Source of the DNA: Chitinophaga sancti
GTDB lineage: Bacteria; Bacteroidota; Bacteroidia; Chitinophagales; Chitinophagaceae
Reading direction: 5' to 3'
Length of the DNA stretch: 64,000 bases
NCBI RefSeq assembly: GCF_034424315.1
Contig: NZ_CP139972.1
Location: 2,852,001 to 2,916,000, forward strand
Translations under genes and position numbers: made by a program
The notes under the pieces: generated by a model
Seen by the model: the letters and a program-made list of their open reading frames with translations, nothing else
What the model was told of the DNA's origin: nothing
The model's database searches: none
Part shown: piece after piece, positions 1 through 64,000 of the stretch
Layout of the letters: each line of letters starts with the position of its first letter
Position numbering within the stretch: the first letter of the stretch is position 1

Positions 1-331
1 AGAACGACATCGGTAATCGTATCACATGATTGAACAAGCGCAGGGACAGATCATTCAATACCCGGTTGCTGATCCAGCTGTACATATACTCTGCCGCCAT
101 ACCCAACACCACCCTGAATACATAAGTGGCAAGTATGACAGACAATATCCCAAAGAGCATATCGGTCTTCTTTTCTACCAGGGCATGATCTATAATGATC
201 TTCAAAAAATAAGGAGATGCAAGGGCCGCCATATTGCCAAGTACCATCAACAACAATAACAGTGCTTCATACCTGATATAAGGCCTTAGGAAGACGAAAA
301 ATCGCTTCCAGATCGTACTCCGGGTTTCCAT
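1..331 (-). CDS. ABC exporter, N-terminal membrane-domain fragment (cut by window edge)
   Basis: The first 110 codons of a gene that runs off the left edge. The translation opens METRSTIWKRFFVFLRPYIR and continues with a hydrophobic helix (LLLLLMVLGNMAALASPYFL) and KIIIDHALVEKK, the usual start of a type I ABC exporter membrane domain of the MsbA/peptide-exporter kind. No C39 peptidase domain precedes the membrane domain, so this exporter would not cleave a leader itself. It starts 12 bp after the JmjC gene and ends the visible part of the long operon. The likely role is export of the cluster's product; this is inferred from context. The ATPase domain lies outside the window. Confidence 0.8.
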   Translation of the reverse strand, partial: METRSTIWKRFFVFLRPYIRYEALLLLLMVLGNMAALASPYFLKIIIDHALVEKKTDMLFGILSVILATYVFRVVLGMAAEYMYSWISNRVLNDLSLRLFNHVIRLPMSF

Positions 332-343
332 ATGTAATTGTTG

Positions 344-1156
344 TTAGGACTTGTTTAAATAGATACCAGCAATTTCCTGCATTTTCCTTGCAGCATTTGC
401 ATACCCCTGTTTCTCAAAGAACCGTAATATGACCTGGTAATTCTCCCCGTTAATAAAATTCTCTGACAGGGCCAGGCTAGGCTTCAATACAATCGCCCAA
501 TGCCAGATATTGGCCGGACAATAAATAAGTTCTCCCGGCTCCTGTATACATACCACAGGGGTTGTATCTCTCAGCATCGGAAAACTGGCAGGATCTGCCG
601 TCAAAGGGTCAAACTCCCCATTATAGATCAAGTGCTCCTGCTCCGGTGGAAAGAACAACCATAGTTTCTTTCCCTCAAACAATGCATTCCAGAAGCTCGA
701 TCCCCATATATCCTGGTGCAAATTACTCCTGGCCCCACTTGGACCAAAGTACAGGCATGACAACTCTATGCGCCGTGTCAATGCCCTGGTTGTATAATAA
801 TCCTTATACCAGCAATGAAATGCAGCAGGCACCTGGTATTCCCCCACCATATTATTCTCAAGGTGCAGGGTAGACTTCCCATAATAAGGCACCTCATCAG
901 CCGTATTATAAATATAGTCCGCATAAGCCGCCATCTCAGTCTGTATATAACTCACCTGACCATTCATCTTCCGGTCTGCCGACACCTTCCATTTGCCAAA
1001 CTTATCTGCCAGGTGTAGAATATTCCACTTCGGGTACGCAGCCCATTGTTGCATCACACCATCATACAATACAGGCTGAGACCTGTCTATATACTCCTCA
1101 GGAGTAGACGCACGGATGATGTTCCGCTGTTGCGGAAAAAGAGGAAGGAATGTCAT
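344..1156 (-). CDS. JmjC/cupin-like Fe(II)/2-oxoglutarate oxygenase
   Basis: A 270-residue protein with the cupin_8/JmjC layout. The metal ligands are visible as H147-x-D149 (in NLHQDIWG) and a distal H219 (in CPANIWHW), followed by the conserved-looking segment LALSENFI. Such enzymes hydroxylate protein or peptide side chains using Fe(II), O2 and 2-oxoglutarate. There is no signal peptide, so it is cytoplasmic. The ATG at 1156 is preferred over the in-frame TTG two codons earlier; it lies 8 bp after the carrier-like gene. Within the operon it is one of two cupins with intact ligands, so peptide hydroxylation is the likely job. The substrate is not shown by the sequence. Confidence 0.8.
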   Translation of the reverse strand: MTFLPLFPQQRNIIRASTPEEYIDRSQPVLYDGVMQQWAAYPKWNILHLADKFGKWKVSADRKMNGQVSYIQTEMAAYADYIYNTADEVPYYGKSTLHLENNMVGEYQVPAAFHCWYKDYYTTRALTRRIELSCLYFGPSGARSNLHQDIWGSSFWNALFEGKKLWLFFPPEQEHLIYNGEFDPLTADPASFPMLRDTTPVVCIQEPGELIYCPANIWHWAIVLKPSLALSENFINGENYQVILRFFEKQGYANAARKMQEIAGIYLNKS

Positions 1157-1164
1157 AAACAATA

Positions 1165-1431
1165 CTATAAAACTGCTGGAGAATGCCGGATGATCACCGC
1201 CGCCATATGCTCCAGGCTACTGAAAAAAAAGTAATCTACCTCATGATCAGGTATGGATATCTCAAACCTGGATTCGATAAAAGCTACCCATTGAAGGCTG
1301 GCACTATCATCCTGCGAAAAAAGGTATAAAAGGTTCAGTCTGATCAATTCATCTGTAAACAACTGCGGTACAGGCAAACGGGCTCTCAGTTCAGAAAGCA
1401 GGTAACTTTCCAGCGTTTCGGGGATGACCAT
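1165..1431 (-). CDS. acyl-carrier-protein-like small protein, probable loss of the pantetheine serine
   Basis: An 88-residue acidic protein resembling the second half of acyl carrier proteins: WVAFIESRFEISIPDHEVDY is followed by FFSSLEHMAAVI, matching the usual LExxFxIxIPDxE and the helix IV segment. In an ungapped alignment to a standard ACP, the phosphopantetheine serine position falls on an aspartate (DDSASL instead of DSL). A one-residue gap would bring a serine into place, so carrier function is undecided. It sits 20 bp after the permease and 8 bp before a JmjC oxygenase, which suggests it works with that enzyme, perhaps as a carrier or a protein-binding partner. Confidence 0.6.
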   Translation of the reverse strand: MVIPETLESYLLSELRARLPVPQLFTDELIRLNLLYLFSQDDSASLQWVAFIESRFEISIPDHEVDYFFFSSLEHMAAVIIRHSPAVL

Positions 1432-1451
1432 GCAGACAATATTTTAAATGA

Positions 1452-3773
1452 TTATTCTTTCAACACATGGATAGGATTGATCTTCTCCAACCGGAATGAA
1501 TAAAACAAAACGACCAGGAATATAATAAAGCCCATACATACCAGCGGGATTAGGAATGAGACAGGGTGCAGATATATACGATAAGGGAATTTATCCAGCC
1601 AGTTATTCAGGAACATATAAGATACCGGGATGGCGATCAATACGGCAATCACAATACATTGCAAAAAATCTTTGAAGATCAGTAATAACATCTGTTGCTG
1701 TGAACTGCCAAACACTTTCCGGATACCCATTTCCCGCATGCGCTTGATAATAGAAAAATTAACCAGCCCCAGGAAACCAGACATCGCGATCAGGATACAT
1801 ACAATGCTAAATAAAAATGACCGTCTGCCCAGGTTCGCTTCATCCTGGTACAAGGTATCCAATGAATCCTTTACCCAGAAATAAGATTCCTGCTTGCCAC
1901 TATCATTCCGTCCCAGCTTTTCCAGGTAAGCGATCGCATCAGCCTCACGGCCAGGCACAGGACGTATAAAGATATAATCAGCTTCTGAAGGATAATCTGC
2001 AATGATCAACGGATCAATAGGATTATACAGTGAGGTGAAGTTAAAGTCATCTGCAATGCCGGTAACCCGGCAATTATTGCCAAATACATTGATCGTTTTA
2101 TTGAGTATCGCCACTTCCCCGCCCATGATCTTTGCCGCTTTTTTGTTGATCACCACCGGCAGATCAGCACCAAATTCCGCGCCGGCATTACCTGTCAGCA
2201 ATTTTACTTTAAACGTCTTTACAAAGTCCTTATCCGTATACAACACGGCAAACCTTACACTATCAGCCGGCGTCTTACCAGTCCATGCCACATCCCCGGT
2301 CATCGGTGTACCACTGATCAGGTTCGAACTCGAAAAGGTCTCACTCGTTACAAAACTCTTACCCGCCAGCTCCTGTTTCAACAAGTCTATCTTCTGCACT
2401 TCATCCGGACTTAACTTCTTACCAATAATATTTTCTTTATTATACCCAAGATCCTTATCCAGCAGATACCGCACCTGCCTGTTCGTCGTAAAGGCTATAT
2501 ATATCAGGAATATGGAGATAAAGAACTGTAAGGTGAACAGGATCTTCGTGATGCCAATACCGCCAATCTTAGCCCCCTGATGGCTCTTCAACACGCTCAA
2601 CGGACTGAAGGAAGTAAGCCGCAAAGCAGGATACACGCTGGCCAGTAAGCCTGTCACCATAAATACGCCCAAAATAAATAACCAGAACTGCCACGATTGT
2701 ATAGGGAAACGAAGGTTTTCGGACAGGTATTCATTGATAAATGGCAACAGCAGGAAAGTAAGCAGCAATGACAACACAACGGATATAAACACCGTGATAT
2801 AAGCCTCACTGATCAGCTGCCATACCAAAGTACCCCTGCCAGCCCCGATCAGTCGTTTTACACTCAGCTCTTTGGTACGCTTAAATGAACTGGCAATATA
2901 CAGGTTCATAAAATTGATACAACCCATACCTAACAGGAAAAACGCAGCAACCATGAACAGGCGAACATATAATATGCGGCCTCCATCGACCTTCCCATTA
3001 TTAAAATTTGAATACAGATGAATATCCCTGAAAGGTTGAAGCAAGATCGATACAGCAGAAAGACCAGCTATTTTTTTATTGATACTATTTACTACGTTAG
3101 CAGCACTTGCCTTTTCATTCAGCTTTATATACGTTTCGTAATTATAACTGCCGATATGCTCATTGGTATCCTTCTCCATCGGAATAAAGAAATCACTGCT
3201 GAAAGTCGAATGCTCAGGAAAGCTTTCAAATACACCTTTCACCATATATTCCTTTTGGTTCAACGCAAGCACATTATTCTCCGACTGCGTACGCCAGTCT
3301 TTTCCATACAACCGCTCAGCCAATGACGAAGAAATAACAATGGCAGAAAGGTCGGTCAATGCTACATCAGCAGTGCCCAGCAGGAATGGCTGTGGAAAGA
3401 TCCTGAAAATATCGGCACTGGCATACCGCCCGTTTGACCGCGCTTGTTTACCGGCCGCTTTAATCAGACCTCCGCTAACCGGTTTTGTATAAGCAACAGC
3501 TTCCACACCAGCTACCCCCGGCCCCATTGCACGGATCAGTGGCAGCGATGTAGACCTGGCTGACCGCACTCCACCATTTACAGTATAATTGGTCACTACC
3601 TGGTAAACACTATCATTTTTCAGGAAAGTGTTGTAACTTTTTTCCTTGGTCACCCAAAGGATCAGGATAATGAACGACGCCATGCCAATAGATAATCCCA
3701 GCGTGTTAATTAAAAAAAGCAACCTATTACTCTTGTAGATCCTAATGGTTTTTTGCAAAAAAGTGGAGAGCAT
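1452..3773 (-). CDS. FtsX/MacB-type ABC transporter permease
   Basis: A 773-residue membrane protein with the Bacteroidota two-halves FtsX architecture: an N-terminal helix (LLFLINTLGLSIGMASFIILIL), a periplasmic MacB-like core domain, three helices around residues 275-400, a second periplasmic domain, and three C-terminal helices ending in FYSFRLEKINPIHVLKE. The segment MREMGIRKVFGSS is typical of these permeases. ATG at 3773 is preferred to the TTG at 3779. No partner ATPase gene is in the window. In this operon it may extract or expel the modified peptide or give self-protection; this is inferred. MacB-type permeases couple cytoplasmic ATP hydrolysis to periplasmic substrate movement. Confidence 0.85.
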   Translation of the reverse strand: MLSTFLQKTIRIYKSNRLLFLINTLGLSIGMASFIILILWVTKEKSYNTFLKNDSVYQVVTNYTVNGGVRSARSTSLPLIRAMGPGVAGVEAVAYTKPVSGGLIKAAGKQARSNGRYASADIFRIFPQPFLLGTADVALTDLSAIVISSSLAERLYGKDWRTQSENNVLALNQKEYMVKGVFESFPEHSTFSSDFFIPMEKDTNEHIGSYNYETYIKLNEKASAANVVNSINKKIAGLSAVSILLQPFRDIHLYSNFNNGKVDGGRILYVRLFMVAAFFLLGMGCINFMNLYIASSFKRTKELSVKRLIGAGRGTLVWQLISEAYITVFISVVLSLLLTFLLLPFINEYLSENLRFPIQSWQFWLFILGVFMVTGLLASVYPALRLTSFSPLSVLKSHQGAKIGGIGITKILFTLQFFISIFLIYIAFTTNRQVRYLLDKDLGYNKENIIGKKLSPDEVQKIDLLKQELAGKSFVTSETFSSSNLISGTPMTGDVAWTGKTPADSVRFAVLYTDKDFVKTFKVKLLTGNAGAEFGADLPVVINKKAAKIMGGEVAILNKTINVFGNNCRVTGIADDFNFTSLYNPIDPLIIADYPSEADYIFIRPVPGREADAIAYLEKLGRNDSGKQESYFWVKDSLDTLYQDEANLGRRSFLFSIVCILIAMSGFLGLVNFSIIKRMREMGIRKVFGSSQQQMLLLIFKDFLQCIVIAVLIAIPVSYMFLNNWLDKFPYRIYLHPVSFLIPLVCMGFIIFLVVLFYSFRLEKINPIHVLKE

Positions 3774-3782
3774 TTTCAAAAA

Positions 3783-4847
3783 TTAAGTATGGGTTTCCAA
3801 TAACACAATCTGGCCGGAGAATGCCACTTTCGATAAGAATATTGACTTTCTGATCACGCTGGCAATATATGGGTCCAAAACTAAAAACTTCCCATTATTT
3901 ATTATAAAATAATTTATAAGCGCATACCCGAAATATACATTCAACAGTGAGCGGGTATTAAAAAAATTACCTAACAGTAAGGTATCTACATGATCAAACA
4001 GCTTTGGTGATAACACCGGCTTTAAGGCCGGAACTCCCGGAACGACATGCATTTCAGGCACAAAGAAACTCATATTGAACAATACAGGAACACCTTTCAC
4101 AGCCTCTAAATGGCTGGCATACGAAACTATTTTGTAGTCCTCATTGCTCCATGTTAAATAATTATTACCAACAGGTGATCGATTGCTCTGGTAATGCAGA
4201 CTAAGGGCTTCTACCCCCGCATCCTCAATTGCCACTACTTCACTTGTAGCCAACCGCCTGCACAAAATACCTGAAAAAGCAGCTGCCGCATAACTGGTTC
4301 CTCCCCTGATCACCTGCCGGTCATGATCATACAACAATCGTTGATGAACGCCTTTCGCCAGCACGGTAATATAACTGTCGCCAATATAAACATAGCGATC
4401 TATCTCCTGTATCAGGCCAGCCCCTACCCCATATACAAATGGATAGGCTGCCGGATAGCATAACTTCGAACAATCAAAATGAGCGGCTGCTACGAGTAGC
4501 TTTCCCTGCTGATGACATTCCAGGCAACATTCCAGCAACTCAGCGGAGGGATTTTCAGTACCAAGTATACCCAGGCTGATATTGATGATCCGGACATCGT
4601 CCTGCGTAGCACAATACCGCAATGCCTTGCATAATAAGGGTACATTGATCTTGTCATCAGGTACCATTCTTACAGACAACAGATCAGCAGCAGGATAAAC
4701 CTGCCTGATCACATGGGCGATATTGGTACCATGAAACACGTTGCTATCATTAATATTACCCGCTGCTGACTCATAAATATTAACTTCCCTGATCCCACTC
4801 ACCCTGTCCATCAACACACCTTCATCTATTATCGCGACTACAGGCAT
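3783..4847 (-). CDS. subtilisin-like S8 serine peptidase, cytoplasmic, with altered oxyanion site
   Basis: A 354-residue protein with the S8 triad in order: D8 (VVAIIDEG), H39 (FHGTN) and S185 (RGGTSYAAAA). The usual oxyanion-hole motif AAGN is replaced by AAHF at residues 121-124, so the asparagine is absent. There is no signal peptide or prodomain; the catalytic part ends near residue 200 and is followed by about 150 residues of unrecognised sequence. Cytoplasmic S8 proteases in RiPP clusters often cut leaders or macrocyclise. It starts 2 bp after the upstream unknown gene, so the two are probably translated together. The missing Asn may mean reduced hydrolysis, or a binding or transpeptidation role. 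Confidence 0.85.
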   Translation of the reverse strand: MPVVAIIDEGVLMDRVSGIREVNIYESAAGNINDSNVFHGTNIAHVIRQVYPAADLLSVRMVPDDKINVPLLCKALRYCATQDDVRIINISLGILGTENPSAELLECCLECHQQGKLLVAAAHFDCSKLCYPAAYPFVYGVGAGLIQEIDRYVYIGDSYITVLAKGVHQRLLYDHDRQVIRGGTSYAAAAFSGILCRRLATSEVVAIEDAGVEALSLHYQSNRSPVGNNYLTWSNEDYKIVSYASHLEAVKGVPVLFNMSFFVPEMHVVPGVPALKPVLSPKLFDHVDTLLLGNFFNTRSLLNVYFGYALINYFIINNGKFLVLDPYIASVIRKSIFLSKVAFSGQIVLLETHT

Positions 4848-4849
4848 AT

Positions 4850-5707
4850 TTATGTGTTTAACAGGTATGCATAATCATACGTATCGTCATATACCTTATT
4901 GAGAATACCCAGTAAGGAAAGGAAATGTTTATAGTTAAAATTGCCCTGTGAGATGGATACATTATCTCCCACTTTCATAGCATAAGGTCGCTGCGCAACC
5001 ACCTGTTCATGGCTTTGCTGCTGCCAGGCCAATACAGCTTCACTGATCTCCTTCACCACCGGGTTCCGCTTGCTGCAGACCACCTCCGGGATCAGGCGGA
5101 TCTTGATCGCCTTAAATACAGTTCCGCCATAGTACTGCTCCTTCGTACCAATGGTCATCTCCTTGATATAGTAGGCCAAATGCGGTTGGTCAGCCAGGAA
5201 GGAAATACTGTTTGCAACAAATGTACACAGGTGATCTATAGCGATCAATATCTCGAACTGAAAGGCCGCCTTTACCCAATAGGAAATATTAATAAACCCG
5301 GCTGCCAGCTCCTTCTTTTCCACTATCCATTCGTGCACGGCATAACCATGCTCCTGAAAGAGGCTACACACTTTTTCTGCATGCAAAAACGACTCATACA
5401 CCCTGCCCGTTTCAAAACTATGCCCCCATTCGCCCATACTTACATCGGCAGCCGTCTTGAAAGTAATATCCGGCTGTACACGGTTCAGCATCTCCTTCAG
5501 AAATACAGACAACCGGTAACTCGCCGTATTGAGAGAGAGATAAGCTGCCTTATCCCTGTTAAAAGCCGCCTTCAGATCATGCTGCCTATTGATAAAATAA
5601 TACTGAAGATGCTGAGGTATCACAGTATCATGATACACCCTTTTATAATCCGGCACCTGTTGCAAAATAGCGGCTAACTCCATAGATAAGTGATTATTTG
5701 TTAGCAT
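4850..5707 (-). CDS. unknown protein of the peptide-maturation operon
   Basis: A 285-residue soluble protein that I do not recognise. It has no signal peptide, no membrane helix and few cysteines. Visible features are a tyrosine- and histidine-rich first half (HLQYYFINRQHDLKAAF), a middle segment ADVSMGEWGHSFETGRVYES, and a C-terminus ending in NKVYDDTYDYAYLLNT. Its start overlaps the end of the radical SAM gene by 14 bp, and its stop is 2 bp before the S8 protease start, so it is translationally embedded between the two. That position suggests a partner, scaffold or substrate-recognition protein for one of these enzymes. The function is open. Confidence 0.75.
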   Translation of the reverse strand: MLTNNHLSMELAAILQQVPDYKRVYHDTVIPQHLQYYFINRQHDLKAAFNRDKAAYLSLNTASYRLSVFLKEMLNRVQPDITFKTAADVSMGEWGHSFETGRVYESFLHAEKVCSLFQEHGYAVHEWIVEKKELAAGFINISYWVKAAFQFEILIAIDHLCTFVANSISFLADQPHLAYYIKEMTIGTKEQYYGGTVFKAIKIRLIPEVVCSKRNPVVKEISEAVLAWQQQSHEQVVAQRPYAMKVGDNVSISQGNFNYKHFLSLLGILNKVYDDTYDYAYLLNT

Positions 5708-7151
5708 GGGTCTGGTGCGCAGTATTCTTTGGAGTTGCTATCACTACCCTATCTTCATTCTCCTGCATCAGGTCATACATCTTTTCAAAATACGCCGGTA
5801 GCTGCGTCTTCCAGGCCGTACAGGGAAGTTCATTTTCTTTCAGCATATTCAATGTATCATATGCACATGACAAGCCTTCGCATACCGGGTTAAACTTACA
5901 ATTGTAGCAGGTAGGATGGACTGTGGTACGATTATAATCCAGGTATTTTCTGAAATCCTCCGGATCCCAGCTGGCAAACACCTGCTGGCCGGATGACTTA
6001 CGCGTATCATGGATCGTCTCCCAACACTTATGTATCGTACCCTCTGTATCAAATGTAAAACTATAGGGAGATACATAAGTGGCGCAGTCACTTTGCTTCT
6101 CAGGAAATTTCCATTTCAGCTTCGGTGGCTTCACATTTGTATGTCCGGGCCAGCTGGCAAATTTTTCAATGAGCAATTCACTAAAAGCATGTTCTGCTTC
6201 AAAGAACTCTTCCTGGGTCATAAAGCGCAGATCTGCGATATCAGCATCCTTATACGCACGCATCCACGCCAGCTTGATAGATACCTCCCTGAACCGCTGT
6301 GGCCAGATGCCATATGCCTGCAGATCATCCAGCAGGGCAGGCAAAGTAGCCGCCACTCTTTTGTCGGTATTGATACGGATATTCGCATTCATACCCAGCG
6401 GCATCATAGAAAGGTGCTCCAGTATCTTTTCATAATTTTTACCACCACGGCTCTTCAATGGACGGTACACATCATGCACCTCCTTACTCCCATCAATGGT
6501 GATCTGCACATCCTTCACCTGGTTTTCCTTCAGGAAAAACCAATTCTCCCTGTCAAGCAGGATCCCGTTCGTAATGATCGATGCATCATAAGCGATATTA
6601 TACTTCTCACAGAGCGGTATAAAATGTGCTGAAAGCTGGCGTATAGCTTCTTTATTGATCAGCGGCTCGCCACCGTACCATACAATGGAAAGAGAAGACC
6701 ACTTCTTAACAGGCGCTCTCTGGATCATATCTTCAATATAAGCCGCAATTCCTTCTACCACCTCCTTGTCACGCAGGCTCTTATTGGGTTTGATCACTTC
6801 AAAACAATACGGACAGCCCATATTACAGGTGATGGTAGTACCGATCGTCAAGCCGATGTGCGAATTATCAGTATACTTACGTAATTGACTGTTATGATAA
6901 TTTTGCTGATAATTAGCGATTTCATCCAGCTGGTTATCTACAAAAAAACCAAGTGATGCCAGCCTGGATAACTCCTCTTCCAACGCAGGATAAGCCGCTG
7001 GTGTAAATTCCGGCAACACCGATAGCTCGCTGACCACCTTTCCAAGGCGATTGGTCAACACCTGCAATCCACCACTGATGATATTATATAAAAGATAATC
7101 ACCGGAACTCCGGATAGGTATTAACTCATTATAATGGCTGAACTTTATCAT
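5694..7151 (-). CDS. radical SAM/SPASM peptide-modifying enzyme
   Basis: A 485-residue enzyme. The radical SAM cluster motif is C109-x3-C113-x2-C116 (TCNMGCPYCF). Downstream IVWYGGEPLI is the usual GGEP SAM-binding strand. The C-terminal SPASM region carries cysteines in DCATYV, HKCWE, CYNCKFNPVCEGLSC and PCTAW, enough for auxiliary 4Fe-4S clusters. Residues 1-95 (FSHYNELIPI...DYLLYNIISG...GFFVDNQLDE) resemble the small winged-helix leader-binding domain common at the front of such enzymes; this is inferred. It would install a radical-dependent change such as a thioether, C-C crosslink or epimerisation on a ribosomal peptide. The substrate is not in view. Confidence 0.9.
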   Translation of the reverse strand: MIKFSHYNELIPIRSSGDYLLYNIISGGLQVLTNRLGKVVSELSVLPEFTPAAYPALEEELSRLASLGFFVDNQLDEIANYQQNYHNSQLRKYTDNSHIGLTIGTTITCNMGCPYCFEVIKPNKSLRDKEVVEGIAAYIEDMIQRAPVKKWSSLSIVWYGGEPLINKEAIRQLSAHFIPLCEKYNIAYDASIITNGILLDRENWFFLKENQVKDVQITIDGSKEVHDVYRPLKSRGGKNYEKILEHLSMMPLGMNANIRINTDKRVAATLPALLDDLQAYGIWPQRFREVSIKLAWMRAYKDADIADLRFMTQEEFFEAEHAFSELLIEKFASWPGHTNVKPPKLKWKFPEKQSDCATYVSPYSFTFDTEGTIHKCWETIHDTRKSSGQQVFASWDPEDFRKYLDYNRTTVHPTCYNCKFNPVCEGLSCAYDTLNMLKENELPCTAWKTQLPAYFEKMYDLMQENEDRVVIATPKNTAHQTHANK

Positions 7152-7181
7152 GGATTCGGGTTTATTTATTGAACATGTATT

Positions 7182-9101
7182 TTAAAGCTGGATCAACTGC
7201 TTAGCATATTGCAACAGTTTATCCTGGTAAGGGGCCAGGTCCCTGGCATGGGTACGCGCCACCCATATATCCGGCATAATTCCTTTTCCTTCAGTATACA
7301 GTGCAGGGTCAAATACCAGCTCCCTGAAGGTGGTATGCAACTGCACCAATAATCCGGATGGAAAATGAAAAATAACAGGGCTTGCAATAGCCCCCATCGT
7401 TGGCGAATCACCTACAAGAAATGTATTAGGCCGTCTTTTCATCCCGAGTATGAACATCTCTGCTGCACAGGCAGTTCCTTTATCTGCCAGTATCACCACC
7501 TTTGCCATCGGGTTACACCGGAAAGGAAGTGGTAACGGCGTCACCAGCATGGACTCGTCAAACCAGGGATAATGCCGCTTGCCAAGACTGTATGCCTGGT
7601 CTGCAAATAAGGATAGCGTTTTCATCACGTCTGCACTATAGCCGCCGCCGTTACCCCTGAGATCGATGATTACACCCTTTATGCCGGGCCGGTTATAGAA
7701 GGCATTCAAAAACCAATAGTACTCGTCTCCTTTCCAGTTGCCCACCCTGATAAGCACCATATCCTTTGATAACCATTCCACGCCGGGCTGGGGCGAAAAG
7801 TTACTTCCGGCACGCACAGGCAGGGTATAAGGTATATGAACGGTCCTGATCTTCGTAGTACTGTCATCAGCAAGACTGATATGCAGGGTATCTGTTTCCT
7901 TACGGAATAAAAGTAAATTCGGATCTCCGGTGGCAGGTACCGGCAGCCCATCAAGTGCAACTACTTTAGCGCCGGGCTGAATAGAGTCCCGGTACTGGTC
8001 ATTTAACACTGCTGCCACGACTACATCATCTCCAATGGTACGTAGCCGCAAAGGCCCATTTCGCAACCTTGCACTACGCGGTTTCGCAGGTAGGAGGGGC
8101 AAGGTAATATCCAGGTGTGGATCACTATAACATCGCTTAAAAGTAATTTTGAGGTCTGCTAACAAGGCGGGATAAGGTCTGTTACTATCTTTAAATACAC
8201 TGTCCAGTGCTGCCTGTGCTGCTGCTCTATTGACCGCCCGTTGTTTTTCATAAGGATACAGCTCTGTAAACGACCGCATCAATCCTGCCAGCAGCTTTAC
8301 TTCAGCATCATGACTACTGTCACCAATAAAATTAACATAGCCGGTCAGGTAGCCTTTTTCCAATCCAAACTCCTCAAAAGAAACCGGCACCACCTGCCTG
8401 CGGGCAGAAGTACCATGTTCATAAAAGTAAGAAGAGTAATTACCAAACATCCGTGTATAAGTCTCCTGTGGCTGCCCCGTCAGACTATCGATCCAGGCAA
8501 AAACATTGCGTCCTGGCCGGATACGAAATTCATCTACCCTAAGTTCTCCCACTACCATCGCTGATCGTTGCGCAGGTTTCACCGGTACATATAACAGCAT
8601 AAAACACTTCACAGCAAGATTTTCCTCCTCAAAGGCCTCACCATTGCTATGCTCCCAGGTACTGATATAGGAAGCTACCGGGGGCTGAAATCCATCGTAT
8701 GCCACAGGTATTTCTTTATAGTGCCAGCTGCCATCTATTCCCTGGCAGGCAAGCATAATCTTCTTTACATTTTGCGTGTAGTAGGATAGGTTCAGCCTAC
8801 CTGCATCATAATTGAATGACAGTGTTCCCGCCGGCAACAATTGCTTAAACAGGAAAGTGTCGGACCCCCATTCTGCATCTGACAGCAGCTTGTTGGCTAC
8901 TTCAGGCAGACGGGTTCCTTTTTCATTGATGAGAATACCCAGGCTATCTTTGAGATCAGGAAAACGAACAGCACTTTTCACAAAAGCGTCCGGAGTCCAT
9001 TTATTCACTATTTCAGCAGGATAAGAGACCGCCGTCCACTGTGCACGAGCAACGGACACACAGAGGCAACAGCTTAACAACCAGGCATATAATAACTTCA
9101 T
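7182..9101 (-). CDS. secreted S41-like peptidase with Cys in place of the usual Ser
   Basis: A 639-residue protein with an N-terminal signal peptide (MKLLYAWLLSCCLCVSVARA). The C-terminal half is an S41/tail-specific protease fold: a PDZ-like segment near 355-400, VIIDLRGNGGGYSADV at 477-492, VVILADKGTACAAEMF at 535-550, and FLVGDSPTMGAIASP. In S41 enzymes the GTASASE-type motif carries the catalytic serine; here the aligned residue is C545. The Lys of CtpA-type enzymes is also not evident, as in other Bacteroidota S41 relatives. Being periplasmic, it could trim the exported product. It abuts the glycosyltransferase gene with no gap (stop and start adjacent). Confidence 0.8.
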   Translation of the reverse strand: MKLLYAWLLSCCLCVSVARAQWTAVSYPAEIVNKWTPDAFVKSAVRFPDLKDSLGILINEKGTRLPEVANKLLSDAEWGSDTFLFKQLLPAGTLSFNYDAGRLNLSYYTQNVKKIMLACQGIDGSWHYKEIPVAYDGFQPPVASYISTWEHSNGEAFEEENLAVKCFMLLYVPVKPAQRSAMVVGELRVDEFRIRPGRNVFAWIDSLTGQPQETYTRMFGNYSSYFYEHGTSARRQVVPVSFEEFGLEKGYLTGYVNFIGDSSHDAEVKLLAGLMRSFTELYPYEKQRAVNRAAAQAALDSVFKDSNRPYPALLADLKITFKRCYSDPHLDITLPLLPAKPRSARLRNGPLRLRTIGDDVVVAAVLNDQYRDSIQPGAKVVALDGLPVPATGDPNLLLFRKETDTLHISLADDSTTKIRTVHIPYTLPVRAGSNFSPQPGVEWLSKDMVLIRVGNWKGDEYYWFLNAFYNRPGIKGVIIDLRGNGGGYSADVMKTLSLFADQAYSLGKRHYPWFDESMLVTPLPLPFRCNPMAKVVILADKGTACAAEMFILGMKRRPNTFLVGDSPTMGAIASPVIFHFPSGLLVQLHTTFRELVFDPALYTEGKGIMPDIWVARTHARDLAPYQDKLLQYAKQLIQL

Positions 9102-10154
9102 TTATCCAAGTTGAATTTTTTCAGAGAAATTTTTAATAACGACTCCTTTTCCAAAACCATCCGCATTAGCCCGGAAGTTTTCACTTCGTCGCCTGTTCTT
9201 CATTAACTGGTAGTTTTGTATGATCGACTTCTTAAACAGTATCTCCTGGAAGGAAGATATGTCTGTCACCTCTTCATATATTTCATCTTCACGTATCAGC
9301 TGAGAGCTACCTTCCCGGTAACGCAGGGTGCTTGTTCCCAAACCTTCCAGCCATATCTCCTTCCCCGCCTGTAGCCATTGGCCCCGCAGCCATCCCTCCT
9401 CTTCAATATCCGGAAAATTGTGACCTGACTTTATTAAAGTACCTGCCTCTATATGCTGGTCGTCATATAAGAACAATACACGTGTCCTACCAGGTGCCAT
9501 CTTGCGTAAGAAAGCTCTTTTTAAATGGTGATAGTCGTAACTATTTTCTAACCGGCTCCGATCCTCATGATCCACATAAGCATTATCAAATTGCGCAGGC
9601 ATATATTCAATCCGCACATCAGCCATTTTCAGCCGCATATTCAGGTCAATGTCCTCATATCCATAACTCTTGAAGCGCTCATCAAAACCACCGATCAGTT
9701 CAAAATCTTCTTTGCGCAGGCACAAACGGCCGAGGTTATCCCGCTCCGAGTTGTCAAGATGAGCAATTAATGCAAGCGGGTCCGACGGCTGCATCTTATC
9801 ATTCATGTAGCACAGGTCCTCAGCAGCGATATGATAGTCCGCATTTACATTACAGAGGATATCACCAGTCGCCAGGCAGAAAGCCATATTACGCGAATGT
9901 GCATGAGAAAAGAAGCGGGGTTGTGGATCTATCAGCTGATAAAACACTAATAGTTCCTGTGCTATATACTCCCGAAAGTGGTCATATACCCATTGACTAA
10001 GTCCGTCGTCAGAATTGTAATCCAGTAATACGACTTCAGCATTGGGATATTGTTTGCAGGCGGCAATATTACCTGGCAAGGTTTCCTTCAGGGTGAACAG
10101 CCGGTTCATTGATACCGTACACAGGGATATCCTGGTGAATGATTTCTTGCACAT
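9102..10154 (-). CDS. family 2 glycosyltransferase with galactosyltransferase-like C-terminal domain
   Basis: A 350-residue GT-A fold enzyme: ISLCTVSMNRLFTLKETLPG at the N-terminus, VLLDYNSDDGLSQW, the metal-binding segment ILCNVNADYHI, and IGGFDERFKSYGYEDIDLNMRL as the acceptor-side ED motif of Glyco_transf_7C proteins. It has no membrane segment. Its start lies 86 bp inside the arginase-like gene in another frame; a later start would delete the first beta strand, so the overlap is probably real or reflects a frameshift near the arginase end. In this operon glycosylation of the peptide product is a reasonable inference. Sugar donor and acceptor cannot be read from the sequence. Confidence 0.8.
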   Translation of the reverse strand: MCKKSFTRISLCTVSMNRLFTLKETLPGNIAACKQYPNAEVVLLDYNSDDGLSQWVYDHFREYIAQELLVFYQLIDPQPRFFSHAHSRNMAFCLATGDILCNVNADYHIAAEDLCYMNDKMQPSDPLALIAHLDNSERDNLGRLCLRKEDFELIGGFDERFKSYGYEDIDLNMRLKMADVRIEYMPAQFDNAYVDHEDRSRLENSYDYHHLKRAFLRKMAPGRTRVLFLYDDQHIEAGTLIKSGHNFPDIEEEGWLRGQWLQAGKEIWLEGLGTSTLRYREGSSQLIREDEIYEEVTDISSFQEILFKKSIIQNYQLMKNRRRSENFRANADGFGKGVVIKNFSEKIQLG

Positions 10155-11040
10155 GGGTACAGGATGCTACGTCATAGATTCTTTGCAGGGATGCTATCAG
10201 CTGCGTTTCAATAAACTCCCACTGATCCTGGGGTGTGTACCCACTGTTGCGGGACCTGCAGATCGTGATCAATAAAGGTCTTTGGATCCGCTCTTCCAAT
10301 ATTGCGATCACCTGGTCGATACGTCGCTGTATCGTCTCCTGGCTCACCTTTAAAGGAGATTCACGGGGATCCTGTATACGGTTAAAGTAATAATAATAAC
10401 GGCCATCCTCACAAGCCGCATCCACCCGCCCAAAATCAAAGAAACGAATACGATGATAAGGCGTACGCATAAAAGAGGCATATTCTTCCGCTGTGATCTC
10501 AACACGCAATTCCCGTTGCAATGGATTCTGGATACAGGAGAAGTAATCAAGATCTATATCCAGCACCACGGGCCCAAAATGTTTGATATCGCTGATATGT
10601 TGTTTATAAAAACGATAGCGCATAGCACTGGTACTTTTTGTCTTTGCCTGGTCATCATACCGGTTTAACACGGCTTCCTGACCACCTGCCAGGAACGTTC
10701 CTTTGTTATTCTGAGAGCGCACATACATCTTGTGCGCTAACCGGTTTGTTTGTCCATGCCGTTGTTTGATCCAGTATATATCTTTGAAAATGCCTTCGTA
10801 AATAGCTGGTATGATAAAGGTGGCAATACCCAATTCATTGTACGTAAAATCCGCCACCTCCGCGCTATCAACAGTTGCCCCCGGCACCGGCATATTCAGG
10901 AAAGGGATGCCCATATCAGAGTGTTCATCGATATGCACGAGTATATTGCCCGTCCGTTTCATACGGTGCTGTGCATGCTTCCATACGAGGTATGCTTCAT
11001 GGTGTTCTTCTACTATGTAGATCGCGGTTTTCGCTTTCAT
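10069..11040 (-). CDS. UPF0489-family protein, candidate peptide arginase
   Basis: A 323-residue protein with the UPF0489 signature: H36-x-D38-E39-H40-x-D42 (HIDEHSDMG) and D161-x-D163-x-D165 (DIDLDYF), the residues expected to bind a binuclear metal centre in an arginase/deacetylase fold, plus CRSRNSGYTP near 261-270. Characterised members of this family in RiPP clusters (OspR of landornamide biosynthesis) convert arginine in a precursor peptide to ornithine. The surrounding peptide-modifying genes make that role likely here. It is cytoplasmic, begins 9 bp after a JmjC gene, and its 3' end overlaps the glycosyltransferase start by 86 bp. Confidence 0.8.
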   Translation of the reverse strand: MKAKTAIYIVEEHHEAYLVWKHAQHRMKRTGNILVHIDEHSDMGIPFLNMPVPGATVDSAEVADFTYNELGIATFIIPAIYEGIFKDIYWIKQRHGQTNRLAHKMYVRSQNNKGTFLAGGQEAVLNRYDDQAKTKSTSAMRYRFYKQHISDIKHFGPVVLDIDLDYFSCIQNPLQRELRVEITAEEYASFMRTPYHRIRFFDFGRVDAACEDGRYYYYFNRIQDPRESPLKVSQETIQRRIDQVIAILEERIQRPLLITICRSRNSGYTPQDQWEFIETQLIASLQRIYDVASCTHVQEIIHQDIPVYGINEPAVHPEGNLAR

Positions 11041-11049
11041 AATTTTTTT

Positions 11050-11973
11050 TTAGTGGATTTCGGACAACGAGGGTATTGACAGGAGGTTTTTTTTCTCCTT
11101 TGGCATTCCCTGGTGATGCAGGATCTTTGGATAAACTGCTGATGACAACATTTCTTTCAATCGTGCTTTCAGCTGTGCCAATTCAGAGCGCTTGCTACCG
11201 TGGATGTAAGCCTTTCTAAATAAAGGATCATCCTGCATAGCTGCCTGGGTGACATAATCTGCAAAACGCTTAATAAGGCTGGTATTTTGCATACCCAAAG
11301 TGATATGACAACTGAGCAGATCAGTCGTGGTTACTTCATGTACAAATCCACGGGGCATATACAGCAGGTCCCCTTGTTCCAGCGTAATATCGTACAGCAG
11401 CTCCAGCCCCGAGAAATCTACGCTCCTTTTATTCTGCGGCTCCAATGGCAGGTACACGCCGCTTTCAAAGATCTTCCAGTGCTTACTGCCTGACACCTGT
11501 ATGATAAACAGATCGTGCTCATCATAATGCACCTGGAAGCACTGTGCATGACTGGGTGTAATAAACAGGTTAACACCGGAACTACAATTGAACACCTCAT
11601 CCACACTTGTCACCAGGTCCTGCAATGGCTGATGGTATTGAATGGCATTGTGGATAATGATAGAAGCACGATCCTCCTGTAAGTGCTTAAATACCTTTTG
11701 TGGATCAATACCTGTCTGCCCATACACATAATCTGTATTCCAACCGGTCATATAATCTGCTGGCAGCATCTTCTTCGCGGCATGACTCATTGTAAGTTGC
11801 AAACCACCACCAATACCTGATTTTATAATATTGTCAACACCTGCCAGTGACAACAGGTTTGTATAATAATGAGGATCTCCCCGCCTGATCACCAGGGGGC
11901 TTTTTTCAAAGTAGTTCCTGATAAATTCCTGCTCATTAAAAGGAGCTATTAATTGTTGAAAATCAAACAACAT
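11050..11973 (-). CDS. JmjC/cupin_4-type oxygenase with intact metal site
   Basis: A 307-residue protein of the YcfD/NO66-like cupin_4 group. The core is recognisable: NLFITPSHAQCFQVHYDEHD, then FIIQVSGSKHWKIF and GDLLYMPRGFVHEV. Metal ligands H149-x-D151 and distal H212 are present. Relatives hydroxylate amino-acid side chains, often His or Arg, in ribosomal proteins; here the target is probably the cluster's peptide. It is followed 9 bp later by the arginase-like gene and preceded by a degenerate paralogue of similar length, with which it may form a heterodimer, since cupin_4 enzymes dimerise through their C-terminal parts. Confidence 0.85.
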   Translation of the reverse strand: MLFDFQQLIAPFNEQEFIRNYFEKSPLVIRRGDPHYYTNLLSLAGVDNIIKSGIGGGLQLTMSHAAKKMLPADYMTGWNTDYVYGQTGIDPQKVFKHLQEDRASIIIHNAIQYHQPLQDLVTSVDEVFNCSSGVNLFITPSHAQCFQVHYDEHDLFIIQVSGSKHWKIFESGVYLPLEPQNKRSVDFSGLELLYDITLEQGDLLYMPRGFVHEVTTTDLLSCHITLGMQNTSLIKRFADYVTQAAMQDDPLFRKAYIHGSKRSELAQLKARLKEMLSSAVYPKILHHQGMPKEKKNLLSIPSLSEIH

Positions 11974-11997
11974 ACTTTTTGCATTATTAGTAAGTGA

Positions 11998-12891
11998 TCA
12001 TTTAGCAGCACGCCTGCGCATAAAAGCATCCGTGATCGCCTCAAATGTCAGCCGGTCATCCAATACAGCTGACAGCTGCTCAATCGCTTCCTGTGCTTCG
12101 CTATCCTGCTGCGACATAAAAACCGTTTTCCGGAATGCAGCTGTTGTAAGACCAATATCTTTCAATACATCCAGCACCAGGCGTAAATAGTTCACAGGTG
12201 TGAACCGGGCCTTGACAAAAACACTTTGTTCATTGATAGCTACGGAGGTATAAACAAAACCAGCCGGGATATATAAAGTATCTCCAGGTCCGGTGGTACA
12301 TTCGCTTTCAAGGCTCAGCTCATCCATCCGGAAAGGTTGGTTGGCCTGCACGGACAGTGGATGATCGACAGGGCCACGATATATTTTCCACCTGCGTGTA
12401 CCTGCCAGCTGAAGAAAGAACAACTGCGCCGTATCATACACCGGGCATGTAGCTACAGCACCTTCCGCACTTAACCAGAGCTGCGTTTCGCAGGTACAAT
12501 TAAATGCATCGGACAACGCCCGCTGCAAAGCATCGATGCCTGCAAATTGCTGATGTATCCCCCTGATCATTACATTTGCGGATCCTTCAGTATAGAGGCG
12601 GAACAAGGCATCTATATCAACGCCATACTTATACTTCAGATGACCAGGCAAAGACCGGGATTGTATATATCGTTCCGGTGACAACTCACCTTTATCGTCT
12701 TCCAGCACCACAGTATACGCCACAGGCGACACTGCCTTTTCCAGTAATACACTAACATCATCAAAGAGAGGAAATCCGTGAAAGAAATTTGAGTCGCTTC
12801 TGTTGACCAAAAGAACAGACTGTTCAAAATGATCTTGTAGAAATGATTCATCTGAACAGGGCGACAGGAGGTCGGAAAGGGTATGGATCAT
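11998..12891 (-). CDS. degenerate cupin_4/JmjC paralogue lacking the metal-binding histidines
   Basis: A 297-residue paralogue of the next gene downstream. Aligned segments are FNCTCETQLWLSAEGAVATC / CPVYDTAQLFFLQLAGTRRWKIY / GPGDTLYIPAGFVYTS. The first ligand histidine is V151 (VYD instead of HYD) and the distal histidine is Y214 (FVYTS instead of FVHEV); D153 remains. Catalysis as an Fe(II)/2-oxoglutarate oxygenase is therefore unlikely. The reading frame is intact over its whole length, so the protein is probably kept for another task, such as binding the peptide or pairing with the active paralogue. It is the second gene of the operon, 44 bp after the antiterminator gene. Confidence 0.8.
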   Translation of the reverse strand: MIHTLSDLLSPCSDESFLQDHFEQSVLLVNRSDSNFFHGFPLFDDVSVLLEKAVSPVAYTVVLEDDKGELSPERYIQSRSLPGHLKYKYGVDIDALFRLYTEGSANVMIRGIHQQFAGIDALQRALSDAFNCTCETQLWLSAEGAVATCPVYDTAQLFFLQLAGTRRWKIYRGPVDHPLSVQANQPFRMDELSLESECTTGPGDTLYIPAGFVYTSVAINEQSVFVKARFTPVNYLRLVLDVLKDIGLTTAAFRKTVFMSQQDSEAQEAIEQLSAVLDDRLTFEAITDAFMRRRAAK

Positions 12892-12935
12892 AAAGTACGG
12901 TAATTGAAGGATAAGAGAGATAAGTACAGTTGTAC

Positions 12936-13439
12936 CTATACTACCGCCAGGTGCTGTCGGGCAACAACAGCAGTCACGATCTTCCCCAGCAGATCAACGG
13001 TAACAGTAACGTTCTTTTGCTTGTGTCTTACTACCTGGCATCCAATCCCCGCTAATGGACCTTTTGTTATTAATGCTTTTTGTCCCTGTGGCAGGCCAAC
13101 ATGCATGATCTCAATATGCCTTCCCCTTTCAGTGATCAATCTGATTTTATTGATTACATCGTTTGAAACGGTGGCAATCTTGTTCCCAAAACTCACGTAG
13201 CTACAATAACCATTCACATTTATACTGTTATAGTACCCTGAAGGTCCATCGATAAAAACAAACACATAGGATGGGTATAAGGGCATCTCTTTAATCAGAA
13301 TGACGTTTTTGCCTGTACCTGTCTCCTTTGTTGTTGGCAGAAAGTGTGGAATGTTCTTTTCCGACAGTTGCCTGGCTACTTTATGTTCATGGCGCGGTTT
13401 GGTATACATCACATACCAACCAATGACGAAGTGGCTCAT
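12936..13439 (-). CDS. NusG-paralogue antiterminator (UpxY/RfaH/LoaP-like)
   Basis: A 167-residue protein with an NGN domain (GWYVMYTKPRHEHKVARQL, then FLPTT and PLYPSYVFVF) and a C-terminal KOW segment (ITKGPLAGIGCQVVRHKQKN). The W-Y-V-x-x-T-K-P-R-x-E start is that of specialised NusG paralogues such as UpxY of Bacteroides capsule operons. The ATG at 13439 is preferred over TTG at 13445. It is the first gene of an operon exceeding 13 kb, the usual place for a dedicated processive antiterminator, so it probably lets RNA polymerase read the whole cluster. The autonomous housekeeping NusG would be longer and next to ribosomal genes. Confidence 0.9.
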   Translation of the reverse strand: MSHFVIGWYVMYTKPRHEHKVARQLSEKNIPHFLPTTKETGTGKNVILIKEMPLYPSYVFVFIDGPSGYYNSINVNGYCSYVSFGNKIATVSNDVINKIRLITERGRHIEIMHVGLPQGQKALITKGPLAGIGCQVVRHKQKNVTVTVDLLGKIVTAVVARQHLAVV

Positions 13440-13515
13440 TAGCAAATAGAGTTAACGTTGGTAAGTAATCGGGTAAAAAGTATGAACTATTCGAACAGGG
13501 AGGAGATAGCCAAAC

Positions 13516-13758
13516 TTGGGTAAATCGTACGGCTACCGCTACAGTAAGCTTTTATCTTACTTGAAAAACAATGAGTTAAGAAGTTTAAGTGATTTTGTAA
13601 AGAGGCGTCAATCTCTAAAAAAGCGGCAGATTATCATAACGACACTTTATGAATTACTTAGTAGCCGAAACTATAAAAAATATTTTATCAAACAAAAAAA
13701 CGTAGTTCATAAAAAACAGGTATTAAAGAGACTTACGATCCGGATCACTACCGGCTAA
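13516..13758 (+). CDS. possible small lysine/arginine-rich protein, start uncertain
   Basis: An 80-codon open frame with only a TTG start, in a stretch visibly more AT-rich than its neighbours. The product is strongly basic (SDFVKRRQSLKKRQ, NYKKYFIKQKN) and ends in RLTIRITTG. An ATG at 13482 opens MNYSNREEIAKLG in a different frame, which stops at 13521-13523 right inside the TTG frame. A +1 shift at CTT-GGG-TAA would join the two into a continuous protein starting MNYSNREEIAKLGKSYGYRY. It may be a frameshifted gene, a small regulator or chance. It is divergent from the antiterminator gene. Confidence 0.3.
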   Translation: MGKSYGYRYSKLLSYLKNNELRSLSDFVKRRQSLKKRQIIITTLYELLSSRNYKKYFIKQKNVVHKKQVLKRLTIRITTG

Positions 13759-13930
13759 GGTATCCCCAATGCAGTACAGTAGGCTTTGTCAATGGATTAA
13801 TCATGCGAAACTTCACCCAATGTTAAATTTTTATTAAGCACATTAAAGGCCTGAAAAATAGCGGTGTCTTCCTTAAATGAAATTCACTTCCGATTTAACA
13901 GGAGAAATAACATATGAAGCTGGCATTTCG
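13759..13930. other. AT-rich intergenic stretch without recognisable gene
   Basis: Together with the uncertain small frame and the palindrome that follow or precede it, this is part of roughly 600 bases between the antiterminator and the SGNH hydrolase with no confident coding gene. I checked both strands for a short precursor-like peptide. The minus strand offers only frames under about 20 codons, so no RiPP precursor was found here. Confidence 0.5.
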
Positions 13931-14042
13931 ATATGGGACTGACCAAAAAATAAAATGAAGGCGCTGAGAATTGCCTAAAAGCCAATTCGTCTACTCACCC
14001 ACCCAGGAGGGATACCCTTTTTATTTTTAGTCAGACCCATAC
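13931..14042. repeat. imperfect inverted repeat of about 112 bp, MITE-like
   Basis: The left end ATATGGGACTGACCAAAAAA and the right end (read on the minus strand) GTATGGGTCTGACTAAAAAT are near-matching inverted arms of about 23 bp. The centre holds a second small inverted repeat (TTGCCT aaa AGCCAA, 13971-13985). The element ends 13 bp before the stop codon side of the SGNH hydrolase. Size and terminal symmetry fit a miniature inverted-repeat element or the remains of an insertion sequence. A long stem-loop acting on RNA is an alternative. Confidence 0.45.
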
Positions 14043-14054
14043 AAAAACCAACTG

Positions 14055-14894
14055 CTAAAACTGATACGTCTTTATCACTTTCGCTACCATCTCTGCAATC
14101 AGCGCACAACCCTTATCTGAAGGATGTATGCCATCATATGTCATATCAATAGCCTTCACCGGATAAGGATATTCATCTGCCTCATTAAATGGTACGTTCA
14201 CATAATCAGGATAAGGATACTCTTTGTACTCATACGTTTGAGGATCCCTCAGGTATTTAAACTTCACCGCCTGCCTGATTCCCAACCTGCGCTCCCGATA
14301 AAGATCTACCACATCCATCTTATCCGCCCTGGCAATCTCTCTTACCGCGTCCGCAAAAGCTTCCAGGCTTTGACCATTTTTGTCTCTGTAAGAGCCATAA
14401 CTATTGATCCTGGAATTGAGCAGGTATACAAAATCACCTCGCTGCATCGGTGTTATCAGGATGATCTTAGCCTTAGGATTAAGATCCCGTATTTTGTCAA
14501 CGATCACCCTGAAGGCCCCATTCAATGTGCCAGGGCCGGTATTGTTTAAATAATCTTCCAGGGTACCCAGTTTTACACCTACCCACCAATCATTTGCACC
14601 CAGGAATATTGTATATACAGCTGATGGCTTCAGGTCAAATTTGTCTAATTTCTGGGCAATTTCAGTACTTGTCCAGTAGTTATGCCCCTGGTTGGTATAT
14701 GTGAGCCCAGGAACCAGTTCAGCGACTCTCGTAATCCAGCCTTTTTTAACACGATATTCGCTTTCATTCAGGTGATCATTCAAATAGGTAAAAGAGTCGC
14801 CAATGGCAGTCCAGGTAATTTCTCCGGGAGGTCTGAAGGAGCCCAGCAACAATGGTAACAGGAGTAAAAAAGGGATTAATTTGCACGATTTCAT
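14055..14894 (-). CDS. secreted SGNH/GDSL-type esterase
   Basis: A 279-residue hydrolase with a signal peptide (MKSCKLIPFLLLLPLLLGSF). SGNH blocks are all visible: block I AIGDSFTYLN with the nucleophile Ser, block III IFLGANDWW with the Asn, and block V YDGIHPSDKG with the Asp-x-x-His pair. Enzymes of this fold cleave acyl or acetyl esters from lipids or carbohydrates; the exact substrate cannot be told. It stands alone on the minus strand, with an AT-rich upstream region and an imperfect palindrome immediately downstream that may end its transcript. Confidence 0.85.
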   Translation of the reverse strand: MKSCKLIPFLLLLPLLLGSFRPPGEITWTAIGDSFTYLNDHLNESEYRVKKGWITRVAELVPGLTYTNQGHNYWTSTEIAQKLDKFDLKPSAVYTIFLGANDWWVGVKLGTLEDYLNNTGPGTLNGAFRVIVDKIRDLNPKAKIILITPMQRGDFVYLLNSRINSYGSYRDKNGQSLEAFADAVREIARADKMDVVDLYRERRLGIRQAVKFKYLRDPQTYEYKEYPYPDYVNVPFNEADEYPYPVKAIDMTYDGIHPSDKGCALIAEMVAKVIKTYQF

Positions 14895-15048
14895 TTATAA
14901 TTTTTCACATATATACGTATTATATATGTTTATAGTTTTAAGCAATTGTTAATTATAAACTCCCCTGCCTATAATTCAATAATAAGTTGCCGGAAATCAT
15001 AGTTATCGGGGAGCTTATTAAAATCAAAGAAGATCCGGTAGTTAAAAT

Positions 15049-15085
15049 TTAGTAAATTTGAAGATACTAAAAAAATTAGTAAATT
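15049..15085 (+). promoter_or_regulatory. direct repeats and promoter-like box before the Panacea gene
   Basis: TTAGTAAATT occurs twice (15049-15058 and 15076-15085), 27 bp apart. The first copy overlaps TAAATTTG (15053-15060), which fits the Bacteroidota -7 consensus TAnnTTTG. ACTAA and TTAGT also form a small inverted pair at 15066-15080. Repeats overlapping the promoter suggest autoregulation, common for toxin-antitoxin operons. No clear -33 TTTG was seen at the right distance, so promoter assignment is tentative. Confidence 0.45.
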
Positions 15086-15106
15086 AGTGTAAAGAAGAAT
15101 TGATTT

Positions 15107-15580
15107 ATGGCTTATCCAGCTTCCTTAATCGCTCAAATTTTTGTTAACAAAGGAATAGAAGAAGGCAACCCTGTAACCCAGATGAAACTTCAGAAGATGG
15201 TTTATTTCGCACATGGGTTATATTTAGCCGCCTACAATAAGCAACCACTTATAAAAGAGACATTTCAGGCCTGGAAATTTGGGCCGGTAGTGCCTGATAT
15301 ATACCATACTTATAAGTTTTATGGAAGCACACCCATTGCTGATACACAATGGGTATTAAGAGAAGATGTAAATCCGGATAATTCACCCATAGATGATAAT
15401 GCGAGAAAGATTATTGATTATACCTGGAATACATTAAAAGGAATCAATGCCGTGAAGCTTTCTAACTGGACCCACCAGGAAGGTTCTCCCTGGGCAAAGC
15501 ACTATGTACCCGGTGTAAATGAAACATTCATTCCAAACGACGACATAGGAACCTATTTTGAACGTTTCATAGCGAACTAA
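15107..15580 (+). CDS. Panacea-domain (DUF4065/SocA-like) protein, candidate antitoxin
   Basis: A 157-residue protein with the typical Panacea start: LIAQIFVNKGIEEGNPVTQM, LQKMVYFAHGLYLA, then FQAWKFGPVVPDIYHTYKFYG and a C-terminal LSNWTHQEGSPW. Panacea proteins serve as the antitoxin in many otherwise unrelated toxin-antitoxin pairs. The gene ends 2 bp before a short two-helix membrane-protein gene, which is then the natural toxin candidate. Domain assignment is firm; the toxin-antitoxin role is inferred from known family behaviour and the gene spacing. Confidence 0.85.
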   Translation: MAYPASLIAQIFVNKGIEEGNPVTQMKLQKMVYFAHGLYLAAYNKQPLIKETFQAWKFGPVVPDIYHTYKFYGSTPIADTQWVLREDVNPDNSPIDDNARKIIDYTWNTLKGINAVKLSNWTHQEGSPWAKHYVPGVNETFIPNDDIGTYFERFIAN

Positions 15581-15582
15581 AT

Positions 15583-16026
15583 ATGCCTCAATTTACTATC
15601 CAGGGAGTAGAACCTGCCATTGAAGCAGCTCCTTCAACCAATACATCTAATGGTTCCTCAACACTAATAGAAGAAGAAACCTATTTAGACCGGCAGCTGG
15701 AAAGACAGATCCGGATGGAAACGCTTGTTTCCCTGAAAGAAGGAAACAAAACACGCGCACAGAATAATGTGGAGCGGAAGAAATATGCCGGATGGATCTT
15801 TGTGTTAACCTGTATCTGGGCTTTCCTGATCTTTGTTTTAATCTTTTGTGTAGGGCTCTCTTTTATGACTATTTCAGATAGTATCATTGTCACCCTCATC
15901 TCTTCCACTACTATTAACTTCTTTGGATTTTTCTTCCTGGTAGTTAAGTATCTGTTTAATACAGGAAACGGCGGAGCAAGTAATGGTACTCCCCAGGAGA
16001 TGAGTAGTGGCACAATTACCGGCTAG
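15583..16026 (+). CDS. two-helix membrane protein paired with Panacea gene, candidate toxin
   Basis: A 147-residue protein. Residues 1-65 are polar and charged (LDRQLERQIRMETLVSLKEG). Two strongly hydrophobic helices follow at about 67-93 (IFVLTCIWAFLIFVLIFCVG) and 98-124, and then a short Gly/Ser-rich tail. It is no recognised family. It starts 2 bp after the Panacea gene, so both are co-translated. Membrane-acting proteins are among the known toxins neutralised by Panacea antitoxins, which makes this a plausible toxin, but nothing in the sequence proves toxicity. Confidence 0.65.
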   Translation: MPQFTIQGVEPAIEAAPSTNTSNGSSTLIEEETYLDRQLERQIRMETLVSLKEGNKTRAQNNVERKKYAGWIFVLTCIWAFLIFVLIFCVGLSFMTISDSIIVTLISSTTINFFGFFFLVVKYLFNTGNGGASNGTPQEMSSGTITG

Positions 16027-16115
16027 ATCTCAGTGCCATATATGGCATCATCAAAATATTGCACCTTTTGCCGTCAGCAAACTTTATACAATAAATCCCA
16101 AAGACCTGCAACTAA

Positions 16116-16799
16116 TCACTTCTTAAAAAACCAACCCGCACTCAGGCCCCAATACCTATTCTTTACACCAGTTTCTTTTCCATATACCCCAGTCAATCCC
16201 AGGCTATAGTTCGCATTTAAAAACAACCCGTTTTTAAACTCATATCCTCCTATAAAATTCGCCCCGTAATCCATCGCCCGCATATATAAGTTATAAGGTT
16301 TCACCTTATCCTCACTACTGCTAAACTCCACCTTGCCGTTTGTTTCAGTTACAGAAATATTTCCTACGCCATCACCATATATGTATACAGATCTATTGTG
16401 GAACCTTCCCCCCAGCCCCCTGGCAATATAAGGTCCGGCACCTGCATACCATCTTTTGTACTTATAAATAAGGTTTAATGGTAACTGTAAATAGGTCGTA
16501 TGATTTACCCCCTTGACGTAATTCCGGGCCTGGTCTGTAGTCATATCAATTTCTGAAATTCCACCCTGCCGGCTCACCAACAATTGTGGCTGCAGATAAA
16601 AATTACCAGCCAGTTTCGTTTCTGCAATTAAGCCCGCATGCCATGCCGTAATAAAGGTATTCGTTCTATATTTGCTTAATGAATTGTGAGGATAGTGATA
16701 GCGGGATAAAGTACCCCCACCTGTTATGCCAACTGAAACCTGGGAAAAAGCGGGTAACATGGAAAGGGATAACGCTACAATCAGAACAATTTGTCTCAT
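16116..16799 (-). CDS. outer-membrane beta-barrel protein (PorT/OmpW-like)
   Basis: A 227-residue protein with a signal peptide cut after LPAFS. The remainder alternates aromatic and glycine-rich strands (VSVGITGGGTLSRYHY, FYLQPQLLVSRQGG, YKRWYAGAGPYIARGLGG) and ends in WGLSAGWFFKK, typical of small Bacteroidota outer-membrane barrels annotated as porin-family or PorT. Its ATG lies 40 bp from the divergent lipoprotein start. The transported or bound ligand is unknown. Confidence 0.75.
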   Translation of the reverse strand: MRQIVLIVALSLSMLPAFSQVSVGITGGGTLSRYHYPHNSLSKYRTNTFITAWHAGLIAETKLAGNFYLQPQLLVSRQGGISEIDMTTDQARNYVKGVNHTTYLQLPLNLIYKYKRWYAGAGPYIARGLGGRFHNRSVYIYGDGVGNISVTETNGKVEFSSSEDKVKPYNLYMRAMDYGANFIGGYEFKNGLFLNANYSLGLTGVYGKETGVKNRYWGLSAGWFFKK

Positions 16800-16838
16800 T
16801 TGTATTGGGTCTTATTGGCCACAATCTACAAAAAAACT

Positions 16839-17459
16839 ATGAAATACATCCTTTTGCCAGCCTTCCTGTTTTTGCTGTGCCAATGCCGTACTTATCATGC
16901 TTCCGGCACTCAAAACAAAGAGGCAGACACTCTGATAAAAATCTATGCCGCCGGGTTTCCATTCTCATCTACATTAATGGAAGAACACATCATAGCAAGC
17001 AGATATGGATTCTACAACGAGGAACTAGGCTGCAGCCCCGATGAAAAATTATGGGATAGTCTGAATGCATGTAACACTATTGCCGAAAGACCCCTGGTAG
17101 CTAAATACGGGAAAAACTGGAAAATAAAATACCATCATGATGTCAGAGTACTCGCCGCCTCACCCGCACGGGCCATCGAACAACTTTACTTCGAAGAGCT
17201 TGTTCTAATGAAAAGATTTGAATTGGAAAAACACGGGGATACTATGTTTTTTCAATACAAACCTACCAAACAACAAGAGGTTTATTACGTAGATGCCATC
17301 GGCAGGGAAAATAATAAGTGGGTCTCCTTCTTCCAATACCAGGTGAATTATGTAGATCAGAAAATCACCCAAAAAAGAGGTACAGTCAAATCAGACACCT
17401 CTTACCTTCATAACATTTTCTATTATTCCGAAAAAGATTACTCACTCATACCACGATAA
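16839..17459 (+). CDS. lipoprotein of unknown function
   Basis: A 206-residue protein. The start at 16839 is chosen because it puts a lipoprotein signal (MKYILLPAFLFLLCQC) at the N-terminus; an upstream in-frame start adds 16 residues without any signal character. The mature part has no family I can name, but reads as an exported globular protein with mixed beta strands (MFFQYKPTKQQEVYYVDAIG, WVSFFQYQVNYVDQK). It is divergent from the barrel gene and may share its control region. Confidence 0.6.
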   Translation: MKYILLPAFLFLLCQCRTYHASGTQNKEADTLIKIYAAGFPFSSTLMEEHIIASRYGFYNEELGCSPDEKLWDSLNACNTIAERPLVAKYGKNWKIKYHHDVRVLAASPARAIEQLYFEELVLMKRFELEKHGDTMFFQYKPTKQQEVYYVDAIGRENNKWVSFFQYQVNYVDQKITQKRGTVKSDTSYLHNIFYYSEKDYSLIPR

Positions 17460-17494
17460 ATCATGCTTCGACAACGCCTATCATTGTATGATAC

Positions 17495-19327
17495 CTAATC
17501 AAAATAATACCCTAACTTCTTCAGCCGCTCCAATATCTCCCCTTTCGTCCTGTCAAAATAAACCGTGAGCCTGCTCACCGGCATACCTTTTTCAAACATA
17601 ATCTTCAACTCCTCATCCTGCCTTGCCGACCATGGCTTGCCAGCCGATTTTATAGCCTCTCTTTTCTTAATAAAAGTCTTCGCCTTATTCTCTTCCGGCG
17701 TATGCTTATTCAATCTCCTCAAAGAAGAAGACTTGATGTTATTATACGGATTCCCCTCCGCCTTCACCTTCAATACATTGATATAAGGTGAACCTGGAAA
17801 ACCCGCTGGCACCAGTGTCTCAGGTATATTCAACTGCCCCTTGGTCCTGGTCACGGCTACATACAGGAGGTTCACTTCTTCCATCAACCTGTCTACATCC
17901 GCCTCCTCTTTTTTAATCAGTTCTCTCAGCTTCTCCTCTGCAATAAAATCATTCACCAGGTAAACAACATCGTACTCCATCCCCTTTGCCCTGTGCACCG
18001 TAGAAAACACCATCTCTGCCTTATGCCGCTCATCATCTCCCACATGCAGCGACTTCAGCTTCTTCATGATCCCAAAGATCTCATTCCCATATTCTTTCAC
18101 AATTTCCACCATCGTGCCCAACTGCACATCTTCCGTCTTTTCTATATACTCTTCCAGCTCCTCCATATTCCGCATCGACTTCACCACCTTATCATTCACC
18201 CTGTCAATGTTCCCATTCTGCAAATTCAATACATCATACAGCGAAGTACCATCGTCCGCATACGTATAGGAATTGATATTCCCCTCGAAATAAATATGCT
18301 TCACCTTCGGATGATCCGTGATAAAATCTATCGCGTTCAACAACAATCCCAGGTTCGTTCTTGCAATCGTGGCCTTCAGGTTGCCCAGCTTCACAGGTGT
18401 AGGCCTTCCGAAAATGCTTACTCTTGAAGTTTCAGCTAAATGATTTTTCCAGAACAAAATTTCTGATGCCAGGTTCGCCACATCCTGCACATACCTGAAA
18501 CTCGTGGACAAACGCAGCAGATCGAAATCCGCTTTCTCCAGTGAGTTCACCGCATGCCGCCAGCCATAGATCTGCTGGTGTATATCCCCCACTATCACCT
18601 TCGTGCCCTCCTGTTTCAATATCACATCCAGCATCACCCCGGAAGCATCCTGTGCCTCATCAAAAAGAATATAATCGTAATAAAGTGTAGGATTGACCAG
18701 CTGGAATTTCTTCAGATAAAAATCATGCGTGATCTCTATTTCACCGGTATTCATTTTATTCAGCATGGCTCGGGTGCCATTTTCTATGACCGTGTAAAAT
18801 TTCGTAACGAAATCAATCGCTTCCTTATCTGTCAGCGTTTCCAGGTAATTGAGTTCAACCACCTTTATCGTACTGCTGTTACAGTAATAAGAAAGAAATT
18901 TATTGATATGCGTGGCTATCACATACTCACTATGCTTATCTCCATTCCCCTTCAGCCTCAGCATATCTACTATTTCCCCGTTCTTATACCCCTGCCCTCT
19001 TACCTTGTAATTGTACTGGAATACAATCTGTTTGTAGGCTAATGAATGCGCCGTCTCTACCCGTACATTTGACAGCCCTTTTGCTTCAAATTTACGCGTC
19101 GCCTCCAGCCTTACTGATTTATTGAACGCCAGGTATAGTATGGATGGGTTACCAGGTCTTGAAGCGGCATACTCGACAATAGTCGTGGTCTTACCGGATC
19201 CTGCAATGGCATTGATCCGGACACTCCCCTTTGATTGGATAATCGCAATCTGCTCCTTTGTTAATTTCACTGAAGAATAGCCATTCCTTTGTTCCATAGC
19301 TGCGAATTTCCGGCTAAACGCTGACAT
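17495..19327 (-). CDS. UvrD/Rep-family (SF1A) DNA helicase
   Basis: A 610-residue protein with SF1 motifs in order: Walker A AIAGSGKTTTIVEY near residue 40, Walker B FDEAQD, VGDIHQQIYGWR (motif III), STSFRY (motif IV), FSTVHRAKGMEYDVVY (motif V) and LLYVAVTRTKGQL (motif VI). It is shorter than UvrD and resembles the FBH1/AddA-like minimal helicases. The last 70 residues (WSARQDEELKIMFEKGMPVS...GEILERLKKLGYYFD) look like a Myb/SANT-type helical DNA-binding tail. It probably unwinds DNA in repair. It is monocistronic, with a divergent glycosidase gene 62 bp away. Confidence 0.85.
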   Translation of the reverse strand: MSAFSRKFAAMEQRNGYSSVKLTKEQIAIIQSKGSVRINAIAGSGKTTTIVEYAASRPGNPSILYLAFNKSVRLEATRKFEAKGLSNVRVETAHSLAYKQIVFQYNYKVRGQGYKNGEIVDMLRLKGNGDKHSEYVIATHINKFLSYYCNSSTIKVVELNYLETLTDKEAIDFVTKFYTVIENGTRAMLNKMNTGEIEITHDFYLKKFQLVNPTLYYDYILFDEAQDASGVMLDVILKQEGTKVIVGDIHQQIYGWRHAVNSLEKADFDLLRLSTSFRYVQDVANLASEILFWKNHLAETSRVSIFGRPTPVKLGNLKATIARTNLGLLLNAIDFITDHPKVKHIYFEGNINSYTYADDGTSLYDVLNLQNGNIDRVNDKVVKSMRNMEELEEYIEKTEDVQLGTMVEIVKEYGNEIFGIMKKLKSLHVGDDERHKAEMVFSTVHRAKGMEYDVVYLVNDFIAEEKLRELIKKEEADVDRLMEEVNLLYVAVTRTKGQLNIPETLVPAGFPGSPYINVLKVKAEGNPYNNIKSSSLRRLNKHTPEENKAKTFIKKREAIKSAGKPWSARQDEELKIMFEKGMPVSRLTVYFDRTKGEILERLKKLGYYFD

Positions 19328-19335
19328 AAAAAAGC

Positions 19336-19382
19336 AAATTCATAATTAATATCATCTCCGCGCCAATGAGAAATTCATAATT
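19336..19382. repeat. 12-bp direct repeat in divergent promoter region
   Basis: AAATTCATAATT occurs at 19336-19347 and again at 19371-19382, 35 bp apart, filling much of the 62-bp gap between the divergent helicase and glycosidase genes. It could be a binding site pair for a regulator or a small duplication. Confidence 0.4.
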
Positions 19383-19389
19383 TTAAAAA

Positions 19390-21270
19390 ATGAAACAGTT
19401 TCTCTCTATTTCCTTGATTGTCATGAACAGCTTCATTGCTTCTTTCTCTGACAATTTCGACAATGGTAATCTCTCCAAATGGCAGGCCTTTGGCAACTGG
19501 TCCGTCGAAAACGGACAGCTCACCAATCCAACAGGCGGAAACATTTTTTACAAAGAGGCCACTTACTCCGACTTCACCTATGAAGCCGATATAAGCGTCA
19601 GCGAAAAAGAAGAAAAAGCAGGGCTCCTGTTCCGTGCTACCAAAGACGATGCGCTGGATTTTAAAGGATACTTTGTAGACCTGCACCTCGTGCCAGGCCG
19701 TATACGCGTAGAGATCAGGAAAGTAGATCATTACGACTATAAAGTACTGAGTGATGCAGAGGTAATACCCGGTAAATCATCCCATATCAAAGTAGTCTGC
19801 AAAGGCCCCTATATCTGGGTGTTCTTCGATGACATGACTACCCCAATATTATGTGAATATGATACCACCTTTACCAGCGGGGCTGTTGGCTTCCGTTCAG
19901 AAAAAGCACACACTTATTTCGACAATGCAAAGGTTTCAGGGGAAGTACCCTCCCTCCCAACACCATTGGTAAAAGACTGGTCTTACATCCGAGGTGCCGT
20001 ATATACTTCTTCCAATGCGGTAAACGCAACACAAACCATGGAGGAATTCAACCCGGCATTAATCAACCGGGAACTCTCCTATGCTAAAACATACGGATTC
20101 AATACCATTGCCATCTACCTCCACTGGCTCCTCTGGGATCAATACCATGACCAGTTCCTGCAAAACTTTGAACAGTTCCTCAGTATTGCTGACAAGAACG
20201 GCCTGAAAGTAACACCCATCCTCTTTGATCCTGATTGCGGTACCAGCACACCTGCTCACCTGGCTCCTTACGATCTGCCTACGCCAGGCATTCACAACAG
20301 CCAGATGAACCGTAATCCCGGGGAAGATATCAAAGTCAACCACTACGATGCATACAGCCACACGCTAAAAGCATACACACTGGCGGTTGTCAATGCACAT
20401 AAAAATGATCCACGCATCATCTTCTGGCAGGCATGCAATGAGCCACTAAAAGGTGAAAGCTCTGATCGCCTTACCAAAGATGCATCTGAATGGATCCGGT
20501 CTACCGGCACCAAAATACCTGTGACCTCCACAGGCAGCGGATTCTTTGGCCCTAAATACTCCGACTTCTACACCTTTCACATGTATGGTGCTGACAGTGG
20601 AGACGATGGCGGACCCGAACACCTTTGCACGGAGTGTTTAAACCGTCCAGCTCAAAACTTCCTGGAACTGGCAGACAACTTCGAAGCAAAGAAAACCGGC
20701 TTCATTATCTGGGATCTGATGATCGGCAGAGACAATTGCCGATTCCCCTGGGGCAGCCCTTTAAATGCTGCTGAACCGGCCATTCCTTTCCACGGATTTA
20801 TCTATCCCGATGGACATCCCTGGTCTGTAGCTGAAGCCCGGAGATTGAAAGGAAACAGCTTTGATAAAACGCCTTTCTTCAGAGTTGAATATTACACCGG
20901 CATATTTGATGAACTCAAAAAAGTGTCCGTCACACCGGCCATCGATTTTAACTTAGGCAATGAACCCGGCACAGGCTCTCCCGATGCCAGCGCCGGCATA
21001 CCTGTCGATAGTTTTTCTATTAAATGGATCGGCAAATTCAGCACCACTGAAAATGGTGCATATACCTTCTATGCAGATGGAGATACGCCTGCTAAGGTAT
21101 GGGTCAACAATCAACTCCTGGAAAACAATCAGGCGATCCCCTTAAAAGCCGGTCAAAACAACATCATCAGGGTGGAATACATTCATTACAACGGTGATTC
21201 CAAACTCCATTTGCAATGGTCCGGCCCTCATATCAACAAACAAACCTTCGTACCAAACAAGGTTATTTAA
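19390..21270 (+). CDS. secreted multidomain glycoside hydrolase-like protein (ConA-like, TIM barrel, PA14)
   Basis: A 626-residue exported protein. Residues 20-185 form a concanavalin-like lectin fold (FSDNFDNGNLSKWQAFGNWS ... FDNAKVSG). Residues 195-490 look like a GH5/clan A TIM barrel: IYLHWLLWDQYHDQF, IIFWQACNEPLKGES with candidate acid/base E351, and FHMYGADSGDDGG. Where a catalytic Glu is expected near the last strand, the sequence is GFIIWDLMIGRDNC, giving D442. The C-terminus (from about 495) is a PA14 carbohydrate-binding domain. It ends 8 bp inside the convergent regulator gene. The substrate is unknown; it may serve the adjacent polysaccharide locus. Confidence 0.75.
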   Translation: MKQFLSISLIVMNSFIASFSDNFDNGNLSKWQAFGNWSVENGQLTNPTGGNIFYKEATYSDFTYEADISVSEKEEKAGLLFRATKDDALDFKGYFVDLHLVPGRIRVEIRKVDHYDYKVLSDAEVIPGKSSHIKVVCKGPYIWVFFDDMTTPILCEYDTTFTSGAVGFRSEKAHTYFDNAKVSGEVPSLPTPLVKDWSYIRGAVYTSSNAVNATQTMEEFNPALINRELSYAKTYGFNTIAIYLHWLLWDQYHDQFLQNFEQFLSIADKNGLKVTPILFDPDCGTSTPAHLAPYDLPTPGIHNSQMNRNPGEDIKVNHYDAYSHTLKAYTLAVVNAHKNDPRIIFWQACNEPLKGESSDRLTKDASEWIRSTGTKIPVTSTGSGFFGPKYSDFYTFHMYGADSGDDGGPEHLCTECLNRPAQNFLELADNFEAKKTGFIIWDLMIGRDNCRFPWGSPLNAAEPAIPFHGFIYPDGHPWSVAEARRLKGNSFDKTPFFRVEYYTGIFDELKKVSVTPAIDFNLGNEPGTGSPDASAGIPVDSFSIKWIGKFSTTENGAYTFYADGDTPAKVWVNNQLLENNQAIPLKAGQNNIIRVEYIHYNGDSKLHLQWSGPHINKQTFVPNKVI

Positions 21271-22861
21271 TAAACTTAATCTCCATAATTTTCTGCTCGA
21301 AATCATTCGGGGGCACCAATGCCCTCGATTTGATCCGGGTCTTATACGTATACACCGTACTCACACTATAGTCCAGAATTTTTGCAATGGCTTCCTGCTC
21401 ATGAATGCCCAGGCGCATAAGTGCAAAGATGCGGAGCGTGGCATTCAGCGTCTCGCCCGATTTAGGCCAGATCTGGTCCTCCTTCTTCAACAAGGCATTA
21501 AATGAATCTATAAAATTCGGGAACATTGCCAGGAAAGCAGAATCCAGCATATTATACAAACTCTCCTTTTCTTTATTGATCTGAATATCCTTCATCAGGT
21601 CATTCACCTCGTTGTATTTTTTCAGTTTGATACTATGCATGGTCTGGTGCCGCATTTTTTCCAGGATCTCTATATAAGAAGAACAGGTCTTAAAAAATAA
21701 ACCAATCAATTCTTCCTTAATTTTCGCAGACTCCAACAACTTTTCATTCACGTCTTCCAGCTGTTTGTTTTTCTCTTTGATCAGTGCCTCGCTGGCCCTG
21801 ATCTGCAACATCTGCTTCCTGTAAATAAATAACAAAAAGAACAACACCACTGCCACCAGGAAAAATATCAGGAACCCGATCAGCAGCTTATCCCGCTGAT
21901 GTTGTTTCTCATCTATCACCTTACCCGCCACCAGGGGTAATAGGGATTCTATTTGCACGGCCCGGTTCCTGGCTCCATAAAAGTTAGCATTCCTGGCCGC
22001 GGCCTGCATGAATATGTATGCATCATTTGTCTGGTTCATATGATACAGGTCCTGCGCCAGCAAAAAGATCGCCAGCGTTTCTTTCGTAGAGGAGCGGATA
22101 TCTCCGATCGCCGCCAGGGCCAAAAACAAAATCCTATCCCTCCCCTGGAAAGCAGCACTCACATGCGTAGCCACCATCGCTACATGATGCGGACTCAGGT
22201 TTTGCTGGTTGATTAAATTGAAAAAGTAATCAGGGCTTAAATCTCTTTTTCGCAATGAATCCGGTAAAAGCGCCTGGTTGATGGTCTTCTCAAATTCATT
22301 ATAGGGTACAACTACCTGCGCACTTTTAAAATCCCGGTCCGATTGCTCATAATATCCCCTCGAAAAGAAAGGATCATTGTCAAAATCTGCAATACTCTGG
22401 TTCAGGCGCGCCCGCATCGTCAGGTAATCACTCCACTGCTTTTTCGAAAACCCCGTGGTATCTATCTTCCCGATTACATCGAATGCTTCCTTATAAAACC
22501 CTGAAAAATATAAAGTATAGCCCAGATGGATCTCACTTGCTATTAACTGATCCCGCTTTTTAAATTTCTCTGCCAACCTGATCATCTCCTGCACATACAC
22601 ATAAGCAGAATCAAATTTAAAGGAGGAATATTCTTCATATATTTTTGAAGTCAGATTATACCGCAGGTCAAAACTATTGCTGTCTGCAAGAAGCAATGAA
22701 GCACGTAATTGCCTGATCCGGTTTAACCTGGTAAGGTCATATGAATTTTCTTTTTTCAATTCCGATTTTAGTACCGTGATCAAACTGTCAACATCGACAT
22801 GTTGTGTATAACCCTGAAAAAAGGCCATTGAAAAAACCGCCATTAATATTATTCTCTTCAT
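21263..22861 (-). CDS. DUF6377-type membrane-tethered transcriptional regulator with TPR repeats
   Basis: A 532-residue regulator. The start at 22861 is chosen because it gives a signal peptide (MKRIILMAVFSMAFFQGYTQ). Residues 20-310 are helical TPR-like repeats in the periplasm, a transmembrane helix follows (LLIGFLIFFLVAVVLFFLLF), then a coiled coil, and a C-terminal LuxR-like helix-turn-helix (EAIAKILDYSVSTVYTYKTRI). This is the arrangement of the DUF6377 regulators that accompany SusC/D loci in Chitinophaga relatives. It lies divergently from the SusC gene, so it likely senses a glycan in the periplasm and controls the SusCD-GH31 operon directly. Confidence 0.8.
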   Translation of the reverse strand: MKRIILMAVFSMAFFQGYTQHVDVDSLITVLKSELKKENSYDLTRLNRIRQLRASLLLADSNSFDLRYNLTSKIYEEYSSFKFDSAYVYVQEMIRLAEKFKKRDQLIASEIHLGYTLYFSGFYKEAFDVIGKIDTTGFSKKQWSDYLTMRARLNQSIADFDNDPFFSRGYYEQSDRDFKSAQVVVPYNEFEKTINQALLPDSLRKRDLSPDYFFNLINQQNLSPHHVAMVATHVSAAFQGRDRILFLALAAIGDIRSSTKETLAIFLLAQDLYHMNQTNDAYIFMQAAARNANFYGARNRAVQIESLLPLVAGKVIDEKQHQRDKLLIGFLIFFLVAVVLFFLLFIYRKQMLQIRASEALIKEKNKQLEDVNEKLLESAKIKEELIGLFFKTCSSYIEILEKMRHQTMHSIKLKKYNEVNDLMKDIQINKEKESLYNMLDSAFLAMFPNFIDSFNALLKKEDQIWPKSGETLNATLRIFALMRLGIHEQEAIAKILDYSVSTVYTYKTRIKSRALVPPNDFEQKIMEIKFIK

Positions 22862-23084
22862 ATATAAGTACCTTAAAAGTACATTTTTTGCCCCAAAACC
22901 CCTTAGATTTTTCATGCTTACGAACTAAATAAAAAACTGATTATCAGTAATATAAAATTAGAAACAGTTAGATTTTCCCAGACTGAAACGCCTACCCCAC
23001 CCAAGTCGCTTAATAACACATTTATTTTGACCCCGCTGCAGCGATATTAAAACAAATCCACGTGAACTATTCAAGCACTCCGTT

Positions 23085-26072
23085 ATGCTAAGAAACTTTT
23101 TACGACTTTTTATTTGTCTCATCCTTATCACTTTCGGAAATTCCACCTTTGCTCAGAACAGGGCAATTTCCGGCAAAGTGATTGACTCTACCACCAACGA
23201 TCCCTTACCTGGCGTAACGATCCGTGTGGTAGGTTCCAAAGCTGGCACCACAACAGATGCCAGCGGCTCATTTGTGTTATCTGTAAATGAAGCCAACCTT
23301 TCACTCACTTTTACTTCTATTAACTACCTTACGAAAACAGTCCAGCTCTCCAATCAGAATACCTTGTTGGTAAAACTGGCTCCAAATGTACAGGAATTGA
23401 AGGGTGTTGAAGTAGTGAGTGTCGGTTACGGTACATTGAACAGGAAAGAAGTGTCAAGCGCTATTACACATGTCAGTGCGAATGAACTAAAAGCAGTCGC
23501 CGGCAATAACCCGCTCATGTCCCTCCAGGGGAAAGTAGCGGGGCTTACTATCACCAATACTGCCACAGCGGATCCTAACTCCTCTCCCAGCATTCAGCTC
23601 AGGGGCGTTTCTTCCCGCAGTGCAGGACTGGGTCCACTCTATGTCATTAATGGTGTTCCGGGGGGAAATATTGATAATATTAACCAGAATGATATAGAAT
23701 CTATCGACGTACTCAAAGGTGGTGCAGCTTCTGCTATCTATGGTACTCGTGGTAGTAATGGCGTGATCATCGTCACCACCAAAAAGGGAACCGGCGATTC
23801 AAAGATGATTTATACTGGCTATGCCAGTATGGACAGATTGACCATGGCTCCCCGCGTGCTGACCCCGGATGAGTTCCGCCAGTACCGTGTCAAAGCCAAC
23901 CCTACCCAGGGAATCGATTACGGTGCCAATACCGATTGGATAAAATCTGTAACCCGGAATCCAACCTATGGTCAGAAACATACCCTGCAAGTGTCCGGCG
24001 GTACTGCCAATGACAATTATTTTGCTTCTGCTGACTACCGGAATGCAAATGGTATTGACCTCCGTGCCTGGAAAAAGGAATATGGTGCACGCCTGAACCT
24101 GAACCATATTTCCAAAAATGATGTCTATACCGTGTCTCTTAACGTGGCACCCCGGTACATGAAGACCAGCAATTCCGATCAGGGCAACTTTAATAACGCT
24201 ATTACACTCAATCCAACACAACCTGTTTACGACAGTTCAGGATACCACTATCTCAATACCGGGTTCTTTGCTAATAACCCCGTGGAAAATGCCAAAAAGA
24301 TTAAAAGTCAGGCAGAGATAAGGGAACTGGATATGAGTGGTTCTGTAAGAGTAAATCTCTTAAAAAATCTTTACACTACAGCCACTATCTCAACCATTAA
24401 ATCATCTTATAAAAATATGTATTTCCGCCCCTCTACCATGACATCCATCGTGCATGCAGGGCAGACTACTAAAACCAACTACGCATCTCAGGAACAGGTT
24501 GACAACAACCAGCAGAATATTGAATGGACAATCAACTATGCGCTGAATCGTAAATTACACCATGTAAAGTTACTGGGCGGCTATTCCTATAGCTATTTCA
24601 ACTATCAGCAGTTCAGTGGCAACAACTGGGATTTCCCATTTGATACCTTCGAATGGAATAACCTGGGCTCCGGTACCTGGAATGGTGGTGGACAGGGCAA
24701 TGGTCAGGGTGCAGTATCCTCTACCCAGAATGAATCAAAGCTCGCAGCATTCTTTGGCAGGATCAACTACGATTTCGATAATAAATACATCATCACCGCC
24801 AGCCTCCGTCATGAAGGTTCATCCAAATTTGGTGCTGATCATAAATGGGGTAATTTCCCAGCCCTTTCTGTTGCCTGGCGCATCTCTGACGAAAACTTCA
24901 TGAAGGATAAGATCAGCTGGCTCAGCGACCTGAAACTGAGAGCTGACTATGGTATCACCGGCAACCAGGATTTTGGCAACTACCTGTCATTGCTCCTGTA
25001 TAGCGGTTATGGCTACTTCTCTTTCAATGGTGTTACCTACCAGGTATATGGTCCATCACAAAATGTGAATCCTGATCTCGGTTGGGAAAAAGCCATCAAC
25101 TTCAACGCAGGTATTGATTTCGACATCCTCAACAGCCGGCTCGCTGGTTCCATCAACTATTACGTACGTACCAACAAAGATCTGTTAGGTTACTACAATG
25201 TACCACTGCCACCGAATCCTCAGTCACAGACATTCATGAATGTAGGTACCATGAAGAATTCCGGTGTTGAAGTACAACTGAATGCGCAGGTGATCAGGAA
25301 GAGCAACTTCAATTATAATGTATCCTTTACCACTGCCTTTAACAATAACAAATTCGTTTCCTTCTCCAACGCTACACACCGGGGTAATCCCTACATGGAT
25401 GTAGCAGGATTGCCTGCTCCAGGTAGTCCGGGCACCATTCAGCGTGTACAGGAAGGTCATCGTATTGGTGATTTCTATATGCTGAAATCAGCGGGTGTTG
25501 ATGACAATGGCGCCCTCCTGGTTTATAAAAAAGACGGCACTGTAGTAACGGCGAACAAAGCCAATGCTGATGATAAACAATTTGTAGGCAATGGCCTGCC
25601 TAAGTTCACCGGCTCTCTCGGCAATATGTTCACCTATAAGAACTGGGATCTGAACATCTTCTTCCGTGGCAATTTCGGTTATAAACTGTTCAACATGCAG
25701 GCATTCTACATCGGTACACCTGCCACACAAACAGATGCCAATACCCTGAAATCAGCTTATGATCCAGGCAATAAATATGCAAAACTTACCAGCTCTTCTA
25801 CCCTGTCACTGGCTTCCGATTATTTCCTGGAATCCGGCTCATTTGTTAAGATTGATAATGTGACATTAGGTTACACCCAAAAATTCAGTTCCAAATATCT
25901 GCAGGCACTCAGAGTATATGCAGCCATCACTAACCTGCATACATTCACCAGCTTCAAGGGCGGCGATCCGGATCTCTATCCTGTAAACGGTATTGCACCG
26001 GGTGTACAGGGCAATTTAGATTTCTATCCGGCTACAACCCAGTTTTTGGGCGGCTTACAGGTAACCTTCTAA
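23085..26072 (+). CDS. SusC/RagA-type TonB-linked outer-membrane transporter
   Basis: A 995-residue protein: signal peptide to TFA-Q, a carboxypeptidase-like beta-sandwich domain (ISGKVIDSTTNDPLPGVTIR), the plug with the SusC signature (GVEVVSVGYGTLNRKEVSSA, VSSRSAGLGPLYVINGVPGG, VLKGGAASAIYGTRGSNGVI), then a 22-strand barrel ending in QFLGGLQVTF. No STN domain is present, so it is not of the sigma-signalling type. SusC barrels import oligosaccharides with a SusD lid. The SusD gene follows 10 bp later. Confidence 0.95.
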   Translation: MLRNFLRLFICLILITFGNSTFAQNRAISGKVIDSTTNDPLPGVTIRVVGSKAGTTTDASGSFVLSVNEANLSLTFTSINYLTKTVQLSNQNTLLVKLAPNVQELKGVEVVSVGYGTLNRKEVSSAITHVSANELKAVAGNNPLMSLQGKVAGLTITNTATADPNSSPSIQLRGVSSRSAGLGPLYVINGVPGGNIDNINQNDIESIDVLKGGAASAIYGTRGSNGVIIVTTKKGTGDSKMIYTGYASMDRLTMAPRVLTPDEFRQYRVKANPTQGIDYGANTDWIKSVTRNPTYGQKHTLQVSGGTANDNYFASADYRNANGIDLRAWKKEYGARLNLNHISKNDVYTVSLNVAPRYMKTSNSDQGNFNNAITLNPTQPVYDSSGYHYLNTGFFANNPVENAKKIKSQAEIRELDMSGSVRVNLLKNLYTTATISTIKSSYKNMYFRPSTMTSIVHAGQTTKTNYASQEQVDNNQQNIEWTINYALNRKLHHVKLLGGYSYSYFNYQQFSGNNWDFPFDTFEWNNLGSGTWNGGGQGNGQGAVSSTQNESKLAAFFGRINYDFDNKYIITASLRHEGSSKFGADHKWGNFPALSVAWRISDENFMKDKISWLSDLKLRADYGITGNQDFGNYLSLLLYSGYGYFSFNGVTYQVYGPSQNVNPDLGWEKAINFNAGIDFDILNSRLAGSINYYVRTNKDLLGYYNVPLPPNPQSQTFMNVGTMKNSGVEVQLNAQVIRKSNFNYNVSFTTAFNNNKFVSFSNATHRGNPYMDVAGLPAPGSPGTIQRVQEGHRIGDFYMLKSAGVDDNGALLVYKKDGTVVTANKANADDKQFVGNGLPKFTGSLGNMFTYKNWDLNIFFRGNFGYKLFNMQAFYIGTPATQTDANTLKSAYDPGNKYAKLTSSSTLSLASDYFLESGSFVKIDNVTLGYTQKFSSKYLQALRVYAAITNLHTFTSFKGGDPDLYPVNGIAPGVQGNLDFYPATTQFLGGLQVTF

Positions 26073-26082
26073 ACAGATAAAA

Positions 26083-27813
26083 ATGAAAAATAATTATATA
26101 GTAAATGCTGCACTGACCACGCTACTGATCTTTGGTAGCTGTACGAAACTGGATGAAAAAGTATATGATAAGGTCGATGTTAATCAGTTCCTGACCAGGA
26201 GAGATGATGTAATCAGAGACTTCCTGCGTCCGTTTGAACACGCTTACTGGAGCATCCAGGGGAATGATGTATATGCTGCCAATGAAAACTCTTCCGACGA
26301 AATAGGCACTTATAACAGGCAGGGTGACTGGCAGGATGGTAACTATTATGCCCGTATGCATTACCACACCTGGACTACACAGGATGGTTTTACCAGCGGT
26401 GCCTGGACAGCTTTTTACCAGGGCATTGTATTAGCGACCAACTCCCTCCAGGATATGGAAAGCATTGCAGATCCAACAAAACTGAATGTCTCCACTACCG
26501 AGCTGGCTGATTTCAAAGCAGAGCTCAAAACATTGCGGGCATGGTTTTATCTCCGTGCATTTGATTTCTATCGCAATATTGAAATTATCACTGATGTAAA
26601 ACATACCACTACCGGTAATAAACAGTCTACTCCACAGGAAACCTTTGCTTACATTGAGTCAGAATTGAAAGCAGCCATTCCGGATCTGCCTAAAAGAGCA
26701 GACCTTGGCGATAAAGGTATCGGCCGCTGGACACAGGCCGGGGCAGCAGCATTGCTGGTACGTTTGTACCTGAATGCACAGGCGTATATTGGACAGGATC
26801 ATTATACTGATTGTGCCACTGTAGCACAGGACATCATTAATGGTAAATATGGTGCCTATGCACTGGATACCCGCTGGGATGCACCCTTTGACTATACCAA
26901 CAGTACAGTCAATTCTGAAACCATCTACGGTTTTCCATGTAGCCTGGCTCGTACCCACTGGCAGTATGATGGTGGTATGTTTTTCTGGAGTATGACTTAC
27001 GATGCAGCACCACTATATTGTAAGTTCACCGATTTCGGTGGTGCAAATCCACGTTTTGCACTGCAACCCGGCAGAGATGTAGACAGCGTGGAATATTCAC
27101 ATGCATTGGGTAAACCCTTTGTGAAGTTCCAGCACTACGCTGATGACCTTCGCCTGAAATTGTATAAGAACCTGGGCAACAGTACCCGCGAAGGTATGTT
27201 CCTTTATGGTTACCTGCCATACCAACATGAGGTGAATGGTGCAACAGTAACAGATACCGTTCGTGGTAATAAAGGCTCCTATCCTTTGTTTATCCGTGAT
27301 CAGGTAGGTTGGTTCCTGGATGCAAAACCAGGTACACGAATTTCAGACAAAGAATCAAACATGGGGCATGCAGATCACAACTCCGGTATCTTTATGCTCA
27401 AATATCCACTGTATCCTACTCCTGATCCAAATCGTATCACCTCTGCCTATGCAGAAGTACGCCTGTCAGAGATCTACTATTCACTGGCTGAATGCAAATA
27501 CAGGGCGGGCGATAAAGCAGCTGCTGCAAGCCTGCTGAATGCAGTACGTCAGCGTAACTATCCTGCAGGATCCCCAAGTCTGTACAAAACTGATGGTAGT
27601 CAGCTTTCAGATCAGGAAATGCTGGATGAATGGGGCAGGGAATTCCTGGGAGAAAACCGCCGCCGTACTGACCTGGTTCGCTGGGGTGTATTCAATACCG
27701 GTACCTGGTGGGATAAACAGCCTGATGCAGATAATCATACGGCGATCTTCCCTATCGGGAAAGACATTTTGGGAGCCAATCCACAGCTTGTGCAAAATCC
27801 CGGCTACGAATGA
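26083..27813 (+). CDS. SusD/RagB-family glycan-binding lipoprotein
   Basis: A 576-residue lipoprotein with lipid-attachment Cys20 (LLIFGSC), TPR-like helices and the SusD C-terminal signature DEWGREFLGENRRRTDLVRWGVF. It is the outer-membrane lid of the preceding SusC transporter. Length and motif order are normal for large SusD proteins. Gene spacing (10 bp after SusC, 22 bp before GH31) indicates one operon. Confidence 0.95.
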   Translation: MKNNYIVNAALTTLLIFGSCTKLDEKVYDKVDVNQFLTRRDDVIRDFLRPFEHAYWSIQGNDVYAANENSSDEIGTYNRQGDWQDGNYYARMHYHTWTTQDGFTSGAWTAFYQGIVLATNSLQDMESIADPTKLNVSTTELADFKAELKTLRAWFYLRAFDFYRNIEIITDVKHTTTGNKQSTPQETFAYIESELKAAIPDLPKRADLGDKGIGRWTQAGAAALLVRLYLNAQAYIGQDHYTDCATVAQDIINGKYGAYALDTRWDAPFDYTNSTVNSETIYGFPCSLARTHWQYDGGMFFWSMTYDAAPLYCKFTDFGGANPRFALQPGRDVDSVEYSHALGKPFVKFQHYADDLRLKLYKNLGNSTREGMFLYGYLPYQHEVNGATVTDTVRGNKGSYPLFIRDQVGWFLDAKPGTRISDKESNMGHADHNSGIFMLKYPLYPTPDPNRITSAYAEVRLSEIYYSLAECKYRAGDKAAAASLLNAVRQRNYPAGSPSLYKTDGSQLSDQEMLDEWGREFLGENRRRTDLVRWGVFNTGTWWDKQPDADNHTAIFPIGKDILGANPQLVQNPGYE

Positions 27814-27835
27814 TTTTTAACTAACAATAGAATAG

Positions 27836-29968
27836 ATGTTAAAGGTTTCAACGTGCTTCTTATTCATGCTGCTTGGTTGTGCGGCACAGGCACAAAATAT
27901 CAAAGTCCGGCAATCGGGACTTGTAGGCAATTCAATTGCCGTCTTTATTCCGGAAGGCTTTGATGCATCGAAAACGCCATCGTTAATGCTACAACGTGAA
28001 CCGGTGATCAAAGGTAAGGTACCAGCTAACTGGCATATCGTACCTACATTTTCCGGAACCGGTGCCAGCGTTCAGTTAGATGGAGACATCAGCCTGTATG
28101 GAGGTGGTGAAGTAACAGGACCATTGCTGAGAAACGGGCAAACTATCAAACTCTGGAATACTGACAACGGCGCTTATGGTACTGATAGTGGTAAAAGACT
28201 GTATCAGACGCACCCATGGGTGATCGGTGTAAGAAAGAATGGTACCGCCTTCGGGATCTTGTTTGAAAGTCAGTGGAAATCTACATTGACCACCAATTCC
28301 GACAAGGTATCATTTAATACAGAAGGAGGTACGCCTTTCCGGGTATTTGTCATCGACCGCTCCTCTCCACAGGAAGTAGTGAAAGGACTCGCGGAACTGA
28401 CAGGTACCATGGAAATGCCACCCAGATGGGCCCTGGGATATCAGCAATGCAGGTTCTCTTATCTCTCAGCACAACGTGTAAAGGAAATTGCCGACACCTT
28501 CCGTCTCAAACAGATTCCATGTGATGTGATCTGGATGGATATAGATTATATGGATGGTTTCAGGGTCTTTACCTTTAATAAAAACACTTTCCCAAATCCG
28601 AAGCAGCTGAATGCTGATCTGCATGCAAAGAACTTCCGTTCCGTATTCATGATCGATCCGGGCGTAAAAGCAGATCCATCCTACGGGGTGTATCAGTCAG
28701 GTACGGCAAAGGATGTGTGGGTGAAAGATACCGCTGGTAAGGAATATCATGGCAAGGTATGGCCGGGTGATTGCGCTTTTCCTGACTTTACTATTCCCCG
28801 TACAAGGCAATGGTGGTCCGGTTTGTATCGCAACTTCATGGCCAATGGTATAGACGGGATCTGGAATGATATGAATGAACCGGCGGTAATGGATGGAAAC
28901 CTGGGTACAATGCCTTTCAATACGCCTCACCGCGGTGGTGGCGGATTACCGGCTGGACCACACCTCCTGTATCACAATGCTTATGGCAGACTGATGGTAC
29001 AGGCAACCCGCGAAGGGGTGATGGCAGCGAATCCTGACAAACGACCTTTCATTCTCACAAGAGCGAACCTGCTGGGTGGACAGCGCTTTGCAGCTACCTG
29101 GACCGGCGATAACCTGGCAGCAGCACCATTTATGAAAGTATCTGTGCCCATGTCCATTACACTGGGTTTATCAGGCCAGCCATTTAGCGGACCGGATATC
29201 GGAGGTTTCTTAGAGAATACATCCGGTGAACTCTGGGCCGACTGGATTGGATTTGGAAACCTCTTACCATTTGCAAGAGGTCACGCCTGCGCAGGTACGA
29301 ACAATAAGGAGCCATGGGCATTTGGGGCAGAGATCGAAAAAACTTCCCGCATTGCCCTGGAACGCAGGTATCGCTTACTGCCATATCTCTATACCTTGTT
29401 TTACAAAGCACACCAGACCGGATTACCGGTTATGGAACCAGTCTTCTTCAATGATCCTGCAGACAGCAGGCTGAGAGCCGAAGACCAGGCATTCCTGCTG
29501 GGTGATGACCTGCTGGTGATTCCTTCTTTTGCCCAAAACCCTGCATTGCCCAAAGGAACCTGGGAACAATTGCAGCTGGTGGATGGCGATAGCCAGGATG
29601 CACACCAGGCAAGGTTGATGCTCAAAGGTGGAAGTATTATTCCTGTAGGTAAAACGATCCAGTATACCAACGATAATTCCCTGGATGAACTGACCTTGTA
29701 TATTTGCCTGGATAATGCAGGTAAAGCAAGCGGAGAATTATACTGGGATGCCGGTGAAGGATGGGCCTTTAAAAAAGGGATGTATAGCCAGCTGAAGTTC
29801 CAGGCAAAAGAAGAGAAAGGCGTGACGAAAATCAGCCTCGCCTCACGGAATGGGCAATACGAAATAGACAAAGACATCCATACCGTAAAAGCTATCGTAT
29901 TGAAGAATGGACAAAGATATGAAGGAACGATACAGCTGAAAGGCGGAGAAATCAAAACAGGTAATTAA
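27836..29968 (+). CDS. GH31 family alpha-glycosidase
   Basis: A 710-residue exported enzyme (MLKVSTCFLFMLLGCAAQAQ; either signal peptidase I cleavage or lipidation at Cys15). GH31 motifs are clear: DVIWMDIDYMDGFRVFTF, GIWNDMNEPAV with nucleophile D345, and ATWTGDN with acid/base D425; SGPDIGGFLE follows. The C-terminal beta domains are present. Family members hydrolyse alpha-glucosides, alpha-xylosides or related linkages. As the last gene of the SusCD operon it points to an alpha-glucan or similar substrate. A rho-independent terminator follows within 10 bp. Confidence 0.9.
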   Translation: MLKVSTCFLFMLLGCAAQAQNIKVRQSGLVGNSIAVFIPEGFDASKTPSLMLQREPVIKGKVPANWHIVPTFSGTGASVQLDGDISLYGGGEVTGPLLRNGQTIKLWNTDNGAYGTDSGKRLYQTHPWVIGVRKNGTAFGILFESQWKSTLTTNSDKVSFNTEGGTPFRVFVIDRSSPQEVVKGLAELTGTMEMPPRWALGYQQCRFSYLSAQRVKEIADTFRLKQIPCDVIWMDIDYMDGFRVFTFNKNTFPNPKQLNADLHAKNFRSVFMIDPGVKADPSYGVYQSGTAKDVWVKDTAGKEYHGKVWPGDCAFPDFTIPRTRQWWSGLYRNFMANGIDGIWNDMNEPAVMDGNLGTMPFNTPHRGGGGLPAGPHLLYHNAYGRLMVQATREGVMAANPDKRPFILTRANLLGGQRFAATWTGDNLAAAPFMKVSVPMSITLGLSGQPFSGPDIGGFLENTSGELWADWIGFGNLLPFARGHACAGTNNKEPWAFGAEIEKTSRIALERRYRLLPYLYTLFYKAHQTGLPVMEPVFFNDPADSRLRAEDQAFLLGDDLLVIPSFAQNPALPKGTWEQLQLVDGDSQDAHQARLMLKGGSIIPVGKTIQYTNDNSLDELTLYICLDNAGKASGELYWDAGEGWAFKKGMYSQLKFQAKEEKGVTKISLASRNGQYEIDKDIHTVKAIVLKNGQRYEGTIQLKGGEIKTGN

Positions 29969-29975
29969 TGCGTAT

Positions 29976-30008
29976 AAAGGCATCGACAATAGTCGGTGCC
30001 TTTTTTTT
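29976..30008 (+). terminator. rho-independent terminator of the SusCD-GH31 operon
   Basis: Stem AAGGCATCGAC / GTCGGTGCCTT with a short AATA-like loop, followed by eight T residues. It starts 8 bp after the GH31 stop codon. Confidence 0.85.
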
Positions 30009-30112
30009 AATACCTGGTGCCCCACTCATTACTATTGCCAACACTGTCTTCTTGTATTGAAGCTGCTCAAAATTAATTCGTCAATATTATTGATGACATT
30101 TTTTATACAAAA

Positions 30113-30145
30113 TTTGTTTTTTATAAAATTAAATACATATCTTTG
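30113..30145 (+). promoter_or_regulatory. Bacteroidota-type promoter of tRNA-Gly
   Basis: TTTG at 30113-30116 and TATCTTTG at 30138-30145 match the -33 TTTG and -7 TAnnTTTG elements with 21 bp between them. The predicted start of transcription is about 50 bp upstream of the tRNA. Confidence 0.6.
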
Positions 30146-30203
30146 CAATCCCAACGAAAAAACAAGGGTTTCTTTCGAAGGAAAATAAAGTTCTTATATA
30201 CAA

Positions 30204-30276
<73 letters not shown>

Positions 30277-30281
30277 CACAG

Positions 30282-30319
30282 AAAAAAAGCCTGATAAGAA
30301 TACTTATCAGGCTTTTTTT
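30282..30319 (+). terminator. strong rho-independent terminator after tRNA-Gly
   Basis: A perfect 17-bp stem (AAAAAAAGCCTGATAAG and its complement) with loop AATA, ending in a run of seven T. The A/T flanks let it work in both directions. It begins 6 nt after the tRNA. Confidence 0.9.
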
Positions 30320-30433
30320 ATACCTTTTTCAATCGTGTCAAACGACCATAGTCTGATTCTTTAAAACGGGGCCTTATTAGGACTATAATAATATTAATGT
30401 ATTTTTACATTCGTTTTTATATCCTATATCCCT

Positions 30434-31393
30434 ATGCTTAAAATAAAAGAGAACGAAACACCGCTGTCAGAAGAGGCAATTGTCAAAATCAAAGAATACC
30501 GTTACGATTTCCTGAAATTCTTCCTGGGCACCTTCATCATTGGCGTAGCCGGTATTATCACCACCTGTATTTATAAAGGCTACGAGCTCAAAATCGCTTC
30601 CCGTCAAACGGAGAACCAATACCTGAACTCCTACATCACACAATACAATAACCTGTATACCTCCGATTCGCTCGGCAAATATGACAAGATCGCCGAGATG
30701 TTCGAAGTACTGTCTATCGCCACAACTGACGCTGATATGCAAATGAGATGGGATTCTCTCAGGCGTTATTTCCAGGGTAAGATCCAGGTGATCACTGATT
30801 CCATCGGCCGGTACAAAGATTCCGTATCAGTGGTTTCTATCAAAGTAGACAGTTTCAAACAGGCGCAGCAAGACCTGGAAGTTAAGATCAGTACACTCGC
30901 TAAAGCAAACCCTGATGGTAATGCCGCAAAGATTGAGAAACTACAGGTGCAACAGGAACAGCTGAGAGATAGCGTATCTACGAGACAACTACAACTGAAC
31001 AGGTTCGCCAGCATCAAACTGAATGCAGAAAAGTATGCAATAGAGCGCATGATCCATCCACCTACCAGCTTACCAGCTCCTGAAAAGAATTATGAAATTG
31101 TATATGACCTGGACCGGTATACTGCCTTAGGGAATACCAGTGAAATCATAGAAGGTATTGCTGTAAGGGTGAATAGCATCAATGAACAAACAGGTGCAGT
31201 TTCGCTGACCATTGACAGGAATGATCATAATGCACAAACAATGGAATTAAAAGCCGGTGCCAGTACACCAATGCTGACATTCGGAGACGATTCCTTCCAG
31301 GTGAAAGTAACGATGAAAAGTTGTGAGGCACACATTATGCCGGGCAAGAAAGTAGCCAAGTACCAGATTATTGTGCAAAAACTGAGAGCATAA
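30434..31393 (+). CDS. membrane-anchored coiled-coil protein, unknown
   Basis: A 319-residue protein. A short cytoplasmic N-terminus is followed by one transmembrane helix at about 30-48 (FFLGTFIIGVAGIITTCIY). Residues 110-205 are heptad-rich (VDSFKQAQQDLEVKISTLAK, KIEKLQVQQEQLRDSV) and likely form a coiled coil. The C-terminal 100 residues look beta-rich (GAVSLTIDRNDHNAQTMELK) and globular. No family is recognised. It stands alone after the tRNA terminator. Confidence 0.7.
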   Translation: MLKIKENETPLSEEAIVKIKEYRYDFLKFFLGTFIIGVAGIITTCIYKGYELKIASRQTENQYLNSYITQYNNLYTSDSLGKYDKIAEMFEVLSIATTDADMQMRWDSLRRYFQGKIQVITDSIGRYKDSVSVVSIKVDSFKQAQQDLEVKISTLAKANPDGNAAKIEKLQVQQEQLRDSVSTRQLQLNRFASIKLNAEKYAIERMIHPPTSLPAPEKNYEIVYDLDRYTALGNTSEIIEGIAVRVNSINEQTGAVSLTIDRNDHNAQTMELKAGASTPMLTFGDDSFQVKVTMKSCEAHIMPGKKVAKYQIIVQKLRA

Positions 31394-31426
31394 AAAATGA
31401 ACTTGTATCAATAAAATCACCCGGGG

Positions 31427-31629
31427 TTAATTCGAGGGGCTGACCTGCCCGCTCCGCTCTGATTCAATCCGCAATTCAATTGGCTGCCCTCTCCAAATAA
31501 TTGGCTCATCTGGGATCAGGCATCCCATATCATTTAATGTATACTTCATAATCTTCTAAAATGACTCCATTAACCTGGCGGCTTATGGATATATGCAATC
31601 TATGTACCCCAGGATCAACAAGTTTAAGT
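31427..31629 (-). pseudogene. possible decayed coding remnant on the minus strand
   Basis: In the 284-bp gap, two minus-strand frames read like pieces of one protein: DPGVHRLHISISRQVNG / VILEDYEVYIK then a stop, and, one frame over and overlapping its end, NDMGCLIPDEPIIWRGQPIE. A single frameshift near 31518 would join them. There is no credible start codon for the first piece. It may be a broken gene or coincidence; no family was recognised. Confidence 0.2.
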
Positions 31630-31677
31630 TATTCCCCAGGTCAAAAATTTTTCTTAATTTAATACAAATTAACCTCA

Positions 31678-32085
31678 ATGAGTATTAGAACACGTTTATT
31701 CTCCCAGATAAACAATGAAATACTTTCATTGGAACAGGTGCTGCATACCATCCGTGCTATCCGGCCGGAAGACGTCAGGTATTTTAACGATGGCTGTTTT
31801 GCCACCCTGCACCACAAACTGTTCATCACCTGCAAAGAGCAGGATCCCGAAAATATTTCATTCCGCTACGACGACAACTCCGGGGAAGCCTGGTTTGGGG
31901 TCACCAAACCAAATACCTCCATCCTCACCGATGCAGGCGATGAATACCACGTTCCCCTCTTTTCATTTGTATCCCGTGAAAAAGCAATGCAAATTATCAC
32001 CGAGTTCTTTAACAACCCGGCCCAAAAACCACCTTCGATCCTCTGGGAGCCGGCTGAACAGTTCGAGTGGCCTTACTCCTTGTAG
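31678..32085 (+). CDS. small soluble protein, weakly immunity-protein-like
   Basis: A 135-residue protein without signal or membrane segment. The order of features (FATLHHKLFITCKE, GEAWFGVTK, FSFVSREKAMQIITEFFNNP, and PSILWEP near the end) is loosely reminiscent of Imm1-type immunity proteins, which end in a similar eF...P..i.W pattern. This is a visual resemblance only. It stands alone without a recognisable toxin gene next to it. Confidence 0.55.
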   Translation: MSIRTRLFSQINNEILSLEQVLHTIRAIRPEDVRYFNDGCFATLHHKLFITCKEQDPENISFRYDDNSGEAWFGVTKPNTSILTDAGDEYHVPLFSFVSREKAMQIITEFFNNPAQKPPSILWEPAEQFEWPYSL

Positions 32086-32165
32086 TTTCCCTCCATTTTA
32101 TTGTATAATCTATTGTTAATGAATTTGTGGCATCCTATATGCTGCCAATTCCCCAAATAGGAATT

Positions 32166-32327
32166 ATGGAATCACATGCCGTTAAGATCATCGACATCCT
32201 CGATGTGCCCCACAATGTAAAATGCCTTAGGCAGGAAAAACCTGGTGGATACAGCTTCGTTCCCGGACAAGCTACTTTCTATTCCCGGCTGGGAAAAAGA
32301 ACGGCACCCTTTCTTACCAACCCGTAG
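32166..32327 (+). pseudogene. frameshifted N-terminal remnant of a flavodoxin-reductase-like gene
   Basis: The frame from 32166 reads MESHAVKIIDILDVPHNVKC and EKPGGYSFVPGQAT, the start of Bacteroidota FAD-binding flavodoxin/ferredoxin reductase proteins. After GQAT the match moves to another frame, where the DNA reads IPGWEKERHPFLPTR, the expected next motif (PGWEKEKRPFTFTS in intact relatives, from memory). The rest of the gene is missing. So this is a short frameshifted remnant just upstream of transketolase. Confidence 0.65.
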
Positions 32328-32366
32328 ATAAACTACACATACACTTACTCACAATTAATTATTTTT

Positions 32367-34388
32367 ATGACTGACACTTCAGCAACAGTAAAGTCTACCT
32401 CAATAGACGATCTCTCTGTCAATACCATTCGCTTTTTGTCTATCGATGCCGTACAAAAAGCCAATTCCGGCCACCCCGGTTTACCATTAGGCGCAGCACC
32501 CATGGCATATGTGTTATTCAACCGTATCATGCGCTACAATTCCAGCGATCCGAAATGGTTTAACCGCGATAGATTCGTATTATCTGCAGGGCACGGTTCT
32601 GCATTATTATACAGCATGCTTCACCTCACAGGTTATGACCTCTCCCTGGAAGATCTGAAACAATTCAGGCAACTTCATTCCAGGACGCCCGGGCATCCTG
32701 AAAGTATGTTTACCCCAGGGGTAGAAGTAACCACTGGTCCATTAGGCCAGGGTCTTGGCAATGCAATCGGTATTGCATTGGCCGAAGCACATCTGGCAGC
32801 TAAATATAACCGGCCTGGTCATAATGTAGTAGACCACTTCACGTATGTTATTGCCAGTGATGGCGACATGATGGAGGGTGTTGCTTCAGAAGCCTCTTCC
32901 CTCGCCGGTCACCTGAAACTAGGTAAACTCATATGCCTGTATGATGATAACAAGATTTCACTGGATGGCCCTACCAGCCTCGCCTTTACAGAAGATGTAC
33001 TAAAGAGGTATGAAGCCTACGACTGGCATGTACAGATTGTGGAAGACGGAAATGACCTGGATGGCATCGAAGCCGCTGTAAAAAAGGCACAGGCAGTAAC
33101 TGACAAACCTTCGATCATTGCAGTACGTACCATTATTGGTTATGGTAGTCCGCTGGCTGATTCCAATAAAGTACATGGTAGTGCCATGGGCGAAGAAAAT
33201 GTGCGCAAGACAAAAGAATTTTATGGTGCAGACCCTGATAAACAATTCTACGTGCCTGCAGCAGTAAAAGAACACATGCTGCTCCGCACAAAAGAAGGTG
33301 CCAAATTACAAGAGGAATGGAACCAGCTGTTTGATGCCTATAAAGCAGCTTTCCCTGCCGAAGGAAAAGAACTGGCACTCAGCGCTCATGATGAATTGCC
33401 GGAAGGATGGCAAAAGAGCCTGCCGGTATTTACACCGGCAGATGGTGCGCTGGCTACCCGCCAGGCTCATGGTAAAGCCCTGCTGGCTTTAAAAAAAGCA
33501 ATTCCTTACATATTTGGAGGCAGTGCAGACCTTGCTTCTTCCAATGATATGCCTTTGGATGCCAAACTGAGTTTCCAGCCGGATCATTATGAAGAAACAA
33601 ATATCTGGTTCGGAGTGCGGGAACATGGTATGGGCGCTATCCTGAATGGCATGGCAGCACACAAAGGGGTGCGTGTGTACGGTGGTACTTTCCTCACCTT
33701 CTCTGATTATATGAAAGGGTCCATTCGCCTGGCTGCACTTACAAAGGCACCAGTGACTTATATTTTCACACACGATAGTGTAGGCCTTGGTGAAGATGGC
33801 CCTACGCACCAGCCCATAGAACAGGTAACTGCACTGCGCATCGTGCCTAACCTGGTAACGATCCGTCCTGCAGATGCCAATGAAACCGTGCAGGCATGGC
33901 GGCTGGCACTGGAACGAAAAAAAGGACCGGTAGCCCTGATCTTAAGCCGCCAGAAATTGCCGGTGCTGGATCAGTCAAAATTTCCTTCTGCCGAAAACGT
34001 AGCCAAAGGTGCTTATGTGCTGCAGGATAAGGGGGAGGAATTGCAATTGATCCTCATCGCTACAGGTTCTGAAGTATCACTGGCACTGGCTGCACAGGAG
34101 CAGTTAAGTAAAGATGGTATTTCCAGCAGGGTGGTGAGCATGCCATCATGGGAACTGTTTGAAGAACAGGATGCGGCTTACAAAGAAAGTGTACTGCCGA
34201 AGAAACTGGTAAAAAGACTATCTATCGAAGCCCTCACCCCTATTGGATGGGATAGGTATGTGGGTCCGGAAGGAAAGGTGCTTGGCCTGAATCGCTTTGG
34301 TGAATCCGGACCGGGAGAAGAAGTGCTGAAAGCGTTAGGATTCTCTGTAGAGAATGTAGTGGCTGAGGCAAAGAAACTGATCGGTTAA
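32367..34388 (+). CDS. tkt: transketolase
   Basis: A 673-residue enzyme of normal length. Thiamine-diphosphate and substrate motifs are visible: [68 protein letters not shown], the ThDP motif [36 protein letters not shown] and [19 protein letters not shown]. It transfers two-carbon ketol units in the non-oxidative pentose phosphate pathway in the cytoplasm. It is monocistronic, with a terminator 12 bp after the stop. Confidence 0.97.
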
Positions 34389-34400
34389 TGGCAAGCATAT

Positions 34401-34447
34401 AAAAAAAGGGAAGGCTGCTGAACGTAGGCCTTCCCTTAATTTTTTAT
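34401..34447 (+). terminator. rho-independent terminator of transketolase
   Basis: Stem AAGGGAAGGC / GCCTTCCCTT with a loop of about 12 nt, followed by AATTTTTT. It lies 12 bp after the transketolase stop. Confidence 0.8.
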
Positions 34448-34483
34448 CAAAAAAAAACGCCACTACCTTGAAAGGTAGCGGCG
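34448..34483 (-). terminator. rho-independent terminator of the S9 peptidase operon
   Basis: Read on the minus strand, stem CGCCGCTACCTT / AAGGTAGTGGCG (one G-T pair) followed by seven T. It lies about 40 bp after the S9 peptidase stop and back to back with the transketolase terminator. Confidence 0.8.
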
Positions 34484-34523
34484 GTTCATTTTATCAACCA
34501 AAATCAAAATCAAAAATTTATAT

Positions 34524-37079
34524 CTAGTACTTTTGATCTACGTTTCTCTCATCCACACTGATCCCCTCACTCATCCATCTTGGCATAGGCTTCTTCTTTA
34601 AATAATGGTCAAAGAAACCCTGCAGCCGGATCGTGAAATCCTTCTGTGCCGGCAAATCCTCCAGTGTATGATTACCACCTTTATAGTTCAGTAACCACGC
34701 TGGACGCCGTAATCTACGCATACTTAGGAATAAATCTAGCCCGTGTGAGAAAGGCACCGCTCCATCCTTGTCGTTATGGAAGATCATTATTGGTGTATGT
34801 ATCTTATCCGCATTAAATATAGCCGAGTTATTCACGTATCCCTCCTTATCTTCCCAGAGGGTTTTACCCATACGGTACTGCTCGGACTCAAACTTAAACA
34901 AACTGGGTGCTCCGTTCTGCCTCATCGCCGTATAGTTATAAGTCATATTCACTACACCCGCTCCAATATTGGCACATTTGAATACATCCGTTCTGGTTAC
35001 CAGGTAAGATGCCTCATATCCACCAAAGCTATGACCTTGTAAACCAACCGCTTCTTTATCTGCAATACCCTTGTCAATGAGGTATTTAACTCCACTCACG
35101 ACGCAATTGTACACACTTTCTCCGGGTTTTCCAATGATATAATGCACGTCAGGACGAAATACTAAATAGCCATTGCTGACATAAGTACTGATATTAATCG
35201 TACTCGTACTGTATTCAGGTACTATATAATCGTGAAGGTCCTGAGAATGAGTCTCATAGAAATCAACAATCATCGGATATGTCTTCGTCGAATCATAACC
35301 TTCCGGCAGGAAAAGCAAACCTTCGTCATCTTTTCCGTCAAAAGTTTTCCATTTTACCACCTTTGCAGTACCCCAGTTAAAATCTTTTTGCTGAGGATTG
35401 CAATCCGTCAGTTGCTTTGATTTTTTGAACTCCATATCACCATACCATACATCCGGGCTGATCTGGTAGCTCTGCTTTGAAAAGATACAGGAATGCCCAT
35501 CCCCTGCTATTGAATGGATTCTCACATCGTAATCAGGATTGTCTGCCAGCTTTTCTACTTTCGCCAGTGACTGTAACCTGTACAAACCATGTGATTTTGT
35601 CTCTTCATTGAAGCTACGCAGCAGGATAGGTTTAGAAAGATCTATGTTCTCCATGTATTCCACCCCGTTCAGGCGCAGTACCACTTTATGCTGACGGCCA
35701 TACTGCCCGGTCAGGGAATAAGGTTTACGCTGACCTGCCAGGTCCACGGCCCACATATCGTAACGGTCATAGAGTACGATGGTATTACCACCGTCAATAT
35801 ACCCTACCAGGCCATAGGCTGGATTACGTCCCGGCTGATCCCACTCTTCATCATTTACCGGGAAACCAATCTGATCAGAGATGTTAATGAAATTACCTGT
35901 ACCCAGATCGATCTTTTCCCAGATCTTCTTTTGTGTATCGTAATAAATGGCAAACTTACCATTCGGGCTCCAGCTCGGATTTTCATAACTATCCTTTGCT
36001 ATCAGTTTCCTTTCACCCGTATGTACATTCACCAGGTAAATGTCCACATTATTGTTATAACGATAGTCTACATCTATTTTATAAGGTGCCGGATCCAGTG
36101 AAATAACATAGTCAAATGACTCGCAGGATGGTGCCAATACCATACCTGACATTTCAGGTGCCACTTCTACTACCGTTTTCGTATCTACGTTGTAGATGAA
36201 CTTTGCCTGGTTCATCATGTTCTTGTCGTATACACCTTTGCGTTGCAGTTTTTGAGTCACCGGCTCATTCCATGTCCACAATTCCAGCGTGAAATCAGGA
36301 TTCTGTACAGGTCGACGCATCGCTGGTTTTTCGCTACGCGAAACATCCAGTACGAATTGTTTGGTACCTGCCGTGATCATGTTCGCCTGTTCGTTTACCT
36401 TATAACCTGCAGGTGCTTTCACATCCCTGTAGTCGAATACAAAGCTTACCTTCCCGGTCTTTAAAGAGAAATAGTACACTTTCCTGTCGGATAAGATGGT
36501 ACCTGCACGCTTCTCCATGTTAAAGTTAAAATCATCGATCGGACCGGAAAACAGTACTGTGTGCTTTCCTTTTAAAGGGCCGGTGAACAGTTGATTGTCC
36601 CTGATGTAAATAACATTGCCATCAAAGAAACTGCACCTGCTTACATCGTTCAGTACCACGCTGTCACCGGTATTGATATCTAACACTACCTGTTTCTTGC
36701 CTTCGGTGTAGCCCAGGGTTGTGCTGTTATCATTGCCAATAAAATAACTGCTGCGGGTCCAGGCTTCTTCATGTCCGTCTTTCAGGCGTCTCAGTATGGT
36801 AGAATCATTCCTGGTGAACTTTATCCATTTTCCCTTACCTAAGAACTCCGGGCTGTTCATCTTTTCAAATGCACTGGTTTTACCGCTAGCGGTATTCACC
36901 AGGTATTGTAAATGGCTATCCTCTTGACTATAACGGTAAAGCATCCACTGACCGTCGTAAGATAAAGATGGTGTGCCAATCCTTTTCCATTCGCTATACG
37001 CTGTGGTATCGATCGTTTTCTTCTGAGCAACTGCTACCTGCATTCCCAGCAGCGCTACCAGCATTAATTTCCCTTTCAT
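34524..37079 (-). CDS. secreted S9-family serine peptidase (prolyl oligopeptidase/DPP type)
   Basis: An 851-residue exported peptidase. The ATG at 37079 (not the TTG before it) gives the signal MKGKLMLVALLGMQVAVA and overlaps the stop of the TlpA gene (TGATG), so the two are translationally coupled. A long beta-propeller-like N-terminal part precedes the alpha/beta hydrolase domain: GLQGHSFGGYEASYLV (nucleophile Ser), FHNDKDGAVPFSHG (Asp) and YKGGNHTLED (His). Such enzymes cut short peptides. As the last gene of the sigma-FecR-SusCD-TlpA operon it points to a periplasmic peptide-degrading role. Confidence 0.9.
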   Translation of the reverse strand: MKGKLMLVALLGMQVAVAQKKTIDTTAYSEWKRIGTPSLSYDGQWMLYRYSQEDSHLQYLVNTASGKTSAFEKMNSPEFLGKGKWIKFTRNDSTILRRLKDGHEEAWTRSSYFIGNDNSTTLGYTEGKKQVVLDINTGDSVVLNDVSRCSFFDGNVIYIRDNQLFTGPLKGKHTVLFSGPIDDFNFNMEKRAGTILSDRKVYYFSLKTGKVSFVFDYRDVKAPAGYKVNEQANMITAGTKQFVLDVSRSEKPAMRRPVQNPDFTLELWTWNEPVTQKLQRKGVYDKNMMNQAKFIYNVDTKTVVEVAPEMSGMVLAPSCESFDYVISLDPAPYKIDVDYRYNNNVDIYLVNVHTGERKLIAKDSYENPSWSPNGKFAIYYDTQKKIWEKIDLGTGNFINISDQIGFPVNDEEWDQPGRNPAYGLVGYIDGGNTIVLYDRYDMWAVDLAGQRKPYSLTGQYGRQHKVVLRLNGVEYMENIDLSKPILLRSFNEETKSHGLYRLQSLAKVEKLADNPDYDVRIHSIAGDGHSCIFSKQSYQISPDVWYGDMEFKKSKQLTDCNPQQKDFNWGTAKVVKWKTFDGKDDEGLLFLPEGYDSTKTYPMIVDFYETHSQDLHDYIVPEYSTSTINISTYVSNGYLVFRPDVHYIIGKPGESVYNCVVSGVKYLIDKGIADKEAVGLQGHSFGGYEASYLVTRTDVFKCANIGAGVVNMTYNYTAMRQNGAPSLFKFESEQYRMGKTLWEDKEGYVNNSAIFNADKIHTPIMIFHNDKDGAVPFSHGLDLFLSMRRLRRPAWLLNYKGGNHTLEDLPAQKDFTIRLQGFFDHYLKKKPMPRWMSEGISVDERNVDQKY

Positions 37080-39073
37080 CAATTTTCATTTTTTAACAGG
37101 TCAATTACGTATGTCAGTTCATCTACCAGTTTGCTGGCACTACCTCCGTAACCTTCTGAACTCCAGCGAATCACGCCGTTCTTAACGATGATTTTACGAG
37201 GTATACCAGATGATTTAAAAATAGGGGAAATAGTTCTGAATACCTTGTCCTGCGTTCCCTTGTTCGAGATATCATCCAGTAACACGTTAAAGCGGTAACC
37301 TGATTTGCTGATATAGCTTTTAATATCTTCTTTATACTTGTCACTTGCAGCCTGTGTTGCAATGAAATAAAATGCAATATTTTTATCTTTCGCATATTTA
37401 TCGACTACCATCTGCATACCAGGGAAAGCGGCTTTACAAGGCGTACACCAGGTAGCCCAGAAGTCGATCACTACGATTTTATCTTTAAAGTCAGCGCTGT
37501 TCACTACTTTGCCAGCCAGATCTTTCAGTTTGAACGGCGTATATTTCACATTCATCAGGCCAGCTCTTACTTCAGCTCTGAATTTTTCCATATCTGCTGC
37601 AGGTTTCAGGCCTTCCATGTAAGCATCGAAGCCATCTTCCTTACCATTCTTAGCTACATATTCTTTCTTCAGTCTTTCAATCATTGCCGGAGTAGCAGCA
37701 TTTTTACTTACACCTGTTTCCAATACAGCATCTACCTGTGCTCCATTTCCGGTATGCTCGAGGATGTCGATATGTGCATCGTTCAGTTTTGCACTGGTAT
37801 ACAGGAACTCAGGAGAGATCATACGGATGTAGGTCAGTGCTTCATCATAACGACCCATTTTATCCAGCAGGCGTGCATGCATACCCAGTTTCTTATCCAT
37901 CTGGGTCTGGGCAAATTCATCTGCCTGTTGCGGAGTGAAACGCAGGGCTTCGTTGTAAGAACCATCATGTACTTTGGTGAGTGCTTCGGTGATGATGGCT
38001 TTACCTAATGGATATACGCTATCCAGTGGCATGCTGTTCATCATAAGATGACGCTCTACATTCCAGCGATAGACTTCTACCAGGGTGGCAAAGTCCATTT
38101 GTGGCAACAGGGCCATCAGCTGATTGATCTTAGCTGCTGCTACATAACCTGTAGCCAGTTCCCTGAAGGTAGTGTAGTACATAAAACGCTGGTCAGCACT
38201 GGAATCCTTTTGCATGTCAGCAATAGGAAAATCCTTCAGGAATTTATCCAGTTTGGCCAGCTTCTCATCGTTGTCCTTGTTGTTGACTGCCTCATTAAAT
38301 TCCAGCTGGCGTGCCATCTGACCATGTGGATACTTAGCCAGGATGACTGCCTTTACAGAATCCGCCTTGCGCTCGTCTTTCAGGTCGATTTTGAAAGCGC
38401 TGTAGATCTGAGCATAGTTCGATTCATCGATGTTAGGCAATCCAGCCAGGCGCACCAGGTTTCTTTCAATCTTCTCATTGTATTCATCGCCCAGTGTCAG
38501 CTTCAGCATATCTTTATAAACGCCGAAATAATAAGGCATATTCTGACCATAGTTCTTCATTTCCTTTCGGATCCACATTTCCAATGCCTCATCGCCGATA
38601 TTAAATTTCTCGAAGTATCCCTGCGGTGCATGACCGAAGGATGGTTTACGGAAGGTGCCCCATGCCAGTGCGCCACCAGGCAGTGCCATTCCCTGTTTAT
38701 TGAGTGTGGTTTCTACGAACCCTAAATCATTATTGTTGTCATATGCGGCGATCTGCCCATCCTGTTCTACGTAGAATTTGAAAGCTACGAACGCGCAGTT
38801 CTCAGGCACATAATACTTTGCATCATAAACGCCATTGTGTAACTGCAGGTTCACATCATCAAGCCCCCATTTGTAGTTGTTGAAGGTGTATACCATACCG
38901 CGGATATGATCCTTTCCTGCCAGCGGACCACCAGCGGGATTGTAATGAATGGTCAGGGTATCGCCAGCTACGGGCACACCACTTTTTTGTAACCTGCTGC
39001 TATCTGCCTGGCTAAAGCCAACAGCTGGCACTGCCAGCATCATAGCCAGTGCACTGATCCATGTATACTTCAT
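37079..39073 (-). CDS. TlpA-like thioredoxin-domain protein
   Basis: A 664-residue exported protein. A signal peptide (LAMMLAVPAVGFSQA) is followed by a large helical N-terminal region with TPR-like repeats and a C-terminal thioredoxin domain: VVIDFWATWCTPCKAAFPGM with CxxC redox cysteines, then AFYFIATQAASDKYKEDI and the cis-Pro loop SGIPRKIIVKNG. TlpA-like proteins reduce disulfides in the periplasm. In Bacteroidota they often accompany SusCD systems that import peptides, which fits the S9 peptidase encoded next. Confidence 0.9.
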   Translation of the reverse strand: MKYTWISALAMMLAVPAVGFSQADSSRLQKSGVPVAGDTLTIHYNPAGGPLAGKDHIRGMVYTFNNYKWGLDDVNLQLHNGVYDAKYYVPENCAFVAFKFYVEQDGQIAAYDNNNDLGFVETTLNKQGMALPGGALAWGTFRKPSFGHAPQGYFEKFNIGDEALEMWIRKEMKNYGQNMPYYFGVYKDMLKLTLGDEYNEKIERNLVRLAGLPNIDESNYAQIYSAFKIDLKDERKADSVKAVILAKYPHGQMARQLEFNEAVNNKDNDEKLAKLDKFLKDFPIADMQKDSSADQRFMYYTTFRELATGYVAAAKINQLMALLPQMDFATLVEVYRWNVERHLMMNSMPLDSVYPLGKAIITEALTKVHDGSYNEALRFTPQQADEFAQTQMDKKLGMHARLLDKMGRYDEALTYIRMISPEFLYTSAKLNDAHIDILEHTGNGAQVDAVLETGVSKNAATPAMIERLKKEYVAKNGKEDGFDAYMEGLKPAADMEKFRAEVRAGLMNVKYTPFKLKDLAGKVVNSADFKDKIVVIDFWATWCTPCKAAFPGMQMVVDKYAKDKNIAFYFIATQAASDKYKEDIKSYISKSGYRFNVLLDDISNKGTQDKVFRTISPIFKSSGIPRKIIVKNGVIRWSSEGYGGSASKLVDELTYVIDLLKNEN

Positions 39074-39152
39074 TTGTTGGGTTGTTTTTAAGGCGTACCG
39101 GAGAGAGCTATGACACTCCCCCCGGGCTACACCTTATTATGGTTGGTTATTG

Positions 39153-40511
39153 TTACTCTGGATTTTGTTGAATTTCTGGATTTAACAGAATATACTTGTT
39201 GGCAATCGGGAAGACATAACGATTGCTGTTTGGCAGTAAAGTAGTGGTAACACCTTTGAAATCGCGGGTGATTGTCACCTGGTACGCTGCATCTTTATTC
39301 AGTCGTTTCTGATCAAACCATCTGAGACCTGTACCGAAGAACTCTCTTCTTCTTTCTGCGATCACGAGTTGCATCGCTTCTGCACCGGTAGATGCAGCAA
39401 GCGCCGTATAATCAGTAGCCGCAAAACGTTTTTCACGGATAGAGTTGATCATCGTAACGGCTGTTGTGGCATCATTACTACGCGCTGCTGCTTCAGCAAC
39501 GATCAGCATCATTTCAGGTACGTTAGGACCCTGGTACATTTTGTTGTACTCACGGGTATAGGTATATCTCCAGTAGCCATATCCCGTAAAAGATGGGAAA
39601 AAGAAGCTACCTGGTTTTACAAAGAGTTTGTATCGAAGATCACTCGTGCCCAGCAATGTAAGCAAAGCTGTATCCAATTGTATGCCCTGATAAGTACCAT
39701 TGCTCACCTTTGAAAAGATCACTTCAGGATCTTTGAGACGCTGCGGGAACGAAGCGGTGCTGGTCTGATAGCTACGCAGATCCAGGAGGCCCTTCTGCAA
39801 TGCCAGTGCTTTCTCTGCATAGCTTCTTGCTTTGTCAAACTGTCTTACGCTGAGGTACACTCTTGCTAATACGGCATAAGCACCCGCTTTGGATGGGCGT
39901 GTATTGTAATCTGGCAGATCAGGCAATGCATCTACAGCTGACAGCAGATCGTTCAGGATCATGTCATAGGCTGCCTGAACTGAGCCTCTTTTCAGGCTTG
40001 CATACAGGTCAGAACTCACTACCATCGGTACACCCAGGTCGGTAGACGCGGTTGTGCTGTCATATTGCTTTGCGTAGATATTTACCAGCATCCAGTAGGT
40101 AAATGCGCGATGTACCTGAGCTTCAGCATAGATTTGCTTTTTATCTGCATCTGAACCTTTATTGCTGGTCAGCACACCTTCCAGGGTCAGGTTAGCGTTG
40201 TAAATAGTATGATACATTCTATCCCAATCAGCATCTGACTGGTTATCCGAATAATATTGAGACTGCCACTGGTACGCCTTATAGTATATATCCGTGAGCT
40301 GGGTTTGCTTGTTGGCATCCAGTATACGGGTATCATCGTTGGAATAAATTTGTAACCCACATACGCTTTCCATTTCACTTGTGTTATCCATCAGTGCCCT
40401 GTAGTCGCTTGTATAAGTGAGGGTTCTGACACCTATTTGATTTATCTCCACGTATTTGCGGCAACCTGTGGCTAACAGTGCAACCGCTATATAGAAAATT
40501 ATTTTTTTCAT
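39153..40511 (-). CDS. SusD/RagB-family lipoprotein
   Basis: A 452-residue lipoprotein (LLATGC17) of the short SusD type: TPR-like helices, IYNANLTLEGVLTSNKGSDA, SKAGAYAVLARVYLSVRQFD, and the C-terminal signature ERRREFFGTGLRWFDQKRLN. It binds the ligand for the SusC barrel. Its ATG overlaps the SusC stop by one base, indicating coupled translation. Confidence 0.95.
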   Translation of the reverse strand: MKKIIFYIAVALLATGCRKYVEINQIGVRTLTYTSDYRALMDNTSEMESVCGLQIYSNDDTRILDANKQTQLTDIYYKAYQWQSQYYSDNQSDADWDRMYHTIYNANLTLEGVLTSNKGSDADKKQIYAEAQVHRAFTYWMLVNIYAKQYDSTTASTDLGVPMVVSSDLYASLKRGSVQAAYDMILNDLLSAVDALPDLPDYNTRPSKAGAYAVLARVYLSVRQFDKARSYAEKALALQKGLLDLRSYQTSTASFPQRLKDPEVIFSKVSNGTYQGIQLDTALLTLLGTSDLRYKLFVKPGSFFFPSFTGYGYWRYTYTREYNKMYQGPNVPEMMLIVAEAAARSNDATTAVTMINSIREKRFAATDYTALAASTGAEAMQLVIAERRREFFGTGLRWFDQKRLNKDAAYQVTITRDFKGVTTTLLPNSNRYVFPIANKYILLNPEIQQNPE

Positions 40512-43500
40512 TAGAATGATGCATTAATGTTTAACAAATAGCTGGTTACCGGAGGTGCACTGTAATAGTTACCGTTTGCATTCAGGTACTGCGGATCATA
40601 CTTCTCCTTGTTTGCCGCCCAGATCATACCCAGGTTACGCACGTTGCCGGATATGGAAAGACCTTTGATAACTCTTGTCGGCAGCATTGCCTTAGGGAAG
40701 TTATATCTCAGGGAAATCTGCTGCAGGCGGATATTGTCTGAACTTCTTACCAGTTTGTCAGAGAACTGATAACGGCTAAAGCTATTGTAGTTAATGTTAT
40801 CCAGACCAGGTACAATGGTATTCGCCTCATCACCTGCCTGACGCCATCTTGAAGCAAAGTCTTTTTGACGACCGATCTGTCCGTAGAAAGAAGAGTATTG
40901 CGGATAACCAGTTATAGATGGTTTTATAAACTTACCACCCATATAGTAAGAGATCTGTACCTGCAGGTCAAAATTCTTATACCTGAAGACATTGTTGAAA
41001 CCACCGAAATATGGAGAATTTCTCATACCTACATATTTCAGGTCTGCCATACTAAATGAAGTTGGCAAGTTGTCCGTACTCTTGATGATCTTATTATCCT
41101 TATCATAGATCTGCGTCTGACCGGTATTATCCAGTCCTGCAGAACGATAAACGAATAAAGGACTGATAGGATAGTCGTTAAGTATAGCGGAGCCGCCTAG
41201 CAGTGAAAACACTGGCAGATTTGAGTAACGGTTATCAGTGACTTTGTTATTGCTGTATGCGAAGTTAAAATTGGAACTGAATGTCAGGTCTTTCTTGTCC
41301 AACCAGGTAGCACCCAGGGTAATTTCAATACCGTGGCTCGACAGCGTACCGGAGTTAAAGTATAAGCTGGACCAGCCATAAGTACTGTTGTAAGGTTGGC
41401 TTACCGCGATACCATAGCTCCATTTACGATACACTTCCACACTCGCAGTCAGTCGGTTGTTGAACAAGCCGATGTCCAGACCACCATTCAGGGTACGGGT
41501 AGTTTCCCACTGTAACTGCTGATTAGCAGGATTGGTGACATAACCATAAGGCAGGTTGGTATTAGGATCTGTATTACCCAGGCCAATCACCGGCACTCTG
41601 TAACCATACAAAGGTACAGCCCCACCAGTACCTATGGTTGCTCTCAGGCTCAGGTTACTTAACCAGGTATAAGGCTGCAGGAATGATTCCTGTTGCGCAT
41701 TCCACTTAGCACCTACAGACCAGAAAGGTTTTGCACGCTTGCTGCGATCTATACCTAACAAAGTATAATCATCATAACGAACACTACCGGATACATCATA
41801 CTTAGCTTTATAATTATACGCTACATTACCATAGTATGACAGGTAACGGTTCCTTGATTCTCCAATACCACTCAGGTTATTGCCTAACTGCTGGGTATAA
41901 CCGTACATGGTCATATTATAAACAGTGGGGTTCACTGCACCAAAAGTATTTGCATCCTGATCATAACCATAACGGGTTGAATTGTCACCCTTGGTATAGG
42001 TCTGGCGGATCTCGGTACCAGCCAGTACATCGATATGATGATCGGTCAGGAATGTTTTATTCAGCGTCAACTGTCCACGCACTGCATATTCAGTGTTTAA
42101 AGACTGTGCAACATAGTAGGTACCACCGTAAGGAATACTGTACACAGGTCTTTTTGTAGTTGAAGAGATAGTTGTGTAGTTGTTCATTAATATACGACCC
42201 TGATAACTGTCGATTGTATTAATGGCACTCTGGTAGCTGTTGAATCGCTGGTACTGACCTGATACGTTGGCATGCAGCCAGGATGTAAGGTTTACATTGA
42301 TACCTGAATTGAAACGGGCAGTAGTGGTAGAAGTTTTGGTATTGCTGTAGTTCAGCTCCTGAATAGCGTTATAGGTAAAGGGTAAATAGCCTAGTTTCGT
42401 CAGACTGTCAGTAAATTCTGGGCGGAATATCACATTACGCTTGATCAGGCTACCATCACTATTCACCAGCATATCATACGGGCGCAGGGAAGTCGTTGAA
42501 GAACTCAGCGCATCCATAGCTGCCAGGTTGGTGGACAGGTTATTGAACTGGTATTGAATACCTGTGCTGAGTGTCACCCTGTTATTCCAGAACTTATTGG
42601 TCAGGTTGGCAGTCAGGTTGGTATTATTACCGCCATTACTCCTGTAAATAGGATTATCCCTGTTATGGTTGGCAGCGATATAATATGAATTGACATCATT
42701 ACCGCCGGAGACAGATAAGTTATATTGCTGTGAGATAGCTTCGCGTAGCAGGTACTTCCTGATTTGTCCTTCATTGTTGCGCTTCGAGATTGCGTCGATC
42801 GCAGCATTTGCTTCGGCTTGTGTCGCTTCACCTCTCTGCACCTTGAAGAGCCATTCCTGCACTTCACTTGGATTGGCAGCATACAGCGGGTTGTAGTAAG
42901 GGCTTTGCTTACTGTCAGTAATAAATCCTTTATTTACCAGGTCTTTTTCCAGGTCTACATACTCAGCTGTGTTCATCCAGTGTAATTTGGAGAACTTAGG
43001 AGCAGAAGCCATACCTATAGTAGTAGAGAAATTGAGAGAAGGCAGGCTATTTTTACCATGCTTGGTGGTAATGACGATCACGCCGTTTGCACCCTTCGCA
43101 CCCCAGACAGAAGTAGCCACTGCATCTTTCAGGAAGGTGATCTGTTCAATATCTGCAGGGTTGATGGTAGACATGATCGCATTGTTAGACATGATGGCTG
43201 CGCCTCTTGAAGTGAGTGACTGCTTGTCACCAATGGCGATCATTGGAAAACCATCTATTACGATCAGCGGTTCTGAACCACCAGCATAAGTATTCGTACT
43301 TCTAATTTGTACAGTACCGCCATTGGGATCTACTTTCACACCTGCTACCTTACCTTCCAGTCGCTGGAGGATGTCGATAACGGGACTAGCCTGGATATCC
43401 TTTGAAGTCAAAACGCCATAGGAACCAGTAGCCCTCTCTTTAGAGATGGTCTGGTAACCGGTAGTTACACTTACAATCACTTCATCAACATTCACCACCT

Positions 43501-44149
43501 GCCTTTTCATTGCAATGTCCAGTTTGGTGCTGTTGGTAATTTTAATTTCCTGTGGTTCAAAACCCACATAAGAAATGATCAGCACATCTCCCACATTTGC
43601 ATTCAGGTCAAAATAACCTTTGCTGTTGGTGATTACAGAAACAGGACCATTTTTCACTTTCACTGTTGCACCTTCCAGTGGATAACCATTCTCTGCATGC
43701 ACAATACCTTCTACAGGTACAGTGTTGATCACCTCTGGTACACCCGGCAGTTTTACCTTCTTACTTACAAAGATGGTCTGCTCACGGATCAGGTATTGCA
43801 GCGATTGATTTTTGAAGATCTGTTCCAGGAATTTGTTCAATGGCATATTAGTAGCAGCAACAGAAACCGGTGCTGCTTCAGCCAGTAATTCACGATCACA
43901 GAATACAAGAAATCCTGTCTGCGTACGAATGGTAGAAAATGTTTTTTCCAGGGAGATATTATTCCCGGACATTGTCACTGATTGAGATCGACCACTTGCA
44001 TAAACCCCCATGAATGCAATGGTCATTAATACGATGGTTAGCTTCATAACTAACATGATTTTGGCTGACATCCGGCTTCCATAAAGCCGGTAAAAAGGCA
44101 TGACACGGTCGGCCCGGTCACAAAAAGCATTTTTTTGCATACCTTGCAT
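40511..44149 (-). CDS. SusC/RagA TonB-linked transporter with STN signalling domain
   Basis: A 1212-residue protein. After an N-terminal hydrophobic signal (MKLTIVLMTIAFMGVYASG) comes an STN domain (ISLEKTFSTIRTQTGFLVFC ... NKSLQYLI-like), then a carboxypeptidase-like domain (VEGIVHAENGYPLEGATVKV), the plug (VVSVTTGYQTISKERATGSY-like, AVATSVWGAKGANGVIVITT) and the barrel. The STN domain is what contacts a FecR anti-sigma factor; the FecR and sigma genes lie just upstream. The start could be 44149 or ATG 44140; both precede the signal. It probably imports a peptide-like ligand and signals its presence. Confidence 0.93.
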   Translation of the reverse strand: MQGMQKNAFCDRADRVMPFYRLYGSRMSAKIMLVMKLTIVLMTIAFMGVYASGRSQSVTMSGNNISLEKTFSTIRTQTGFLVFCDRELLAEAAPVSVAATNMPLNKFLEQIFKNQSLQYLIREQTIFVSKKVKLPGVPEVINTVPVEGIVHAENGYPLEGATVKVKNGPVSVITNSKGYFDLNANVGDVLIISYVGFEPQEIKITNSTKLDIAMKRQVVNVDEVIVSVTTGYQTISKERATGSYGVLTSKDIQASPVIDILQRLEGKVAGVKVDPNGGTVQIRSTNTYAGGSEPLIVIDGFPMIAIGDKQSLTSRGAAIMSNNAIMSTINPADIEQITFLKDAVATSVWGAKGANGVIVITTKHGKNSLPSLNFSTTIGMASAPKFSKLHWMNTAEYVDLEKDLVNKGFITDSKQSPYYNPLYAANPSEVQEWLFKVQRGEATQAEANAAIDAISKRNNEGQIRKYLLREAISQQYNLSVSGGNDVNSYYIAANHNRDNPIYRSNGGNNTNLTANLTNKFWNNRVTLSTGIQYQFNNLSTNLAAMDALSSSTTSLRPYDMLVNSDGSLIKRNVIFRPEFTDSLTKLGYLPFTYNAIQELNYSNTKTSTTTARFNSGINVNLTSWLHANVSGQYQRFNSYQSAINTIDSYQGRILMNNYTTISSTTKRPVYSIPYGGTYYVAQSLNTEYAVRGQLTLNKTFLTDHHIDVLAGTEIRQTYTKGDNSTRYGYDQDANTFGAVNPTVYNMTMYGYTQQLGNNLSGIGESRNRYLSYYGNVAYNYKAKYDVSGSVRYDDYTLLGIDRSKRAKPFWSVGAKWNAQQESFLQPYTWLSNLSLRATIGTGGAVPLYGYRVPVIGLGNTDPNTNLPYGYVTNPANQQLQWETTRTLNGGLDIGLFNNRLTASVEVYRKWSYGIAVSQPYNSTYGWSSLYFNSGTLSSHGIEITLGATWLDKKDLTFSSNFNFAYSNNKVTDNRYSNLPVFSLLGGSAILNDYPISPLFVYRSAGLDNTGQTQIYDKDNKIIKSTDNLPTSFSMADLKYVGMRNSPYFGGFNNVFRYKNFDLQVQISYYMGGKFIKPSITGYPQYSSFYGQIGRQKDFASRWRQAGDEANTIVPGLDNINYNSFSRYQFSDKLVRSSDNIRLQQISLRYNFPKAMLPTRVIKGLSISGNVRNLGMIWAANKEKYDPQYLNANGNYYSAPPVTSYLLNINASF

Positions 44150-44216
44150 TTGGTTTGGTTGATTGAAAAATTCAGTTGTCCCTAAATAATTGTCTATTCA
44201 GTGCATCCAGACCCTG

Positions 44217-44249
44217 ACCGCTCAGAATCCTACCTCTGGGCGGTTTTTA
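44217..44249. other. hairpin in the FecR-SusC intergenic region
   Basis: ACCGCTCAGA / TCTGGGCGGT form a stem with an 8-nt loop, followed on the plus strand by five T. The T-run is on the wrong strand for ending the sigma-FecR transcript, so on the minus-strand mRNA it may act as a leader structure or processing site before SusC. The remaining 238-bp gap shows no gene. Confidence 0.35.
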
Positions 44250-44386
44250 GTTTAGAAGAACTTATATTGAAAAAACAATTCACATGGTTGTGGTGTACGA
44301 TCGTGGCTCATTTTAAATGTTCAATACTACCCACAGGTAGTTCATACCTGCCGGCACAATTGATCACGCTGAATCACCGCTGTTTT

Positions 44387-45520
44387 TTAAGGCAATACGA
44401 TCAGCCTTTTGCCTTCAATTCTAAAATGCACTCCTGACAATTTTAATCCCTCCAGTACTTGTGCCAGGCTCAGATTACGGCCTATTTCGCCATAGAACCT
44501 GTTGGTTGGAATTCCCTGTTCATAAACCACCTCGATGTCATACCACCTGGCCAGCTGACGCATGACCGCTTCTACCCCCAAATCATCAAAGTTAAAGACC
44601 CCATCTTTCCAGGAACTTACCTGGCTTGTGTTTATATTTCTGTTCACTGTGATTTCATCATTCACCTGCGCCTGCTGACCCGGTTGCAATACAACGGCGG
44701 CAGCATCTTTGTTCACTTTGATGCTACCCTGCAGCAGGGTGGCCCTGATCTGCTTTTCGTCGGGATAAGCATTGATGTTGAACTGTGTGCCCAGTACCTG
44801 TACCTTCACCTGGTCTGCTACTTCTACTACAAAAGGATGTGCTGCATCCTTCGCTACATCGAAGAAGGCTTCTCCTGTAATGGAAACGATCCTTTCCTTA
44901 CCTGTAAAGGCAGTCGGATACTTCAGCGAGCTCCCGGCATTGAGCCATACCGTAGTTCCATCCGGCAATTGCAATTGAAATTGCCGGGCTTTGGGCGTAC
45001 GGATCATATTGTAGCTCACGGCAGCTGCATTATCAGCATTATAACGCAGACTACCATTATTTAATGTAACCGTAGTGCCATTCTGGTTGGCAATCACCCC
45101 ATTGCCGGCACTGTCCAGGGCTATAACCTGGCCATTGGCAAGGGTGAGCACGGCACCACTTTTACCAGGCTGTACATCATTTACTTTCGCAGCAATTATT
45201 GGTGCAACTTGCCTGCGATCCGGTTTGAAAACATACCAGGCAGTAGTACCTAGTACAATGATGGCTGCAGCAGCAGCGGCCCGGCGCAGGATTGGCATTT
45301 TCCTGACTACCGCCTCTTTATGTTGTAAGCGCTCCTCCAGTGAGGACAGGAACACTGGCGACGCTGGCTCATAATCCACTTCCCCCGCTTGTTGCAGGAT
45401 ACGATGGAACTCCCCCGGGTCTACTTCAGCATACCAGCTAAAAAAAGCCAGCTCTTCTGTTTCGCTCAGGGTACTGCTCCTGTATTTATGAATTAAATGG
45501 ATGATTTGCTCGTCACTCAT
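44387..45520 (-). CDS. FecR-family anti-sigma factor
   Basis: A 377-residue protein: a short cytoplasmic N-terminal sigma-binding region, a transmembrane helix (AAAAAAIIVLGTTAWYVF), the periplasmic FecR domain (LPDGTTVWLNAGSSLKYPTA, GEAFFDVAKDAAHPFVVEVA) and a C-terminal DUF4974-like domain (FDDLGVEAVMRQLARWYDIE). ATG at 45520 is preferred over TTG at 45526. It transmits the STN signal of the downstream SusC to the sigma factor encoded upstream. Confidence 0.93.
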   Translation of the reverse strand: MSDEQIIHLIHKYRSSTLSETEELAFFSWYAEVDPGEFHRILQQAGEVDYEPASPVFLSSLEERLQHKEAVVRKMPILRRAAAAAAIIVLGTTAWYVFKPDRRQVAPIIAAKVNDVQPGKSGAVLTLANGQVIALDSAGNGVIANQNGTTVTLNNGSLRYNADNAAAVSYNMIRTPKARQFQLQLPDGTTVWLNAGSSLKYPTAFTGKERIVSITGEAFFDVAKDAAHPFVVEVADQVKVQVLGTQFNINAYPDEKQIRATLLQGSIKVNKDAAAVVLQPGQQAQVNDEITVNRNINTSQVSSWKDGVFNFDDLGVEAVMRQLARWYDIEVVYEQGIPTNRFYGEIGRNLSLAQVLEGLKLSGVHFRIEGKRLIVLP

Positions 45521-45574
45521 ATACAAGAGACGAACTCGTAAAAGGTTTGTATACGCTTTTTCTAAAAATATTTT

Positions 45575-46159
45575 TTAGCGCCCCCTGGACCAGAGGATGA
45601 GTAGGAAGGTAAACACGCCACCATGCTCGTTCAGGAGCTTTTTGAGGGTATGAAAGGCGGTGTAAAAATGTTTTTTGACCGTTACGACAGCAATGCCGCA
45701 TCGTTCGGCTATTTCCTCAAAACTGAGGCCTTCCTGTGTACGAAGCAGGAATATTTCTTTCTTCTGGGGATCAAGGGTAGCAATGGCCCGGGTGGCAATG
45801 TCGTGGTATTCTTTATAGACTAACTGCTGGTCGCCCCCGGTAGCGACATCGTCCTGCTGGTGTACGATGGCATCTATGGCTTTCAGGTGCACCTTCTTCC
45901 TTCTTAAATGATCGAACAGGAGGTTTTTGGCTACGCGGAAGGCATAGTCTTCAAATGACCGCACCACTAAAAGTTTCTCTTTTGTTTTCCAGATACGCAG
46001 AAAGGTCTCCTGCAAAATTTCATCGGTTTCTTCCTTATCCCGGGTGATGAAGGTGATGGCTACTTGCAGACGCGGATAGTGGTGGGTATATAAATAACCA
46101 TATGCCAGCTGATTTCCGTCTGCCGCTTCCTGTACCCATGTTATGAACTGATCCCTCAA
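45575..46159 (-). CDS. ECF RNA polymerase sigma factor (FecI-like)
   Basis: A 194-residue sigma factor. Region 2 covers QLAYGYLYTHHYPRLQVAIT, DEILQETFLRIWKTKE and FRVAKNLLFDHLRRKK; region 4 covers LDPQKKEIFLLRTQEGLSFE and RCGIAVVTVKKHFYTAFHTL. The hydrophobic tail (FTFLLILW) is common in Bacteroidota FecI-like factors. The only suitable start is TTG at 46159, since no in-frame ATG precedes region 2. It begins the FecI-FecR-SusCD-TlpA-S9 locus and likely drives it. Confidence 0.92.
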   Translation of the reverse strand: MRDQFITWVQEAADGNQLAYGYLYTHHYPRLQVAITFITRDKEETDEILQETFLRIWKTKEKLLVVRSFEDYAFRVAKNLLFDHLRRKKVHLKAIDAIVHQQDDVATGGDQQLVYKEYHDIATRAIATLDPQKKEIFLLRTQEGLSFEEIAERCGIAVVTVKKHFYTAFHTLKKLLNEHGGVFTFLLILWSRGR

Positions 46160-46249
46160 ATGAAAAAATAGAAATTATAGTGCAAGATACATCTAAAATT
46201 ATGCAGTTATAGGGAAAAAGCAGAGGTATCTCATCTATAAACTGGTAAT

Positions 46250-46330
46250 AACCCGCAGATAAGCCGCCTCTTTTAAGATGCGGGTTAAAGGCGGCTTATA
46301 GGCGGGATATCTGCGGGTTATCTGCGGGTT
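46250..46330. repeat. inverted and tandem repeats upstream of the sigma gene
   Basis: AACCCGCAGAT (46250-46260) plus AAGCCGCCT (46261-46269) is mirrored by AGGCGGCTT (46289-46297) and by two contiguous copies of ATCTGCGGGTT (46309-46319, 46320-46330). Another near copy, GATGCGGGTT, lies in the loop. The set can fold into a long hairpin with a bulge. It occupies the 366-bp region between the sigma gene and the divergent kinase gene, where I see no convincing gene. It may be regulatory or a repetitive-element remnant. Confidence 0.6.
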
Positions 46331-46525
46331 ATCTCTCTTTTTGACCGCCAGCTGATACGGTTTGAAAATTCCTCTTTTTAGGTTTTTAAGGGCAAAAAGA
46401 AGGTGATAGGGGTTGTTTCCCTCTTTATATCCGGATCTCCCTGCTGCCTGCTTAATTGAATTCAAATGATCCCCCATTGCTGGCTGTTTTTCTCATAGAA
46501 TAAGCCTTTTCTGTACCTTGCAGCC

Positions 46526-47320
46526 ATGAATCAACAACCTGAGCTTAGAACCGTTAGCGTAACAAGATATGTAACGCCGCTTCGGGAAGGCGGCTCTCTC
46601 CCCGCCATCGCCGAAGCAGATGACGGCTTTTTATATGTACTGAAATTCCGGGGCGCCGGCCAGGGTATCAAGGCCCTGATCGCCGAACTGATAGGCGGAG
46701 AAATAGCCCGTGCATTGGGGTTCAAAATGCCCGAAATCGTGTTTGCCACTCTGGATAGTGCCTTTGGCCGTACCGAACCGGATGAGGAAATCCAGGACCT
46801 CCTGAAGGCCAGCGTTGGCCTGAACCTGGGTGTTCATTATCTCTCCGGGTCAGTGACCTTCGACCCGGCCGTCACGAAAATTGAACCTGAACTGGCTTCA
46901 CGTATCGTATGGATGGATTGCCTGCTGACAAATGTTGACCGTACACCCCGCAATACCAATATGCTCATGTGGCACAGGGAGCTCTGGCTCATCGATCATG
47001 GGGCATCCCTTTATTTCCACCACAACTGGAGTAACTGGGAAGCATCTGCCACCAAACCTTTTGTACAGGTCAAAGACCATGTATTGCTGCCACAGGCTAC
47101 CCTGATTGCCGAAGCTGATGCCCAACTGCGCCTGCTGCTCACCACCGAAAAGATCAGGGGTATTGTCAGCCTGATCCCGGACGAATGGTTGCAGGAATGG
47201 TCTTCCGGCGAAAGCCCGGAACAGGTAAGAGAGGTATATTATCAATTCATAACCACACGCTTAGCAGCGTCTGAAATATTTGTAAAAGAAGCACAACATG
47301 CAAGAGAAGCACTTATATGA
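46526..47320 (+). CDS. HipA-like kinase-fold protein (HipA_2 type)
   Basis: A 264-residue protein resembling the short HipA-like kinase domain without the HipA N-terminal subdomain. Visible are FLYVLKFRGAGQGIKALIAE (ATP-binding strand with Lys and phosphate loop), MDCLLTNVDRTPRNTNMLMW (catalytic-loop D..N) and LWLIDHGASLYF (metal-binding D). It would be a protein kinase or a pseudokinase-like adenosine-nucleotide binder. Its stop lies 23 bp inside the next gene, a DUF3037 protein, a pairing I have seen repeatedly for these two families. The cellular target is unknown. Confidence 0.8.
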   Translation: MNQQPELRTVSVTRYVTPLREGGSLPAIAEADDGFLYVLKFRGAGQGIKALIAELIGGEIARALGFKMPEIVFATLDSAFGRTEPDEEIQDLLKASVGLNLGVHYLSGSVTFDPAVTKIEPELASRIVWMDCLLTNVDRTPRNTNMLMWHRELWLIDHGASLYFHHNWSNWEASATKPFVQVKDHVLLPQATLIAEADAQLRLLLTTEKIRGIVSLIPDEWLQEWSSGESPEQVREVYYQFITTRLAASEIFVKEAQHAREALI

Positions 47321-47681
47321 GTATGCTGTCATTCGCGTAGTTCCCAGTGTAGTACGCGAGGAGTTCCTCAATATAGGTGTGATCCTGTATTGTAAACAAC
47401 AGCGGTACCTGCAAACCCTTTTTTCTGTGAACGGGGAGAAGATCAGGTGCCTGGCTCCTGAATTTGATATGGAGGAACTAAGGGCTTACCTGACTGCCTT
47501 TGAAAAGATTGCCGCCGGCGCCCCTGATGCCGGCCCTATCGCCAAACTGGATTTGCCCTCCCGGTTCAGGTGGCTCACCGCTACAAGAAGTACTGTCATT
47601 CAATCATCTAAAATCCATCCCGGCCTCTGCGGAGACCTGGCAGGTACATTGCAGCGCCTGCATGCACAATTAGTTTTATAA
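47298..47681 (+). CDS. DUF3037 protein
   Basis: A 127-residue protein with the DUF3037 start YEYAVIRVVPSVVREEFLNI and GVILYCKQQRYLQ, and a later segment RFRWLTATRSTVIQSSKIHP. It has no signal or membrane helix. It overlaps the kinase-like gene by 23 bp, so the two are surely co-expressed and may form a complex. The function of the family is not established as far as I know. Confidence 0.8.
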   Translation: MQEKHLYEYAVIRVVPSVVREEFLNIGVILYCKQQRYLQTLFSVNGEKIRCLAPEFDMEELRAYLTAFEKIAAGAPDAGPIAKLDLPSRFRWLTATRSTVIQSSKIHPGLCGDLAGTLQRLHAQLVL

Positions 47682-47860
47682 TAAAAATTTATTTACTGCG
47701 TTATATCTGGGTTGTTTCAAAAGTAATCTACCCGGTTTAATCCGGATCCCTGTCGGAGAGGTTTTCTATTGATGAAATGCGCAATGCCTTCAGGTTACTT
47801 TTGACACATCCCGTACTGTTCTATTCCATATCTCTTATTGACAGATGCTAAATCCTATCC

Positions 47861-48592
47861 ATGAAACTTTTTTGTTTATGCTGCATATCTTTGCTGATGG
47901 CCTTCCTGTCTGTGCATGCACAGGATACCATTCCCCCTGCACCTGTAGGCAGCACTATTTACCTGCTGAATGATGTCTGGCTTATGTCTGCGGCTGACAA
48001 GTACGGCCCTATGAAATGTGATCATACCACCATCAGTGCTTCCGAACAATTTATTGTTGTAGATGCCGGAGACAGCACCATCGCCCTGCAGGGCAGTAAT
48101 GGCCGCTATGTAACCGCTACCAGTCCAATGCGTTGTACCAGCACCATGATTGATCACAATGCCCGTTTTAAATGGGTAGGGCTGGGTACCAATACAGTTG
48201 CGCTGCAAAATCTAAAAGGGGAATACGTATTTATGGAGAGCAACCTGCTCAGCCTGACCTGCAAAAGTACGGCCATCACTACCGGCAGCACCTTTACCTG
48301 GAGTGCCGTTTCCATGGCTCCCCAGGAGGAGAAAGCTGAAACGGCCAACCTGAATGTGTTTCCAAATCCCGCTTCCGGCAATGTTAATATTAAGTATGCA
48401 CTGCCTGCTGCAGCCGAAGTATTGATCGAGTTTTATAATAGCAGGGGAGCATTGGTGAAATCGTTCCTGGGTGGATTGCAGGAGGGTACGACCCGGCTCA
48501 ATGTAGGTATCAATGACCTTGAGAAAGGGATGTACATTGTTCGGCTGACTTCAAAAGGTATTAAAGAAACGAAGAAGTTAATCGTTCAGTGA
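47861..48592 (+). CDS. secreted beta-trefoil-like protein with T9SS sorting domain
   Basis: A 243-residue exported protein (signal to SVHA-Q). Residues 25-150 show repeated fascin-like beta-trefoil units (STIALQGSNGRYVTATSP, NTVALQNLKGEYVFMESN). Residues 163-243 are a type A T9SS C-terminal sorting domain: NLNVFPNPASGNVNIKYALP ... LEKGMYIVRLTSKGIKETKK LIVQ. It is thus sent across the outer membrane by the type IX system. The trefoil suggests carbohydrate or actin-like binding only by fold. Its end overlaps the convergent GAF gene by 15 bp. Confidence 0.8.
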   Translation: MKLFCLCCISLLMAFLSVHAQDTIPPAPVGSTIYLLNDVWLMSAADKYGPMKCDHTTISASEQFIVVDAGDSTIALQGSNGRYVTATSPMRCTSTMIDHNARFKWVGLGTNTVALQNLKGEYVFMESNLLSLTCKSTAITTGSTFTWSAVSMAPQEEKAETANLNVFPNPASGNVNIKYALPAAAEVLIEFYNSRGALVKSFLGGLQEGTTRLNVGINDLEKGMYIVRLTSKGIKETKKLIVQ

Positions 48593-50938
48593 TGCCTCAT
48601 ATACCACGCCTACACGCAATGCCTTGAGGCCACTCAGGCCCTGCAGGTCCTCCAGCAGCAGGTATTCAAGATCATTGCACAGGACATGCTTTTCCTGCAG
48701 GTATTCAATGAAAGGCAGGTAATCTTCCACATCCTTGTTATCGAAATAGATCAGCACGATCTTATCCGGCTGGGTGAGGCGTTCTTCTGATTCCTTGATG
48801 TGTACTTTATCGATACGCTTCTTGATCATCTGGTAACGGATGTTATAAGCACCCTCTACATCAAAGCGTCTTTCGTCTGCCCTGAAACTGATATCGATAG
48901 TATGGTTGTGTACGAAAATGAGCTGCGTGGTACGTAATACCTTTGGCATGCCGGGCAGCAGGGCACGGGTAATACGTGCGATGGCAGCCATACCTGACAA
49001 TTGCCATAAACGCAGGTTTTTAAGATGGAAATGATTGAAGGGATGCTGCGGTGCTATGGACTGACCAATGTATGCATCGTATTCTACGCCGTCGGTCCTG
49101 AACTTTTCAAAGTAGCAGGGATACAGGCTTTGCAACTGGTTCTTTTCATGTTCAAAATATTCATTCACCGCTTCATTGATCATCTGCATGGATATCTCCA
49201 ACGAATATTTTTCGCCGCTAGTACTGTTGTTAAAAGCATCCAGTACTTTCAGGTATTCATCTACCAGGTGTTTTGTTTGCGGATGCTGGCCGGCAAGATG
49301 ATTCAGGAAAGGCGTCGTTTCTTTTCTTAAAAAAGTGTTTAGCTTATCTTCATCATTGGCGTACAACTGGTCTGATGCCAGGATCTCCTGCCATTTGGAG
49401 CATTTATAAATCATCTCTTCGAGCAGCGCGGATGGATACCTATCCTGTAAGGTCCTTAATGTTCCACCTAATAAGGAAAGGTGTGCATCCAGGTCTGCCA
49501 CGATGGCCTTGTTCCGTTCTATAGTAGAGTTGCGGATATCAACTGCCCCGTATAACGGGTATACATTATCGAAGTGAATACTGAATTCCTTTTCCGGTAA
49601 ATGCCGTTTCCTGTCATGCAGGTATTGCCAGGCCACTTCGTTGAACTTCCATTGCACGGCTGGCTGGATAGATGTGAATTTTTCTTTGATGACACATTCT
49701 ATTTCGTAGTTGAATTCATCAATATATATCTGTAATAAGCGGCCAATGGCAGCCATGGCAGGTTGTAAGAGCACAAGGATCTTCTCATCAAAGCGCTCGT
49801 CCTGCCAGGTATGGATGGCCAGCACGCCTACTGGTATATGATTGTGGAACACCGGCATCAAAGCCAGGGAACGTACACCGAGTTTACGGAAGTAGTCCAG
49901 GTAATCATGGCCTTGCTGGTTCTCAGCAGAGATATCCTGGGAGAAAAAGAAGTCGGGATTGGAGAAATACCCTTTTGCCTGCCTGCGGAATACGTCAGGC
50001 GATACGCGGCCTTCACCCCATACTTCGAAGAGGATACCCGTACCACCTTTTACATAACCATATACAGGCTCGTTGTTCACTCTAACAAACGGGAAGAGAT
50101 CGAACTCTATCTGGTTGTTTCTCACCAGGGTTTTCAGGGATTTAATCACATTCCTGTAGTTCTCATCGTCATTTGCAGGTGTGCGGTTCAGGCGCACGCG
50201 TTCAATATTGTCAATTGCTTTTTCGGCAGTAACGTCTGTAAGATTCAGGATACAGATCCCTCTTATTTTAAAGAGCGATAGTGGCAACATTTCCAGGAGG
50301 ATATCATAGCCCTCCCCTTCACTCATGCGCATGTAGAGTTCACTGAAATCCAGCTGAGGCAGGGGGCCTTTAGCGGTCACTTCAATGTAATCCATATTAA
50401 TCCGCATGGCATAGTATTGCAGCAAACCGGTGGAGAGATTAATGCCGGCATGCACATCCGGCAATTGCGTAGGCGCCTGGAAGTTATATAACTTTTGTAA
50501 TACGACGGAGTATAATAATTTGAGCCGGTCGCGTTGATACTCGTCAGCCGTTTTTGTGATCACATAAATATCATGGTCATCCCTCCGGTTGCGCATCAGT
50601 TCGTAAAACAGGGTGGTGCCGTAGAATATAAGCGGCTGAAAAGGCATATTCATGGCCCATGCCAGCTCTTTTTCATCCGTCATAGCCGGAGAAAGACAAG
50701 CATACATCTGTTCCAGTAAATCGCTGTATTTGCCGACTTCTTCCAACGAAATTTCTTCCTGCGGGAGATGATATTGCTCATAGGTAGCCAGCACCTGTTC
50801 ATACAGTGCTTTTTTAACTGTCTGCTCGTGTTGGATTCTCTCGCGAAGGCGATTAATAAATGGTTGGAATGAAATCGCGGTATCCAGATCCACACTGGCT
50901 ACCTCTACTCCTGATACTTCCTGAATAATTTTTTCCAT
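48578..50938 (-). CDS. GAF-domain cytoplasmic protein, unknown signalling role
   Basis: A 786-residue protein. The ATG at 50938 (MEKIIQEVSGVEVASV) is preferred over an upstream start that adds 20 non-conserved residues. A GAF domain is visible at about residues 310-410 (GTGILFEVWGEGRVSPDVFR ... RKLGVRSLALMPVFHNHIPV). The remainder is helical. No catalytic output domain was found (no kinase, GGDEF or HTH motif), so it may regulate by protein contact. Confidence 0.75.
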   Translation of the reverse strand: MEKIIQEVSGVEVASVDLDTAISFQPFINRLRERIQHEQTVKKALYEQVLATYEQYHLPQEEISLEEVGKYSDLLEQMYACLSPAMTDEKELAWAMNMPFQPLIFYGTTLFYELMRNRRDDHDIYVITKTADEYQRDRLKLLYSVVLQKLYNFQAPTQLPDVHAGINLSTGLLQYYAMRINMDYIEVTAKGPLPQLDFSELYMRMSEGEGYDILLEMLPLSLFKIRGICILNLTDVTAEKAIDNIERVRLNRTPANDDENYRNVIKSLKTLVRNNQIEFDLFPFVRVNNEPVYGYVKGGTGILFEVWGEGRVSPDVFRRQAKGYFSNPDFFFSQDISAENQQGHDYLDYFRKLGVRSLALMPVFHNHIPVGVLAIHTWQDERFDEKILVLLQPAMAAIGRLLQIYIDEFNYEIECVIKEKFTSIQPAVQWKFNEVAWQYLHDRKRHLPEKEFSIHFDNVYPLYGAVDIRNSTIERNKAIVADLDAHLSLLGGTLRTLQDRYPSALLEEMIYKCSKWQEILASDQLYANDEDKLNTFLRKETTPFLNHLAGQHPQTKHLVDEYLKVLDAFNNSTSGEKYSLEISMQMINEAVNEYFEHEKNQLQSLYPCYFEKFRTDGVEYDAYIGQSIAPQHPFNHFHLKNLRLWQLSGMAAIARITRALLPGMPKVLRTTQLIFVHNHTIDISFRADERRFDVEGAYNIRYQMIKKRIDKVHIKESEERLTQPDKIVLIYFDNKDVEDYLPFIEYLQEKHVLCNDLEYLLLEDLQGLSGLKALRVGVVYEASLND

Positions 50939-51017
50939 TGGTGATTGAAGATAGCGAAAACCTATATACGTATAGCAAATTTGGCACCATACATTCAATG
51001 TTTCTTATCTTGCTCAT

Positions 51018-51220
51018 ATGAGATCACCTATTGTTCTTTTCCTGCTCATCGTCATTTCATGCCACAGCATCGCCCAATCCAAACAAGGGTATTTTCCACC
51101 CGGGGGCGAATGGCAACAAAAGGCACCGAAAGCCCTGACCCGGTAAAACTCGATTCTGCTATTGCATTTACGATGCAGAATGAAACCAAGCACCCCGCGG
51201 TATGGAAATGGATGAAATGA
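51018..51220 (+). pseudogene. truncated, frameshifted serine-hydrolase (beta-lactamase family) remnant
   Basis: From ATG 51018 the DNA encodes a signal peptide (MRSPIVLFLLIVISCHSIAQ) and YFPPGGEWQQKAPKAL, and then hits a stop. One frame over, it continues as DPVKLDSAIAFTMQNETKHP until 51220. Together they match the N-terminus of exported Bacteroidota serine hydrolases. The catalytic SxxK region and the rest are absent, so the gene has lost both its frame and most of its length. Confidence 0.65.
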
Positions 51221-51231
51221 CTAAGCGGGTT

Positions 51232-52479
51232 TTAGCGGCCCTTTAAGATAGGTTTCAGCACATCCAGTTGTCCATCTACCGGCTCTTCGATCTTTAAACC
51301 CAGGATCTCAGCCACCAGCGGATACACGTGTATATTGGCAAATGTACCAATCCGCTGGTGTTGGTTAAATGCGGGCCCCCAGGCCATGAACACAGCATTC
51401 ATGTCAGTGAGATTATTATCAAAGCCATGATGACCGGTATGTTGTTTACCCTTCTTAGGCTGCGCGAAAACGTAGTAGGGATCGGGTACTAATACGATGT
51501 CTCCAATACGGTTAAATTTATCTTCTGTGCCGTAATGCCATCTTGCCGGCATTTCGGTTTTTCGATATGTTCTGAAGTGGTCTTCGTGAGATTTATAATA
51601 GGCATAAGCCGCATTCACTTTTGCGGTATCATCACCATAGAACATCATCTTCTCTCCTCCCCATGACATTCTCAATCCCATGTCATTCAGCTGGATCAGG
51701 TTCACCGTATCTACAGCCGCCATACCATGATCTGATACTACGATATAGTTAACCGGCAGCTTCAGTGCACTCACCGCCTTCACCATTTTCCCGATGCTTT
51801 CATCTACGAATTGCACCTGTTCTTTTACCTGTTCAGATTCAGGCCCATAGCTATGCCCTGCATGATCTACTTCGGGGAAGTAGAAGGTGATGAGGTGTGG
51901 GCGCTGTGCTGCGGGCAGTTTCAGCCAGTTTACGAGCGCCTGGATGCGATCATCGATCTTTGTTTTCTCCTGGTAGCGATATGAATAAGTTGGGCGTGTG
52001 TTTTGAATAGGACTTTCTGAGCCTACCCAGAAATAACTGGCACTCACCATATGTTGCTGCTCGGCCATTACCCAGAGTGGTGTTCCGCCATACCAGGTAC
52101 CATCTTCCACCGCATCCCGGTTCTTCATATCATAGACCTGTTTGCGATTCCTGTCATAAAACGAATTGTCTACCAGGCCGTGATGAGCAGGATATAGCCC
52201 TGTGATCAGGGTGTAGTGATTCGGGAAAGTAAGGCTTGGATAGGAAGGCTGCATGGCGGTGGCTTTTACGCCTTCGCCGGATAAGCGGAGGAGGTTTGCG
52301 GCCTGGTATTTCTCTGCATAATCGTACCTGAAGCCATCGATAGAGATCATGATGACATAGGGTTTGGCTTCCTGTTCCTTACTGTTAGTGCGTCCTTGAA
52401 CAACCTGCTGCGTAGTGTCCTGTGCAAAAGCGAACTGCGTTGATAGCAAGATCAGTATCGCCAGGGAAATGTGTTTCAT
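51232..52479 (-). CDS. secreted nucleotide pyrophosphatase/phosphodiesterase (NPP, alkaline phosphatase superfamily)
   Basis: A 415-residue enzyme with a signal peptide (LAILILLSTQFAFA). NPP motifs are visible: VIMISIDGFRYDYAEKY (metal Asp), PSYPSLTFPNHYTLITGLYP with the nucleophile Thr, FPEVDHAGHSYGPES (Asp, His), and VVSDHGMA (Asp, His), then GHHGFDN. It binds two zinc ions and cleaves phosphodiester or pyrophosphate bonds in the periplasm. The catalytic residues look complete. Confidence 0.92.
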   Translation of the reverse strand: MKHISLAILILLSTQFAFAQDTTQQVVQGRTNSKEQEAKPYVIMISIDGFRYDYAEKYQAANLLRLSGEGVKATAMQPSYPSLTFPNHYTLITGLYPAHHGLVDNSFYDRNRKQVYDMKNRDAVEDGTWYGGTPLWVMAEQQHMVSASYFWVGSESPIQNTRPTYSYRYQEKTKIDDRIQALVNWLKLPAAQRPHLITFYFPEVDHAGHSYGPESEQVKEQVQFVDESIGKMVKAVSALKLPVNYIVVSDHGMAAVDTVNLIQLNDMGLRMSWGGEKMMFYGDDTAKVNAAYAYYKSHEDHFRTYRKTEMPARWHYGTEDKFNRIGDIVLVPDPYYVFAQPKKGKQHTGHHGFDNNLTDMNAVFMAWGPAFNQHQRIGTFANIHVYPLVAEILGLKIEEPVDGQLDVLKPILKGR

Positions 52480-52573
52480 AGTAGTTTAGATTTCTTGAGA
52501 GGCAAAGGTCGGGAGGAATTTTTAAAAAGTGCGTTAAATAAAAGTTGTTTCCGGGATGGAAAAAATACAAATA

Positions 52574-52603
52574 GTAACAAGGCTGCTGCAGCAGCCTTGT
52601 TAC
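52574..52603. terminator. perfect 30-bp palindrome ending the tail-gene operon
   Basis: GTAACAAGGCTGCTG followed directly by its exact complement. Read on the minus strand it lies just after the tail-fibre stop and is followed by a T-rich run (TATTTGTATTTTTT), so it is the likely terminator of the contractile-tail operon. Confidence 0.75.
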
Positions 52604-52607
52604 TTAC

Positions 52608-55022
52608 TCAACCATAAATAAACGGGAATTTATACATTCCATCATAAGGTTTGGTTTCTCCAATCAAGCGGTTTGTACCACCAGCCACTGCATCTGTAAA
52701 TGGCGTGAATGCTACTCTTCTTACTGTCATAGTCTGATGATGCCATGCGGCAACGCCTGCTGTCAGGAGTTGGGGATCCAGCAACCATGAGCTGTCTTCA
52801 AACTGGGAAGAAGGGAATGACAGGCCAAAAGAAAATCTGCCGGCAATGTCAGGAACAACGAATGGATTCGTCTGAATCAGGACACCGTCAATATAGTATT
52901 CCACTCTGTTCGCATACCAGTCCATTCTGAATTCATGGAATGCATCATCCCAGATATCCTTTCCAGCAGATGCACGCATTTCCAGGTATTCTTCTTCAAC
53001 AGGATTCGGTAGCCAGTTAAAACCGGCCCCATTACCCAATGGTCCTTTAGAATTCTTTAGTTTCACCTGATCTCTGCGGGGTTGATTCACTAACTGTTTC
53101 TCATCGCTAAACTTTGTCCAGCTGGAGAGCTGATTAGGTGCAGCAGGTGTATTGAGTTGCCAGGTACCATCATTGTTATCTCCTGCATTTACAATTACTT
53201 TCATACCGGCATAAGGATACACATAATTAACGGATACCATTTCGCTCAATGAGTTAAAGACCCACACTGAATTATTGGCAGGAAGCTCCATACTAAATTC
53301 ATTTTTTACAATCGTATAGTACCCGTTTGCACCATCACTCCGCTGGTGTAAGCCACTGGCAATAACCTGATCATAATATGGATCCTGAAGAAAAGCGGTT
53401 GCACGATTATATAACCTGAAAAAAGGGGATACACCAAATTGCTTTGGCAATTTTGCTTCTACGATGAACCGGCCATATCCGCAATAACTTCTGGTAGCTA
53501 CTGCTGCGCCTACACGCGTTTTCCAATACTCTCCTATCAATGGGTCACCCGGTTCGGTATGTTTCTTAGGCATTCTATCTTTATCAACACCCTGCACCAA
53601 ACCATCATATAAGTCACCATGTGCTTCCAGTACCAGCATCCCATCCCTGAAGTAGACATTTTTAGGTACTACTCCACCATCTGGCCCACCATCAAGATTT
53701 TCGTTGATCGCATAATGAGCCACCTGGAATGCATCTGTCATATTTAAGGTATCGTCAGACAATGCAAAGTTAAAATCAAATGGAGATGTCTGCTTTGTAA
53801 CTGCATCTACTGAAATATTGACTACCGGTGTAGTACTTGTATTACGGTTATACTTTACATAAAAATTATAATTACCTGCTGCTACACTCTGAGGGATTGT
53901 AAAACTAATTTTAGTACTGCTGACTGAAATCATGTTTTCATGAGGAATGGTAATAATATTGGCAGGGTTACTCACCTGCTGTAAATAGCCCGTCGGAGGA
54001 AGCAGCGTGGTGTAGCCGGAATTGTCTCCAGTCGAAGATAGCGCTGCCGTAACATATAAATTCCTGAACGTACCTTTACCACTAAACCCGGATGGATAAG
54101 GATTTCCTCCTACTGTGAGCATCTCATTAGCATTTGGTGTGCTAAAGTTTGAGCTGGTGCCTATAGAGCCGGTATTATTATTAGAACCATTCAGGATCAA
54201 ATGATAAAGAACGTTATTACCAATTGGTGCAGGGGCACTTCCAATCAACACATTGTTCCAGCTATCGGGAACGATCAGCGTAGTCGAGGTAAGCGTTTCT
54301 CTTGCAGTTGGATTTTTTTGCTGCCAAACGACCTTTTTCGTTGCGTTATCAACATAGACCATCACACCATTACCACTAGCATCTACACAAGATAAAAGTG
54401 GCCATACGCCGCTTGTTCCAAGGTCTGCAGTGCTTATATAAAAATTAACACCCATTGAGTAATAAGCAGCACCATTGTAACCAATTAAATTGGGTTGAGA
54501 GATACTTGTAGTTAACGACCCTGACGCAGCGTTTACATACAATCCTAAATAACCCTGATATTTCTTAAAAGCAGGAGCAGCTCCAGGAGATATACTGTAG
54601 GTAGCAAACCGGTCTATGAAATCATTTTCCAGTGTAAAAAATGCTTTACCAAAGGAAGGCATCATACCGGACAACAAATTAATACCTTCATTGACATAGT
54701 CGATCCTTGCATTAGGTGTAAAACGTGCGGTTACCTGAGCGAATGCCAGTTCGCTGGGAGTGGTATATAATATATCCACCTGCCCGCCAATTATATCGTT
54801 ATTCTGCAATCTTAATACATAGGGCATTGCATTTTCCAGACCCTTGATGAGCGGTGGATTTATGATTGTTCCATTTGCCAGTACAAACAGGCTGTCTGTA
54901 ACCAGTGTATAACTATCGGATACATCCGGAGCATCCTGCCTGCGAAAGCTCAGGCGGAGTGTTTGTGGGGTAGATGGTGCATTACCATCAGCCCACTTCA
55001 CTTTTTTTAGCTCAATATTCAT
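52608..55022 (-). CDS. large tail fibre with C-terminal GH16-like domain
   Basis: An 804-residue protein at the distal end of the tail operon. Residues 1-90 are an unrecognised N-terminal domain, probably for attachment. About 100-330 read as a LamG-like concanavalin fold (YLGLYVNAASGSL ... FYISTADLGTSGVW). Residues 440-780 resemble a GH16 laminarinase-like domain: NVYFRDGMLVLEAHG, YGRFIVEAKLPKQFGVSPFF, FHEFRMDWYANRVEYYIDGV. At the GH16 catalytic E-x-D-x-E the sequence is E575-F-S-M-E579, with Ser in place of the middle Asp. It could bind or cut a surface glycan of the target cell. There is no signal peptide. Confidence 0.75.
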   Translation of the reverse strand: MNIELKKVKWADGNAPSTPQTLRLSFRRQDAPDVSDSYTLVTDSLFVLANGTIINPPLIKGLENAMPYVLRLQNNDIIGGQVDILYTTPSELAFAQVTARFTPNARIDYVNEGINLLSGMMPSFGKAFFTLENDFIDRFATYSISPGAAPAFKKYQGYLGLYVNAASGSLTTSISQPNLIGYNGAAYYSMGVNFYISTADLGTSGVWPLLSCVDASGNGVMVYVDNATKKVVWQQKNPTARETLTSTTLIVPDSWNNVLIGSAPAPIGNNVLYHLILNGSNNNTGSIGTSSNFSTPNANEMLTVGGNPYPSGFSGKGTFRNLYVTAALSSTGDNSGYTTLLPPTGYLQQVSNPANIITIPHENMISVSSTKISFTIPQSVAAGNYNFYVKYNRNTSTTPVVNISVDAVTKQTSPFDFNFALSDDTLNMTDAFQVAHYAINENLDGGPDGGVVPKNVYFRDGMLVLEAHGDLYDGLVQGVDKDRMPKKHTEPGDPLIGEYWKTRVGAAVATRSYCGYGRFIVEAKLPKQFGVSPFFRLYNRATAFLQDPYYDQVIASGLHQRSDGANGYYTIVKNEFSMELPANNSVWVFNSLSEMVSVNYVYPYAGMKVIVNAGDNNDGTWQLNTPAAPNQLSSWTKFSDEKQLVNQPRRDQVKLKNSKGPLGNGAGFNWLPNPVEEEYLEMRASAGKDIWDDAFHEFRMDWYANRVEYYIDGVLIQTNPFVVPDIAGRFSFGLSFPSSQFEDSSWLLDPQLLTAGVAAWHHQTMTVRRVAFTPFTDAVAGGTNRLIGETKPYDGMYKFPFIYG

Positions 55023-55041
55023 TTGCTATTTCTTTTAAAAT

Positions 55042-55500
55042 TTATACATAGTTGTCTAACTCTATACCTGCTATTGCGCCAGGGCTGCCAGTAAAGGAAG
55101 GTCGGATCATATACAACCGGAACCATGCATGGGTTGTATCATTATACTTCTCATATACTTCGCCGCCCTGCGCAATGAGCGGGCATATTACCTGTGTGCC
55201 TTTGGTGGCAGTTGGATATTGTTCATTCAGGTACTGATCAGAAAGAGGGGTGCTGACATCCAGTCTCCATATTTTTTTCATGGAGCCGATCACTTCCTGG
55301 AATTGCTGATAAAGTGCATTGAAGGCTTCGAAATCGGTTTTGTTGTCCAGCAGTGCGCGCAGTCCGGTGATATTTTCGATGCCGATGGTATCTTCTGATT
55401 TGTGCATGAAGCTGTCCAGCCAATCCCAGAATTGATCCTGGGTGGGGTATGCTCCTGTTTGAAACCATCCTTTTAGTTTATTACGTTCGCGTATTGCCAT
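55042..55500 (-). CDS. tail-associated small fibre protein
   Basis: A 152-residue protein. The N-terminus (KLKGWFQTGAYPTQDQFWDWLDSF) is a motif I associate with fibre-attached proteins of Bacteroidota phage tails. The middle is helical and the end is beta-rich (GEVYEKYNDTTHAWFRLYM). It lies between the collar-like gene and the large fibre, with tight spacing, so it is probably an adaptor or short fibre. Its function is inferred from position. Confidence 0.55.
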   Translation of the reverse strand: MAIRERNKLKGWFQTGAYPTQDQFWDWLDSFMHKSEDTIGIENITGLRALLDNKTDFEAFNALYQQFQEVIGSMKKIWRLDVSTPLSDQYLNEQYPTATKGTQVICPLIAQGGEVYEKYNDTTHAWFRLYMIRPSFTGSPGAIAGIELDNYV

Positions 55501-55505
55501 AGGGG

Positions 55506-56354
55506 TTATAATTTCATAATGAAGAGAGTGACGATAAATGGAGGACGGTTTTCGTGAGCCTGGCTACCGCCGGCGGGAACCATAGATGCATCAAAGTCAC
55601 CACCGCGCCTGATAAAGGTTGATACCACTGATGCATACCCATTATCAAATCCAAATGCTTCGCCTGTAGCAGAAAATCTATGTGTATGCTGAGGCATCTG
55701 ATCCATTGACAAGGTCACTGATTCCACACCGCCGGTTTTACCGGGCGCATTATAATCCATCCTGCTGGGATCATAACCAATGGGAAACTTACCCATCCGG
55801 TTATTCGTATTGTTGAAACCATTACAGATGGCCCAACCGGCTCTTTCATTCTTACCTAAGCCAGTGCTATCGAAATTCTCAAGTATGTATTTTGTATCGC
55901 AGTCCACCTGAATGACGTCTCCTTTCTTCCAAAGACTTCCCAATTGCTGTGTAAATGAGGCCTTCAGGTTAGCGATTGTATCCCGCAGGCTTAGCAGGGT
56001 TTCTATCCGCTGCAGGTTGCCATAGGCAATACCGCCGGAGCCAAAACGGGCTCTTTTTGTAAAGTATACATTGCGGGTCACCTGGTCGGCAAAAAGCCTG
56101 CTTTCCATGAGTTCTTCTACGATCCAGGTATCCAGTTTAGGGCCTCCTACAAAGGGTAATAATTCCCCCTCATAACTGATCCATCCATCTGCTACATTGT
56201 TCCCGACTTCTTCCATACCTGACACGATCACTGCATTGCCGATCATCTTTGATAATCCTGCCAGCGCATCGTGGTAGGAAGACTGCATAAAGGCAAGCGT
56301 ATACTGGGTCATGGGGAAACCACCCAGGTTTGTCAATTGTTCTATTTTGTTCAT
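55506..56354 (-). CDS. tail-collar/fibre-like protein
   Basis: A 282-residue protein. Its second half has tail-collar fibre features: WAICNGFNNTNNRMGKFPIGYD, DQMPQHTHRFSATG, and the end QAHENRPPFIVTLFIMKL, as in microcystin-dependent-type and short tail fibre proteins. The first half is helical. It overlaps the gpI-like gene by 4 bp. It likely sits at the baseplate periphery. Confidence 0.75.
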   Translation of the reverse strand: MNKIEQLTNLGGFPMTQYTLAFMQSSYHDALAGLSKMIGNAVIVSGMEEVGNNVADGWISYEGELLPFVGGPKLDTWIVEELMESRLFADQVTRNVYFTKRARFGSGGIAYGNLQRIETLLSLRDTIANLKASFTQQLGSLWKKGDVIQVDCDTKYILENFDSTGLGKNERAGWAICNGFNNTNNRMGKFPIGYDPSRMDYNAPGKTGGVESVTLSMDQMPQHTHRFSATGEAFGFDNGYASVVSTFIRRGGDFDASMVPAGGSQAHENRPPFIVTLFIMKL

Positions 56355-56836
56355 ACTCTTTGAATTTTGTAAGCCATACCAGCCAGCTTATAGGTATCGA
56401 TCAGCGCTGCCATTTCATCATCATTGAAGCTAACTGCTTTAGGTACCAACACATAAAAGTCTACAGGTTCATTGCCGATCTCCGCTTCAGTAAAAAGATA
56501 GAGGGGATGTTCTTCTGATTCCAGGTACAGGAACTTTGGTTTTGATTCCTCTTCCTGGTAGATCAGGGTTACTTCATTACTGACTGCATCTACGATGCGG
56601 ATTCCCCTGTCAGCCAGATCGTACCTGTCATTCAGCAGTTTTTCCATGTATACCACCTGTGGGGTAATGCTTAATCTATACAGGTTTGCATCACGGTTAC
56701 GTCTAAACTGCTGGTACAATAAATTGACGGGGTAAGTGATCGCCTGTAACCAGGATAGATGCAATACCTTTCTCAATCGTGGCGGCATGAGTAGCCTGAT
56801 CAGCCGGTGGTAATCAATGTCAAATATTTTACTCAT
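56351..56836 (-). CDS. baseplate protein, gpI-like position
   Basis: A 161-residue protein directly after the gpJ-like gene (4-bp overlap), the place of tail protein I in P2-type phages. The sequence opens with a helical MPPRLRKVLHLSWLQAITYP segment and ends with beta-rich YVLVPKAVSFNDDEMAALID. Motif evidence for gpI is weak; the call leans on gene order and size. Confidence 0.55.
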   Translation of the reverse strand: MSKIFDIDYHRLIRLLMPPRLRKVLHLSWLQAITYPVNLLYQQFRRNRDANLYRLSITPQVVYMEKLLNDRYDLADRGIRIVDAVSNEVTLIYQEEESKPKFLYLESEEHPLYLFTEAEIGNEPVDFYVLVPKAVSFNDDEMAALIDTYKLAGMAYKIQRV

Positions 56837-57675
56837 TTGATGGTGCTTTGTGGAAGGAAATCAATATGAAGATCTTTGTCCACCTGGAAACGCAGGTATC
56901 CGGCATCAGGGCTATATTTTACATCAAATGCAGCATAGGCTAAAGTGCCATACTGAGCCTGTGCCCGTACGATATGGGGTATTACGACACCATCTACCTG
57001 TTGCAGTGCATCTACCAGGTAGGCCAGTACAAGCGTACCATTGAAAGGCAAATTCTTCAGGTAGTTCTTCACCTGGTTACGAACAGGGTCTTCCACTGTA
57101 CCATCGAGGCGATTGCCTTTACTATCTAACACAAGCGGGTTGTAATAGACAATCATATCCAGTTTCAGATTATCAGGAGGCAGGCTTTCAATTACCAGCG
57201 GTGTTACACCGGCATCCTTGATCTTATTCATATAAGTGCCGAATGATTCCAGCTGTTGCCCGGTGAGTGCATCCAGGTCTCCATTCACGATACGGGCCAC
57301 CTTCAGGCGCAGGCCTTTGGATTGCTCTACCACAGCACTGTAAGCAATAATTTGTTGTGCGTTTACCTGGTCTTCTGTAAGTTTTGAATTATCATAATAA
57401 TCCTTTTCATAGGCCAGCTCTGATCCATGCTGGAAGGCTCTTGCTTTATTCGCATACCAGCGCAGGCTATGCGGTGCTTTTTCGTTGATCAGCGTCGTCA
57501 CTTCTGCTTTATGCAGATCAAAGAGGTTCTCCAGCGCCCAGATGCTTACTGCGACAATATAGGTCCAGAGCCGCCATACGGCCACCTTACTGGTGCTGTT
57601 AAGCGAAGAAAGCTCTGTAGTACCTGTGATACGGCTGATAATATCATCCTGTATTTCGGTGATTGTTCTTGCCAT
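56833..57675 (-). CDS. baseplate J-like wedge protein
   Basis: A 280-residue protein that begins with the helical, tryptophan-rich VAVWRLWTYIVAVSIWALEN / LFDLHKAEVT typical of Bacteroidota baseplate J-like proteins. Later DPVRNQVKNYLKNLPFNGTL matches the J-type pattern. It is probably a wedge linking hub and fibres. Gene order (gp25-like, LysM, J, I) matches contractile tails. Confidence 0.7.
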   Translation of the reverse strand: MARTITEIQDDIISRITGTTELSSLNSTSKVAVWRLWTYIVAVSIWALENLFDLHKAEVTTLINEKAPHSLRWYANKARAFQHGSELAYEKDYYDNSKLTEDQVNAQQIIAYSAVVEQSKGLRLKVARIVNGDLDALTGQQLESFGTYMNKIKDAGVTPLVIESLPPDNLKLDMIVYYNPLVLDSKGNRLDGTVEDPVRNQVKNYLKNLPFNGTLVLAYLVDALQQVDGVVIPHIVRAQAQYGTLAYAAFDVKYSPDAGYLRFQVDKDLHIDFLPQSTIK

Positions 57676-57690
57676 AAATTATTTAATTTT

Positions 57691-57996
57691 TTAACTGATG
57701 CGAAGGTCCAGCTGTACGCCCATGTAGCCGATACCTCCCAATACGTTGACGACTTCTTCGGGAGTAAATACATTAGCAGGTATCACACCTTCACTCTGCA
57801 GATCCTGCCACATACGCATGTCGATCACGTCTATATCGGGAATGAATAAACTTTCCCCGGCCAGGTAATCATCTGTAATACTGCGGGTATTGGCAAGCGC
57901 AAAGTCGAAGAGGGCGGCGATACTTCCTTTTTCCTGCATTGCAATATCAAGGAGGCATTGATGGGGTTTTACATTAACTGTCTTCATAGCTTGCAT
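57691..57996 (-). CDS. LysM-like tail protein (gpX-type)
   Basis: A 101-residue protein. The first half (VNVKPHQCLLDIAMQEKGSI ... DYLAGESLFIPD) has the LysM pattern of tail protein X: a beta strand, a 'D.A....GS...L.DFA..N' helix and a 'L..G..L.IP' strand. It is cytoplasmic and likely caps or links the hub. It overlaps the gp25-like gene by 23 bp. Confidence 0.65.
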   Translation of the reverse strand: MQAMKTVNVKPHQCLLDIAMQEKGSIAALFDFALANTRSITDDYLAGESLFIPDIDVIDMRMWQDLQSEGVIPANVFTPEEVVNVLGGIGYMGVQLDLRIS

Positions 57997-58267
57997 CGAT
58001 GTTTAACTGACCTGAGTCAGCAAGGGTTATTTTATGTACGACCATCCCATCGGCAATAAACTGGTTACGGATCTCGGCAAGCAGGGAACGATAATCATTA
58101 TCGTTTAAGAAGCCGAAGGCATCAACTCCTGTATCGGGGTATTCCTTGAAGGTAGCCCGGTTGTTCATGAGGAGAATTTTCTGGTGCTGGAGATCGCTGA
58201 AACCTGTGACGAAATCGCCATTGAGAATATCGAGGTCAAGGTCATTGTTGTATAGGATGTCTTTCAT
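57974..58267 (-). CDS. gp25/gpW-like baseplate wedge protein
   Basis: A 97-residue protein with the lysozyme-fold gp25 pattern: DILNGDFVTGFSDLQHQKIL, FKEYPDTGVDAFGFLN, and LLAEIRNQFIADGMVVHKIT. Such proteins form the inner wedge of contractile baseplates. It is followed by the LysM gene with 23-bp overlap and preceded by an unknown 74-residue gene with a 4-bp overlap. Confidence 0.7.
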   Translation of the reverse strand: MKDILYNNDLDLDILNGDFVTGFSDLQHQKILLMNNRATFKEYPDTGVDAFGFLNDNDYRSLLAEIRNQFIADGMVVHKITLADSGQLNIDASYEDS

Positions 58268-58488
58268 GTCAGGTTGCCATTAAATGGAGGTTTAACCAAA
58301 AAGGTAGCGGGATCTGTAGTCATTCCTCCTATATAAACAATAGTTGCTGTTTTCACATAGGTATCTATTGCTTCTGCCAGCTTGCCACACAGTTTATCCA
58401 GCGTAGCTTCCTCATCTCCATCCGAACTTTTCATTTCTTTGAAAGCCATCTTTATCTGGGCTTCCAGGGCACTTTTATTCAGTGGCAT
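58264..58488 (-). CDS. small baseplate-region protein, unknown
   Basis: A 74-residue protein, helical at the front (LEAQIKMAFKEMKSSDGDEE) and ending in VKPPFNGNLT. No family is recognised, but its overlap with the gp25-like gene and position after the spike gene suggest a structural or chaperone role in the baseplate. Confidence 0.6.
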   Translation of the reverse strand: MPLNKSALEAQIKMAFKEMKSSDGDEEATLDKLCGKLAEAIDTYVKTATIVYIGGMTTDPATFLVKPPFNGNLT

Positions 58489-58492
58489 AAGA

Positions 58493-58957
58493 TCATTTTA
58501 AAATTTTCGCTATTCTATCTTTTATATCTGTGAAAGCAGATTTATTCATCGGTGCATAGATCGTCACAATTTCATCGAGCAGATCATCCAGGCATTTCTT
58601 CAGGGATTCTTCACCGGCACTTACTTTCAAGCCATCTTTATCCATTTCGAATAACCTGTCTTCAACGAAATACTGGATCTTATCCACTTTCTCCATGCTG
58701 ATTACAACGAAGTAATTGCTCTGCTGGATGCGTGCTATCAGCACACTGCTTTTCTTCTGTGGAAATACCAATACGCCGTCATTATCACCAATTACAGCCC
58801 GTAGCCGTACATCGGATATTTTCAGACCGGTAGCTGTCAGTGCCACAATGGAGCCTGCAGCTTCATCGACATCATCAACTACAGCCGGGATAATGACCGT
58901 ATCGGTATGTACCAGTTTCCGCAAAGCATCTACCAGTTCACGTTGTTTATTACTCAT
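58493..58957 (-). CDS. gpV/gp45-like central spike protein
   Basis: A 154-residue protein with a central OB-fold-like part (VRLRAVIGDNDGVLVFPQKK, SSVLIARIQQSNYFVVISME) and a short C-terminal helix. Size and position after the gpD-like hub gene fit the tail spike/puncturing protein. A PAAR tip was not seen. Confidence 0.6.
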   Translation of the reverse strand: MSNKQRELVDALRKLVHTDTVIIPAVVDDVDEAAGSIVALTATGLKISDVRLRAVIGDNDGVLVFPQKKSSVLIARIQQSNYFVVISMEKVDKIQYFVEDRLFEMDKDGLKVSAGEESLKKCLDDLLDEIVTIYAPMNKSAFTDIKDRIAKILK

Positions 58958-58962
58958 GATGA

Positions 58963-60000
58963 TTAAATTTTAAGACCTATCTCTGCTTTCCGCCGGCCAC
59001 CCGACGCATTGAAAGTTACTTCTGTACTTTCAATGCGGTAGGTGCCATTACGGACAGGATACTTTGTATCAGATATCTCAGCCTTACATCCGGGAAATGC
59101 AAAAGGTTGCAGGAACGCTTCGAGTTTGCCTTCGTAGCCATCGTATTTCAGTGTTTTCAACTTATTCTCCGCAGCTTTCTTCAGGGCAGCATCATCCTGG
59201 AAGTTAGAGATCTGGAGGAGCGTTTCTACGCCATTCTTATCCCCGGCTTCCTGTATATGCGCTTTGTTTTTCGTATCTATGTAGATAGCTTTGACTAACA
59301 CGTGTGCATCATTGGCTTTCCTGAATTTGAGTTCACTATCCTTGATGACAGTAAACCCGAGCTCATACCAGGCATTTTCCTTTATCTTCTTATAGTTCAA
59401 TATATCACTGGTTTTGCGCCCACGCACGTAATCTCCGGCTTGTGGATGTTCAATATGATCGAAGCCGGCATATAACCATCTCCCTTCGAAATAAACATTC
59501 ATACTGAGGTCTTTTTTAAACCAGTCGAGTATATCAGTACCTGATTTGCCATCGAAATAAGCCTGGTGCAGGTCGAGATCCGAGACTTCAGTACTCACTT
59601 TAATATCAGTACCGTCAGTGATGGTGCTGAGCAGTTTTTTCAGCGAAGTTGCTTTCTGGTTTTCCAGGATTCCTTTCTGCTTCAGCTGCCAGCTATAGCC
59701 TTCACATTCTATTACGCAAGGGGTAGCTGCATTGATCCTGGCTACAAAGCCTTCGAATTCCAGCTCCCTCTTATCATCATAACCCAGCCATATTTCTACT
59801 TTGTCGCCTTCTGCAAACTGTGCGGCAGAGCTGACAACTGATTTGGTCGGAAACTGACCGGTATACCGCAATACGGCGGAGGCGGGTATGGTAATGGAAG
59901 CGGTATCGGTATAGGAATGCAGGCTACGTTTTATTTTCACCTCCTTTACTGAATAAAAGGTATAACTGCCAATCTTAATTTCACATTGCAGTACAAACAT
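58963..60000 (-). CDS. gpD/gp27-like baseplate hub protein
   Basis: A 345-residue hub: EVKIKRSLHSYTDTASITIP, GDKVEIWLGYDDKRELEFEG, DWFKKDLSMNVYFEGRWLYA and a C-terminal AFPGCKAEISDTKYPVRNGTY. These match phage late control D/VgrG-like hub architecture. Its ATG is directly next to the DUF6046 gene stop. Confidence 0.75.
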   Translation of the reverse strand: MFVLQCEIKIGSYTFYSVKEVKIKRSLHSYTDTASITIPASAVLRYTGQFPTKSVVSSAAQFAEGDKVEIWLGYDDKRELEFEGFVARINAATPCVIECEGYSWQLKQKGILENQKATSLKKLLSTITDGTDIKVSTEVSDLDLHQAYFDGKSGTDILDWFKKDLSMNVYFEGRWLYAGFDHIEHPQAGDYVRGRKTSDILNYKKIKENAWYELGFTVIKDSELKFRKANDAHVLVKAIYIDTKNKAHIQEAGDKNGVETLLQISNFQDDAALKKAAENKLKTLKYDGYEGKLEAFLQPFAFPGCKAEISDTKYPVRNGTYRIESTEVTFNASGGRRKAEIGLKI

Positions 60001-60531
60001 CTATGCTTTGTTTAGTATGAATTTTAAATCGCTGATGAGGTTCATTTCATAAGCCTGGATATTCTGTGTACCTGGTGTAGCAGGAAAAGAAAGATCGGTG
60101 ATCACTACAGTTTCGCCTTCGCTAAAGACAAGAGAGGTCAATGCACAATAAATAGGCAGGGCTGCATTGCGGTTATACAGATCTACAAGTTCGCTGATCT
60201 CATTATCAGGAAAAATGTTGTCATCCCGGATGATGATGCCTTTAATATTTATTTTGAAATCGTCTTTGCTGACCAGCTCTTTTACGCTACCAGAGCGGTA
60301 CACCAGGGGTGTTTGTACAATGGTCTTTTTGCTGGAGATACTGATGACGGGGTTATACAGTTCCAGTGTTCCTATTTTTACCGCCATGAAATAGGAGGTG
60401 TTATAGGACGCATTGCCGTAGTAACTCGTTCCTCTTCTATTATTAGCAGGCTGATTCGGTACTTTAAAATTCTTAGGGGTATAGCCAAAGGTACTTGCAA
60501 AGATGCTGCTGATATCGATATCTAATGCCAT
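60001..60531 (-). CDS. DUF6046 tail protein
   Basis: A 176-residue protein: KTIVQTPLVYRSGSVKELVS / KDDFKINIKGIIIRDDNIFP and EISELVDLYNRNAALPIYCA are the DUF6046 pattern found between tape measure and hub in Bacteroidota phages. It probably forms part of the hub or the LysM-type tail terminus link. Role inferred from position. Confidence 0.7.
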   Translation of the reverse strand: MALDIDISSIFASTFGYTPKNFKVPNQPANNRRGTSYYGNASYNTSYFMAVKIGTLELYNPVISISSKKTIVQTPLVYRSGSVKELVSKDDFKINIKGIIIRDDNIFPDNEISELVDLYNRNAALPIYCALTSLVFSEGETVVITDLSFPATPGTQNIQAYEMNLISDLKFILNKA

Positions 60532-60533
60532 AG

Positions 60534-62459
60534 TTATGCTGTTTTTAATACATGCAGTAATGCATCTGTCACTTGCTGTTCCATGTCGGTGATACTTTCG
60601 GCGAGTGTATTGGTGGTGATATTGATTGTTTCGACTAATTTCTGCAGGGTAATATTTACCGTGCGTGCACCGCCGTTAGTGATGCCTGTTGCGGTATCTT
60701 TAGCAGTGTCGAGCGACATCTTTTTGCGGGTATTATCAGGGGTCCAGGAAGCGGAGGTGCCAACTCCATCCAAAGCGTTGGTACCACCAAAAGGCACGCC
60801 CCTGTTCCAGGTACCGGATGCGCCACGGCCTTTGCTTTTGCCCCCAGTTGCGGTTTGTGGTAACCAGTCACCGTTTGCGCCTGCTCCACCGCCATTTCCG
60901 CTACCGAATCCACCAAAATTTCCCTGGCCAGGAACAGGAGGTGTGGTCATACCCGGGCCTTGTGCCTGGCCTTTCTTTTTGTTCACCTCTGCATTAAAGG
61001 CATCGGCGGCTTTGCCGCCCATTTCCTTCATGTCATTGATGACGGTTTTGGCGGTATTATAACCAGAGAGATCTTTGATCGCCTCTTTACCTGATTGCCA
61101 TGCTTTATCCCAGTCACCACTGAAGAGGTACATCACTGCCTGGCCGATATTGCTGATACCGGAGATCAGCGACTTGATAGGGGCAATGGCGATATCCCAG
61201 ATCATCCCGGCAAAGCCTTTGAGTACTTCCCAGGCAGCCATAATCGCGCCCCTGAACCAGCCGAAAGTATTCCATGCATACACGACCGCGCCTATCAGCA
61301 AACCGACTGCAACGAAAATAGCACCGATGCCACTGCTGGCCATTGCAGGCCCGAGTAGTTCTGCGGCCAATGTCCAGGCTTTATAACCCAGTACTACACC
61401 TCCGATCACTGTGACGAGAAAACCTACCAGTTCAGCATTCCGGGAAATCCAGCCAGCTGCCTGACCGAGCCAGTCAACCATCGGCTTTAGTGTATTCTCC
61501 ACGAAATTGCTCACCGTAGGCATCAGCGCATTTCCAACGGTTGCACCCGCCTCACTCATTTTCTCCTGTAGGCCGTGCCATTGTCCGGCGGCGGTTTCAC
61601 TTTGTTCTTTCATCACACCAAAGAATGCTCCACCCTGCGAAGTTGCTGCCTGTAAGGCAGCTACCACACTATCTGTCGAGATGCCTCCTGCTTCCATGGA
61701 TGCTTTTAATTGTTCCATGGTTTGCCCGCTATTGGCGGCCATCATTTCAAGTGGTTTAAACCCCGCATCGTTCATCTCTTTCAATGATTCAGCGGTAAGA
61801 TGCCCTGCCTGTTGCATATCGCCAAAAGCTTTGGAGAGGGAATCCATTTTCGTTTGATTACCTCCACTCACATCTTCCAGCATACTTAGAGTAGGCATGA
61901 GTTTATTGGCAGCTACACCACTTTCGAGCAGGGAGGCGGCGTTTTCCTGCAGCTTGTCATTATCGAAAAGAGAGGTGGCCGCCATCTGGTGAATGTCTTT
62001 CAGGATGCCTGCGGCTGTGGAGGAAGAACCGGTTAGTTGTTTGAAACTAAGTTGTGCCGTTTCCGCCGCCATACCCAGCCTGAGCAGGTCCGGGCCGCCT
62101 TCTATGACTTTGTCCAGGCCACTATCGAAAACCTTCCTGAAATTTTCGGCCCAGCCTTTCCGGGCGGCAAAGTCAGCCAGGTCCTGTGTTTTCTTTCGCT
62201 GCTCTTCGATCTCGATCTTTCGCTTTTCGATGGTCACAAACTCCTTGAAGCCTTTTGTTTCTTTTTGTTTTTTATTGATCTTTTCTAATTCATCATCGAT
62301 CTGCTGGAGTGAGCCTTTAAGGATCTTATTGGATCCTACATACAGGTTATTTTGATTGATGGTATTCTGTACCCAGTTATCGATCTTACTGAAAGCAGCA
62401 TCGGCTGCCTTCAGTAAGTCTTTATAGGTATCGGAAGTAATTGTTTTAAGGTCTGCCAT
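60534..62459 (-). CDS. tape measure protein
   Basis: A 641-residue protein. It starts with a coiled coil (LQQIDDELEKINKKQKETKG), then a TMP-type domain (FKQLTGSSSTAAGILKDIHQ, LTAESLKEMNDAGFKPLEMM), and hydrophobic helices at about 345-450 (LVGFLVTVIGGVVLGYKAWT, GIGAIFVAVGLLIGAVVYAW). A Gly-rich linker and a C-terminal coiled coil follow. It sets tail length; 641 residues implies a moderately short tail. Confidence 0.88.
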   Translation of the reverse strand: MADLKTITSDTYKDLLKAADAAFSKIDNWVQNTINQNNLYVGSNKILKGSLQQIDDELEKINKKQKETKGFKEFVTIEKRKIEIEEQRKKTQDLADFAARKGWAENFRKVFDSGLDKVIEGGPDLLRLGMAAETAQLSFKQLTGSSSTAAGILKDIHQMAATSLFDNDKLQENAASLLESGVAANKLMPTLSMLEDVSGGNQTKMDSLSKAFGDMQQAGHLTAESLKEMNDAGFKPLEMMAANSGQTMEQLKASMEAGGISTDSVVAALQAATSQGGAFFGVMKEQSETAAGQWHGLQEKMSEAGATVGNALMPTVSNFVENTLKPMVDWLGQAAGWISRNAELVGFLVTVIGGVVLGYKAWTLAAELLGPAMASSGIGAIFVAVGLLIGAVVYAWNTFGWFRGAIMAAWEVLKGFAGMIWDIAIAPIKSLISGISNIGQAVMYLFSGDWDKAWQSGKEAIKDLSGYNTAKTVINDMKEMGGKAADAFNAEVNKKKGQAQGPGMTTPPVPGQGNFGGFGSGNGGGAGANGDWLPQTATGGKSKGRGASGTWNRGVPFGGTNALDGVGTSASWTPDNTRKKMSLDTAKDTATGITNGGARTVNITLQKLVETINITTNTLAESITDMEQQVTDALLHVLKTA

Positions 62460-62480
62460 TGTATAGTTTTTTACGCCATG

Positions 62481-62666
62481 CTATCCTGACAGCAACGACA
62501 ATCCTTTCAATTCCCGTTGCCGGATATCATGCAGTTGTGCAAACTTTTCTGCCCACTGGGCATCTGATAATTGCGAGGTGTCAACCTGGGGCAGATAATA
62601 TTCGAACAGCGTTTGAATATAACCGAAAGGGTTGCTTTCAAAATCACCGGACGCCTCGCTTAGAGC
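62481..62666 (-). CDS. C-terminal extension of the tail-assembly chaperone, reached by -1 frameshift
   Basis: A 61-residue reading frame without its own ATG: ALSEASGDFESNPFGYIQTL, then FEYYLPQVDTSQLSDAQWAE and FAQLHDIRQRELKG. The composition is plainly protein-like. It is the -1 frame with respect to the upstream chaperone and begins right at the slippery heptamer 62666-62672. Production as a G-T type fusion, as in many tailed phages, is the simplest explanation. Confidence 0.65.
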   Translation of the reverse strand, partial: ALSEASGDFESNPFGYIQTLFEYYLPQVDTSQLSDAQWAEKFAQLHDIRQRELKGLSLLSG

Positions 62667-62971
62667 TTTTCCACTTCTACCTTTTTTGCTTCCAGCAATT
62701 TGTCCAGCTGGCCGCCCAGGCCGTAGAGATAAGATTTATCTTCTACGATCTCTTCATCACCACCTAACCAGGTAGCTCTGAGAATGGTTTCGTGGTAAGC
62801 CAGCGGATCACCTGAGATCAGTGTCATGGCATAGCTTACTTCGTCTCTGTTGGGTTTCCTGCAATAGCCTACTTTACCGTCGGCAGCTGTAAGTTTGAAT
62901 ACATCCCTGTATTTCTTTTTCCATGCATCAATGTGCTCCTGGCTAACGGCAAGTGATTTATCTACTGTCAT
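62660..62971 (-). CDS. tail-assembly chaperone (short form)
   Basis: A 103-residue acidic/basic helical protein (VSQEHIDAWKKKYRDVFKLT, NRDEVSYAMTLISGDPLAYH) between tube and tape measure genes, the position of the gpG-type chaperone. It ends EAKKVEVEKL, with a slippery sequence at its last codons that leads into a longer form. Such proteins keep the tape measure soluble and recruit tube subunits. Confidence 0.7.
   Translation of the reverse strand: MTVDKSLAVSQEHIDAWKKKYRDVFKLTAADGKVGYCRKPNRDEVSYAMTLISGDPLAYHETILRATWLGGDEEIVEDKSYLYGLGGQLDKLLEAKKVEVEKL
62666..62672 (-). promoter_or_regulatory. candidate -1 ribosomal frameshift site G-GAA-AAG
   Basis: On the minus strand, codons GAA AAG CTC TAA end the short chaperone. 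Slipping by -1 on GGAAAAG turns AAG into AAA and enters the 61-codon extension frame. It is a pattern close to the GGGAAAG site of lambda gpG-T. Confidence 0.6.
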
Positions 62972-63005
62972 GATATAGGTTTAAATAATTGTGGTGTTAA
63001 AAAAA

Positions 63006-63428
63006 TTAAGCGTTTTGTTTCAGGCCCATAAAGAGGATGGGCAGTGTGAGCTCCATAAATTTGGCGCCCTGCTCCCAGCCTTTTTCAAACTCCTTGAACT
63101 GGAAACCCTGAATAATATCAGTGCGCGGAACTGAGAGTGAATCTTTTACATAGGTAACTACGATGTCTGCAGTCAGGTCGAGAATGTCTCTGCCGCCTGC
63201 TCGTGCAACAGCATCTGCGAGGATATCGTATTCAAATTTCAGCAGTTTGATTTCACCTTCATAGGTACGTTTACCACGCTGGATGCCGATAGGTTGATCG
63301 CCGGCACCGTGCAGGTGTTCTTTTTCCTGGGTCAGTTTGTATTTGATGCCCCGGATCCCGGTCAGTTCTTTACCGAGCAATACTACTTTCATATTTGCCC
63401 AGGTCACTTCTTTCGTGTCAAAAATCAT
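63006..63428 (-). CDS. tail tube-like protein
   Basis: A 140-residue protein of beta character (WANMKVVLLGKELTGIRGIK, YTYEGEIKLLKFEYDIL-like, FMELTLPILFMGLKQ). Size, fold pattern and position between sheath and chaperone indicate the inner tail tube of a contractile tail. Confidence 0.75.
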   Translation of the reverse strand: MIFDTKEVTWANMKVVLLGKELTGIRGIKYKLTQEKEHLHGAGDQPIGIQRGKRTYEGEIKLLKFEYDILADAVARAGGRDILDLTADIVVTYVKDSLSVPRTDIIQGFQFKEFEKGWEQGAKFMELTLPILFMGLKQNA

Positions 63429-63462
63429 ATTGGTGTCTTTTAAATGTTGGGGTTAACAGCCG

Positions 63463-64000
63463 TTACTGGTTCAGAGCGGGATTAGCGAAGCCCAGTAATA
63501 CTTCGATGGTTTTGGTATAACCTACAGGTATAATGGAAGCTTTTACAACGATCTTGCCGGTGCTCAGTACATTCTGAGATGCGTCAACGTATGCGCTGAA
63601 AGAGCTGATCTCATCGGCCATAGCGGTGTTAACAGCTGTTTCAATTTTACTTTGCAGGTACTTGATAACAGGTACACTCAGTTTTCCTTCTGAGTCGATG
63701 GCCACTTCGTCATTCAGTTCTTCTACATAGGTTTGATAACAGATGGTGATGGCTTTATCTATCACACGACCTGATGCCAGCTGGCTGTAATCATCTGTGG
63801 CAGGTGCACACATCGGGTCATCGTTGAGGTAATAGCCGGAGCGGCCAACGAAGGTGCGGAAGAAGATATAACCTTTGTCGTGGAGCGCATCAACACCAGT
63901 GATGTCTTCAATTTTCTTTCCATTGATGAAGGCAGCCGTAACAGGCAATGCACCATCTTTCACCCGGCCCAGGTTGCGCTGTACCGGAATAGCTGCGGCA
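63463..64000 (-). CDS. contractile tail sheath protein, C-terminal part (cut by window edge)
   Basis: The frame is open to the right edge (AAAIPVQRNLGRVKDGALPV ...), so this is the C-terminal 179 residues of a longer gene. YIFFRTFVGRSGYYLNDDPM, GRVIDKAITICYQTYVEELN, and KYLQSKIETAVNTAM are the conserved sheath C-terminal segments (DUF2586-like family). A GTG at 63963 could start a shorter protein, but the frame upstream is clearly coding. It shows that the tail is contractile. Confidence 0.8.
   Translation of the reverse strand, partial: AAAIPVQRNLGRVKDGALPVTAAFINGKKIEDITGVDALHDKGYIFFRTFVGRSGYYLNDDPMCAPATDDYSQLASGRVIDKAITICYQTYVEELNDEVAIDSEGKLSVPVIKYLQSKIETAVNTAMADEISSFSAYVDASQNVLSTGKIVVKASIIPVGYTKTIEVLLGFANPALNQ

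Follow-up and report, generated by a model that had tools for sequence, protein, structure and literature searches.

What does a bacterium make with a peptide arginase, JmjC-type oxygenases, a radical SAM enzyme, a glycosyltransferase and two proteases encoded together on one strand? Such a gene set lies at the left end of a 64,000-nucleotide stretch of the Chitinophaga sancti genome (the window, numbered from its first letter; negative positions lie to its left). A first-pass annotation interpreted it as a RiPP operon of unfamiliar composition, with the precursor probably encoded just past position 1. Its observation is confirmed and its RiPP interpretation supported, but the combination is not without precedent, as the flm/ohk type was published in 2025 and is modelled in NCBIfam. 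We estimate a probability of about 0.8 that a 19-gene operon makes a DD(I/V)LF (flm/ohk) RiPP in this Chitinophaga-type bacterium, via the steps proposed below.

Organization of the operon

Window positions 1–13445 hold 13 open reading frames, all on the minus strand, some of them overlapping and none separated by more than 44 bp (12892–12935), as had been described. Position 1 is not the limit of the operon, which continues for ~6.3 kb to the left with six more co-oriented genes after the ABC exporter gene, precursor first, and spans 19 genes and ~19.7 kb (left end at about -6291). Pfam backs the named domains of its products; the 285-residue and 88-residue proteins have no Pfam family.

13531..13542, minus strand: ops-like leader element GTAGCGGTAGCC, ~90 bases ahead of the NusG-like gene
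12936..13445, minus strand: NusG-like protein, a candidate specialised antiterminator (PF02357, 48.8 bits, cut-off 22.2)
11998..12891, minus strand: pseudo-JmjC_2 (PF08007, 53.1 bits)
11050..11973, minus strand: JmjC_2 oxygenase, iron ligands (HYD and a distal H) intact (PF08007, 90.9 bits)
10069..11040, minus strand: peptide arginase, FlmR/OhkR family (NF052474, 405.8 bits, cut-off 350)
9102..10154, minus strand: glycosyltransferase, GT2/GT7C type (PF10111, 45.1 bits, and PF02709, 34.6 bits, above cut-off)
7182..9101, minus strand: S41-fold peptidase, Cys545 in the nucleophile column (PF03572, 62.8 bits, cut-off 24)
5694..7151, minus strand: radical SAM/SPASM maturase, FlmE/OhkG family (NF052473, 658 bits, cut-off 500)
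4850..5707, minus strand: 285-residue protein, predicted HopA1/LxmY lyase-like fold
3783..4847, minus strand: S8 subtilase, triad intact (PF00082, 25.8 bits, cut-off 21.8)
1452..3779, minus strand: MacB/FtsX permease (PF12704, 97.7 bits; PF02687, 89 bits)
1165..1431, minus strand: carrier-like 88-residue protein without the phosphopantetheine serine (weak NCBIfam carrier matches)
344..1162, minus strand: Cupin_8 oxygenase, iron ligands (HQD..H) intact (PF13621, 68.1 bits)
1..331 within the window, extending to -1414, minus strand: ABC exporter (PF00664 and PF00005 above cut-off for the whole gene, L002:14586-16331)
-1629..-1459, minus strand: precursor, 56 residues (NCBIfam FlmA model NF052472, 51.9 bits, cut-off 30)

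The pattern GTAGCGRYAGCC, chosen by eye from a leader comparison of related loci, has a single match in the whole window and none in 100 shuffles. It is matched in full in C. rhizophila and in G608 and at 11 of 12 positions in G633. The NusG-like protein, loaded at this element, would sustain transcription across the long operon, the least likely of the seven steps that we propose.

The precursor and the arginase

The anticipated short Arg-bearing precursor was found outside the window, in a gene that adjoins the exporter gene. It ends in DDILF, carries its three arginines (R37, R38 and R40) in the C-terminal part, and aligns with OhkA and FlmA over its full length. FlmA is its sole NCBIfam match at E values up to 1; Pfam gave none, and neither search revealed a proteusin nitrile-hydratase-type leader. 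A second precursor was sought in the C. sancti genome and nothing beyond one 12-bit match appeared, while the FlmA model retrieved from 395 genomes of the phylum, besides C. sancti, one weak match below cut-off with an internal stop. Precursor, arginase and radical SAM enzyme all exceed the cut-offs of their NCBIfam models (FlmA, FlmR/OhkR and FlmE/OhkG, respectively), so by these models the locus is a Chitinophaga-type member of the already described "DD(I/V)LF" orphan RiPP family. At the sequence level, the operon combines a precursor, an FlmE-type radical SAM enzyme, an FlmR/OhkR-type arginase, two oxygenases with intact iron ligands, S8 and S41 peptidases and an ABC exporter.

The arginase carries the motifs EEHHEAY, DEHSD and LDIDLDYFSC; the first departs from the family's EEH(N/H)EAF in that Tyr replaces the last Phe, and the other two conform to the family pattern (DXHXD for the second). 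A family-level search of 195 genomes found this arginase in one, C. sancti itself. FlmR and OhkR were demonstrated in 2025 to convert core Arg to Orn, according to PMC12703449, and by analogy the C. sancti enzyme is predicted to do the same. The converted R43 and R45 of OhkA1 align with R38 and R40; R37 is an additional candidate.

Gene content of related loci

Nineteen related loci were compared. They were selected by radical SAM similarity, so this enzyme is present in 19/19 by construction. Eleven (L005–L015) come from a list of 78 loci; 47 same-genus genomes had any radical SAM match, and the nine with E <=1e-90, C. sancti included, were analysed; one of two other genomes (G856) was kept, and G843, which has no S41, S8 or tag precursor nearby, was dropped. 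Two species, C. rhizophila (L005/G616) and C. hostae (L008/G597), were each recovered a second time and contribute a single locus apiece; the longer L121 was substituted for L119. For loci from the 78-locus list the sequence reaches 10 kb to either side, and a gene missing at an edge (e.g. the ABC exporter in L011 and L012) may lie beyond the cut. Matches of at least 50 bits were counted, a threshold at which the carrier proteins of L010, L011, L012, L015 and G633, being remote, score zero.

As the first-pass annotation had expected of relatives, the genes co-occur, and every one of the 19 loci has a candidate precursor. The S41 peptidase (18/19), the S8 protease (17/19) and the exporter (17/19) are near-constant. 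The C. rhizophila and G608 clusters are nearly collinear with that of C. sancti; G608 is missing only the gene of the 285-residue protein, which counts against our preferred explanation.

These counts bear on the idea of a surface-polysaccharide or lipid locus whose arginase acts on a small molecule. A NusG paralogue in front (a UpxY-like start), two glycosyltransferase genes, a LicD gene, a protein of PatA/LpxM-like fold and a permease would suit it, but an FlmA-family precursor sits inside the operon, glycosyltransferase and LicD genes occur in 3–5 of the 19 loci against the near-constant peptidases, exporter and precursors, and Pfam matched no polymerase or flippase family in any of the 19 genes. 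We regard this idea as very improbable.

The arginase is accessory (15/19 loci), and two features follow it, with p values that ignore shared ancestry and overstate independence (Fisher test). Core arginines are found in 15/15 arginase loci vs 1/4 arginase-less ones (p 0.004), and Cupin_8 in 14/15 vs 0/4 (p 0.0013); the exception, G619, with an arginase but no recognised Cupin_8, counts against our explanation. Three of the four arginase-less clusters have tryptophan-halogenase-like genes and Trp in the precursor.

Oxygenases, core linkage and the C-terminal tag

Judged by their iron-ligand motifs, Cupin_8 and one JmjC_2 protein are intact; the second JmjC_2 copy has lost both iron-binding His, and a copy of this kind occurs in 5/5 loci inspected. 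The proposed two active cupins and one pseudo-cupin agree with the motifs. Orn-hydroxylating JmjC/cupin enzymes occur beside UPF0489 arginases (PMC12707348 and PMC12257519). The likeliest step of our scheme is that Cupin_8 and JmjC_2 would hydroxylate the new Orn or adjacent residues, like BipG/PbsQ in biphenomycin-type pathways. Second in likelihood, the radical SAM enzyme would link the core, most likely via the two conserved cysteines C32 and C42. At least two Cys are present in 31/32 precursors of the related loci; the exception, the single-Cys G604 precursor, counts against the scheme.

These precursors vary widely in their cores and least in their final residues, which fits a recognition tag. 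A [DE][IV]LF ending is found in 29/32, partly by construction because most precursors were located via the C-terminal pattern; those of L013, L015 and G597 alone came from inspection of all small ORFs, and for the G597 precursor and one G633 precursor the start codon was shifted inward by hand. The tag does not follow the arginase: it persists where arginase and Cupin_8 are absent, which suggests that it travels with the radical SAM enzyme, S41, S8 and the exporter. In PMC12703449, replacement of the tag by Ala left FlmR unaffected and made OhkR less efficient, so the arginase may also read the tag in the ohk branch.

An S41 peptidase with cysteine in the nucleophile column

The S41 protein has the PF03572 domain with a cysteine in place of the nucleophilic serine: Cys545 aligns with the Ser of 6vbb. 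The column holds Cys in 18/18 cluster S41s vs Ser in 12/12 other C. sancti S41s, and His329, Asp327 and Glu548 are invariant in the cluster proteins. Among 79 same-genus genomes, the Cys-S41 subfamily is confined to radical SAM carriers (eight genomes), and one radical SAM genome is without it. The N-terminus, read by eye, is signal-like. A cysteine placed in the fold of a serine peptidase would shift the chemistry towards transpeptidation or cyclisation. Fifth in likelihood among the steps, the exported peptidase would remove, or exchange, the C-terminal DDILF tag.

The expectation that peptidase and tag vanish together was partly borne out: G597, without a Cys-S41, has a precursor ending in DSLLF, which fits, and L013, with a Cys-S41 and both precursors ending in DILV, contradicts it and counts against our explanation. 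A Ser-type S41 ~4 kb upstream of the G597 exporter was treated as unrelated.

Alternatively, DD(I/V)LF stays in the mature product, perhaps modified, and the S41 protein serves otherwise, e.g. in clearing the spent leader or in self-protection. The 2025 paper (PMC12703449) left this question open, the acidic or Asn residues of the tag could be Cupin_8 or JmjC_2 substrates, and L013 retains its Cys-S41 despite the DILV tail. Against this stand the constancy of the ending amid divergent cores and its persistence without arginase and Cupin_8; we consider retention of the tag possible but on the doubtful side.

Slightly better placed, though still short of even odds, is a joint claim about a wider family, in which an FlmE-like radical SAM enzyme, a [DE][IV]LF tag and a Cys-S41 acting on the tag after export, by cutting or exchange, would go together, with arginase and Orn-hydroxylating oxygenases in one branch and tryptophan halogenases in another, and with a Gemmatimonadetes MAG included. 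Such a family would exceed the arginase-defined one in PMC12703449.

Other proteins of the operon

Read by eye, the N-terminus of the S8 subtilase is not signal-like. Without a signal peptide, the protease would act in the cytosol and cut off the leader near C32 (third in likelihood), and the ABC exporter would carry the peptide out (fourth). Glycosyltransferases, the LicD protein and the acyltransferase-fold protein would attach further groups (sixth).

Of the proposed carrier-like protein, the likeness stands, NCBIfam carrier models matching it weakly (best E 0.0012, below cut-off), but the phosphopantetheine Ser is absent. Its column holds Asp in C. sancti, Asp/Glu in 6/6 close relatives (itself included) and Ser in 5/5 more distant ones; we dropped the active-carrier reading because of the Asp/Glu in the close relatives. 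The acyltransferase-fold protein is PatA/LpxM-like in a predicted model of moderate confidence (pLDDT 72.8, four sequences). HX4[DE] is lost in 5/5 sequences inspected (the G608 copy not among them), and active LpxL-type acylation is no more than a possibility. That these two proteins are without classical catalytic residues counts against our explanation.

Sequence searches with the 285-residue protein found no relatives beyond itself and C. rhizophila, chance-level matches among PDB sequences (best E 0.41) and nothing convincing in Pfam; fusion of this domain into long S8 proteins was considered and rejected, hhalign giving no match. Its predicted fold is like those of the class V lanthipeptide dehydratase systems LxmK/LxmY and CaoK/CaoY, and it might be an active phospho-Ser/Thr lyase, in which case the peptide would also undergo dehydration and cyclisation of the class V lanthipeptide kind. 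We find this unlikely. Unlike those systems, the operon has no recognised kinase partner, and Pfam matched no kinase family, APH-type or other, in the 19 genes.

Comparison with known systems

The ohk cluster of Ohtaekwangia koreensis (OhkA1-2, OhkR) shares the precursor leader, the LESLC..F.(R/K)RPRGC core and the D-D-(I/V)-L-F end, an arginase 52% and a radical SAM enzyme 57% identical, and homologues of the S41, 285-residue, S8, FtsX, carrier-like, Cupin_8, ABC, JmjC_2, 118-residue and acyltransferase-fold proteins. Unlike C. sancti, it has two precursors instead of one, two motif arginines instead of three, a different gene order, and no GT2/7C, group-1 glycosyltransferase or LicD gene found in the 21-kb stretch. 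The flm cluster of Flagellimonas meridianipacifica (FlmA1-3, FlmR) is more distant in radical SAM (43%) and arginase (38%) identity and shares S41, the 285-residue protein, S8, Cupin_8, ABC and precursors ending in DILF; its carrier retains the Ser and comes with an ACPS-family protein, its S8 bears a DUF1611 domain, and the acyltransferase-fold protein was not found in the stretch examined.

Landornamide-type (OspR) proteusin clusters, which the first-pass annotation named as known peptide arginase clusters, share a PF12640 peptide arginase but are not the nearest relatives: their precursor type is different, and the C. sancti precursor fits the FlmA model only. Selidamides use a GNAT-type acyltransferase on Orn or Lys side chains; Pfam assigned no GNAT family to the 19 genes. 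In Qhp maturation, QhpD is the radical SAM enzyme, QhpE the subtilase and QhpF the exporter. The same trio occurs here, and in NCBIfam the S8 protein matches QhpE best, but its score of 83.1 bits is below the QhpE cut-off of 165, and the radical SAM enzyme reaches 57.8 bits against the 453 that the Qhp model requires. In biphenomycin-type pathways (bip, pbs), too, a UPF0489 arginase is followed by an Orn hydroxylase of the JmjC/cupin kind and by a radical SAM enzyme that cross-links. There the radical SAM enzyme is B12-dependent, and an MNIO and a protease of TldD type take part; Pfam matched none of these families (MNIO as DUF692) in the 19 C. sancti genes.

For the DD(I/V)LF family, whose final product, core and tag role PMC12703449 left open in 2025, the C. 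sancti locus provides a nearly complete parts list. The pairing of arginase and Cupin_8 predicts hydroxy-ornithine in the product. The suggested linkage of the tag to S41 and its companions reduces the question of the tag's role to an experiment with a single protease and a single peptide, and an S41 subfamily in which Cys has replaced Ser throughout would be of interest to protease and RiPP engineers.

Precursor and operon

The window (G000:C1:2852001-2916000) lies in the 8.42-Mb single-contig genome of C. sancti. The first-pass annotation described a thirteen-gene minus-strand operon, which is real and tightly packed, and predicted a precursor just past position 1, which is indeed present beyond the window's left edge. 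Read leftward in its own genome (stretch L002; window coordinate equals L002 coordinate minus 16000), the operon spans window 13445 to about -6291 and comprises 19 genes. The ABC exporter gene extends to window -1414 and is complete; beyond it come six further genes in the same orientation, then one on the opposite strand.

Genes beyond the left edge of the window
-1629..-1459 (L002:14371-14541), minus strand: precursor, from the own-genome reading past the edge
-2046..-1690, minus strand: 118-aa protein with a signal-like start, without family
-3148..-2069, minus strand: acyltransferase-fold protein, by structure match of the C. rhizophila orthologue's model
-4459..-3170, minus strand: LicD-family protein (PF04991, 54.2 bits, cut-off 22.6)
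-5349..-4456, minus strand: group-1 glycosyltransferase (PF00534, 26.8 bits, cut-off 26.4)
-6291..-5362, minus strand: CarboxypepD_reg-like protein (PF13715, 41.7 bits, cut-off 32.2)

The model of the acyltransferase-fold orthologue (pLDDT 72.8) matches PatA (E 2.9e-9) and LpxM (5e-8); the acid of the HX4[DE] motif is absent in all five sequences inspected. The N-terminal part of the LicD-family protein is weakly GT25-like, under the cut-off.

The 56-aa precursor, MTNQEESKQLAEPKDLGKAVEEVSLEVLESLCSGFARRPRGCGSYSSVGENDDILF, scores over the cut-off of NCBIfam NF052472 (FlmA family RiPP peptide; 51.9 bits against 30), as do the UPF0489 arginase for NF052474 (405.8 against 350) and the radical SAM maturase (rSAM) for NF052473 (658 against 500). 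No second precursor ORF of the FlmA type turned up in the own genome, the next match having 12 bits. The arginase shares 52% identity with the Ohtaekwangia koreensis protein, and in the precursor alignment R38 and R40 occupy the positions of R43 and R45 in OhkA1; the locus is therefore a new member of the DD(I/V)LF (flm/ohk) family. A hairpin (GGAGAGCC...GGCTCTCC) lies 3' of the precursor, likewise in C. rhizophila and in genome G608, and we infer that it may control how much precursor is made relative to the enzymes encoded downstream.

An ops-like element, GTAGCGRYAGCC, is found at window 13531-13542 (minus strand), roughly 90 bases ahead of the NusG-like gene, and is similarly placed upstream of NusG-like genes in C. 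rhizophila (L005), G608 and G633; by sequence it looks as if it were a loading site for an RfaH/UpxY-type antiterminator. Two adjoining ORFs occupy window 15107-16026 (plus strand), the first of which we take to resemble Panacea/DUF4065 antitoxin-type proteins.

Comparison of related loci

Nineteen loci were selected by rSAM similarity from a contig scan with 25 aligned rSAMs and from same-genus and same-order genomes. The rSAM, as the selection gene, is present in all 19; S41 (18), S8 (17) and ABC (17) are nearly constant. The arginase occurs in 15 and Cupin_8 in 14, followed by FtsX (10), the NusG-like protein (9), a 285-aa protein (8), JmjC_2 and the acyltransferase-fold, 118-aa and carrier-like proteins (6 each), GT2 (5), LicD (4) and the group-1 glycosyltransferase (3). 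One or more candidate precursors occur in every locus, 32 altogether. The [DE][IV]LF end is present in 29/32, partly by construction, as most were located via that ending; the exceptions are the two copies in L013 (DILV) and the one in C. hostae (G597). All but one (G604, one Cys) have two or more Cys.

The family is rare. With the own genome counted in every figure, FlmE exceeds its cut-off in 7/79 same-genus genomes and 1/396 sampled same-order genomes, a six-rSAM profile at E 1e-50 finds 1/395 sampled same-class genomes, and FlmA exceeds its cut-off in 1/395 sampled same-phylum genomes.

Core arginines and the C-terminal tag

Arg occurs C-terminal to the first Cys in every precursor of 15/15 arginase loci versus 1/4 arginase-less loci (Fisher's p 0.004, shared ancestry ignored), and Cupin_8 is found in 14/15 versus 0/4 (p 0.0013). 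The latter fits an oxygenase whose substrate would be Arg or Orn; the Orn produced by UPF0489 arginases is hydroxylated by BipG and PbsQ, according to excerpts of PMC12707348 and PMC12257519. The arginase-less loci (G622, G650, G856 and a Gemmatimonadetes MAG, L015) retain rSAM, S41, S8, ABC and the [DE][IV]LF end. This distribution is evidence that the core Arg goes with the arginase and the tag does not. Against such independence, replacing the tag with Ala lowers OhkR efficiency, although FlmR is unaffected (PMC12703449, in excerpt).

Trp-halogenase-like proteins adjoin the exporter in G622 (L123:6002-9222; PF04820, E 5e-112), G856 (L121:1686-5047; 7e-110) and G650 (L139, about 5935-7551; assigned by similarity). 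Trp is present in the precursors of these three genomes and in 0/15 arginase loci; these arginase-less clusters could possibly make halogenated RiPPs. DUF6734 also adjoins the exporter in G622 and G856. Roughly 4 kb ahead of its RiPP genes (L124:6406-9703), G650 also has a LicD-type homologue beside a protein that by eye resembles a LicC-type nucleotidyltransferase. The Gemmatimonadetes cluster (L015:7550-14018), outside Bacteroidota, encodes an FlmE-like rSAM (33%), a Cys-type S41, an S8, a pentapeptide-repeat protein and a 54-aa precursor with four Cys that ends in DEILF. The flm cluster (L010:18125-21458) has an SES-motif carrier, an ACPS-family transferase and a protein that by eye begins like a condensation domain, so that the flm RiPP may also receive a non-ribosomal building block.

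An S41 enzyme with Cys at the nucleophile column

The nucleophile column (Cys545 here) is Cys in 18/18 cluster S41s, across which His329, Asp327 and Glu548 are invariant. It is Ser in all 12 other own-genome S41s (PF03572 matches), and Cys545 falls on the Ser of 6vbb (Peptidase S41) by alignment. A Cys-S41 profile matches eight of 79 same-genus genomes at E 3.2e-97 or better, all among the nine rSAM genomes; the ninth is G597, whose precursor ends in DSLLF. The four matches ranking next (E 2.3e-29 to 6.9e-22) carry Ser instead, and their 4-kb loci contain no tag precursor. Since the N-terminus is signal-like in our reading, the enzyme should act after export. S41 peptidases commonly act at C-termini, and for this reason we propose that it would then handle the DDILF tag, by cutting or by transfer.

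Relation to published systems

The excerpted text of Pfeiffer et al. (ChemBioChem 2025, PMC12703449) reports 30 arginases and 57 DD(I/V)LF-type precursors, shows conversion of core Arg to Orn by FlmR and OhkR, and leaves open what the product is, where cleavage occurs and what the motif does. The published Arg sites agree with our reading of the 70-aa precursor of L007 (R43, R45) and the 56-aa precursor of L010 (R43, R46). This kind of system is already known; what the present locus adds is its precursor, the operon in full, the cysteine S41 and evidence for a tag that does not depend on the arginase.
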